Below, one piece after another: positions 1 through 36,495 of a stretch of 36,495 bases of DNA. The notes under the pieces are model-generated. The model searched no databases and was not told where the DNA came from. It saw only the letters and a program-made list of their open reading frames with translations. Position 1 is the first letter of the stretch. Each line of letters opens with the position of its first letter. Origin of the DNA: a virus; IMG/VR virus record IMGVR_UViG_3300042475_002678, positions 1-36,495 of that record; one strand, given 5' to 3'. The translations under genes and the position numbers were made by a program.

Positions 1-984
1 CCTTGCCGTGGCTTCCGCGACCAACTGGAATGACGCCCCGCCGCGTATCCAGTCTGTCGCCAATGACTTACGCAACGTGTGCAGGGGCTTGCCGTAGTCT
101 GCAATGCCCGCCTCGATCCTGGCCTTGTCGATGATGCGGGCGTGGTGTTCGCGGAAGCCACGGCAAGGCCCGTCGTCGTAACTCTCGTCCTGCGCCTTGA
201 GCAGCAGCCCCGCGAGGGTTGCGTCCATTGGGGCGAAGCGGTCCCGCTGCTTGGTCCCTCTGTCTGTGCGCCCGTTGTGCGCCCGGATGGGGATGTGGAT
301 GACGTTGTTGTGCCACTGCACATCGGTCCATCGCAGGTTCCGAATCTCCTCCCGACGCAGACCAGCCCGGCGAGCGATGCAGAACGCGAGGAACGCCGTG
401 GGGTTGGTGATGTACCCGGCGATAGCGTCGGCCTGCTCTTGGGACACGTAGGACCATCCAGCCGCCCCGCCCGCCGCAATGTTCAGGGTGTGCGTCCGTA
501 GGGCTTTCTTGGCGAACGGGTTGCGGGTCGCGAGGGGTGTGGAGCGATTGACGGCGAACTCGAAGACCACGCCCAGCCGGGCCACGATGCCCGCGATGGT
601 GTTGGCCGACAACTTGTCTGAGTCGCGGCCCTTCGCGTCCCGCAGGTGGTTCACGAACTGGCGTGCGTGTTCCGCCCCCACGTCGCGAACGCGCTTGTTG
701 CCGATGACGGAGATGAGCCGGTCGATAGCGGCAACCTGGTCGGCGAGGGTCTTCGCGTTGAGGTCCGTGCGTTCCAGCCGGTAGGCGTCACGCCACGCGA
801 GCAGCGTCGTTGGGTCCACCCTCCCGACCATGACGCCACGCTCGGCAATGCGTTGGGTGGCCAACCGTTCGGCGTCCTTCTTGCCGCCGATGGTGGACTT
901 GCGGCCCAGCGATTCACGCGAGCGCGTTCCATCGGGCAACTGATAGGACAGCTGCCAGTAGTCGCCGTTACTTCGCACTCGCAT
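1..984 (-). CDS. int: Tyrosine recombinase (phage integrase), C-terminus cut by window edge
   Basis: Site-specific recombinase that would integrate and excise the phage genome at att sites. There are 328 codons in the window with no stop, so the gene runs off the left edge. The N-terminal part (about residues 60-150) fits a SAM-like core-binding domain. The catalytic domain shows ARRAGLRREEI (catalytic Arg about 210), a beta-hairpin Lys near 245 and HTLRKS (His302, Arg305). The second His/Trp and the nucleophilic Tyr would lie outside the window. The ATG at 984 has GGAAGG upstream and overlaps the stop of the preceding 83-residue gene by 17 bases, so the two are probably co-translated. It is the last gene of the leftward small-gene operon. 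An attP site would be expected just past the left edge. The family call is secure; the integration target is unknown. Confidence 0.93.
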   Translation of the reverse strand, partial: MRVRSNGDYWQLSYQLPDGTRSRESLGRKSTIGGKKDAERLATQRIAERGVMVGRVDPTTLLAWRDAYRLERTDLNAKTLADQVAAIDRLISVIGNKRVRDVGAEHARQFVNHLRDAKGRDSDKLSANTIAGIVARLGVVFEFAVNRSTPLATRNPFAKKALRTHTLNIAAGGAAGWSYVSQEQADAIAGYITNPTAFLAFCIARRAGLRREEIRNLRWTDVQWHNNVIHIPIRAHNGRTDRGTKQRDRFAPMDATLAGLLLKAQDESYDDGPCRGFREHHARIIDKARIEAGIADYGKPLHTLRKSLATDWIRGGASFQLVAEATAR

Positions 985-1219
985 CGGTCGCGTCCTTCCT
1001 GTTGCCGGTGAGGTCGCGGTAGTGCGCCCCCTCCGGCGTGTTGTGCGTCAAAAACCGCGCGGCCTTGATCGGGTCGGCGATGCTGATAGCGGCGTGCAGG
1101 GCGAGCGTCTTCGGGACGGGCTTGCCCATGATCGCGGTCAACTTGTCGGCGAGGTCGTTGAGCGTGTCGTCTGTGCCCCATGACGGGGCCAGCATGTAGG
1201 TTGTGCGTTTGGTGGGCAT
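968..1219 (-). CDS. Small hypothetical protein directly upstream of integrase
   Basis: An 83-residue protein beginning MPTKRTTYMLAPSWGTDD. It is basic at both ends, with a predicted helical middle (about residues 18-55). I do not recognise the family. Its position immediately before int, with overlapping ends, raises the possibility of an excisionase or directionality factor, but no winged-helix or MerR-like motif is clear, so that is inference only. The ATG at 1219 is preceded by GAGGGG at 7-base spacing. That Shine-Dalgarno lies in the 3' arm of a perfect 9-bp hairpin (1226-1249), which suggests translational control. Confidence 0.7.
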   Translation of the reverse strand: MPTKRTTYMLAPSWGTDDTLNDLADKLTAIMGKPVPKTLALHAAISIADPIKAARFLTHNTPEGAHYRDLTGNRKDATDASAK

Positions 1220-1225
1220 AATCCG

Positions 1226-1249
1226 ACCCCTCGCGTTTCGGCGAGGGGT
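1226..1249 (-). promoter_or_regulatory. 9-bp inverted repeat sequestering a ribosome binding site
   Basis: On the plus strand ACCCCTCGC (1226-1234), a 6-base loop, then GCGAGGGGT (1241-1249). In minus-strand mRNA the hairpin sits between the stop of the 101-residue gene (1257) and the ATG at 1219. Its 3' arm contains the GAGGGG that would serve as Shine-Dalgarno for the gene before integrase. There is no U-run after it, so it is more likely a translational or processing element than a terminator. Confidence 0.6.
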
Positions 1250-1256
1250 GGGGTGG

Positions 1257-1562
1257 TTACTGGTTGCGAGCCTTCGCGATTGCGGCGCGGGCGGCGCACA
1301 TGGCCTCCTGTTGCTCTGTTGTGCGGCCCTTGCCAAGATCGGGCAACCCCTTCGGCGTGACGCAGTGTTGAAGCACAGCCTGCAGAGCCGCCAGAAGATC
1401 GGGGGCGGCTTCCGCAAGATCGCCAACGCGAGATGCGTTGCTCTGGTTGTAGTGAACGTCCGTGTTGAGGATGACGCGGCAACTGCCCTCGTCGTCTTCT
1501 TGGACTTCGGAAACGCTGAAACCCCATCCCGCCGTGTGCTTCGCCTGCATGTCCTTTGTCAT
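1257..1562 (-). CDS. Small phage hypothetical with APDLLAA / ARAAIAKA motifs
   Basis: A 101-residue protein. Its C-terminal half contains APDLLAALQAVL and ends in ARAAIAKARNQ, a pattern I recognise from many small phage early proteins of unknown function. The upstream neighbour (1559-2017) carries the same two motifs in the same order, so the pair look like diverged tandem duplicates. The start ATG overlaps the neighbour's stop (ATGA, 1559-1562), indicating translational coupling. No enzyme motif or membrane segment is visible. Confidence 0.75.
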   Translation of the reverse strand: MTKDMQAKHTAGWGFSVSEVQEDDEGSCRVILNTDVHYNQSNASRVGDLAEAAPDLLAALQAVLQHCVTPKGLPDLGKGRTTEQQEAMCAARAAIAKARNQ

Positions 1563-2017
1563 TGTGCACCTCCCTTAGCCTTCGCGATTGCGGCGCGGGC
1601 CATGATCGCGCCCTTGATCCAAAACTTGTCGGCCACGGGGAAGTTGGGATTCCCGCTCATCTCTTCGTAGTGCCTGACGACTTCTTCGCACGCCGCGAGC
1701 AAGTCGGGCGCGGAGGCAAACAACGCCGCCGCCCTTGGATTCTGGCAAATCGCGTAGATTGTCCACTCGTTGCCACTTTCTAGCGAACTCTCTGGAATGA
1801 TGACGTAGTTTTGTGGGTAGTCGATGCCAGGGTGAGAGGCTTGTTTAGGGCCGCGAACCACAAGCGAAACGTCGCACGGGCTTGGTCCATTTTTGTAGGT
1901 CCCACTCAGTTTCAACTTTTCCATATCCGTCACCATCCTTTCCGCCGCGCGATTGTGTTCGCGGGCACTGTAACCCGGTGCCATTGCTGCCAACGCTGAT
2001 GCGAGGGTTGGGGTCAC
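1559..2017 (-). CDS. Phage hypothetical, paralogue of the downstream gene
   Basis: Up to 152 residues. It contains APDLLAACEEVV and ends with ARAAIAKAKGGAQ, matching the motif pair of the 101-residue gene that follows. The GTG at 2017 has GGGGGG six bases upstream and overlaps the endolysin stop as GTGA, the coupling used repeatedly in this genome, so I chose it. An alternative is ATG at 1936 or 1924, giving about 121-125 residues that begin near MEKLKLSGTYKNG. The extra N-terminal stretch overlaps one copy of the repeated GCGAGGG motif, which weakens the longer start. Function unknown. Confidence 0.72.
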   Translation of the reverse strand: MTPTLASALAAMAPGYSAREHNRAAERMVTDMEKLKLSGTYKNGPSPCDVSLVVRGPKQASHPGIDYPQNYVIIPESSLESGNEWTIYAICQNPRAAALFASAPDLLAACEEVVRHYEEMSGNPNFPVADKFWIKGAIMARAAIAKAKGGAQ

Positions 2018-2415
2018 TTGGCACCCCCCATCGCCCGCTCGACCTTCCGCCAGTACGCGACCGTTGCGGCCTTGCGGTGTCCGCGTGGACCGCCGTTCCA
2101 GTTCCGCGCCACCTTCTCCGCATCTCCGCATCGGGCGTAGTGGTCCGAGTAGACCCGGAACATCTCGCGCGACTTCGCGGGGTCCAGGCGGTCGGCCAAG
2201 GTGTACCGATCCTGGCCCAAGATTCGATTCACGTCCTCGACCATGATCGGGTGAATCTGGAGGATGCCGACAGCCTTGCCGCCGTCGCCAACCGCGTCCG
2301 CCCGCCCGCTGGACTCGACCATCTCGATTGCGGGGAGGACTCTGGCATACCGATCCGCCTTGCCCGCGCCGAGCGCGAGGAAAGCCAACGCTGTGAGTGC
2401 TAACGTACGTCGCAT
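2014..2415 (-). CDS. Secreted lysozyme-like endolysin (SLT-type transglycosylase fold)
   Basis: A 133-residue muralytic enzyme candidate that would cleave the glycan strands of peptidoglycan at lysis. Residues 1-20 form a signal peptide or signal-anchor (MRR, then a hydrophobic stretch rich in Ala and Leu, then GKA before DRY). The catalytic region has EMVESSGRAD, with Glu34 the likely catalytic residue, followed by KAVGILQIHP (about 47-56) and NWNGGPRG (about 105-112), the layout of SLT/goose-type lysozymes. The ATG at 2415 has AGGAG at about 8 bases. It lies in the small-gene operon with int, about 20 kb from the holin candidate. An N-terminal export signal implies Sec-dependent release, as in SAR or signal-peptide endolysins. 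Confidence 0.82.
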   Translation of the reverse strand: MRRTLALTALAFLALGAGKADRYARVLPAIEMVESSGRADAVGDGGKAVGILQIHPIMVEDVNRILGQDRYTLADRLDPAKSREMFRVYSDHYARCGDAEKVARNWNGGPRGHRKAATVAYWRKVERAMGGAK

Positions 2416-2540
2416 ATGTCTGCTCCTGAGACTGTGCCGCGCCCCCGGTCCTGCAAGACGCGGGGGCACTTCATTGAACTGGTCGGACGTTCCGGCCAGT
2501 GAAACCCGCCTGGCGTCGGTGGACGCGAGGCGAGGGGTGG

Positions 2541-2738
2541 TCAATCACAGTCAACCGTGTTGATCGCCTTCTCGATCACTTCGCATATCCGGGTGTCGTG
2601 GTTTTCCGACTTTTCCGCCGACAAGTCGCGCGCCCCCTCTATCGTGACGCGCCGACCAAACAGCCGCCACTTGCCCAAGTTAGCATTGAAAACCCACACT
2701 TCGTAGTACGTTCTTGGCGTTCGCGTGAACTCAGGCAT
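2541..2738 (-). CDS. Small hypothetical protein
   Basis: A 65-residue protein with a beta-rich start (TYYEVWVFNANLGKWRLFG) and a helical C-terminus. The ATG at 2738 has GGAG seven bases upstream and overlaps the stop of the preceding gene by 8 bases. The stop is followed at once by the CCACCCCTCGC element that recurs after other genes of this operon. I do not recognise it. A compact single-domain accessory protein is all that can be said. Confidence 0.7.
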   Translation of the reverse strand: MPEFTRTPRTYYEVWVFNANLGKWRLFGRRVTIEGARDLSAEKSENHDTRICEVIEKAINTVDCD

Positions 2739-2970
2739 TTTGCGACTCCATTTGGCGTTGCAGCGCGTCCCATCCGTAGGGCGATGGGTTTGCGGCGACA
2801 ACGCCCAGACTCCCCGCGTCCCCGCTGGCGATTATGCCCGCGTCGGCGTAGGTGTCGATCAAGCCATTGCACAAGTCCGACGCGAGCCGGAACAGCGAAC
2901 ACACTGCGACACACTCCCAAGGCGACACAAGCGAACGCTTGATGCAAACCAGATACTTTTCGCGCTCCAT
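2731..2970 (-). CDS. Small cysteine-containing hypothetical protein
   Basis: A 79-residue protein beginning MEREKYLVCIKRSLVSPWE, with four Cys residues spread over the first half but no CxxC pair. The ATG at 2970 has GAGGAG six bases upstream, which favours it over the in-frame upstream ATG at 3000. Overlap with the next gene suggests co-translation. No family recognised. Confidence 0.7.
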   Translation of the reverse strand: MEREKYLVCIKRSLVSPWECVAVCSLFRLASDLCNGLIDTYADAGIIASGDAGSLGVVAANPSPYGWDALQRQMESQNA

Positions 2971-3082
2971 CGTTTGCTCCTCTGCTGCAACATTTTCCAA
3001 ATCTCCGCCAGTTTCCGACGCCGGAAACTATGGCATTCTGCGAAACCCGCGCCGTCCTGTGGGGAGGGCGCGAGGGGTGGGG

Positions 3083-3655
3083 TTACAGTCGCTCGGTTTT
3101 ATACAGCAGGGTTTCGTATTCCTCGCCCAGCAGGGCGCGCAGCCGCTTGGCTTCTGCGCCGCACGCTTCGTACGTGTCACGGGCCTTGATGCTGTCATCG
3201 CTGTAGCCGTACTCAGCCGCCCACGTAGCGAAGCAATCCGCCGCATCGAATCCGCTAGCGTCGGACGCGAGGCAATCCAGTACGTCGGCGAGGGTTGGTG
3301 CAACCGGCTCGGTGTGCCGGGCGATTACCTCCTCGCTCCAGATTGTCTTTTGCGACAAGAGCAAGTACGGCACGGGTCCGCCCGGCTTGTATTGAAACCG
3401 CTTGCGGTCGTGTTCGGAAAGCCCGTACGCTTCGATTCCGTGCTTGGGTTTCCATCGACGATGCGCACTGCCCATTGAGTATTCAACCCGCATCGTGTAC
3501 CCGCGTGGGTTGGTGATGACGCATTCCCAGTGTGACGCGAACTTGTGCCAATCGTCCGTAGGCCCAGAACGCTTCGCGAGGGGTGATGCGGTCATCTTGA
3601 GGCCCAGGCGTTCGATAAACTGGTGTACGGTCGGGTTGGTATCATTCTGTGCCAT
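3083..3655 (-). CDS. Conserved phage hypothetical protein (about 190 residues)
   Basis: The protein starts MAQNDTNPTVHQFIERLGLK and has a beta-rich centre (ECVITNPRGYTMRVEYSMG). The C-terminal helical section runs through TLADVLDCLASDASGF, an Asp/Phe/Trp-rich stretch, EYGYSDDSIKARDTYEAC and RLRALLG. I recognise this FxxWaxEyGYdxDSxKA-type ending from many actinobacterial and proteobacterial phages, where it remains uncharacterised. The start at 3655 has AAAGG seven bases upstream; an ATG at 3670 is possible. It is the largest non-enzyme member of this operon. Confidence 0.82.
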   Translation of the reverse strand: MAQNDTNPTVHQFIERLGLKMTASPLAKRSGPTDDWHKFASHWECVITNPRGYTMRVEYSMGSAHRRWKPKHGIEAYGLSEHDRKRFQYKPGGPVPYLLLSQKTIWSEEVIARHTEPVAPTLADVLDCLASDASGFDAADCFATWAAEYGYSDDSIKARDTYEACGAEAKRLRALLGEEYETLLYKTERL

Positions 3656-3776
3656 GACGATGCCTTTCATCGTTCGTGGTCCGGCGAGGGTTGGGGTGCT
3701 ACCCAGCCCCGCCATTCGGCCCACACTACGCGGGCCGTGAAACCCGCCCCTGGCGGTTAGGCCGGGGGCGAGGGAG

Positions 3777-4013
3777 TTAGGCCGATATCTCTGTGAACCT
3801 GATCCCGCTCCCGTTGAGGCTGCCCACTACCCACAACAGGCCGCGCCCGTTGCTATCTACAACCCGATAGGCAATGCCCGGATGAACCGCACGAATCCGA
3901 TTCCCAGCCGCGCGAACGGTGCGGCGCACGTCCCTGAGCCAAACGGCAAGAGAATGCCTAGATTCATCTGAGCCGCCCTTGATACGCGAGGGTTGGATAG
4001 ACTTAGTGGCCAT
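3777..4013 (-). CDS. Small basic hypothetical protein
   Basis: A 78-residue protein, strongly basic in the first two thirds (RDVRRTVRAAGNRIRAV) with a beta-rich end (GLLWVVGSLNGSGIRFTEI). The ATG at 4013 has GGAG eight bases upstream. The basic helix could bind nucleic acid, but no known DNA-binding fold is evident. The stop is followed by a GC-rich element with CCGCC/GGCGG pairing and GGGTTTC, also seen after neighbouring genes. Confidence 0.68.
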   Translation of the reverse strand: MATKSIQPSRIKGGSDESRHSLAVWLRDVRRTVRAAGNRIRAVHPGIAYRVVDSNGRGLLWVVGSLNGSGIRFTEISA

Positions 4014-4128
4014 TGGGTAAGCTCCAGTGGTACGGGCGTTGTCGGGTGCAACCGACACGCCCACTTGCGACCCCCCGCACGGCGCGAGGGAAACCGGCGC
4101 GGGCCTGTTGAGGCGCGCGCGGGGAGGG

Positions 4129-4503
4129 TTACTTGGACTTGGCCGCGAAGTAGTTGCCCACAGCCGTATAGGGCCAGTGGGCTGGTTCGTCTTCAGAGGG
4201 GGCCGATTCCATGCCGGGGCTGTAGATGCGACCCAAGGCACACATAGCGGCGTACTCGGGCGAAGACTGGCCCGCGTGCCATTCGGTCAAGGCCCAGTAC
4301 GCGCCGACGATCAAATCGGACGCGCAGCATTCCCCACCCTCGCCCAAGTAGAGCCAGGCATCGTTGTCGGATTCTTCGCCCTTGACGGCATCGGCCAATT
4401 CGATAAGGGCTTGGCACAGGTCGATGTCAGGCCCATCGGTTCGGAACAAAGACGAACGAGCGATGGTGTCAAACGCGCGAACGGTATCAGCATTGGCTTT
4501 CAT
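4129..4503 (-). CDS. Acidic small phage hypothetical protein
   Basis: A 124-residue acidic protein, mostly helical, with ALIELADAVKGEESDND and a Trp/Tyr-rich middle (GAYWALTEWHAG). The ATG at 4503 has GGGAG eight bases upstream; the longer reading starting at 4551 lacks such a site. The acidic character fits the many small host-takeover proteins of phages, but no specific family is recognised. Confidence 0.68.
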   Translation of the reverse strand: MKANADTVRAFDTIARSSLFRTDGPDIDLCQALIELADAVKGEESDNDAWLYLGEGGECCASDLIVGAYWALTEWHAGQSSPEYAAMCALGRIYSPGMESAPSEDEPAHWPYTAVGNYFAAKSK

Positions 4504-4581
4504 TGCTATTGCTCCCGGCCCTGCAAGGCCATAACAACCCCGAAAACCCATCCGGCCCGTTGGGGCGGGAGGGGTGGTAGA

Positions 4582-4893
4582 TCAAAGACCGGCAATCTTG
4601 GCCACTACTCGCTTGGATATCCCCGAGCGATTCAACGTAAAACAACCCGACCGAATGGCCGACAACCCGCCAATGCTCCCGCCATCAGTTCCCCAAGTAG
4701 AACCCGCCTGAGTCGCAGGCAATTCCGCCAAGTATCCTCCCGCCATCATGTCGCAATCGACGAATGCCGAATTGTCGCCAGCGGGAAAACGCTTGCTAAT
4801 CGTCACGATGCATCCACGCGCCGAAACGCTGTACCCATCCCCCTTCACCTTCGCCATCCAACCCGCCAAGTCAAACATTGTCGCAGTGCCCAT
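4582..4893 (-). CDS. Conserved phage hypothetical, first gene of the leftward operon
   Basis: A 103-residue protein starting MGTATMFDLAGWMAKVKG. The C-terminal half holds STWGTDGGSIGGLSAIRSG and then LNRSGISKRV, a Gly-rich signature that I believe recurs in phage hypothetical proteins, function unknown. The ATG at 4893 was chosen because a good promoter (-10 at 4926-4931) lies just upstream. The alternative ATG at 4941 falls inside that promoter's spacer and could not be on the same transcript. Confidence 0.75.
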   Translation of the reverse strand: MGTATMFDLAGWMAKVKGDGYSVSARGCIVTISKRFPAGDNSAFVDCDMMAGGYLAELPATQAGSTWGTDGGSIGGLSAIRSGCFTLNRSGISKRVVAKIAGL

Positions 4894-4925
4894 CGGTCGT
4901 TCCCTTTCGTGTTCCCCGATACACC

Positions 4926-4954
4926 AGTATATAGCACTCATCGACCAAAAGCAA
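4926..4954 (-). promoter_or_regulatory. Sigma70-type promoter for the leftward small-gene/integrase operon
   Basis: On the minus strand TTGCTT (4949-4954), exactly 17 bases, then TATACT (4926-4931). Transcription would start near 4919, about 26 bases upstream of the ATG at 4893. It is the best housekeeping-like promoter I saw and faces away from the rightward gene cluster, so this operon is probably served by host RNA polymerase. Confidence 0.65.
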
Positions 4955-5178
4955 GGGAACAGACAAGGAAAAACAGAAAAAACTGGAAAACTTGCACCCC
5001 AGCCACAGATTCCGCCCGTCCCCCCCTTGAATTGTTAGGTTTTCGTGCGTAGAATCATGGGACATACGGGAGATGTGAGACAACACCAGGCGCCCAGCGA
5101 GCAGGTGATGCAACCAGAGCAGGCACGCGCAACGATGCGACCGTGCGGCGTAACGGGCAGAGCATGACGCACAGACCA

Positions 5179-5229
5179 ACCAACCACGCGGCGAGCACTG
5201 GCGACACCAGTGCAGACACCAACCACGCG
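5179..5229 (+). repeat. 12-bp direct repeats flanking an inverted repeat
   Basis: ACCAACCACGCG occurs at 5179-5190 and again at 5218-5229. The inverted repeat at 5195-5213 sits symmetrically between the two copies. Such a compact direct/inverted/direct array is typical of regulator or initiator binding sites. Confidence 0.6.
5195..5213. promoter_or_regulatory. Operator-like inverted repeat
   Basis: GCACTGG (5195-5201), five bases, CCAGTGC (5207-5213): perfect 7-bp arms with 12-bp centre-to-centre spacing, about one helical turn, as expected for a dimeric helix-turn-helix repressor. It lies between divergent transcription units, where a lysogeny repressor would act, although no repressor gene is recognised in the window. 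Confidence 0.45.
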
Positions 5230-5358
5230 CAGGGCAAGGAGCAGAGTGAGAAAAACACTGTCAATGGCGGTAGGTGGGTGTGTGAGCGGATGGGCCAGTG
5301 GTTACGGATGGGTAGGGCCAAGCTGGCGGGGCCGGTGTGGACAGGGCTAGCCATGACA

Positions 5359-5378
5359 GAGAGAGAGAAGAGAGAGAG
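5359..5378 (+). repeat. Perfect purine mirror repeat (H-DNA potential)
   Basis: A 20-base all-purine GA tract that reads identically in both directions about the AA at 5368-5369. A second, shorter mirror tract is centred at 5463/5464. Homopurine mirror repeats can form intramolecular triplexes and are sometimes found near origins or regulatory regions. Confidence 0.55.
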
Positions 5379-5761
5379 GATGGGACAGGCGAGCGACACG
5401 AACGGCAAGGTGAGTAGTGGTGAGTAGGTGAGTGGTGGTGGTGGACGCCAGCAGGAAGAGAGAAGAGAGAGGGAGTGTGTGGTGGTGGTCGGGTGACACA
5501 CACACGCACGAACGCAACCGGGTGACCAGGCTCCACCGAACGCAATGCGAACGAACGCACAAGCAAGCACGAATCCGCACAAGGAACCGCACAGATGCAA
5601 CGCAACCCACGCAACCACAAGCAGTTAGCGATGCTTGCACCGAGCATTGGACGCGGGGAACGCCGGAAAGAGAGGGGGGCCAGGGGGGGTTCCCGCGTGC
5701 GGGCCGGTTCAATTGACCCCCACGATTGTCTAAACCAAAACGACCCCGGTCAGGAGTGGCC

Positions 5762-5971
5762 ATGAAGCGAAAGACTAGAAAGCCGCAGGAGCATCACCTT
5801 TGCCTCGGGTGCAACGAGTTCACGAACCATCCGTCGCGCGTGTGCGTGAAGTGTGTTCGGGACGCTGACCGGCACGACTGTCTTCTGCCCGAAGAGATGA
5901 GCGACCGGGACAGGGACGCGATGGAGGCGATCAAGGGGCCGGTTGAAGGGAAACTGATTGTGGTCACCTGA
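5762..5971 (+). CDS. Small zinc-ribbon-like protein
   Basis: A 69-residue protein beginning MKRKTRKPQEHHLCLGCNEF. It carries a CxxC knuckle (CLGC) followed about 14 residues later by CVKC, with a further His and Cys after it (RHDC). This is a plausible zinc ribbon for nucleic-acid or protein contacts. The ATG at 5762 has AGGAG five bases upstream, which decides against the TTG start at 5726. It is the first gene of the only rightward cluster, so it may encode a regulator or host-interaction protein. Confidence 0.68.
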   Translation: MKRKTRKPQEHHLCLGCNEFTNHPSRVCVKCVRDADRHDCLLPEEMSDRDRDAMEAIKGPVEGKLIVVT

Positions 5972-6036
5972 AACCCTGAGATTCCGCGCAACACCACCCC
6001 CAATGCCCCGGATAAGTAGAGAACATGGAGCAACAC

Positions 6037-6261
6037 ATGAAGTTCAACAGTCAAACCGCATACCTCGTCACGATGAAGCATCCGATGGTCGAGAACCGGG
6101 TTGAGGTTCGGGTGCTTGCGAAGGACACGGACGAGGCTGCACGATTGGCCGTACAAGCCGAAGAGTACGGGATCGGGATGCCGGGGTACTGGCAATCTGG
6201 TCGCGTCGTTGCGATAGAGGAGATTGGGCCGGTGTACGTGCCCGTGAAGGAGCCAGCATGA
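6037..6261 (+). CDS. Small hypothetical protein
   Basis: A 74-residue protein starting MKFNSQTAYLVTMKHPMVEN. The alternation of beta strands with one helix (DTDEAARLAVQAEEYG) resembles small phage alpha/beta proteins, but no family is recognised. The ATG at 6037 has GGAG six bases upstream; an ATG at 6025 is possible. Its stop overlaps the next gene's start, so it belongs to the rightward operon. Confidence 0.65.
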   Translation: MKFNSQTAYLVTMKHPMVENRVEVRVLAKDTDEAARLAVQAEEYGIGMPGYWQSGRVVAIEEIGPVYVPVKEPA

Positions 6262-6518
6262 GTGACACATTCAGGATCAAGCCGCTGGTGTGGGAGAAAG
6301 AATACCGCCCCAGCGAGGCGTACACAGCGACGCCACAGCCCACGTTCTTTCGGGTCGCGGTTTGGTATTCAGACGCCCTCTCGCTTTGGGGTTGGTGCAT
6401 TGATAACCGAGATTCGATTTGGCACGCAAACGGGCTAGAGAAGACGCCTGAAGACGCCAAGGCGCGGGCCGAATCCGCCTACCGCGACCTCCTGATGGCC
6501 GCATTGGAGCCAGCATGA
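6258..6518 (+). CDS. Small hypothetical protein
   Basis: An 86-residue protein. The opening IKPLVWEKEYRPSEAYTATP followed by aromatic strands (FFRVAVWYSDALSLWGWC) and a C-terminal helix (EDAKARAESAYRDLLMAAL) looks like the common small phage proteins of the form KPLxW...A...A.A.AYxxRI, all of unknown function. ATGA overlap with the preceding gene and AAGGAG upstream support translation. Confidence 0.7.
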   Translation: MSDTFRIKPLVWEKEYRPSEAYTATPQPTFFRVAVWYSDALSLWGWCIDNRDSIWHANGLEKTPEDAKARAESAYRDLLMAALEPA

Positions 6519-6730
6519 ACACAACCACGACGATTTTGCCCTACGCCTGCCTCTGGCTCGTTTCCGCCCCCGCCCCCACCCTCGGCCCGGTCGAAACGAA
6601 CGTCGATCCTGGGGCATTGTGGGGCAAATGGTGGGACTGGGCGTGGAGCGGGGCGAATCGCCCGTTGAGGGTGGTGGACGGTCCTACTCCACCTCCCTCC
6701 CCCGCTTCGTCATCTTGTCCAGTTCCTTGA
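6515..6730 (+). CDS. Short exported or membrane-associated hypothetical protein
   Basis: A 71-residue protein with a hydrophobic N-terminus (about residues 6-20) and a Pro/Ser-rich end, suggesting a weak signal peptide or anchor. It starts by ATGA overlap with the preceding gene, which has GGAG spacing similar to its neighbours. Its last 47 bases overlap the 3' end of the convergent minus-strand gene, and the C-terminal sequence may partly reflect the complementary strand. Existence is less certain than for the other three. Confidence 0.45.
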   Translation: MNTTTTILPYACLWLVSAPAPTLGPVETNVDPGALWGKWWDWAWSGANRPLRVVDGPTPPPSPASSSCPVP

Positions 6731-6941
6731 ACCAGATTTCGCACAGCATGTCTGTGGCTTCGAGGTACTTATCGGATGTCAGGTCTGACCGCTCGAACTC
6801 GCCGATGGTCCAGTGGTCGTAGCCGGATTCGTCGCTGCTGATGACCATTGAGGTTCCGGCCTCATGGGTGATGTACGTCGCTGTCAGGCCGTACTTCTGT
6901 TGGGCGAGCGTTTCGCACTCCTCGAACGTTTCTGGGTCCAT
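6684..6941 (-). CDS. Small acidic hypothetical protein ending the late operon
   Basis: An 85-residue acidic protein starting MDPETFEECETLAQQKYGL. It reads like a small alpha/beta domain with ATYITHEAGTSMVISS in the middle and a helical end (CEIWFKELDKMTKRG). The ATG at 6941 has AGGAGG five bases upstream. It is the last leftward gene after the phosphoesterase and terminates convergently against the rightward cluster. No family recognised. Confidence 0.7.
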   Translation of the reverse strand: MDPETFEECETLAQQKYGLTATYITHEAGTSMVISSDESGYDHWTIGEFERSDLTSDKYLEATDMLCEIWFKELDKMTKRGREVE

Positions 6942-6982
6942 GCGGCCTCCTGTCTGGTGGGGGCACAAAGCAAACACACTGC

Positions 6983-6998
6983 GCGATCGGGTGATCGC
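6983..6998 (-). terminator. Weak hairpin after the phosphoesterase gene
   Basis: GCGATC, a 4-base loop and GATCGC form a perfect 6-bp stem, followed on the minus strand by a moderately T-rich stretch. It may be a partial terminator or processing site at the end of the terminase/phosphoesterase unit. Confidence 0.35.
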
Positions 6999-7016
6999 AC
7001 CACTGGCAGGTCGGTT

Positions 7017-7760
7017 CTACTTCATGGCTATCTCGCAGTCCCACGCCTTGCCCATCCGGGCCTTGGGATCGCACTCGACCTTTGCGCATGCCACCCCCCA
7101 GCGAAGAGTTGACTGGCGTTCCATGTATCCGGGCTTGAGCGGTCCCATCGTGCCGACGTTGGCAAACCACCACGGCAGCGGCACCTTCTTGTTGCGACGG
7201 CACTGCGTCACATGCTCGGGCCTGTGCGTGTGACCGCGAATGAACAAGCGGTGCGAGTGGCCCCCGAGGTACATAGCCATCTCAAGGGCCTCTGATTCGT
7301 CGCTGGACTCGCTGTGCGCGAACCCGTGGTAGAAGACGACTTGGCCGATGGTGAAGCAGCACCGTTCGTCCTTGACGTACGGGTACTCCTCCCATCGCCG
7401 GAACTCGTCGGCCCACTCCGAGCGTCGCCAGTGGACCAGCGAGCGAAGGTTCTTGGGCACGCGGCGGGCGTCCTTCTTCTGGATGTTGTCGTCGTGGTTC
7501 CCGAGCGTCCACACCAGCCGGGCCTTGGGTGCCTGCTTGCGGATGCGTTCGGAGAACTTGGCGGCAAACTCGTACTCGTCGGCTAGGTCGTGCTGGTGTT
7601 CGTCAGGATGAACCGACGCGGCGGCAGACTCGAAACGGTCGCCAAGGTGGACGATGATCTGAGGCTTGAACTCCGCGATCTGCTTGAGCAGCCATTCCTG
7701 GTGGGCTGCTGGCGTGAACGGCGCATGTTCGCACGAGTACGCAAGAATCTTTGTTCCCAT
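7017..7760 (-). CDS. Calcineurin-like metallophosphoesterase
   Basis: A 247-residue predicted di-metal phosphoesterase. The family motifs appear in order: LGDRFES (Asp41), LGNHDDN (Asn88, His89), YHGFAHS (His145) and RGHTHRPE (His177, His179). The usual first motif Asp-x-His is CEH at residues 10-12, so the first metal-binding Asp appears replaced by Cys. The ATG at 7760 overlaps the terminase stop (TGATG) and has GGAG at good distance; an in-frame ATG at 7775 lacks one. The substrate could be nucleic acid or a nucleotide; position after the terminase does not settle this. Confidence 0.85.
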   Translation of the reverse strand: MGTKILAYSCEHAPFTPAAHQEWLLKQIAEFKPQIIVHLGDRFESAAASVHPDEHQHDLADEYEFAAKFSERIRKQAPKARLVWTLGNHDDNIQKKDARRVPKNLRSLVHWRRSEWADEFRRWEEYPYVKDERCCFTIGQVVFYHGFAHSESSDESEALEMAMYLGGHSHRLFIRGHTHRPEHVTQCRRNKKVPLPWWFANVGTMGPLKPGYMERQSTLRWGVACAKVECDPKARMGKAWDCEIAMK

Positions 7761-9679
7761 CACTCCCCACTCCATACGGGCGTGTAGTACGCCTCTGGTT
7801 TCTTCTTCCCAATCGCCATCTGGTCAAACCGCTTCATGCGGTCGGCCCACTCCTCAGCCTTGTGTTTGGCGGCGTTCGCGGCAATCGCGTCCTCCCGCAT
7901 CGAGAGCGACTGGTTGCTGTCAGTCCATGCCGCCAGCGCGATCTGCATGGCGTCCACCGCGTCATCGTGTTGCAGGCTGTTGCGTTCCCGCGTGATGCGG
8001 GTGAACTGCCACTGGAACTCATGCTCGGGGTGGCCGGGGCACTGAGGTTCAAGCACCTGCGGGGCGACCACGATCTTGTGACCAGCCAGCAGCGGCTCGA
8101 TGGTGTTGATGACGCGCAATTCCTTCTGGCCCGAACTGTGCTTGCCCGTGACTTGGCAGGACCAGCCATCGGGGTACAGCGGATCGGCACCCTTGGGCAC
8201 GGCGGCATCACCAATGGCCTTGGTGAGCAACTGGCCGAACGCCCCGGTCGGGTCGGCGTTCTTTTCGTAGATCAGTTCGGTTGCCCCGTGTTCTCGCAGT
8301 GCGGCGGCAATCTTGGCGAGACTGCCCGAGTCAAGCCCGCCCGACATGATCGTGAGGTTCTTGACAAAGAACGTGGCAGCGGCCATCGACACGATGCACA
8401 GCACCATCCGGTCGGCACCGGCACCGGCGATGTCCAGGCCCGCCTTGGTCCCTTGGTAGTTGATCGTGGTCGAGCCGATCTGGGCTGGGCGGCGGATTGC
8501 CTGCAAGCGGCTCTGTGGGTCGGGAGAACGGTTCTCGATGGTCCCGATGGCCGTGCTGCCGTTGTGGTCGTGTTCGCCCCAGAGCACCGGGAAAGGCACG
8601 GCGTCGCGGTGCAGCGGCATTACCATCAGGTCGCCCAACTTGAGCGGGCGGCGTTCCCCCTCGCCAATGCCGGGCAACATGAGGTACTGCCAGTGGAAGT
8701 AGAGTTTGCTCTTGGCTTCCTGCTCGGCCACGTAGCCGATCCCGAACCGGCGCGGCGTCGTGGGCGACCCGGCCAGCGTGCGTTCCTTGGCCAGATTCTC
8801 GGCGAGGAACGGGGCGAGGTAGGGAACCTTCTCGGTCGGATGGGGGTAGCGAACCGGATAGGCGCGGGCAGCGGCCTTGTCCATCGACACTTGCCGCAGG
8901 TACAGGCTGTCTTCCGCGTGGTAGGTGCCCGACTCCAAGATGCGGGTCGGGCTGGTGTTCTTGCTCCCCTTGGTTTCGTAGAGCCACGCGGAAAACTGGC
9001 GGGTCAGTTCGTGCAGGCGGTTGCGTGCGTCAACCGTCAGCGTGTTCGTCGGCTGCTCCAAGTCGTCGCCGTAAACGACGTGGGCACGCTTGGACGCCAG
9101 TGTGCCGGTGATGCCAATGGCCATCACGCTTGACTGGTCGCCCTTGGGGGCACAGCCGAATTGCAGTTCGGTGTCGTTGTCCTTGTCGTCTTCGGTGGGT
9201 TGCAGGTGTTGCAGCCACCACGCGGCGCGGATGATGTGCCGCATACGCCGCAGGTTCTCGCACGCCAACCCCTCGCTGCTGGCCACAATGACGAATCGCC
9301 ACGACGGGTCGCGGTAGGCCAAGTAGTCCATCGCCACGGGCGCGATGTGCGACTTACCCAACTGACGGAACCCAAGAACGATGCGGGTGCGAACCGGATC
9401 GTCGTTGCACCAGAAGTCCAGTACGTCCGTTTCGGTCGTGTCGAGCGGGGCCTTGCGTTGCCACCCCATCGCATTGAACGAGGCGATGGCGAACGCGGCA
9501 GGGCACTGGGCAAGGGCCACGCGGCGAAGGGCTGCGTCATCGCCCGCAGACTTCTTGGGCTTGACGTGGAGCGTGTCAAGGAAACGCTCGTCCCGCAGGG
9601 CGTCTACAAGCCAGTCTTCCAGTTGCGACAGGTCGCAGCCTGGGTTCAGGGTCGCGCCCTGATATGTCAGCGTGTTCAC
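7760..9679 (-). CDS. Terminase large subunit (DNA packaging motor, T7 gp19-like)
   Basis: A 639-residue ATPase-nuclease that translocates DNA into the procapsid and cuts concatemers. Walker A is GFRQLGKS (about 103-110) and Walker B with the catalytic acid is VVYGDDLE (about 201-208). The RNase H-like nuclease domain shows Asp416 (GLDIAG), Glu472 (YEKN) and the acidic pair HDDAVDA (about 571-577). Length and motif spacing fit the large terminases of T7-like podoviruses. It starts with GTG overlapping the small subunit stop (GTGA) and is coupled to the phosphoesterase downstream. Confidence 0.93.
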   Translation of the reverse strand: MNTLTYQGATLNPGCDLSQLEDWLVDALRDERFLDTLHVKPKKSAGDDAALRRVALAQCPAAFAIASFNAMGWQRKAPLDTTETDVLDFWCNDDPVRTRIVLGFRQLGKSHIAPVAMDYLAYRDPSWRFVIVASSEGLACENLRRMRHIIRAAWWLQHLQPTEDDKDNDTELQFGCAPKGDQSSVMAIGITGTLASKRAHVVYGDDLEQPTNTLTVDARNRLHELTRQFSAWLYETKGSKNTSPTRILESGTYHAEDSLYLRQVSMDKAAARAYPVRYPHPTEKVPYLAPFLAENLAKERTLAGSPTTPRRFGIGYVAEQEAKSKLYFHWQYLMLPGIGEGERRPLKLGDLMVMPLHRDAVPFPVLWGEHDHNGSTAIGTIENRSPDPQSRLQAIRRPAQIGSTTINYQGTKAGLDIAGAGADRMVLCIVSMAAATFFVKNLTIMSGGLDSGSLAKIAAALREHGATELIYEKNADPTGAFGQLLTKAIGDAAVPKGADPLYPDGWSCQVTGKHSSGQKELRVINTIEPLLAGHKIVVAPQVLEPQCPGHPEHEFQWQFTRITRERNSLQHDDAVDAMQIALAAWTDSNQSLSMREDAIAANAAKHKAEEWADRMKRFDQMAIGKKKPEAYYTPVWSGE

Positions 9680-10119
9680 TCGTCGGTGTCTTCGGTCGGG
9701 TCGTAGTCGTCAGCCTTGGGCTTCTTGCGGCCCACGGCGCGGAGTTGGTCGGCCATGTCAGTCGCGGTGGTTTCGTGGTCGTCGCCGAAGTCGCGCTTGA
9801 CCTTGCCGTGCTTCTCTGCAAACTTCATGGCTTCGTTGAGCAGGCCACGGTCGGCTTCTTTGTAGAGCGGCTTGCCGTCCTCGTACAGCGGCTTGCCGTC
9901 CGCGCCGATGCACTGGATGCCACGCTCAACCATGATGACCAGTTTCTTGCCGATCATCGGCACCAGCATCGCCGCGTACTTCTGCGGGTCTTCGACGCGG
10001 AGTTCGTCGAGACACGCGCGGATGTTGGCCATCTCGCCAGCCTGTGCGGGCGAGGCAACGCTTGCGGCGAGTCGGTCGAGGGACGCGAGAGCCTTGTCGA
10101 TGATGGCGATGTGGTTCAT
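9676..10119 (-). CDS. Probable terminase small subunit
   Basis: A 147-residue protein directly upstream of, and overlapping, the large terminase gene. It has a helical N-terminus, a central section with the tandem DGKPLY repeat, then RGLLNEAMKFAEKHGKV, which resembles the C-terminal helix of T7-type small terminases that contacts the motor, and an acidic tail. The role would be recognition of concatemer ends. The assignment relies on position and this helix; no classic helix-turn-helix is obvious. Confidence 0.65.
   Translation of the reverse strand: MNHIAIIDKALASLDRLAASVASPAQAGEMANIRACLDELRVEDPQKYAAMLVPMIGKKLVIMVERGIQCIGADGKPLYEDGKPLYKEADRGLLNEAMKFAEKHGKVKRDFGDDHETTATDMADQLRAVGRKKPKADDYDPTEDTDE
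9866..9901 (+). repeat. 21-bp-period tandem repeat inside the small terminase gene
   Basis: AGCGGCTTGCCGTCC is present at 9866-9880 and 9887-9901. On the coding strand it gives two consecutive DGKPLY units, a recent-looking in-frame duplication. Confidence 0.7.
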
Positions 10120-13100
10120 TCTGTTTCGCTGCGCGATGGCAGGTTGAGTTCTTCACGGATGGCACGAAGCGAACCCATGTAGTTGGGCAGGAACAGGCCC
10201 TTCGTGATGGTGTTGTAGTTGCGTTCCGAGAAGTCGTAGTCGGACTCGATCATCGGTCGCAGCACAGCACCCGGAAGGGCCGTGAGGTTCTTGAGCGAGT
10301 CGGCGGCGGCGAAGTTCGCAAGCACGCCGCTTGCCCCGGTCGCCATGTACGTTTGGCGGTACTGCGAGAACGGCGCGTCGTAGCCGAACGCGGACGCACC
10401 GGCATCCACAACAGTCGGCATGATGCCTGCCATTGCGGATCGGGCGAACGCGGCCTTGGCGATGTTCTCGGTGGCCAGGCGTTCGTTGAGGAAGTCTTCG
10501 CGGTCCTGCATGGTCGCGGCGGCGATGACGTTGGCCACGACGTACTGCAACATGCCCGTGGCAGCGGCGGATGCCGTGGTAAGCGCGGCGTGACGGTCGG
10601 CCATGCGAGCGTTGAAGCCGAGGTAGTTGCCAGTCGCACGGAGGGCGAACCGACGCAGTTGCAGGAACAACTTGCCGTACCACTTGGCCGCGAACGTCGG
10701 CATAGAGGACGCATCGCCAAAGTTGGTCAGGCGTCGAGTGGCAATGTTTACGGCCTCGCGAAACGCAGCGGCGGCGGCTTGGTTGCTCCACGCCCGTTCG
10801 TTGGGCATGACCACTCGGCCCGTCTTGTCCTTGGTGCCGAATCGCCGGATCATCGCGCCAATCTCGGTTTGCAGTTCGGGCGTGAGATTCAGGGCTTTCA
10901 GGCGTGCGTTTGAGAGCGGGCCAGTGCGTCCTACTGCAAAGTCAACCCAGTGGCCCACCGCGCCCGCGTACACCGCGATTTCCTGCGAGTTGCCAATCGG
11001 ACCTTCGCCCGACATCCACTTGTTGCCGAAGTGTGTGGCCTTCTCAGCAGCCGTCGTGACAGGCCCAAACTTCTTGGCATACCCATCCGCCGCGTCCATG
11101 ACGTGACCGGGGATGCGGCTTGCGTAGCCGCGACCGAACCCGGCCAACTGCGCGTCGGCGATGATCTCTACGTCCGACAGTTGACCCGACATGGCCGACG
11201 TTGAAAGTTCGTCGATGACCGGGAACAACTTACGCATGAACGGGACGCTGACTTCCGGCTGGACCAAGTGGTTCAGCGATTCGGTTATCTGCATCGCCCC
11301 GGCGCGTGGCGTCGCCATAACCTGCATGTAGACGCCAGCGTTGATGACCTGAGTTGACCCCATCAGGGCGTAGTCGAGTTCATCCTTGAGGTCGTGGACG
11401 GCGTACCCAGCCAACTGGCGGAACAGGGCTTCGGCTCGCGACTTGCTAGACGCGCCGGGTGCGTACCACTTGGCCGACGCCTGCTGAAACTCCGCAAGCG
11501 TCTTGGGCATGTCCTCGTTGAACAACGCCTTGTAGACGCGGCCAGCCTCTTCGAGCGCGGACCCGCTGTGCATCTCGTGCGAGTAGCGGGCGTAGAGAAC
11601 GCGAGGATCGTTCTCAAGCAACTGCTCGATGGTGTACGTCTTGTCGTTGATGACTTCGCTGTACGACTCGTCGAGCGGCGTACGGGCGCGAAGGCGAGGA
11701 TTAGCCGCCTCGTCACGCCCGAAGATGCTGCGGATGATGTGCTTCTTGTCGTCGCTCGCGAGGTCGGCAATCTCGTCCAGCACGCTTTCGGCGTCGGCTC
11801 GCGACATGCCAGCGTGATAGACGCGGCCCGACTTGGTGCCGCCGTACTGGATTGCCGCCTCTGCCATGCGGCGGGCAACCTTGTCGTCCTTGGCCGCGAC
11901 CTGATCGGGCGTCAAGTCCGGGAACAGTTCGAGTTGGTTCTGCCCCACGCGGGATTGCCGCATGTCCGACAGGATCGCGTTCTTGTAGAACGTCACCGCC
12001 CCATCGTGGCCGAGTTCCTTGACCAGCCGATCCAGTTCGTCCCGCTTCTGGATGCGAGGCACGTACCCAGCCACATTGCCAGCCTCTTCGCGCTTGATGC
12101 CAGCGTGACGGAGGTAGTAGTCGAGGTTCGTGTCAAGCCCGCGACGCATGGCGTTGGCAGCTTCGACCACGCCGGGAGCGGCCCCAGTCGTGAAGCCACG
12201 CGCGGCCCGCGTCACCTGAGCCATCCACTCGTCCTGCTTGGGCATGGCTACGCCCGACTGCTTGGCCTTCTTCGCTTCGACGCGGTACATGGCGGCAAGG
12301 CCGGTGTTGAAGTTGCCGGTGTCGTTGCTGACCGCCGCGCCGACCTGCTCGATCAGGCCGCGATTCACCGACCCGTCTTTGTGCGGGACGTAGTTCGTGC
12401 CGGTCGCGTTGGCGAACCAAGTGCCCCTCGCGTCGATCGCGTCCTTGCTCGCCCACGCCGTCATCGACATGGTGATGGGAACCTTGGTGTCCTTGTCCTT
12501 GATGTAGAGCGTCGTGGTCGCGGGCGACAGGCTCACACGCGAGGCATCCATGTCGCCCAACTTGAAGTCTGGACGAAGGAGCGGGTTGACGAAGGTGGGC
12601 GATTGGGTTTGACCTTCGCCACCGGCGCGGATGGCACTGGAAAGAGCGGACAGGTTGGCTTGCGACGCCGGTATGGACTGTGCAAGCCTAGCGTTTCTCG
12701 CGTTGAGCCACGCCTGAAAATCAACCCTGTCGTCTTGGCTTGGGATGCCAAGCGACGCCCTAGCGGGATAAACGATATCCGACAAGATTTCGTTGCGGCT
12801 TTTGCCGGGAACGTCGTTGTCTGCAAGAAGACGAATTGCAACTTGTTGCCCAGTTAGTCCTTGTGCCGACAAGTCTTCGATCTTCTGGGTGATACCAAGA
12901 CGGTCTGCTGTGTTTCTTCCGTTGCGAATCGACTCGCGAACCCAATCTGCGGCTTTGATCGTGTCGGTGATGTTTGGCAATTGGGGCGAAGCGGGCTGTG
13001 GTGCGGACGGGGCAAGGTCTGGATAGTCGGCCAGCACGCTCGCAGGAACCCGCTTGCCCGCTTGAACCGCCACTTCAACCGCTTCTCTGTGTGCGTCTCG

Positions 13101-15086
13101 CCCGAATCCAATCGACTCTGGCAGTGCGACGATTGAAGAGAATCCGCTTTCGGCAACATCCTTCACCCGAACCGCAGAAACGCCGTTGTCTCGCATCCAC
13201 GCTGACAACTTTGTGTCAAACTCATGTGCAAAGCCAAGGTCTTTCCCGTACTTCTTGATGTTGTCTGGAACCCAATCTGGAACATCCTTTGCGGTCAGGT
13301 CGAGCGTGTTGCCGTAAATCTTGGTCTGAATGACCCGAGGCGCAGAGTCTTTGCGGTACAAGCGAACATCGCCGTCCGTAAGAATGTCGTCGTTGAGTTC
13401 ATAGACAGACTTAGCCTTCACGATGCGACCAGCGAGTTCAGGGTCCGCATACCACAACACTGCACCCTTTTCCATCTGCGAGTTGATCGCCTTCCGCATG
13501 TCCCCAAGAGTGCTTGGCTTACCAGCGTCCAGGGCCTGCTCCGACCACTTGTCGTAACTAATCTGCTTGTACCCAGTGGCGTTTGCGAACGTGTCTGCAA
13601 CAACCGGGTCTTCCGTGAAGTAGAACCTGTCAGACCGAGTTCGCTCTTTGCCGAAACGATCAAGCGCGGCGGCGTCGAACCTGTCGAACTGCCTGTTGGT
13701 TCCGTGGTACACAGCAAGCCCGGTCGCCTCGTACTCGTCGCGGGTCATCTGCCATGGCTGCTTGCCTCCAACCGGAATCGGCTCTGGGTCTGGGGCGTTC
13801 CGACCTGCAACTCCGGCTGCTACCGTCGCGTCTTCGCGAGGCACGGGCGTTGCAGCACTCCGGGCGGCGGCTGCTTCATTTACTAGCCGCTGAGCGTCTT
13901 CTGCGGTCTTGATCTTGCCTTCTGCGTACGCCCGAGTAACAAGTTGGGCATCCCACGACTGCGTTGAAAACGGCGTCGCCACCTTTCCATTTGCCAGCCG
14001 TTGTAGCATCGCGTCGTAGTAGTTTAGGGTAATAGCCCCACCCATGTTGCCAAAGGCACTTGCGATGCCGGGGCTGGACGCGCCTTGTGCAGCGGGCGTA
14101 ACCGCCGCCGGAACATCCGACCGCCCAGCCCGCATCTCAGCCCACTGCTGGGGCGGAACGTGCGAAACAGCGGCAACGAAGTCGTCGGCGTTGAACACCG
14201 TGGCGGTTGGGATCGTGCCGTTGGTGTAGAAGTTCGCGCGGCCAGTCTTCCAGTCGTTTGCAATGCGAACGGTGGCAGCGTCAAAAGCGGCGGCTTCTCT
14301 GGTCTTGGCGACCGCGCCGAACGCGCCCCCCATAATGCCAGACACCAACGCGGCGGTGCCAATGTCGTAGATATCTGCGTCTTCGCGCCATGCCGCGCCC
14401 AAGGCCCCGGACGGCGCGTACGCCCCAAAGCCCGTGGCCGCACGAACGGCGGTGTTGGCACCCATCGAGTTCGCCCGCGCGATGCCGAAGCCGAACAGGA
14501 AGTCGCCAATGGCCCCGGTCACGGCGTCGGATGCGTCAAGGTCGGGCGACAGTTCGGCCCGCAACCCTTCCGTCACAAGGCTCAGGCTGGCGTTGATCGC
14601 ACCCGACGTTGCCCACGCGCCAATCCCGGTGCGCCCCGCGACGCCGATGGGACCAACGGCCATAGTAAGGATGCTGACGGGATCGGTAATCATCGCCCCG
14701 ACCGTCGCCATCGTCCCGCCGTACCCGGCCTCGCGGAGAATCTTGCGGCGGCGGCTCGCGTTGACCGCTTCGGTAAGCAGGTAGTTGTAGTGGTCGCCGC
14801 TTCGGGCCTCAAGGATGTTCAACTTGAGGTCGGGGTCAACGTGCTTGGTCTGCTGCTCCCACGCGGAAAGGTCGGGGTTCCACGAAGGATCATCTTTGAA
14901 ACCTTGGCTGACGAGTTCTCGCCCGGCCATGTCGGACAACCAATACTGTTCCTTGGCCGCAAGCAGCGTTTCGGACGAGAAGAAGTTGCCGATGGTCGAG
15001 AGCGGAGTGGGCGGCGTATATCCAGCGACAGTCTCTTCCGTTGGCACCATGTTTTCGATGCGTGCCGGGCGGGGGAATACGCTCAC
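10116..15086 (-). CDS. Giant gp16-like internal virion (ejection) protein with embedded ADP-ribosyltransferase-like domain
   Basis: A 1656-residue protein in the place of T7 gp16, a core protein ejected to form the DNA channel across the envelope. The N-terminal part (about 100-260) holds several Ala/Gly-rich hydrophobic segments. Residues about 455-665 look like a polyvalent-protein ADP-ribosyltransferase: AVYHGTNRQFDRFD (His461), FYFTEDP (Tyr489) and IVALPESIG (Glu657) give an H-Y-E triad. The triad is followed by GKRVPASVLADYPDL, a linker typical of polyvalent proteins. The C-terminal half is long and mostly helical, as in podoviral ejection proteins; I see no transglycosylase motif. It starts with GTG preceded by GGAGG and overlaps the gp15-like stop. 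Confidence 0.85.
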   Translation of the reverse strand: MSVFPRPARIENMVPTEETVAGYTPPTPLSTIGNFFSSETLLAAKEQYWLSDMAGRELVSQGFKDDPSWNPDLSAWEQQTKHVDPDLKLNILEARSGDHYNYLLTEAVNASRRRKILREAGYGGTMATVGAMITDPVSILTMAVGPIGVAGRTGIGAWATSGAINASLSLVTEGLRAELSPDLDASDAVTGAIGDFLFGFGIARANSMGANTAVRAATGFGAYAPSGALGAAWREDADIYDIGTAALVSGIMGGAFGAVAKTREAAAFDAATVRIANDWKTGRANFYTNGTIPTATVFNADDFVAAVSHVPPQQWAEMRAGRSDVPAAVTPAAQGASSPGIASAFGNMGGAITLNYYDAMLQRLANGKVATPFSTQSWDAQLVTRAYAEGKIKTAEDAQRLVNEAAAARSAATPVPREDATVAAGVAGRNAPDPEPIPVGGKQPWQMTRDEYEATGLAVYHGTNRQFDRFDAAALDRFGKERTRSDRFYFTEDPVVADTFANATGYKQISYDKWSEQALDAGKPSTLGDMRKAINSQMEKGAVLWYADPELAGRIVKAKSVYELNDDILTDGDVRLYRKDSAPRVIQTKIYGNTLDLTAKDVPDWVPDNIKKYGKDLGFAHEFDTKLSAWMRDNGVSAVRVKDVAESGFSSIVALPESIGFGRDAHREAVEVAVQAGKRVPASVLADYPDLAPSAPQPASPQLPNITDTIKAADWVRESIRNGRNTADRLGITQKIEDLSAQGLTGQQVAIRLLADNDVPGKSRNEILSDIVYPARASLGIPSQDDRVDFQAWLNARNARLAQSIPASQANLSALSSAIRAGGEGQTQSPTFVNPLLRPDFKLGDMDASRVSLSPATTTLYIKDKDTKVPITMSMTAWASKDAIDARGTWFANATGTNYVPHKDGSVNRGLIEQVGAAVSNDTGNFNTGLAAMYRVEAKKAKQSGVAMPKQDEWMAQVTRAARGFTTGAAPGVVEAANAMRRGLDTNLDYYLRHAGIKREEAGNVAGYVPRIQKRDELDRLVKELGHDGAVTFYKNAILSDMRQSRVGQNQLELFPDLTPDQVAAKDDKVARRMAEAAIQYGGTKSGRVYHAGMSRADAESVLDEIADLASDDKKHIIRSIFGRDEAANPRLRARTPLDESYSEVINDKTYTIEQLLENDPRVLYARYSHEMHSGSALEEAGRVYKALFNEDMPKTLAEFQQASAKWYAPGASSKSRAEALFRQLAGYAVHDLKDELDYALMGSTQVINAGVYMQVMATPRAGAMQITESLNHLVQPEVSVPFMRKLFPVIDELSTSAMSGQLSDVEIIADAQLAGFGRGYASRIPGHVMDAADGYAKKFGPVTTAAEKATHFGNKWMSGEGPIGNSQEIAVYAGAVGHWVDFAVGRTGPLSNARLKALNLTPELQTEIGAMIRRFGTKDKTGRVVMPNERAWSNQAAAAAFREAVNIATRRLTNFGDASSMPTFAAKWYGKLFLQLRRFALRATGNYLGFNARMADRHAALTTASAAATGMLQYVVANVIAAATMQDREDFLNERLATENIAKAAFARSAMAGIMPTVVDAGASAFGYDAPFSQYRQTYMATGASGVLANFAAADSLKNLTALPGAVLRPMIESDYDFSERNYNTITKGLFLPNYMGSLRAIREELNLPSRSETE

Positions 15087-17263
15087 TCAAGTCCTCCGTA
15101 TCTCACCGTACTCAGATTGCGCATGGCGTTGTCGATTGCCTTGGCTTCGGCTCGGCGTTTCATCGCTTCGCTAGTTGCGTTGGACCGCATGGCCGTCTTG
15201 AGGTCTTCCGCCGTGAACGTCATCGTCACGGCCCCGTCGTCGTGGCGGTAGCGGAGAACGTCGCCGGTGCGGTTGTCAACGAACGACAGCATCCGGCTCT
15301 GCGGGTCTTGCGTCAGGCGAATGTCGCCCTTGCCGATCTTCTTGTTGTTCCAGACGTAGGCGGTGTCGTCCTTGATCTGTTCGTGCAGGATGCCAGCCAA
15401 CGCGCTGCCCGCGTCCTCAAACGAGTATTCCTGCCCGAATCCAGGGTCTGGAACCTCGTCGCGGAAGAACGTGTAGTGGCCGTTGACGATCCTGCTCTTG
15501 GCCTTCACCACTTCGGCGGCGCGCTTCACGGCATCGACGGGCCGAAGGTTCGGGTTCCGCATCATCAGGATGTTGGCAAACTCAGACACGTTATCCTTCG
15601 CAACCTCGCTGTCTTCGGCCCGAGTGAACGGAATCCACGGCGCACGGTCCAGAAGTTTCTCGGCTTGGTTACGAACGGCCTCGCGCTCCGCCTCCTGCAT
15701 CGGGCGGGGCTTGGCGGCGAAGCGTGCTGCCTGAATCAACGCCTGCTCTTCGGTCATCTGCTGACCGGCGAGCGGGTTGGATTCGAGAATGTCAATCGCG
15801 GCTTCGTACACCGCCATGTCGCCGTCAAGTTCTCCCAATTGCCCATCGGTGCCAGCGGCCCGAAGTTCTCGGTACATGCGGAAGTTGCCAACCGCAGACT
15901 GGATCGTGGGCCGATTGCGTTCGTCGGTCGGGGCGAGTGCCGCAGCCTTGAGAGCGCGGGCGTCAATCCGCATCATCGACGACTCTTCGCTCATCGGGTA
16001 GCCGTTCTGCTGCGACCAACGCGAGTACGCAACCACTTGAGATTCGCCGCCGGGCCGGTTCTCTGGCCTCGCGTAGTAGGCGCGGGCGGCTGTCTTCATC
16101 GTGCGTTCGACTTCGGCGGCGTCGATCTTCGCAACCACTTGCCCGTTGTCCACCACGCGCAGCCCATCGGCTTCCAGAACGTCGGCCTTGCCCAAGCCCG
16201 GCTGCATGGTCATTGCGAAGAACGAACCAAGCGTTGACTGGCGAGCGTTGGCGACGCGAGCGGCCTGTACCGCCTTGGCCTGCTCGCCGAAGTACCGATC
16301 CGATGCGTTGTTGAGCGTCGCAATCGGGCCGTCGAAGTAGCGGGCCAGATCGGGGTTGGCCTTCATCTGATCCCGCAGGCGTTCGCGTTGGAGCAGGATG
16401 TCTTCGATCCGGCCACCCGTCAGGGCTTCGGACGTATTGAGAGCGGCGGTCGTGACTTGCTGAGACAGAATCTCGGAACGCTGACGCTCTTGGGCACCAG
16501 CGGCAACGTCTTTGAGTTTCTGTAGTTGCCCGCCAAGCAACGGCTCAAGACGGGGAGCAATTCGCTCAAGCCCGGCAACATCGCCCGACTCTGCTAGCGT
16601 CTTGGCTACAGGAAGGTACAGTTCCAGCGTTGCCCGATCCGGCTGGCCCGGAAACAGGTTGCGTTCGCCCTCGGCAAGAGCCGCAGGATCAGTCAGGCCT
16701 GCGCTCTGGTAGCGAGCAACTGCAAAGCCGCGCTCTTCTTCCGTCACGCGGTCAAGTTGACGCACGACGTTCTGCGCGTACGCCTGGGTGATTGCAGACG
16801 AATAAGCCTCGCGAGCAGCGGGGGAGTCTGGGAAGAGCCTAGACGCCTCATCCTCGCCAAACAGAATGGCCGTGTTGCGGATCGTTTCGGCGTCCGCGCT
16901 TGGCGGGATCATCACATCGCCGCGCTCGACTTCGCCTTCCAGCGTCACGGCTCGCAGCCTTGCGGCCTCGGTCGCCTCAGAGCGTTGCAGGGCTTCGGTG
17001 CGAGCAAGGGTCTGCTCGTACTGGGCCTGATCCTCAGCCGCCCTTGCTGCCGCCTCCCTCTCCTGCCCAATCCTGATCCGCTCCGCGCCAGCCATGAAGT
17101 CCACGACTGCCGACGTTGCCCTCAGCGATTCGCCGACGATGCCAGCGACCTGATTGGCCGTTTGGTCGGGGATGACGGGAATTGGAGCAACCCCCGGCGC
17201 GGCGAGCGATCTGCTCACGCCAGAACCGCGCAGTGGGTCGATGGAGCGTCCGTATCTTGACAT
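15083..17263 (-). CDS. gp15-like internal virion protein (ejection channel)
   Basis: A 726-residue protein, close to the 747 of T7 gp15, and immediately upstream of the gp16-like gene as in T7. It is highly helical, with long charged Ala/Glu/Arg-rich stretches (REAAARAAEDQAQYEQ and similar, about 60-110) and no membrane segment, as expected for a tubular channel subunit. Family assignment depends on position, size and composition. Its stop overlaps the next start, so stoichiometry is probably translationally controlled. Confidence 0.78.
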   Translation of the reverse strand: MSRYGRSIDPLRGSGVSRSLAAPGVAPIPVIPDQTANQVAGIVGESLRATSAVVDFMAGAERIRIGQEREAAARAAEDQAQYEQTLARTEALQRSEATEAARLRAVTLEGEVERGDVMIPPSADAETIRNTAILFGEDEASRLFPDSPAAREAYSSAITQAYAQNVVRQLDRVTEEERGFAVARYQSAGLTDPAALAEGERNLFPGQPDRATLELYLPVAKTLAESGDVAGLERIAPRLEPLLGGQLQKLKDVAAGAQERQRSEILSQQVTTAALNTSEALTGGRIEDILLQRERLRDQMKANPDLARYFDGPIATLNNASDRYFGEQAKAVQAARVANARQSTLGSFFAMTMQPGLGKADVLEADGLRVVDNGQVVAKIDAAEVERTMKTAARAYYARPENRPGGESQVVAYSRWSQQNGYPMSEESSMMRIDARALKAAALAPTDERNRPTIQSAVGNFRMYRELRAAGTDGQLGELDGDMAVYEAAIDILESNPLAGQQMTEEQALIQAARFAAKPRPMQEAEREAVRNQAEKLLDRAPWIPFTRAEDSEVAKDNVSEFANILMMRNPNLRPVDAVKRAAEVVKAKSRIVNGHYTFFRDEVPDPGFGQEYSFEDAGSALAGILHEQIKDDTAYVWNNKKIGKGDIRLTQDPQSRMLSFVDNRTGDVLRYRHDDGAVTMTFTAEDLKTAMRSNATSEAMKRRAEAKAIDNAMRNLSTVRYGGLE

Positions 17264-17265
17264 GG

Positions 17266-17796
17266 TTAGACCATCAGACAGACCGAGGCGTTCAGGGTGG
17301 CAGCAGGCGTGCCGCCGTCACAAAGCAACTGGGCGAGGATGTTGGCACCGGCCACGTTCTTGATGATGACAGCACCGGCACCGTTTGCCGTGTTGTTGTA
17401 GACGCCGATGGAGCCATAGACGCTCTCGAACGTGGTGCGGAATGCGGGCGTCGTCATGGTCAGCGTGTCGGCGACGAAAACCGAGGAACTGAGCCACGGG
17501 AACGTGTGCGTCAGGGTGCCGAGCGTGATGCTGACGGCACCGAGATACAGGCCCACGTTGTCGGGCGTCGCAACCCAAAGCCGCATCGTGCCAGTTTCGT
17601 TCGCGGCGTCTGTGCCGTACGGGATGATGCGGATTCCTTGGTAGTCGCAGGCGGGCTGCTGGCTCATGCGAATCAGCGCGGAGTTGATCGGCAAGTCAGA
17701 TGGGATTGAAATGTCGGTCGCACCAAGGTCGCCCGTTGCGGTTGTCGAGTTGACCGTCAGCAACGGCGATGGTCCAAGCGTTTTGAGAATGAGCAT
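17266..17796 (-). CDS. Beta-rich virion protein candidate
   Basis: A 176-residue protein rich in Thr, Ser, Ala and Val with many short beta strands and few charges, typical of virion decoration or tail appendage domains. The pattern DVSI..TLG.TLTHTFPWLSSSVFVADTLTMTT suggests a jelly-roll-like sandwich. It sits between the esterase candidate and the gp15-like gene. No specific family recognised. Confidence 0.65.
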   Translation of the reverse strand: MLILKTLGPSPLLTVNSTTATGDLGATDISIPSDLPINSALIRMSQQPACDYQGIRIIPYGTDAANETGTMRLWVATPDNVGLYLGAVSITLGTLTHTFPWLSSSVFVADTLTMTTPAFRTTFESVYGSIGVYNNTANGAGAVIIKNVAGANILAQLLCDGGTPAATLNASVCLMV

Positions 17797-17805
17797 GGTT
17801 GTTCC

Positions 17806-19188
17806 TTATGGGCGGGCGCGGATTCGCCCGCTGCCCAGAGTGTCGTCTTGCATTGAACTTTGCAGGTACATATCAACTTCAACGGTCGGGAAATACAAAG
17901 CCCCGGAGTCGCTGGGGTGGATCGCGCCGGGCGTGTCGCCCACCGTGTCCAAGTAGGTTGCCGCCCAAGTGTTGACGGGGCCAAGGCGGTCGCGCACTTC
18001 AAGCCCGAGCGGGGTGTACGCGACTTTGTTGTGAAGCGAGTTGTTGTTGTTGGCGATGGTGCGGAACACGTCATCCATCTCATCGAACCGCACCTGCTCA
18101 GCGACGGTGTAACCGGCCACGTTGCCCGTGGTGTCCCACTGCAATACCAGTTCGATGAGGATGTCAGACGATCCCTTGCCAACGCGAGTCAGAGAGTCGC
18201 GGATGCGGGCAATCGTTGTCAAGACTTGCGTAGTCAAAACACCCTGATCGCCGGGCGCGTACTTGTTCTGGCCAAGCATGATACTGATTTTGCCCGACTT
18301 GCCGCCCGTGGAGTAGTCACCCTCGATGGGCGTCATCGAAAAGATGGCGTCCATTGTTGCGTCGGTGTACCAGCCTTGGTTGCCCGCGCCGCCCGGAGCG
18401 ACCGCCGCCATGTGGTTGTCCCAACCAGCACCACCCCAACCCATCGAAACCTCGCCGTAGCGGGTGGCGGAAAGCGTGTTGTGACGCACCGTGCGGTACA
18501 GCATCATCGAACACTTGCCGCTTTCCGAAGTGCCGCCACCGAGCGACTGGCGGAACATTGAAATATCAGATGACCCAGTGCCCGTCGAAGACGCCGGGGT
18601 TTCGTAGAACGTGTGCGTGCCCTTCGTGCCCGACGAATCGTTGATGGCCGACGTGCTGCTGTCGTAGATGTTCGTGCCAGCGCATCCGGTCGCAATGACT
18701 GACATGCCGGGCACGCCGTCCGCGCCCGCGCTGATTCGCAGTTCGCCGAACCTGATACTTTGGTTGGTGAGCCAGTCCGTGCCCCAGAATGACTGGCGAA
18801 TCGTGTTGCGGATGATTGGGGCGAAGTCGCTGTTGGCTCCAAACTTCAATATGGTCGCGCCTGCTGCAAATGCGTTTAGGGACGACGGGATTGCCCCAGC
18901 CCCAGAACCCATCTCAAAGTCCGCGACCGTGAAAGACGTTCCTCCGACAGACAGCGATTGTGTGCTGGCTGGACCGGAAGCGTTGAACCAGCCAAACGCG
19001 GCCAGGTCTCCACCGGCCGCAAAGCACGGGTGAGCAAAGAACCCCCACGGCCCGTATCTGGTGTCCTTCTTGCGCCCGATGGGAAGACGCTTGGTAACGC
19101 CCTCAACGCCTTGCGAGTCGGTCATTCGGACGACAGGGCGTTGCATACGGGCGTACAACTCGTCGCCCTTGACACAAGTTCTAGGCAT
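17806..19188 (-). CDS. SGNH/GDSL-type esterase candidate, receptor-modifying virion protein
   Basis: A 460-residue protein. Motifs fit the SGNH hydrolase order: VVRMTDSQGV near residue 19-28, where TDS replaces the usual GDS (Ser25 nucleophile); a Gly-rich block II candidate near 250; ISIMLGQNKY (Asn308) as block III; and GAIHPSDSG (His424) as block V. The Asp normally three residues before His is not in place; Asp418 lies six before. Such enzymes deacetylate host polysaccharides on phage tails. The gene starts TGATG-coupled to the tailspike gene, so the two probably work on the same surface glycan. Confidence 0.62.
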   Translation of the reverse strand: MPRTCVKGDELYARMQRPVVRMTDSQGVEGVTKRLPIGRKKDTRYGPWGFFAHPCFAAGGDLAAFGWFNASGPASTQSLSVGGTSFTVADFEMGSGAGAIPSSLNAFAAGATILKFGANSDFAPIIRNTIRQSFWGTDWLTNQSIRFGELRISAGADGVPGMSVIATGCAGTNIYDSSTSAINDSSGTKGTHTFYETPASSTGTGSSDISMFRQSLGGGTSESGKCSMMLYRTVRHNTLSATRYGEVSMGWGGAGWDNHMAAVAPGGAGNQGWYTDATMDAIFSMTPIEGDYSTGGKSGKISIMLGQNKYAPGDQGVLTTQVLTTIARIRDSLTRVGKGSSDILIELVLQWDTTGNVAGYTVAEQVRFDEMDDVFRTIANNNNSLHNKVAYTPLGLEVRDRLGPVNTWAATYLDTVGDTPGAIHPSDSGALYFPTVEVDMYLQSSMQDDTLGSGRIRARP

Positions 19189-20492
19189 CAGTTCTCCGTG
19201 GCTGTGGTGTTGCCGGTGATGACGATTGACCCACGCGGCTGCTCGATGTGAATAGCCACCTTGGGGTTTCTGTGGATGTTGCCGAAGACGAACGCCCCGT
19301 CACCACGCGACACGCGGATGTGTTCACCCTGCGCCGCGCCCGGAACCGATGCCCAACCATTGAACGTGTTATGGGCAATCGCACCACGCCACAGCACGCC
19401 CGGAGGCTGCATGGCGTGCCCGCCGCTGATACCGATGGGGCAGTCGCTCACTTCGTTCTGAGAGGCGTAGGTTCGACCAGCACGCATCTGAAGGCCCGCG
19501 TGGGCGACATTGTGGATGCGGTTGTAGCGGGCCACGAACGGCAATTGCCCGAACGTGCCGGGCGTAGCGACGATGTAGACGCCCTGCGAGAACTTGCTGT
19601 TCTCGTCGCGCCCGCCGCTGGGGGTCAGGCCAAGGTTCGACAGTTCGTTCTCCTCGAACAGCATTCCCTCGACGCGGACGACATAGCCGCCCCCGCCGTG
19701 TGAGCCGTTCATTGAGAACGTGTTGTGGACCGTGTTGCGACGGAACACCACGTTCATAAGCCCGCCATCTACCACGCCATCGAAGATAAACGCGGAGTTG
19801 CCGCCCTCGAAGTGGCAGTCCTCGACGACAACGCCGATGGTGCTGGCGTAGACGATGATGCCGCAGTGGGGCTTGCCGCCGTAGTTGAGCGGGTTGGGCG
19901 TGAAGTCCAGGCCGATGACCCACAGGTTGCCAGCGAACCCATCACCCTGCACCCGCATCGTCCCGTCTTTGTCAGGCCGGGTGAACTTGGGGCGTGGGCC
20001 TTCGCCGTACGCCTTCAACACCATCGGGCGCGTGCTGCTTGCACCGCCCTTGTCCCACGTCCCGTATTCGCCGACGATCCGCTCATCCCAGACGCCACCA
20101 CGCTTGAACGCGATGTGGTCGGCCCGGCCATTGCGGGCGAGTGCGTAGGCGCGCGCGACGGTGCGTACGGGTGCATCCTGCTGCAAGCCCGCGTTGGCGT
20201 CGTCGCCGTCGTTGGAGACATAGATCGTCCGCTCGGCTGGCGGGATGATCGTGGCACCGTTGTCGTCCTGCTTGGGTGCCCAAGGCATGTCGGCTGGCAG
20301 GCCGAACCGGACGCGCTTCTCGTACGCCTCAAGGTCGGCGGGGTCGAAGAACGCCCCGTCGCGGTTGATGTCAATGCTGTCGTTGTCGCCCGTGCTGGAT
20401 TGGCCTTCCGAGAAGACCGCGTACAGGTCGTCAAGGTCAATGCCATTCACCAGCCCGTCGTTGTTGAAGTCAGGGTCGGCAAAGTGGTTCAT
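19188..20492 (-). CDS. Tailspike: dockerin-type calcium domain plus right-handed beta-helix
   Basis: A 434-residue protein. The N-terminus (about 6-60) holds two EF-hand-like loops, DFNNDGLVNGID and DINRDGAFFDPAD, each with Asp/Asn at positions 1, 3, 5 and an acid at 12 or later, the dockerin type I pattern frequent in planctomycete proteins. From about residue 90, YVSNDGDDANAG leads into a long series of short beta coils (GLDFTPNP, IIVYASTIGVVVEDCHFEGG, NTVHNTFSMNGSHGG), a pectate-lyase-like beta-helix. The ATG at 20492 has AGGA six bases upstream; GTG at 20510 is possible. Probable role: binding and possibly cleaving a host surface polysaccharide. Confidence 0.82.
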   Translation of the reverse strand: MNHFADPDFNNDGLVNGIDLDDLYAVFSEGQSSTGDNDSIDINRDGAFFDPADLEAYEKRVRFGLPADMPWAPKQDDNGATIIPPAERTIYVSNDGDDANAGLQQDAPVRTVARAYALARNGRADHIAFKRGGVWDERIVGEYGTWDKGGASSTRPMVLKAYGEGPRPKFTRPDKDGTMRVQGDGFAGNLWVIGLDFTPNPLNYGGKPHCGIIVYASTIGVVVEDCHFEGGNSAFIFDGVVDGGLMNVVFRRNTVHNTFSMNGSHGGGGYVVRVEGMLFEENELSNLGLTPSGGRDENSKFSQGVYIVATPGTFGQLPFVARYNRIHNVAHAGLQMRAGRTYASQNEVSDCPIGISGGHAMQPPGVLWRGAIAHNTFNGWASVPGAAQGEHIRVSRGDGAFVFGNIHRNPKVAIHIEQPRGSIVITGNTTATEN

Positions 20493-20506
20493 GTTTGATC
20501 CTGTTT

Positions 20507-21046
20507 TCACGCGCTGACAGCAAAGGCGTTCTCGGCACCTTCCATCGCGCGGCGAAGGGCCTGACGAACAGTGACGCCGGAACGAACCTCGAAGGTGTCC
20601 AGCAACGCGAACGAGAAGTCGTCGGCGGACGGGATCGAACCGATGTTCAGGTTCGCCCCGATGTTGCCACGACCAATCATGCTGACGGTCGCCGCAACGG
20701 ACCCGGCAATGTCAACGTCCACTTCCTTGAGGCCCGTCAGGTCGCCATCCGAAGACGCCGCTGCGGTCGTGGTCGTGGCCGTGTCGCCAAGCCCACTCAG
20801 GGCCACGTCAGAACTGGCCGATGCGGTCGTGCGGTTCGTGGACGCGAGGCCACCGCTCGTCTGGGCGGGCACGTAGGCAACACTGTTGATGTAGCCAATC
20901 GGCGCGCTTGCGTGCTTAGAAAAGCCTCCACCGTGGACGCGAGGCAGGGCGTTGCCCATGATCCACGCATCTCGGAATCCAACTCCCGCGTAGGAGCCGG
21001 TAAGCCGAGCCTTGATGGAGATGTTGGAGCCGTTTCGGATAAGCAT
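20507..21046 (-). CDS. Structural protein candidate
   Basis: A 179-residue protein starting MLIRNGSNISIKARLTGSYA. The middle is an Ala/Ser/Thr-rich linker (ASSDVALSGLGDTATTTTA) flanked by beta segments, and the C-terminus ends in a helix (TVRQALRRAMEGAENA). It begins three bases after the stop of the preceding gene. The low-charge, low-complexity composition fits a virion appendage. Not recognised. Confidence 0.65.
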   Translation of the reverse strand: MLIRNGSNISIKARLTGSYAGVGFRDAWIMGNALPRVHGGGFSKHASAPIGYINSVAYVPAQTSGGLASTNRTTASASSDVALSGLGDTATTTTAAASSDGDLTGLKEVDVDIAGSVAATVSMIGRGNIGANLNIGSIPSADDFSFALLDTFEVRSGVTVRQALRRAMEGAENAFAVSA

Positions 21047-21048
21047 GT

Positions 21049-21900
21049 TTAGTCCCAAGCCATGTCTGCGTAGCCCATGAGCAGGCTCGAAGTGGCAAGC
21101 GCGCCGCCCACTTGGATCAGGAACCCGAGGCAAGCCCCGTCTTCGACGCGGGGCAGGGATGGCAACTGGTACACAAAGTCGCGTTCAGACGCGGTGTTGA
21201 TCGCAAGCAGCGGGATCGTCGCCAGTGGCTTGCAGAGGATCAGTGAGGCCGTGCCCGTCGTGCCCGTCGCAAGGGTGTACGACTGCACCGATCGAATGCC
21301 GTTGTCGCCAGAGGCCAAGCGGACGAACGGAGAGCCGTCAGTCTGAAAGCAGGTGGAGAGCGGAGCCGAGTTAGCCGGGGATGTGTGGGCCGCAGCGACG
21401 TTTGAGCCGGTGCCGCCTTGGTCGGTGTAGGTGAAGGTCAGGGCGGGAGCAGCAGCACCCAGAGCCGAGTTGACCGTCACAATCGCCTGCACGCCTTCGC
21501 CGCTGGTGTAGCGAGGCAGGCCAACGCCGTTGGTCAACGTCGTGGGCGTACCCGTCACCACCAGCGACGGGTACATAAGCAGGAAGTCGCACAGGATCAG
21601 CGTGGCCGGAACCACGGTCGCAGTGGGGGACCACGCGGCAAGGTTCAGTAGGTGGCGAGTGTCAGGCGACACGTTGGACCCGATGGGCAACGCGCCAGCC
21701 GTGGATGAAGTCAGTTGGACCGCCGTGCCAGCCGTGCCGCCCAGCGACATCGCCGTGGGCACACCATTCCATTGCAGCGTGTCGTGCCAGCGACCAGCGG
21801 CGGAAGTGGCCGCGTTGTTGCTGGTTTTCTGGAAGACCGTCTTGAGGTTCTGCCCGCCCGTGATAGCAGCCACCATCGCATCGACCGAAGCGAATCCCAT
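21049..21900 (-). CDS. Structural protein candidate (beta-rich, 283 residues)
   Basis: The protein starts MGFASVDAMVAAITGGQN and is dominated by Thr/Ala/Gly/Leu beta segments such as ATLILCDFLLMYPSLVVTG and GTASLILCKPLATIPLLA, with almost no charge. Similar uncharged proteins accompany tail fibres in podoviruses and siphoviruses. Its start overlaps the preceding stop (TAATG). Likely a neck, fibre or decoration protein, but the family is not identified. Confidence 0.68.
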   Translation of the reverse strand: MGFASVDAMVAAITGGQNLKTVFQKTSNNAATSAAGRWHDTLQWNGVPTAMSLGGTAGTAVQLTSSTAGALPIGSNVSPDTRHLLNLAAWSPTATVVPATLILCDFLLMYPSLVVTGTPTTLTNGVGLPRYTSGEGVQAIVTVNSALGAAAPALTFTYTDQGGTGSNVAAAHTSPANSAPLSTCFQTDGSPFVRLASGDNGIRSVQSYTLATGTTGTASLILCKPLATIPLLAINTASERDFVYQLPSLPRVEDGACLGFLIQVGGALATSSLLMGYADMAWD

Positions 21901-22307
21901 TAGTCCTCCACAATCTGCAACGCACCAGCAACGGCGCGCGGCGTAATCAGGTTTGACACGGCCAACGAAGCGTTGAGCGTGCCCTTATACAGCAGCCGGC
22001 CCGTGCCCGACGAGGCTGTGCCAATGCCGAAGTGAGTCAGAGTTTCAGACCCGCCCGTGCATTGAGGCCAAGTCACTTCCGCCGTGTTGCTGGCGGTGTT
22101 GCCGCTCACGGTCCAGCCAGCCCCGTCGCGCGACACAAGCACGCGCGCGTAACTGGTGTACGCCGCCTCGTTGGTCGTCTGGTTTCCAGCCTCGCCGGGG
22201 TCCGAAGTGTGAAGCGACACGTACAGGTTCGACGTTGACCACGAAAAGGTGGTGCCGTTGAACACGTACAGCAGCACGTCGTTCTCTAGGTTGTTGCCCT
22301 TGCTCAT
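21900..22307 (-). CDS. Conserved small phage tail-region protein
   Basis: A 135-residue protein. The strand YVSLHTSDPGEAGNQTTNEAAY followed by YARVLVSRDGAGWTVSG and a C-terminal LTHFGIGTASSGTG.LLYKG pattern is one I recognise from many phage genomes, where it is annotated hypothetical or tail-associated. It is a compact beta domain about 130 residues long. ATGA overlap with the fibre gene indicates joint expression. Confidence 0.75.
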   Translation of the reverse strand: MSKGNNLENDVLLYVFNGTTFSWSTSNLYVSLHTSDPGEAGNQTTNEAAYTSYARVLVSRDGAGWTVSGNTASNTAEVTWPQCTGGSETLTHFGIGTASSGTGRLLYKGTLNASLAVSNLITPRAVAGALQIVED

Positions 22308-22672
22308 AGTGTCGTCTGGTTGATCTCAACCAGCGTGTCTCCTGAGTAAACGAAGTCTTTGCGGGTCGTCGTCGCGCCTTGCACGAAGTCGATCCGAGTG
22401 AGTTTGCCGCTTGTGTATGTGAACGTCTTGTACGAACCGTCGTCGTAGTCGATGCGAGTCAGAACGCCCGACGTGTACGTGAACTCGGGGCCAGCGGGCG
22501 ACGAACCGCCCGACGATCCCGCCGCGCCCTGCGGACCCTGCGGCCCTTGCGGACCAACGCCGCCCGATCCCTCGTTGGCCCGCCTGACCAACTCGTACAA
22601 CGCCGTTGCCTGCGGATCGTTCCCGCGACGTGTTCGCGGAAGGGCGATGGGCGCGGCGCGTCTGTTGCTCAT
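22304..22672 (-). CDS. Small collagen-like fibre protein with beta repeats
   Basis: A 122-residue protein. Residues 37-50 hold a GPQGPQGPQGA collagen-like Gly-x-y run, expected to form a trimeric stalk. From residue 64 follow three related units: FTYTSGVLTRIDY, FTYTSGKLTRIDF and FVYSGDTLVEI, spaced about 20 residues apart, which resemble beta-hairpin repeats of phage fibre tips. The ATG at 22672 overlaps the XhlA-like stop (ATGA); a longer reading from 22765 would extend antisense-like Arg-rich sequence and is rejected. Probably a short head or tail fibre. Confidence 0.75.
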   Translation of the reverse strand: MSNRRAAPIALPRTRRGNDPQATALYELVRRANEGSGGVGPQGPQGPQGAAGSSGGSSPAGPEFTYTSGVLTRIDYDDGSYKTFTYTSGKLTRIDFVQGATTTRKDFVYSGDTLVEINQTTL

Positions 22673-22944
22673 GGGGTTGGGGGCGGCAACTTGCCGGTCG
22701 AAAGCATCTTCCAGCCGGTCGCGACCAACGCGAAGAATGCGGCGGTAACGGAGCCAACCAGCCACTTCACGGCGGATCGCTGGGTTTCCTGCAACTCTTT
22801 GACGTGTGCTTCCAGTGTTGGTACGCGATGGTTCAAGCCCTTCTCAGGCTCGCCGTTGCCGGTCAAGTGTTCCTTGACTTGGCGAACGTCGGTCTGAATC
22901 TGCTGCATGAGAAACATCGCATCACGCAGAGTCGGCTCGTTCAC
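22669..22944 (-). CDS. XhlA-like membrane protein, possible lysis accessory
   Basis: A 91-residue protein: a charged coiled-coil-like N-terminus (LMQQIQTDVRQVKEHL, then TLEAHVKELQETQR), a single membrane helix (about 59-79, WLVGSVTAAFFALVATGW) and a short Pro-rich tail. This is the layout of XhlA/haemolysin-type proteins found beside holins. It starts with GTG overlapping the lipoprotein stop (GTGA), with GAGG seven bases upstream. It may partner the two-helix holin candidate four genes upstream. Assignment by topology only. Confidence 0.62.
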   Translation of the reverse strand: MNEPTLRDAMFLMQQIQTDVRQVKEHLTGNGEPEKGLNHRVPTLEAHVKELQETQRSAVKWLVGSVTAAFFALVATGWKMLSTGKLPPPTP

Positions 22945-23210
22945 TGCACTACCTCATCCGGCTGAGCCGCGTTAGCGACAACTTCCTTGAGCATCTGCCC
23001 CGTGCGGATGCGCTTGGCCTTCTCGGTGTCGGACAGGCTCGCGTCAGCCTGCACGTAGCCCGCGTGTTCCTCAGTGAGAACATCCACGGCGGGCTTGATG
23101 TTGGTCGCCGAGATGAGTCCCTGCGCGGAGCAGGCCCCCATCACAACCGGAATCAACACCACGCCCATCCAAAGGGCAAATGTCGCAGCGTTTTCGATCT
23201 TCTTCTTCAT
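22941..23210 (-). CDS. Small lipoprotein, outer-membrane spanin candidate
   Basis: An 89-residue protein with MKKK, a hydrophobic stretch (about 9-24) and a lipobox-like VMGAC, so Cys27 would be the acylated residue. The mature part of about 62 residues is charged and helical, not Pro-rich as in classical Rz1. Within a lysis block it could act as an o-spanin or single-molecule spanin component. Host-derived lipoprotein cargo is the alternative. ATGA overlap with the preceding gene. Confidence 0.6.
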   Translation of the reverse strand: MKKKIENAATFALWMGVVLIPVVMGACSAQGLISATNIKPAVDVLTEEHAGYVQADASLSDTEKAKRIRTGQMLKEVVANAAQPDEVVQ

Positions 23211-23464
23211 GCCATTGCTCCCACGGCCATGCTCACGCCAAGCCGCACAAGGCGACGAACGGCGTTGCGAGAACGGCGGTTCAGTTCGATACGGTGCTTC
23301 TCTGCCAGCAGCATCAGTTGTGCGTCAAGGTGCTTGTCGCTGGCACCAGCCATACCAACCGCGTCTTCCATGATCGCCTCCGCGTATCGCTGGATGTCTT
23401 CGCTGGCACCAGTCAGGTAGTCGCCAATGGCGTCCTGTAAGTACCCCGCATACTTCTTGTTCAT
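23207..23464 (-). CDS. Small helical hypothetical protein
   Basis: An 85-residue, nearly all-helical protein (QDAIGDYLTGASEDIQRYAE, then DKHLDAQLMLLAEKHRIEL) ending in a mildly hydrophobic Val/Ala/Met tail. The family is not recognised. Position between the holin candidate and the lipoprotein suggests a lysis or virion accessory role, but the sequence itself does not show this. Confidence 0.65.
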   Translation of the reverse strand: MNKKYAGYLQDAIGDYLTGASEDIQRYAEAIMEDAVGMAGASDKHLDAQLMLLAEKHRIELNRRSRNAVRRLVRLGVSMAVGAMA

Positions 23465-23465
23465 G

Positions 23466-23663
23466 TCAGTCCTTGTGGTCGTGGCGACAGCGCGCGTAGT
23501 CGGTCAGGTCGTCGCCGAACTCTTCTCGCATGTCGCTGGGGCTATACACCCGCTTGGAAACGCACTTGACGCCGTGGTTGCCAGTGCCGGAACCGCCCGG
23601 ATAGAGCGGCCCGCGATGCCCTTCGGGAATGCCCGTGGGCGTGATGGGGGTCGCCTTCTTCAC
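23466..23663 (-). CDS. Small hypothetical protein with GTG start
   Basis: A 65-residue Gly/Pro-rich N-terminus followed by a charged end (SPSDMREEFGDDLTDYARC) and a C-terminal His/Asp/Lys-rich tail. The GTG at 23663 has GGAGG seven bases upstream and overlaps the holin-candidate stop (GTGA), which makes it clearly better than the ATG at 23720. Not recognised. Confidence 0.6.
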   Translation of the reverse strand: MKKATPITPTGIPEGHRGPLYPGGSGTGNHGVKCVSKRVYSPSDMREEFGDDLTDYARCRHDHKD

Positions 23664-23875
23664 TTGCCAGCCTCCGGGGGAGCCTTCTTCCACCACGCCT
23701 TCTTCTCGGCGTAGGACCACGCCAGCGAACCGCCCGACAGGACGATGGCCGCGAGGACCGCAACACCCTTGTCCAACTCACCTTCCACCGCCTGATACCC
23801 GACAGCAGCCGCAATCCAGGCGAGGAACATGCGAACCGCACTCTGCACCAACCCGACAATGAGAGACTTGTCCAT
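23660..23875 (-). CDS. Two-helix membrane protein, holin candidate
   Basis: A 71-residue protein: a short N-terminus, membrane helix 1 (about 8-28), a five-to-eight-residue charged turn (EGELDKG), membrane helix 2 (about 37-54) and a Lys/Trp-rich cytoplasmic tail (EKKAWWKK). This is the class II holin layout, about the size of T7 gp17.5. It directly follows the gp14-like gene. Because the endolysin here carries its own export signal, this holin may need only to depolarise the membrane. Confidence 0.7.
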   Translation of the reverse strand: MDKSLIVGLVQSAVRMFLAWIAAAVGYQAVEGELDKGVAVLAAIVLSGGSLAWSYAEKKAWWKKAPPEAGK

Positions 23876-23883
23876 GAAAACTC

Positions 23884-24456
23884 CTATGAACCGCTCACGC
23901 CTTGCAGCGCGCTCAGTTGATTCAGCCCGGCGAACAGGCCCACGCCCGACGCGAACCCGCCAACACCAGCCTGCACCGCCGCCAGCACAGGGCTTTGCCA
24001 CTGCGACCGGATGCGTGCGGCCTGTGCCTCAAACTGTGACCGCTCGGCCCGACGCTGATTGCGGGCGTTCTCTTCCACGACGTAGGTGTTCACGGCGTTG
24101 TCGCCGACCGCCTGTCGCCGGAAGTCCGACGCGCTGGCACCGCCAGCACCAGCAAACGCGACCGCCACCCGCCCGAGCGTCCGACGAAGGTTCTGGCGTT
24201 CCTTGAACAACTCCAACTGCTCGGCCTCATTGATCTGGCCAATGTTGACGCTTGACGCCAAGGCTAGGTTGTTTAGCGTGCCTTCAATCGCCCGGTTGTT
24301 CTCGAACGCCTGAATACCCGCCAACGCAGCCGTGCCAAAAGCAAGGCCAGCGGCATTGGCAACCCCATAACCACCACCGCCGCTTGGCCCGCCGATTGCT
24401 GGGTTCGACCCGATAGACGGGTCAAACTGTGGAATCGGAATGATGTTTGGATTCAT
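23884..24456 (-). CDS. gp14-like internal virion protein (ejectosome, outer-membrane component)
   Basis: A 190-residue protein, similar in size to T7 gp14 (196), directly after the gp12-like gene as in T7. It has a Pro/Gly-rich start, a hydrophobic helix (about 30-50, VANAAGLAFGTAALAGIQAF), a long charged helical centre with many Arg/Gln/Glu, and a second hydrophobic Gly/Ala segment near the C-terminus. This matches small core proteins that form the outermost part of the ejection channel. ATGA coupling with gp12-like. Confidence 0.78.
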   Translation of the reverse strand: MNPNIIPIPQFDPSIGSNPAIGGPSGGGGYGVANAAGLAFGTAALAGIQAFENNRAIEGTLNNLALASSVNIGQINEAEQLELFKERQNLRRTLGRVAVAFAGAGGASASDFRRQAVGDNAVNTYVVEENARNQRRAERSQFEAQAARIRSQWQSPVLAAVQAGVGGFASGVGLFAGLNQLSALQGVSGS

Positions 24457-27419
24457 CGCAGCATCGGAGCCTGGTTGCCCACAAACTGAACGGTCGTGAT
24501 GGTCACGGGTCGGCTGTTCTCGCTGGTGATGCGGAACGTCGTGTTCGACGTTGGCCCGCCGCCGTAGACGCGATAGACGCCTTCTTCTTCGAGTGGCGTT
24601 CCGCTAGGCGGGGTGAACGTGCGGGTCACGTCGCCCATCGCGGCAGCCCGCCGCGTGATCCAGTTGAAGCCACCGGATCGGCGATACAGCAGGTAAGCCG
24701 CCGTGACGTAAAAGCCGTGTGAAGGAATTGCAAGGTTCGTGTTCTCGCCACGCACGTAGTCGCGAGAGATGTCCACGAGCATTTCGTACTTGACGCCAGC
24801 ACGCACAACGTCACTAGACGGCGTGCCGACTGCGGCGGTGTGGTCGCCCGTGGCGCGGATCGTGGTGTTTGACGGGCGGGTGGTGGTCAACTCGGTGCCG
24901 TCGTTCTTCACGATGCAGTCGTAGTCACCATCGGTCATCGTCACGCCGTACGGGTCTTTGAGCGTCCAAGTGGTGTGGTTGCCACCACCGTCGTAGACGC
25001 CATCGACGGACGTATCAATGCTGATCGACCGATCCAGCCTGCGCGGGAAGTCGCCTGAGTCGTAGATGGTTGACTTGCCAAGGCTGGTAATGTCAGGCTC
25101 GAACCGCAGGTACTCCTGCGTGTAGCCGCCAAGCGCGTTCTCGCAGACGATGTGAAGGCCGCTGGTGAGCAGGGCCATGTCCACAACTTCGCTCTTGAAC
25201 ACGTACTTGGTCCACGCCGCCTGCTGCAATTGGTTGTTCGGCGAGCGGGTGTACCGCCACACGAAGATCGTCTTCTTTTCCTGCTCGTTCAGCACGGCCA
25301 GCAAGTTCTGCGACGGGACCGTGGCCATGCGCCGGATGTTGTCCTCGAAGAACAGGGGCACCTGCTCGGTCACGTTGTACGGGGTGTTGAACCCGCGCCC
25401 GTCGTCGTAGGCGTACTCAAGGATGCCGCTGGCAATGCGGGTTGAGCCATTCGTGGGGCTGTGCTGGCGAACCGGCACGTACAGCCGCGAGTCCATGCCC
25501 ACCGGATCGACGTTGAGCAATTCGTTGTTGAAGGCTTCCTCGATCTGCACGGAAGATGGGGTCCACGCTCCATCGGCAAATGCCTCGAACGCGCGAGCGG
25601 CGTTGGTCGTGATAAACAATGCGCTTCGGATCGGCTCAATCGCCCAGATTGTCGCCACCGACCGGCCCGGAATTGCCTTCTCGATGCGGTCGCTGTCGGC
25701 AACAACTGTGTCATCTACAAGGTAGAAGTTGTAGTAGTTGCCCGCTTCGCTCTGCACCATGTATTCGCCCGCGCCGAACGTCAGCCGCCCCTCATGGACG
25801 TTGATTGCGGTGATGGCACGGGCCAGTTGGAACGCTTCGGGAGCCTTGTTGGTCACTTCGTCGCCAGCGTCGCGAACGGTCCACGCCACTTGAGCAATCG
25901 AGAACGCTGCCGGAGTGGTCCCGTTGCCCGTGTACGAAGTGCGGGTCATCAGCACGGGCATCTTCGCCGGGTCGGGCTGGTACTCAGGCTGCGACGGGGC
26001 GGGTTTGCGGGTCCAGCGGGAAGTGATCGGGATGCGAGCGGTGGTGGCACCCGTGCCCGCCGCAACCACAATGTTTGATGCGCTACCGCCAGAGAAAGGT
26101 CGGCTAGTGTCGGTTGGTAGCGACAGGTTCTTGTCCGTTGCGGTGTCAACCAGCGTTGAATACATCGTGACGGTCGCAGCAGACCCCTTCCACGGCGAAG
26201 TCACGCGGAACGAGCCGTAGCCGCTGCTGTTGGGAATCCACCCAACGAACGCATCGGTTTCGCCAAGGTCACGGAACGCCTGCGTCCATTCGGACGCCAC
26301 GTCGTCCATGTCCTCGATGTCGCCGCTAGCAATGAGCGACGCGAACGAACGCTCAAGTTCGTACTCGCGGCCAATGCTGTTGAACGCAACGTCGGCGGTC
26401 GCAGCCAAGGCGCAACTGCGTCCGGGCGTGTAGGTCGGTCCAGACGCGGCGTCTGTCACAGTGATTTGGTCGTTGCTGTCCTTGGAAACAATCGTGACCA
26501 TGCCAACCGACGCCGACGCGCCGTAGGTAACGCCAGTGCCAGCGGTGATGCGGAGTTGGTCGCCAGCCTCAAAGGTGTAGCCAGAGAACGCGCCGGTCTT
26601 GGTCAGCGTCCATGTGTCGCCCGTCACGTTCGCAGCGGTTACGCCGGTTTGCGAGTTGGCCTGCCGCTGGAACCACACACGGAACCGCTTGGGGTCTTTA
26701 CCCGCGTCGTCCCAGTCCCCGCCTCGCAACTTCGCCCAGCCTGTCCAAGTCGGGGGGGTGTTGGTGTAGGTTGCAAACGCATCCCCGCTCGGGATGTCGT
26801 ACTGCCAGTACCCGGCGTCAAGGTCGGTGCCGTCTTCCAACGCGCGGTGATACGTCCCGTCAGCCGGGCCACTCGCCACCATCACGTCAGCGTTCTTGTA
26901 CGTCCGCTCAAGCGTGTACGCAGGGCTAGTCAGAAGCCCGGTCGCAACCTTCGTGTTGACGATGAACGTGCCGTCTGCGACGGTCAAGAATCGCAGGTCG
27001 GCGGGAGTCGCACCACCAGATGAAAGATACGTTTCTACGCCCGTGCCGTACGTCACAAGAGCGGGTGGTCCACCCTCTTCGAGCGGCCACACCCGCATCT
27101 GCGGTCCTTGATCCAATCCGTAGAACACAAGGTACTGTTCTGTCGCACTTCGACGAATCGGGTGCAGGCGGTAATCGCCGCCAGCGTTCAACAACGCGCC
27201 CGTCATGTCGCCGCTGAACCTGAGAAGCCCGGTGATTCTGCGGGTCAGCACCGTGCCCGAACGCTTGCGGCACCCGTCGAACGTGTCGAAGTCCGCGTTC
27301 TTTGCGTCCTCGACCGTGCCGGGGAATCGAATCGCTGCCGGTTGCTGGGAGATGCCACCGGAAAGCGTTGGCCGCGCGACAATCGCGGATGCTCTCGTCG
27401 CCAGATCGAATTGCGTCAT
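24453..27419 (-). CDS. Tail tubular protein B (nozzle, T7 gp12-like)
   Basis: A 988-residue protein, larger than T7 gp12 (794). It opens with the family-typical LSGGISQQPAAIRFPGTVED and NADFDTFDGCRKRSGT, and shows LEYAYDDGRGFNTPYNVTEQ and FVWRYTRSPNNQLQQAAW in the centre, all characteristic of podoviral nozzles. Multiple beta-propeller-like domains are expected; inserts account for the extra length. It forms the distal tail tube. Overlaps the gp11-like gene start region by four bases. Confidence 0.92.
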   Translation of the reverse strand: MTQFDLATRASAIVARPTLSGGISQQPAAIRFPGTVEDAKNADFDTFDGCRKRSGTVLTRRITGLLRFSGDMTGALLNAGGDYRLHPIRRSATEQYLVFYGLDQGPQMRVWPLEEGGPPALVTYGTGVETYLSSGGATPADLRFLTVADGTFIVNTKVATGLLTSPAYTLERTYKNADVMVASGPADGTYHRALEDGTDLDAGYWQYDIPSGDAFATYTNTPPTWTGWAKLRGGDWDDAGKDPKRFRVWFQRQANSQTGVTAANVTGDTWTLTKTGAFSGYTFEAGDQLRITAGTGVTYGASASVGMVTIVSKDSNDQITVTDAASGPTYTPGRSCALAATADVAFNSIGREYELERSFASLIASGDIEDMDDVASEWTQAFRDLGETDAFVGWIPNSSGYGSFRVTSPWKGSAATVTMYSTLVDTATDKNLSLPTDTSRPFSGGSASNIVVAAGTGATTARIPITSRWTRKPAPSQPEYQPDPAKMPVLMTRTSYTGNGTTPAAFSIAQVAWTVRDAGDEVTNKAPEAFQLARAITAINVHEGRLTFGAGEYMVQSEAGNYYNFYLVDDTVVADSDRIEKAIPGRSVATIWAIEPIRSALFITTNAARAFEAFADGAWTPSSVQIEEAFNNELLNVDPVGMDSRLYVPVRQHSPTNGSTRIASGILEYAYDDGRGFNTPYNVTEQVPLFFEDNIRRMATVPSQNLLAVLNEQEKKTIFVWRYTRSPNNQLQQAAWTKYVFKSEVVDMALLTSGLHIVCENALGGYTQEYLRFEPDITSLGKSTIYDSGDFPRRLDRSISIDTSVDGVYDGGGNHTTWTLKDPYGVTMTDGDYDCIVKNDGTELTTTRPSNTTIRATGDHTAAVGTPSSDVVRAGVKYEMLVDISRDYVRGENTNLAIPSHGFYVTAAYLLYRRSGGFNWITRRAAAMGDVTRTFTPPSGTPLEEEGVYRVYGGGPTSNTTFRITSENSRPVTITTVQFVGNQAPMLR

Positions 27420-28018
27420 TGCAGATTAGGCTGGGACGGAATCAGCGGTTGGTTCTGCGGGGCGGGAGGCGACATCGGAGAACGCTTGGCCGACAATTCG
27501 TTGACCGCACGAACCTGCTGGTACGCGGCGTCAACGCGGGTGTCGCGGCTGGTCACGCTCTGGAACTCAATCAGTGCGTTGTTCATGCACAGCGATTGCA
27601 GGTTGGGGTCGCGGATGTTGTTCACTTCCTCGTCCTCAACCACGGCAAACTGATACGTCCCGTCTGGGAACGTGGTGGTGCTGCCCTCGGCGTTGTAGAT
27701 CAGAGCCGTGCCGTTCTGCAAGTACCAGTTGCGCCGTTCGTCGCGCCCGATAGGACGGGCGAAGATGGCGTTGGTTGGGGCGGTGATGGTGTTGGGGGCA
27801 CCAGAAACGGTGACGGCAAACACTCGGCTCGTCTGCCGCCATTCGCGGGCGAGCGTGTCGCGTGTCGCCATGTCAAGGTAGTTCTCGGCCTGCCCCGCGT
27901 CGGACGTGCCGTAGGTCTTGCTGGGCCACGATCCGCTTGAATCAAGAGCCGACACAGGCAGGTGCCCGCACGCGCGCAGCATCTTGTTCACCAGTTGGAG
28001 TTTGGTGTGAAACGCCAT
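27416..28018 (-). CDS. Second tail tubular protein A-like (gp11-type adaptor)
   Basis: A 200-residue protein with the gp11-like opening LVNKMLRACGHLPVSALDSS, then AENYLDMATRDTLAREW, then the beta section ending FPDGTYQFAVVEDEEV and a helical FQSVTSRDTRVDAAYQQVRA. It is the immediate neighbour of the gp12-like gene, as gp11 is in T7. A second gp11-like gene lies 1.8 kb upstream (29769-30410). One may be the true adaptor and the other an extra ring component. TAATG start overlap. Confidence 0.78.
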   Translation of the reverse strand: MAFHTKLQLVNKMLRACGHLPVSALDSSGSWPSKTYGTSDAGQAENYLDMATRDTLAREWRQTSRVFAVTVSGAPNTITAPTNAIFARPIGRDERRNWYLQNGTALIYNAEGSTTTFPDGTYQFAVVEDEEVNNIRDPNLQSLCMNNALIEFQSVTSRDTRVDAAYQQVRAVNELSAKRSPMSPPAPQNQPLIPSQPNLQ

Positions 28019-28467
28019 TAGACAGTCTCCACAAAGATTTCAAGGCACCACGCGATTGCGTTGGTCGAACCGGATGGCCACGTAATCGCGAACGTCACGG
28101 CCTGCCCGTTGGTCAGGACGAGGCCAAGCGTGTTGCCATAGGGCGAGTTGCTGTTGAAGTAGGGCGTTGCCAGCGTCGTCGGAGAACCCGGCGCGTCGCA
28201 GCCCGTGCCGTACACGGTGAAACCGGCTGCGGTCGTCGGTTCAAGTTGCCCGAGCGTTGCCGCCGTTCCCAACGTCGCGGGCGTGGTGCCGCGCTGAATC
28301 GTGATCGTGCCCTTCTTGTCGTCGGGCTTTGCGTTGTCGGTCGTAAGGCTGTAACTACCGACCGAGATAACAGTCTGTGCATCGTCACACACCACGGCAA
28401 CGCGCTGCGTACCGCCACTGCTTAGGATTGATCCCGAAAGCGGGACTCGAATCATTCTTCGTGCCAT
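28018..28467 (-). CDS. Small beta-rich virion protein candidate
   Basis: A 149-residue protein, uncharged and rich in Thr, Gly and Ser, with beta strands such as VAVVCDDAQTVISVGSYSLTT and a C-terminal AWCLEIFVETV. A role as head or tail decoration is likely from position between tail genes. The ATG at 28467 has AAGGAG five bases upstream. Family not recognised. Confidence 0.68.
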   Translation of the reverse strand: MARRMIRVPLSGSILSSGGTQRVAVVCDDAQTVISVGSYSLTTDNAKPDDKKGTITIQRGTTPATLGTAATLGQLEPTTAAGFTVYGTGCDAPGSPTTLATPYFNSNSPYGNTLGLVLTNGQAVTFAITWPSGSTNAIAWCLEIFVETV

Positions 28468-28476
28468 GATTGCTCC

Positions 28477-29769
28477 TTACCACGGCAGAGTGATAATGCC
28501 ACCGCTGCCCATGTTGTTTCCGCCTGTGACGCCGCTAGAGGACGACGTGTCGTCCCCCGGAGGGCCTTGGTTGTTGCCGCCGCCAACACCGCCGCCGGGC
28601 GGGTCTTCTGTGTCGTCCAGTGGTGGACCGCCCTCATTGGGGCCTTCTGGCTTTTCCGTGATGTCGCCCGGTGGTGGACCGCCGACGTTCGGGCCGCTAC
28701 TTCCACCGCCGCCTCCGCTGCCGTCAGTCCTTCGATACACAACCTGAGAGACATCGAGCGTGGCAAAAGTCCCAGACGGCGCGCTCCAATCTGGCACCGT
28801 GCCGGGGATGAGGAACACGCTTGACTCTTCGTCTTCGCAGCACTCCTGCGAATCGGGGTCGTACGTGTCAATGGTGATTGGATGAACCTCGGCACACTCA
28901 ACAGCCGGGTTCTCTTGGGCCGCAATGCCCGCGTAGTAGTCGCACAGGAAGTCGAACGTGTCGGGCCGCGTCAACTCGAAGCCCGTGTAGGGCGAGATGA
29001 CAAAGCCACGGTCGATGAGTTCTTGGGCCTCGGCAATCGTGAAGTCAGAGTCGCCGAATCGCGGGCAAACGTGTAGTTCGGTTCCCTGTGACGCCGTGAT
29101 GTTGTTGGGCTTGTAGAAGGTCTTGTAGTTGGGCCACACCACCATGTAGGGCCGCTCGAACGGTTCGGGATAGCGAACCAGCAGGCCCGAAGGCGGTGCC
29201 GCAAACGACACGGGCCACAACTCCCCGCCCGTCTTCCAACCCGCGTCTTCAAGTGCCGCAAGGATCGGCTTGCGTGCAACCCCGTCTGCGGCGGTCGCCT
29301 CGCTTGCGTCGATCCAGGTGAACGTGAATCCGAGTTCCTTGAGCGGGGCAATCGCGTTCACGAAGAACGCCGGGCTTGGCACAACATCCGCCGTGGTGTC
29401 AATCGAAGACTGATCCTCGGGCAGCGTGTTGTGCATGATGCCCTGATAGATTGCATACTCGCGTCCTTCGGTCTTGAAGTCTGCGAAGTTATTGGCAAAC
29501 CAGTTGGCAATCTGCGGGTAGTGATTGGTCCAGACGTACCACGTTGCAGCCGGGGCGTTCTCGCCAACCTTGAATCCAACGGGGTAGTTGACGCAAATGG
29601 TCGTCGCGCTCAGCCGCGTGGCCAACGCTTCCACGGCGGGCCACGCCGCCTCTGGCGTTGGCAGCACGTCGCCGCGAAGCCCGCCAGGATTCGTTGTCGA
29701 GTAGTTGTCGCCGCTGCCCCACTGCCAATGCAGATGCGGGCGACGGCGCGGCTTGAACGGGGCGGGCAT
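28477..29769 (-). CDS. Tail-associated protein with possible TIM-barrel/glycosidase-like domain and Gly-Pro repeat tail
   Basis: A 430-residue protein. Residues 1-300 alternate strands and helices with many aromatic residues (WYVWTNHYPQIANWFANNF, FTFTWIDASEATAADG, WPVSFAAPPSGLLVRYPEP), reminiscent of glycoside-hydrolase-like barrels, with possible acidic residues near WIDASE. A Cys/Glu cluster (QECCEDEESS) follows. The last about 75 residues are a Gly/Pro/Asp low-complexity region with GPNVGGPPPGD and GPNEGGPPLDD repeats, ending GGIITLPW. Located between the two gp11-like genes. Enzyme function is unproven; a structural fibre is equally possible. Confidence 0.65.
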   Translation of the reverse strand: MPAPFKPRRRPHLHWQWGSGDNYSTTNPGGLRGDVLPTPEAAWPAVEALATRLSATTICVNYPVGFKVGENAPAATWYVWTNHYPQIANWFANNFADFKTEGREYAIYQGIMHNTLPEDQSSIDTTADVVPSPAFFVNAIAPLKELGFTFTWIDASEATAADGVARKPILAALEDAGWKTGGELWPVSFAAPPSGLLVRYPEPFERPYMVVWPNYKTFYKPNNITASQGTELHVCPRFGDSDFTIAEAQELIDRGFVISPYTGFELTRPDTFDFLCDYYAGIAAQENPAVECAEVHPITIDTYDPDSQECCEDEESSVFLIPGTVPDWSAPSGTFATLDVSQVVYRRTDGSGGGGGSSGPNVGGPPPGDITEKPEGPNEGGPPLDDTEDPPGGGVGGGNNQGPPGDDTSSSSGVTGGNNMGSGGIITLPW

Positions 29770-30410
29770 TAGCGTCGCTCCGCGTCGTATCCGTTCCAGA
29801 ACAGGCTTGTGGCGTTGTCGTGTGCCCCGACGATGTACCAGCCTTCGGGAGCAAGGGCGTTGCTGTTTGCCAGCGTGTCAACCGGCTTGCTCTGCATGTC
29901 GCGAACCTGCGCCTCTGCCATCGAACGCTTGGCCTGCGCGTCGAGTTTGCCGTACATGCCAGCCAGTTCCGGCGAGGTTGAGGACCGCTGGGCCGCAAAC
30001 TCCGCAGCCGCGATGTCCACCACGGCGCGGCGAACGTGCATCGGCAAGCACTCGGGCTTGTAGAGCAGGCTCACGCGGACGCGCGTGGTGTTGGTGAACA
30101 CATCGGTCTGGTTCTGGCGGTCGTACAGGAACTCGCCAACCTGCACCAGTTCAAGGTGCCCGCTGGTGTTGTCGCTTTCGATGAACAGAGTGCCAGCGGG
30201 AACCGCGAGCTTGCCGTTCACGTCGGGCGTGATTTCCTGATTGAGCCGATCCGAGAACGCCCAGCGATGGGCCTGCTGGACTTCGCGGGAGACTTGATCC
30301 AGAATCTCCTCGGCAGTACCCAGTTCCGAGCGGGTGCCCGTGTCGAGGCCGGGCGACGGATTCCGACCGCACTTGGTCAGGATCAATCGCACCATCTGTT
30401 GTCTGTTCAT
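29769..30410 (-). CDS. Tail tubular protein A (T7 gp11-like adaptor)
   Basis: A 213-residue protein with the gp11 pattern: helices with EEILDQVSREVQQAHRWAF, beta strands (GKLAVPAGTLFIESDN), then LYDRQNQTDVFTNTTRV, ECLPMHVRRAVVDIAAAEFAAQR and a helical SPELAGMYGKLDAQ. These correspond closely in order to the YVYDRTSQSDRF and PECFRYWIVTKASRQF segments of T7 gp11. It connects portal to nozzle. Begins right after a strong hairpin/terminator, so its level is probably lower than that of capsid genes. Confidence 0.88.
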   Translation of the reverse strand: MNRQQMVRLILTKCGRNPSPGLDTGTRSELGTAEEILDQVSREVQQAHRWAFSDRLNQEITPDVNGKLAVPAGTLFIESDNTSGHLELVQVGEFLYDRQNQTDVFTNTTRVRVSLLYKPECLPMHVRRAVVDIAAAEFAAQRSSTSPELAGMYGKLDAQAKRSMAEAQVRDMQSKPVDTLANSNALAPEGWYIVGAHDNATSLFWNGYDAERR

Positions 30411-30449
30411 GGTAAAACCACCCCGGACGCTTTCGCATCGACGGGGTGG
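30411..30449 (-). terminator. Intrinsic terminator before the gp11-like gene
   Basis: On the minus strand CCACCCCG pairs with CGGGGTGG, with an inner GATGC/GCGTC stem closed by a GAAA tetraloop, and is followed by TTTTA. It separates the 215-residue gene from the tail genes and partly contains the only Shine-Dalgarno-like GGGGTGG for the gp11-like start. Confidence 0.65.
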
Positions 30450-30466
30450 GGGTGAGGGAGGGCTAT

Positions 30467-31114
30467 TTAGTTGTTGGTGCTGTTGTTGAGGCCGATGGAA
30501 TCGACGACGAGGACGAGTTCGCCATTGATGGTCAGAACACAGTCCGCGTCAATGTCCGTGTCGGTCTGAACGCCGATGTTGAAGAACAACTTGGGGGTTG
30601 CGCTGTTGACGAACAAGACCGAAGACATGCCGCCAGTTGCATAGGCAATCTGGTTGGTAGTGTCCCAGCCCGCAGCCCCGCCTGTTTCCGCGTTCGCCAA
30701 CTGCGTTGCGGGGATGACGTTCTGCATTGTGGTCGCCAGCGTGCTTGCGGAAGCAGTTGCCGTGCCAACGCCAAATCGCACCGAAGTGGCCGCGTTGTTG
30801 ATGTTTGCGTCTGCCCCGTCCTTCGCAAGAGACAGCGTGCAGGCGGCGTGGTTGATCTTTGTAAAGGTGCGAAGACTTGCGTTGAACGTGCCGAGTTCAA
30901 GGCCCGCGTAGGCCAATGCGTTCGTCACGGTCAACTTGACGTTGTTGAAGCGAATACGAATCTGCGTGGTGGGCGAGTAGGGGTCGCTGCAACGAACCGA
31001 GAACCGACCATTGGCCGGGTCCGAAGGCTGCGTTGCCGTCCACATCGCCGCAATGTCCTCGTTGGGGTTGCAAATAACCCCACGAGATGCGTCTTGATAA
31101 TTGGCGTTTGCCAT
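30467..31114 (-). CDS. Virion protein next to major capsid (decoration candidate)
   Basis: A 215-residue protein, beta-rich, uncharged and high in Asn, Thr and Ala (RIRFNNVKLTVTNALAYAG, CVLTINGELVLVVDSIGLN). It lies immediately downstream of the capsid gene, between two hairpins, in the position often held by head decoration or head fibre proteins. GGAG precedes the ATG by ten bases. No family recognised. Confidence 0.7.
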   Translation of the reverse strand: MANANYQDASRGVICNPNEDIAAMWTATQPSDPANGRFSVRCSDPYSPTTQIRIRFNNVKLTVTNALAYAGLELGTFNASLRTFTKINHAACTLSLAKDGADANINNAATSVRFGVGTATASASTLATTMQNVIPATQLANAETGGAAGWDTTNQIAYATGGMSSVLFVNSATPKLFFNIGVQTDTDIDADCVLTINGELVLVVDSIGLNNSTNN

Positions 31115-31131
31115 TGGGTGTTTTCTCCAAA

Positions 31132-31158
31132 GCGGCGGGGGCCGAAGCCCCCAGCCGC
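31132..31158 (-). terminator. UUCG-tetraloop hairpin after the capsid gene
   Basis: Minus-strand GGGGGC-UUCG-GCCCCC is extended by GCGGC/GCCGC with one bulged base. It is extremely stable, but only a short TTT follows. More likely an mRNA stabiliser or partial terminator than a full stop. Confidence 0.55.
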
Positions 31159-31168
31159 GTCAAATTCA

Positions 31169-32332
31169 TTACACTGCTGCGCGAGTCGAGGTCGTTTGGG
31201 TGTTGATTTCGATGGCGAACGCGCACTCGGGGTTGAGCGGCGCGATCGTCCACTGGCCGACGAGCGCGAAAGTCTCGGACAGGCCGAGTTCGTGCTTGTC
31301 GTACACGGCCATCATCGGCTTCTCTTCGGTGACGTGAATTGCACCCTTGCCGCCGTTGGTCGCGACCATGCCGAGCAGAACCGGGAAGCCGGTAGAGCCG
31401 GTCGGGTTGAAGTTCCCGCGAAGCGCGCTGGGGCCGTCGATGACGTTGGAGGCGGGAAGAACACCCGCGCCGTAGTTACCGTTGGACGGCAGCGTGCTTT
31501 CGTCGCCGGTGTAGCGGTTGACCGTCGCGAGGATGGTCAGGTCGAACGCGGGCAGGTAGACCGCCTTGCGTTGCAGGTTGCCATTGCTCAGGATGATGTT
31601 GTCGGTCGTGAAGGCGCGTTCGTTGCCGTACGCCTGCAAGCCCGCCATGAACTCTGAGTCGGCAATGGCAAGACGCTGGCCGGGTCCATTCGGAGCGTTC
31701 TTCTGGTCCAAGGTCAGACGCAGAAGTTCCAAGCACCGGAAGGTGTTTTCACGGGACGTAGAGCCGCCAATACCAATCGCCGCGCTGACGCAAGCGTTCA
31801 GAGAGCCGGGGTTGCCACCGCCTTGCGAGATGATCGTACCCTGATTGTGCGCCCACAGAGGAACGCCGCTCACGGTGATGGTCTTGGACGCGGCACGAGC
31901 AGCCAGAGCCAACGCGCGAACCACGCGACGGCTCTTGAGGATGCCCATGTTGTAGCGGTGCTGGCGACCCACGTTGGCCATCGTCTGAGCAGCCCACTCC
32001 ACGCGACGAGAATCAGACTCGTGCAGCGTGTGCGCCTGATAGAGCAGGTCGTCGGCTTCGCGCGTGATGGTCTTGTAGAACTGACCGGACACCTGCCCGT
32101 TCATCACGTCGCCCTTGGCGAGCGTCAGCGGGGCGGGCGTTCCAGCGTCGAAGCGGTGGCGGTACGAGCCGCCCGGCTCGGCGGGAATGTTGGTGATACC
32201 AGCAATGTTGGTGTTGTCAAACACCGGCTCGGCCTGCATGGGCAGGTTGGTACCCTGCACATACATTTCGAGCAGCATCGAACGATCATCCGTAGAGCCG
32301 TCGTTGGCCCCAGGATTGATGAAAACTGCCAT
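31169..32332 (-). CDS. Major capsid protein (T7 gp10-like, HK97 fold)
   Basis: A 387-residue protein near the T7 gp10 length, placed after the scaffold and before tail genes. It starts MAVFINPGANDGSTDDRSML. EMYVQGTNLPMQAEPVFDNT, FYKTITREADDLLYQAHTLHE and NGNYGAGVLPASNVIDG fit podoviral capsid proteins of this group. The ATG at 32332 has AAGGA upstream. It is insulated by a terminator upstream (32503-32533) and a stable hairpin downstream, so it probably has its own promoter or processed transcript. Confidence 0.9.
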   Translation of the reverse strand: MAVFINPGANDGSTDDRSMLLEMYVQGTNLPMQAEPVFDNTNIAGITNIPAEPGGSYRHRFDAGTPAPLTLAKGDVMNGQVSGQFYKTITREADDLLYQAHTLHESDSRRVEWAAQTMANVGRQHRYNMGILKSRRVVRALALAARAASKTITVSGVPLWAHNQGTIISQGGGNPGSLNACVSAAIGIGGSTSRENTFRCLELLRLTLDQKNAPNGPGQRLAIADSEFMAGLQAYGNERAFTTDNIILSNGNLQRKAVYLPAFDLTILATVNRYTGDESTLPSNGNYGAGVLPASNVIDGPSALRGNFNPTGSTGFPVLLGMVATNGGKGAIHVTEEKPMMAVYDKHELGLSETFALVGQWTIAPLNPECAFAIEINTQTTSTRAAV

Positions 32333-32359
32333 GTGTTGATTCCTTCTGAATCAGTGCAA

Positions 32360-32388
32360 GCGACACCCCGCCTGTGCCGAGGTGTCGC
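32360..32388 (-). promoter_or_regulatory. Leader hairpin of the capsid gene
   Basis: GCGACACC (32360-32367) pairs with GGTGTCGC (32381-32388) with perfect 8-bp arms, in the roughly 170-bp leader between the terminator and the capsid ATG. The rest of the leader contains no gene. It could stabilise the capsid mRNA or mark an RNase processing site. No clear sigma70 promoter was seen here. Confidence 0.5.
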
Positions 32389-32502
32389 TACATGGCGCGT
32401 CCGTCAACCGGGTCGGCATGGCCGAGTGTCCGGTTCGTGGCGTGCTACTTTGCGGCTCGTGGGATCGCGTTCGCGTGCGTGGTACACCCACGCCTGCGAC
32501 TG

Positions 32503-32533
32503 CACAAAACAACAAGGGGCGGTTTCCCGCCCC
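32503..32533 (-). terminator. Intrinsic terminator upstream of the capsid gene
   Basis: Minus-strand GGGGCGG, loop GAAA, CCGCCCC, then TTGTTGTTTT. This is the cleanest Rho-independent terminator in the window. It lies right after the 113-residue gene and would reduce readthrough from portal and scaffold into capsid unless antiterminated. Confidence 0.75.
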
Positions 32534-32538
32534 TCGCT

Positions 32539-32880
32539 TTACTTCTTGATGTTCTTCTCGAACGCCGCGAGTTTGGCTTTCAACTCAGCGTTCTCGGCTG
32601 CGACGGCCTCTGCCTTTGCCGCCGTCACCTTGGCGTCTGCAAGCATCTCGGTCAACTTCTTGGGCTTGCCGATTGCGGTGGCCTTCGCCATCGCACTCTG
32701 TTCGGCGTCGTGTTCGTTGTCCTTGGGGTCGCCCATGACGTACGTTTGGCCGTCTTCGGTGCGGAGTTCGACCTTGAACTCGATTGCCCCGCCCGCAACG
32801 CGGCTCATCCACACGTACTTGTCCAGCCCGTATTCACCCAGAAAGTTCAGCAGTTTCGGTTGTTCAATCGTGGTACTCAC
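32539..32880 (-). CDS. Small scaffold-adjacent coiled-coil protein
   Basis: A 113-residue protein: N-terminal beta-rich half (IEFKVELRTEDGQTYVMG) and a C-terminal Ala/Lys/Glu coiled coil (KAEAVAAENAELKAKLAAF). It starts with GTG overlapping the scaffold stop (GTGA) with GGAAGG upstream. It is probably an assembly accessory, but the family is unknown. A strong terminator follows. Confidence 0.7.
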   Translation of the reverse strand: MSTTIEQPKLLNFLGEYGLDKYVWMSRVAGGAIEFKVELRTEDGQTYVMGDPKDNEHDAEQSAMAKATAIGKPKKLTEMLADAKVTAAKAEAVAAENAELKAKLAAFEKNIKK

Positions 32881-33761
32881 TTGTTCACCTTCCTGAAAAG
32901 TGCGAAGTCGCTGGCCGTCCCCTGTCCAGCGGCGATTCGCGCAGTCGCGTCCAACTTGGCCTTCCTCACTTCGTCATCACTGGCAGGCCCCGGCGCGGAC
33001 CCGTTGATCGGCTTCGGACCCGTGCTTCCGCCGTACTTGCGCGTGTGGTGCTGCTGCAAGAGCAACGCCGCTGCGTCGAATGTTTCGTGGTTGCTCATCA
33101 GCCGCACGATGCGGGCGTGTTCTTCGGCTGGGACGTATGACTCCCAGTCCTTGCCGAGTTCGGCCAGCTTGTCGGCACCGCCCACGACTTCCGCCGCGCG
33201 ACGTTCGTTCGCCTCAACCTTGCCAAACTCTTCCTTGAGCAACGCACGCATCGCGGGGATGCGCGTACGCGGAGGCAGGCCCTTGAAGTCATCGTGGGCC
33301 AAGGCGAGTTTGTCAACCACCGAATCGCCAAGCGCGTTGGCCTTGTGCATCCGGTACAGGTCATCGCCGCTGAAACCAGCATCCTTCAACACCTTGGCCG
33401 TATCGACCGGCTTGCTGGTGTCGGGTTCCTTCTGTTCCTCCTTTGGGAACATCGGCGTGCTGATCGGCTTGGCGTCTTCCTTGGGCTTGCCAACCAGACG
33501 CTCCGCGCTCTTGTACGCACGCTCCGCGTCGGCCACCGTCTTGAACGGCTTGCCCTCGCCGATCAGGTCGCCTTCTGCGAGCGGCACGAGGCCCTGGCTT
33601 GCGTGCAATTCACGCAACCCTTTGACCAACTGAGCCGCCGCGTCTTCGGGCGTAGAACCCTTGAACTTGCCTGCAAGAACAACCTCCTGCACCGGCTGCT
33701 GATCTTTGGGCGCAGCATCACCCGCAGTAGCCGTAGCCACTGCCGTATTCGCATCTGCCAT
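32877..33761 (-). CDS. Scaffolding protein (T7 gp9-like)
   Basis: A 294-residue acidic, mostly helical protein between portal and capsid, as T7 gp9 is. It has a disordered Ala/Pro/Glu-rich start, FKTVADAERAYKSAERLVGK (a helix typical of podoviral scaffolds), then a Lys/Pro/Glu region and a C-terminal helix cluster rich in charges. The C-terminus would contact the capsid shell. The ATG at 33761 has AGGGG at six bases; a GTG directly before it is possible. Confidence 0.85.
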   Translation of the reverse strand: MADANTAVATATAGDAAPKDQQPVQEVVLAGKFKGSTPEDAAAQLVKGLRELHASQGLVPLAEGDLIGEGKPFKTVADAERAYKSAERLVGKPKEDAKPISTPMFPKEEQKEPDTSKPVDTAKVLKDAGFSGDDLYRMHKANALGDSVVDKLALAHDDFKGLPPRTRIPAMRALLKEEFGKVEANERRAAEVVGGADKLAELGKDWESYVPAEEHARIVRLMSNHETFDAAALLLQQHHTRKYGGSTGPKPINGSAPGPASDDEVRKAKLDATARIAAGQGTASDFALFRKVNK

Positions 33762-33770
33762 CACTTACCC

Positions 33771-35354
33771 CTATTGCGGCGCGAGTTGCTGTCGAACGAC
33801 AGCACCCGCTGTACGGGCCGCTTCCCGCCCACCCTCCATCGCCGATTCCGTCTGTGCCTGCAACTGCGCCGCCGCCTGTGCTTCGGCCTGCTGCTCCTCA
33901 CGAGTCTTCACCATGCCCGGCTCGAACACGTTGTTCAGTCGCATAATCGCCGTGAACACGTTGTTCATGTTGAGCGACGCCATGACATCCGGCCCCATCT
34001 GAGAAGCCAGTTGCACAACCTCGCCAAGCCTGCGAGCCTTGATCTGCTGGACAGCCAGCGAGGTTCCCGTGAGAACCTTCGGGCTGATGTATTGCTTCCA
34101 CTCGTCGGGAATCGACGGGAGCAATCGCCGAATGTCGTGCATCACAACCGCGATCTGATGCGGCTGCGTGGTCGCTTGGAACGATGACAATGCCCCGCCA
34201 AGCATCTGCTCCAACTGGCTGCTCACGCGCTCGACCTGCAAGGCCGTCACGCGGTCCACGTTGGGGAGCGATGCTGCGATGATGCCAAGGCTCTCGGCCA
34301 CCCGCTGTTCGGTCGCTGCGATAGCCGATTGCACCACGCCGGGCGAACTGCCAGGATTCGCGTACAACGCGGCAACGTCGCCCACCACCCCGCCCACCAC
34401 ACTCGCCCGCATCGCGTAGCCCGACGGCCACTTGAGATGTTCCGGGTCAGTGGGCGAACCGTGGTTCACAGCCCACTTGACGTTGGACACCATGCGAGCG
34501 ATTTCGAGAAGCCGCAGCCCGAGTTCATCGAGGGCCGCAAGGCTTGCAAGGTGGGCAGAGAGGGGCGAAGTGCCGTAGTGGTCGCCGGAAGAGAGGCGTA
34601 TAGCCGGGGCTATATACCGGCAAATCTTCTCGCGGCGAGCCTCTTGCAGTTGGTTGCCGTTGATCTCTTGCGTCGTGACCCATTCGCCCGTGCGGGGGTC
34701 GTACTCGCAGAGCGTGTAGAGGTCTTTCTGTCGCGTCTTGCGGGGTTGGCCCGCCAGTTCCTTGCGATTCAGCCCGACGTTCTCGATCTGCTCGTCCGTC
34801 AGCGTGAGCGGGTCAACGCACTCTTTGGTGACGTGTTCGACCGGCGAACCCTTGCAGTCGCGCTGCGTCACGAACTGGTCGAGCCGGAAGTTCTGCGTGG
34901 ATTGATCGTCGTAGATCAGTTGCAGGCCCGAGCCGAACGCGAGGACCGACCGGATCAGTTGTCGCTGGCCTTCGTAGAACCCAAGCGACCCGTTCGGGCT
35001 GGTGTGTTCCATCGCCGCGAGCGTCGTCAAGTCGCGCATCGTCGCCAGCGTCCCGGCCCCCTGCTTCATCTCGGTCGGGATGGCGGGGTTGTAGAGGATG
35101 TTCGCCGACAGTGGCGTAGCAAACCACGGGAGGCCTGGCGTGTAGGCCGCGAAGAAGAATTGGCTTTCCAGCAGGTTCAGGGCTTGCGGCCCGACGCTCT
35201 GGTACTGGCGAACGTACTGCTCCGTCGCCCGCGTTTCCTCTCGCGGCGGCAGCAACGTGTAGTCGGTGGCTCTCGCCAGCGCGCGGCAGCGGCGTAGATA
35301 CACCTGCCGGTCAGCGTCGTAGTCGCTAAACCGGCCCTGAATTTGTGTTTTCAC
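33771..35354 (-). CDS. Portal / head-tail connector protein (T7 gp8-like)
   Basis: A 527-residue protein, near the 536 of T7 gp8. Recognisable features are the start DYDADRQVYLRRCRALARAT, NLLESQFFFAAYTPGLPWF, then FGTSPL-like YGTSPLSAHLASLAALDELG and the C-terminal GPDVMASLNMNNVFTAIMRL with a helical Gln/Ala tail. It forms the dodecameric portal through which DNA is packed and ejected. It begins with GTG overlapping the preceding stop; the Shine-Dalgarno is weak, so coupling probably governs its level. Confidence 0.94.
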   Translation of the reverse strand: MKTQIQGRFSDYDADRQVYLRRCRALARATDYTLLPPREETRATEQYVRQYQSVGPQALNLLESQFFFAAYTPGLPWFATPLSANILYNPAIPTEMKQGAGTLATMRDLTTLAAMEHTSPNGSLGFYEGQRQLIRSVLAFGSGLQLIYDDQSTQNFRLDQFVTQRDCKGSPVEHVTKECVDPLTLTDEQIENVGLNRKELAGQPRKTRQKDLYTLCEYDPRTGEWVTTQEINGNQLQEARREKICRYIAPAIRLSSGDHYGTSPLSAHLASLAALDELGLRLLEIARMVSNVKWAVNHGSPTDPEHLKWPSGYAMRASVVGGVVGDVAALYANPGSSPGVVQSAIAATEQRVAESLGIIAASLPNVDRVTALQVERVSSQLEQMLGGALSSFQATTQPHQIAVVMHDIRRLLPSIPDEWKQYISPKVLTGTSLAVQQIKARRLGEVVQLASQMGPDVMASLNMNNVFTAIMRLNNVFEPGMVKTREEQQAEAQAAAQLQAQTESAMEGGREAARTAGAVVRQQLAPQ

Positions 35355-35602
35355 CTTGGGAACATCTGGGTCGAAATCGTGGGCGGCGTGACCACCTGCG
35401 CGGGCAATGCGTTGCCAGCGGACGCGAGCGCGTTCTGTTGGGAGATGCCGGTCGCGGGGTCAATCGTGAGTGATTGATTCGTGCCAGCAGTGGACCTTGC
35501 GGCGGATGCCCGACGCACCGCCCGCCTGAACACTTCTGCCGGGTCTTCCGCCCGTGGCGGTGGAGCCACTTCGGGAATGCCGGGCGGGTTGAACAGGTTC
35601 AT
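35351..35602 (-). CDS. Small portal-upstream protein
   Basis: An 83-residue Pro/Ala-rich protein, MNLFNPPGIPEVAPPPRAED, with a helix (AEVFRRAVRRASAARSTAG) and a C-terminal Gln/Asn/Thr-rich segment. Small proteins of this type commonly precede podoviral portal genes. ATGA overlap with the upstream gene. Function unknown. Confidence 0.72.
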   Translation of the reverse strand: MNLFNPPGIPEVAPPPRAEDPAEVFRRAVRRASAARSTAGTNQSLTIDPATGISQQNALASAGNALPAQVVTPPTISTQMFPR

Positions 35603-35832
35603 TCTTCGATTCTCTTGTACCCCTCTGGTGCGTCGGTGGCGGGCTTGGTGTCCAGAAACCAGCCGTAGCCATCCTTGACTAGCGACCGCCTCCCCAGATT
35701 GCCGAACAGCACAGCGGCGTCGTTGGGCATAGTGCGGGGATCATGTTCGGAAACGGCCCGATCAATCTCTTCCCACAGTTCCCGCCGCTTCGATTCCGAT
35801 AACTCCATCCATGCTCGAAAGTTCGTGTTCAT
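35599..35832 (-). CDS. Small hypothetical protein
   Basis: A 77-residue protein starting MNTNFRAWMELSESKRRELW. It has a strongly charged helix followed by a beta segment (VKDGYGWFLDTKPATDAPEG). Coupled to the portal-upstream gene by ATGA. Not recognised. Confidence 0.72.
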   Translation of the reverse strand: MNTNFRAWMELSESKRRELWEEIDRAVSEHDPRTMPNDAAVLFGNLGRRSLVKDGYGWFLDTKPATDAPEGYKRIEE

Positions 35833-36133
35833 GGTCCTTCACCCATCCAAAGATCAAACGCGGCGTCACCGCCCACCACGGCGCACGCATCCCATGTGCC
35901 GATAACACGCGACGCACCGACGCGACGCACGATTCCCCACGACTGGGGGATATGTCGGGCCATGATGGTCCGATATTGGCGATGCCAGTAGGCTCGCCAA
36001 TCACCCGAAGCAAGGCCGATAACCGAACCCAACGGGCGTCTGGACCGGAAAGCATTGCACAGTCGCCCCTTACGATGACGACGTGCCCGAGGTATACCCC
36101 GCCTACGGTCCCAAACCACAAAACCCTGTCCAT
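35762..36133 (-). CDS. Hypothetical protein (frame uncertain)
   Basis: A 123-residue reading, MDRVLWFGTVGGVYLGHVVI, with balanced composition and a higher third-position G+C than the alternative frame (35829-36203, GTG start, Arg-rich). GAGG lies about ten bases upstream of the ATG. Against it, its last 71 bases overlap the next gene in another frame, whereas the alternative ends exactly at that gene's start (ATGA). I favour this frame slightly. Confidence 0.45.
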   Translation of the reverse strand: MDRVLWFGTVGGVYLGHVVIVRGDCAMLSGPDARWVRLSALLRVIGEPTGIANIGPSWPDISPSRGESCVASVRRVLSAHGMRAPWWAVTPRLIFGWVKDHEHELSSMDGVIGIEAAGTVGRD

Positions 36134-36159
36134 AACCCCATAACCTCGCTTTGGCGGCG

Positions 36160-36182
36160 CAATTGAGAATGAGTCTCAATTG
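36160..36182. promoter_or_regulatory. Fur-box-like 9-bp inverted repeat
   Basis: CAATTGAGA (36160-36168), five bases ATGAG, then TCTCAATTG (36174-36182): perfect arms. A second partial copy of the half-site (TTGAGAAT) begins about 23 bases from the first. The core TGAGAATgAgTCTCA is close to TGAGAAT-n-ATTCTCA sequences bound by Fur-family regulators. It sits in the about 70-bp gap upstream of the gene at 36133. Confidence 0.45.
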
Positions 36183-36202
36183 CAGTTGAGAATCCAATCT
36201 CA

Positions 36203-36495
36203 CTAGTGGAAGGCGTACGTGCTTTCCCGGATGCTCGCCGGGTCAAAGCTCCCGAGTTCTGGGGGTTGCGGCAACTCCAACCCCGGCACCAGTTTGGACC
36301 AATACTCGTGCAGCATGGCCAGCCGGTTCACGCCTTCGTACATCCCCGCCAGTTGGTCGATGGCCTCGCGGTGCATGTACGCGACGTGCCCAGCGTGACA
36401 GTTGTATTGGTCGTGCTGGGCGAACATCTCGTACCCGCGCCGCAGCATCATGCACGCCGTTCGCATCAGGTGTTCTTGATCGAACGAGTGAACCA
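36203..36495 (-). CDS. Hypothetical protein, N-terminus cut by window edge
   Basis: The frame is open to the right edge, giving at least 97 codons. It is helical and rich in His and Met, with GYEMFAQHDQYNCHAGHVAYM and IDQLAGMYEGVNRL. The nearest ATG gives 87 residues, but the true start may lie outside. Not recognised. Confidence 0.65.
   Translation of the reverse strand, partial: VHSFDQEHLMRTACMMLRRGYEMFAQHDQYNCHAGHVAYMHREAIDQLAGMYEGVNRLAMLHEYWSKLVPGLELPQPPELGSFDPASIRESTYAFH

What the first reader, a model, noticed from the sequence alone, without database searches (positions are those of the whole stretch)
13095..13724. ADP-ribosyltransferase-like domain built into a gp16-type ejection protein
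Residues about 455-665 of the 1656-residue protein carry an H-Y-E pattern (YHGT, YFTEDP, ALPESI) spaced as in polyvalent-protein ADP-ribosyltransferases, followed by the GKxVPxxVLADYPDL linker common in those proteins. Gp16-type proteins are injected with the DNA, so the phage may deliver a protein- or nucleic-acid-modifying enzyme before any phage gene is expressed. I know of no described case in a planctomycete T7-like phage.
Basis: partly seen in the sequence, partly recalled or inferred. Interest (0 to 1): 0.8.

Follow-up and report, generated by a model that had tools for sequence, protein, structure and literature searches.

The report
Swappable ART-like domain in phage gp16
A T7-like phage carries, in the middle of the protein it injects to open a channel for its DNA, a foreign domain that resembles ADP-ribosyltransferase enzymes; close relatives carry a different domain there, so the injection protein seems to have an exchangeable cargo slot.

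Summary
The 1656-aa ORF (10116-15086, minus) is a T7 gp16-type ejection protein. Residues 457-510 carry the His-Tyr half of an ART-PolyVal-like domain: Pfam PF18760 E 2.8e-5 (below its curated cut-off), own 23-sequence profile p 4e-11, hhalign probability 95%. The claimed third catalytic residue is not supported. The family is described as H-Y-D, and the aligned position here is Leu655 ([D/N] in relatives); the PARP-glutamate position is Ser650; Glu657 fits neither. AlphaFold was inconclusive for this domain (pLDDT 49), while a relative folded well (pLDDT 86) and matched PARPs. Two relatives whose gp16 is about 90-95% identical have the region replaced by a different short cassette, itself 98.7% identical between them. 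All large inserts found map to T7 gp16 residues 499-518, after the putative membrane segments and inside the cytoplasmic half. Two other phages carry an HExxH domain there. I read it as a cargo slot on the DNA-ejection hub, here holding a divergent ART-like effector. Injected and virion-packaged ARTs are known (T4 Alt, polyvalent proteins), and the solved pre-ejectosome of cyanophage A-4L appears to contain one. New variant of a known kind; activity unproven.

The parts
10116..15086 (-). gp16-type ejection (internal virion) protein, 1656 aa, GTG start
14436..14975 (-). gp16 N-terminal block (residues 38-217), matching phrog_342 positions 226-411; the lysozyme part (positions 1-225) is not matched
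12663..13844 (-). Exchangeable insert, residues 415-808: replaced as a block in L009 (5' junction further upstream, residue ~335, in L008); maps to T7 gp16 residues ~499-518
13731..13757 (-). PWQMTRDEY motif (residues 444-452), shared with large proteins in L004 and L005
13557..13718 (-). ART-PolyVal-like His-Tyr half (residues 457-510): His461 in YHGT, Tyr489 in YFTEDP
13110..13139 (-). Degenerate third ART motif SSIVALPESI (residues 650-659); Ser650 and Leu655 at the two possible acidic positions, Glu657 at a variable one
13014..13091 (-). HREAVEVAVQAGKRVPASVLADYPDL linker (residues 666-691), same type as in the polyvalent protein of L004
10263..12230 (-). gp16 C-terminal core (residues 953-1608), phrog_342 positions 552-1187; counterpart of the T7 gp16-C cytoplasmic hub
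15083..17263 (-). 726-aa ORF directly upstream, in the position of gp15; no Pfam or PHROG match, assigned by gene order only

Best explanation
The gp16-type ejection protein of this T7-like phage has an effector (cargo) slot at the junction between its membrane-proximal N-terminal part and its DNA-binding C-terminal hub. Here the slot holds a horizontally acquired, divergent ART-PolyVal-like domain taken from the pool of phage polyvalent proteins. The few gp16 copies packed in the virion are ejected ahead of the DNA, and the slot ends up on the cytoplasmic face of the inner membrane beside the entering genome. There the domain would ADP-ribosylate, or otherwise act through NAD on, a host protein (for example RNA polymerase or a defence protein) before any phage gene is expressed. 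Host-specific arms races would explain why close relatives carry a different cassette in the same slot. Shown by sequence: the gp16 core, the insert and its position, the cassette exchange, the low G+C, the His-Tyr ART half. Inferred: delivery, cytoplasmic location, enzymatic activity, target.
For: gp16 identity. H-Y half of ART-PolyVal; the family folds as an ART: relative L109 pLDDT 86, best PDB matches PARP4 and PARP1. Insert absent from 38 of 45 gp16-type proteins longer than 1050 aa; all large inserts map to T7 gp16 499-518. L008 and L009 carry another cassette in place of it: 297 nt, 98.7% identical, gp16 flanks 93.3%, unrelated neighbours. L069 and L150 carry related HExxH inserts at the same place. 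Insert G+C 0.54-0.57 against 0.63-0.64 for the gp16 core. Identical copies in two other metagenome contigs argue against an assembly chimera. T7 gp16 residues 411-1118 are assigned to the cytoplasmic toroid (PMC8954989). Precedents: T4 Alt and polyvalent ARTs (PMC5512222); cyanophage A-4L pre-ejectosome protein with an ART-like domain.
Against: Score below the Pfam gathering cut-off (25.3 against 31.2 bits). The third motif is degenerate and the C-half indistinguishable from decoys. AlphaFold of this copy is low-confidence with no PDB match. No close homologue of the domain outside identical copies of this phage. Delivery, topology and activity are not measured. The assignment of gp16-C to the cytoplasm is itself a model.
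Confidence: 0.5

Rival explanations
1. The insert derives from an ART but is catalytically dead: a decoy or an NAD/ADP-ribose-binding or protein-binding module kept at the slot.
For: No acidic residue at either known position of the third motif: Leu655 where relatives have [D/N], Ser650 where PARPs have Glu; C-half degenerate. By my own knowledge, H-Y with a non-acidic third residue is typical of mono-ADP-ribosylating PARPs and occurs also in inactive ones, so the sequence alone does not decide.
Against: His, Tyr and their surroundings are well kept in a domain that is otherwise fast-evolving; other family members also vary at the PARP-Glu position.
Confidence: 0.25
2. The segment is not an ART at all but a variable linker in which the YHGT...YFTEDP pattern arose by chance.
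For: Low-confidence AlphaFold model and no PDB match; score below the curated Pfam cut-off; no full-length match.
Against: Two profile libraries and an independently built profile agree on the same residues; 1 of 5000 shuffles holds the motif pair; adjacent polyvalent-protein module; about 40% identity over 54-57 residues with Ackermannviridae ART-PolyVal virion proteins, though at E 0.09-0.3.
Confidence: 0.1
3. The slot is only a tolerant linker between two gp16 halves; inserts are neutral passengers or physical spacers without delivered function.
For: In pelagiphage-type relatives the C-terminal half is a separate gene beginning near this point, so the junction tolerates interruption; L151 and L152 carry a charged, probably helical insert without enzyme features.
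Against: Inserts in unrelated phages look like enzyme domains (ART-like here, HExxH in L069 and L150), and one cassette is exchanged as a conserved unit at 98.7% identity.
Confidence: 0.15

Closest known systems
ART-PolyVal domains of phage polyvalent proteins (Pfam PF18760; Iyer et al. 2017, PMC5512222)
   Same: YHGT / YF[TS] His-Tyr half, neighbouring PWQMTRDEY and VPxxVLxDYPDL segments, expected delivery with the virion DNA
   Different: Sits inside a T7 gp16 core rather than in a stand-alone giant effector; below the family cut-off; the strand-5 Asp of the H-Y-D site is Leu
T4 Alt, an injected ADP-ribosyltransferase
   Same: Virion-packaged ART injected with the DNA before gene expression (function inferred here)
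   Different: Alt is a separate head protein of the R-S-E clade (PMC5512222), not a domain of the DNA channel
Anabaena phage A-4L ORF27, pre-ejectosome protein (PDB 9k3a chain B, 1717 aa)
   Same: Podovirus ejection-complex protein with YHGT...TYFS...LVINP, matched by fold and by profile
   Different: C-terminal position next to a ParB-like region, no detected gp16 (phrog_342) core, deposited as 'Tail protein'
T7 gp16 (Peptidoglycan transglycosylase gp16, PDB 7eyb)
   Same: Core from the membrane-proximal segment to the cytoplasmic C-terminal hub
   Different: T7 has the N-terminal transglycosylase and no insert at residues 499-518
Ackermannviridae ~150-aa 'putative structural protein' (Salmonella phage moki, L078)
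   Same: ART-PolyVal family (PF18760 E 2e-10), about 40% identity over the His-Tyr half
   Different: Stand-alone virion protein of a myovirus

Membership tests
ART-PolyVal (PF18760 / Tox-ART-HYD2 clade) | Score above the curated gathering cut-off (31.2 bits) | tested here: not met
   22.2-25.3 bits, E 2.6e-4 to 2.8e-5
ART-PolyVal (PF18760 / Tox-ART-HYD2 clade) | Catalytic His in strand 1 | tested here: met
   His461 in YHGT aligned in every row
ART-PolyVal (PF18760 / Tox-ART-HYD2 clade) | Catalytic Tyr in strand 2 | tested here: met
   Tyr489 in YFTEDP
ART-PolyVal (PF18760 / Tox-ART-HYD2 clade) | Asp (or Asn) in strand 5, VF[DN]PxQIK | tested here: not met
   VALPESI: Leu655 at the position; the site is H-Y-D by PMC5512222
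ART-PolyVal (PF18760 / Tox-ART-HYD2 clade) | ART fold | tested here: inconclusive
   This copy: pLDDT 48.6, no PDB match. Relative L109: pLDDT 86, matches PARP4/PARP1
ART-PolyVal (PF18760 / Tox-ART-HYD2 clade) | NAD+-dependent transferase activity | not testable with these tools
   needs biochemistry
T7 gp16-type ejection protein (phrog_342) | C-terminal core | tested here: met
   E 4.9e-57; solved gp16 chains found by its profile
T7 gp16-type ejection protein (phrog_342) | Membrane-proximal Gly-rich block before the hub | tested here: met
   Residues 38-217 match positions 226-411, E 6.5e-19; alignment with T7 385-440
T7 gp16-type ejection protein (phrog_342) | N-terminal lysozyme/transglycosylase (not universal) | tested here: not met
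   Positions 1-225 unmatched; no SLT or lysozyme Pfam hit
Polyvalent proteins (Iyer et al. 2017) | Several unrelated effector domains in one virion-delivered polypeptide | tested here: inconclusive
   One recognisable effector-like domain plus polyvalent-type linker segments; delivery not testable
Alt/VIP2 (R-S-E) ARTs | Arg-Ser-Glu active site | tested here: not met
   His461 and Tyr489 at the first two positions

The most novel reading that the evidence does not exclude
gp16-type ejection proteins have a dedicated, recombination-exchanged effector slot on the cytoplasmic face of the DNA channel, a 'polymorphic cargo' system comparable in logic to polymorphic toxins. Phages load it with enzymes (ART-like, HExxH peptidase-like, others) that act on host machinery or defences at the very point of DNA entry.
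Probability: 0.4. Interest if true: 0.75.

Novelty: new variant of a known kind. Interest (0 to 1): 0.52.

Why it matters
If the slot is real, T7-like phages, long seen as injecting only a channel, also inject enzymes built into it. Each variant would point to an early host target or defence, and the hub offers a defined site for testing delivery of a protein domain into the bacterial cytoplasm in a laboratory phage.

Tried and rejected
AlphaFold of residues 440-676 with 23 relatives: pLDDT 48.6 and no PDB match, not used as evidence; splitting relatives into halves to repair the alignment failed. Significance of the C-terminal half: not above decoys. The alternative cassette of L008/L009 as a mini-ART (LYRGEG...GGDWWTTDIQLARQYGN): no Pfam hit, hhalign probability 1.9%, 2.4 bits; left open. 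Closer homologues of the domain in viral contigs, phages and plasmids: none. The Pfam Glyco_hydro_38 hit in the gp16 core (E 0.006-0.015) is below its cut-off and taken as chance. The planctomycete host could not be tested. No paper found in the library describes an ART inside a gp16-type protein, and none was found for PDB 9k3a.

Full report
What is there. The ORF 10116-15086 on the minus strand encodes 1656 aa. It is a gp16-type ejection protein: residues 953-1608 match phrog_342 'internal virion protein with endolysin domain' at E 4.9e-57, residues 38-217 match an earlier block of the same profile, and a profile of its C-terminal part finds solved gp16-type proteins, T7 gp16 among them at E 1.4e-13. 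The lysozyme part of gp16 is not matched. The phage has a T7-type RNA polymerase: its end lies at 36296-36493, and a longer match is on a 58-kb contig that holds an identical gp16.

The ART claim. Residues 457-503 match PF18760 (ART-PolyVal) with E 2.8e-5 to 2.6e-4, below the curated cut-off. I collected 23 diverse relatives of this family, mostly from viral contigs. A profile built without the window sequence matches residues 458-510 with 25-30 bits (p about 1e-9 to 4e-11), and hhalign gives 94.7%. The matched part holds YHGT (His461) and YFTEDP (Tyr489). The C-terminal half, with the proposed Glu657, is no better than decoys (rank 11 of 586). In the alignment the family motif VF[D/N]PxQIK corresponds to VALPESI: Leu655 replaces the conserved residue and Glu657 lies at a variable position. 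(My relatives all have Asn there because the search pattern asked for it.) The published active site of this clade is His-Tyr-Asp (PMC5512222), not His-Tyr-Glu. By comparison with PARP sequences found by the family profile (PARP motif from my own knowledge), the PARP glutamate would fall on Ser650.

Structure. AlphaFold with 23 relatives gave a poor model for this copy (pLDDT 48.6, pTM 0.35) without a PDB match. As a control I folded the relative L109 with the same set: pLDDT 86.0, pTM 0.83. Its best PDB matches are PARP4 and PARP1 (probability mostly 0.9-0.99, though E-values only 0.003-0.04 and TM-scores 0.44-0.49), and it matches many viral ART-PolyVal proteins. The family therefore has an ART-like fold, and the window copy is placed in it by sequence only.

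The insert and its exchange. In L008 and L009 the gp16 outside the region is about 95% and 90-94% identical in DNA to the window, but residues ~335-808 (L008) or 415-808 (L009) are replaced. Both carry instead a 297-nt cassette that is 98.7% identical between them, while their gp16 flanks are 93.3% identical and the sequences next to the cassette are unrelated. This is what recombination of modules would leave. A 12-base string GCCGCGTCGCCC borders the L009 cassette on both sides, which may be chance in an Ala-Pro-rich linker. The insert has 54-57% G+C against 63-64% in the gp16 core. The window gp16 is found base for base in two other contigs, so an assembly error is unlikely.

The slot. From two scans I took gp16 relatives in viral contigs. 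None carries a YHG[TS] motif. In an alignment of 45 gp16-type proteins over 1050 aa, including T7, seven have inserts of 60 aa or more: the window, L008, L009, L069, L150, L151 and L152. All map to T7 gp16 residues 499-518, after the Gly-rich membrane-proximal block and before the conserved hub. L069 and L150 share an insert with HExxH and a second NLHEF motif (26% identity, E 3e-7), which looks like a zincin peptidase but has no Pfam match. In the pelagiphage type the gp16 C-terminal half is a separate gene starting near this place. According to PMC8954989, T7 gp16 residues 1-156 are the transglycosylase, 157-228 bind gp15, and 411-1118 are modelled as the cytoplasmic ring below the inner membrane. 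The slot would thus face the cytoplasm beside the entering DNA; this is inference from a model of another phage.

Mechanism. T7 carries only a few gp16 copies (annotated as about 3; four in the core and six after ejection). A few tethered enzyme molecules at the entry point would act catalytically and locally, for example on host RNA polymerase, as T4 Alt does, or on defence proteins. This step is inferred, with T4 Alt and polyvalent proteins as models.

Known relatives. Virion-packaged ARTs are established as a theme (PMC5512222, PMC9503650). The fold search with the control model also hit chain B of PDB 9k3a, the pre-ejectosome of cyanophage A4 (probability 0.80, E 0.046). That chain is ORF27 of Anabaena phage A-4L, and my ART profile matches it at residues 1423-1499 with YHGT and YFS (p 2.6e-4). 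An ART-like domain in a podovirus ejection protein therefore probably already has a solved structure, although the deposit calls it 'Tail protein' and I found no paper on it. What differs here is the placement in a T7 gp16 core at an exchangeable site.

Verdict. A divergent ART-PolyVal-like cargo domain in a gp16-type ejection protein is well supported in its His-Tyr half and as a recombining insert, unproven as an enzyme, and not a formal member of PF18760 by the tests made. The exchangeable slot is the more interesting part.

Noticed in passing
L008:3514-3810 and L009:1291-1587: Alternative cassette in the same gp16 slot, 98.7% identical between two phages whose flanks are 93% identical; LYRGEG...GGDWWTTDIQLARQYGN faintly recalls an ART His/Tyr half but no profile supports it.
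   Followed up: partly
L069:856-5688 and L150:2741-7849: gp16-type proteins of 1611 and 1703 aa with a related HExxH...NLHEF insert (zincin-like) in the same slot; no Pfam family matches it.
   Followed up: partly
L201:20116-25269 (Anabaena phage A-4L ORF27, PDB 9k3a chain B): Pre-ejectosome protein deposited as 'Tail protein' appears to contain an ART-PolyVal-like domain at about residues 1421-1595; the preceding region looks ParB-like.
   Followed up: partly
L078:2953-3402: Salmonella phage moki 'putative structural protein' (149 aa) is a stand-alone ART-PolyVal domain (PF18760 E 2e-10), a possible virion ART of Ackermannviridae.
   Followed up: partly
window 10116-17263: No lysozyme or transglycosylase domain is detected in the gp16- or gp15-like proteins, so the phage's entry peptidoglycan hydrolase is unidentified.
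   Followed up: no
window 17266-24456: Several ORFs without PHROG matches and a collagen-like tail fibre ORF lie between the gp12-like tail protein (24453-27419) and the gp15/gp16 genes, an order unlike T7.
   Followed up: no
L004:4293-11423: A polyvalent protein (at least 2377 aa) with InPase, ART-PolyVal and PBECR5 domains and the uninterrupted PWQMTRDEY...VLKDYPDL module whose two halves flank the ART in the window.
   Followed up: partly
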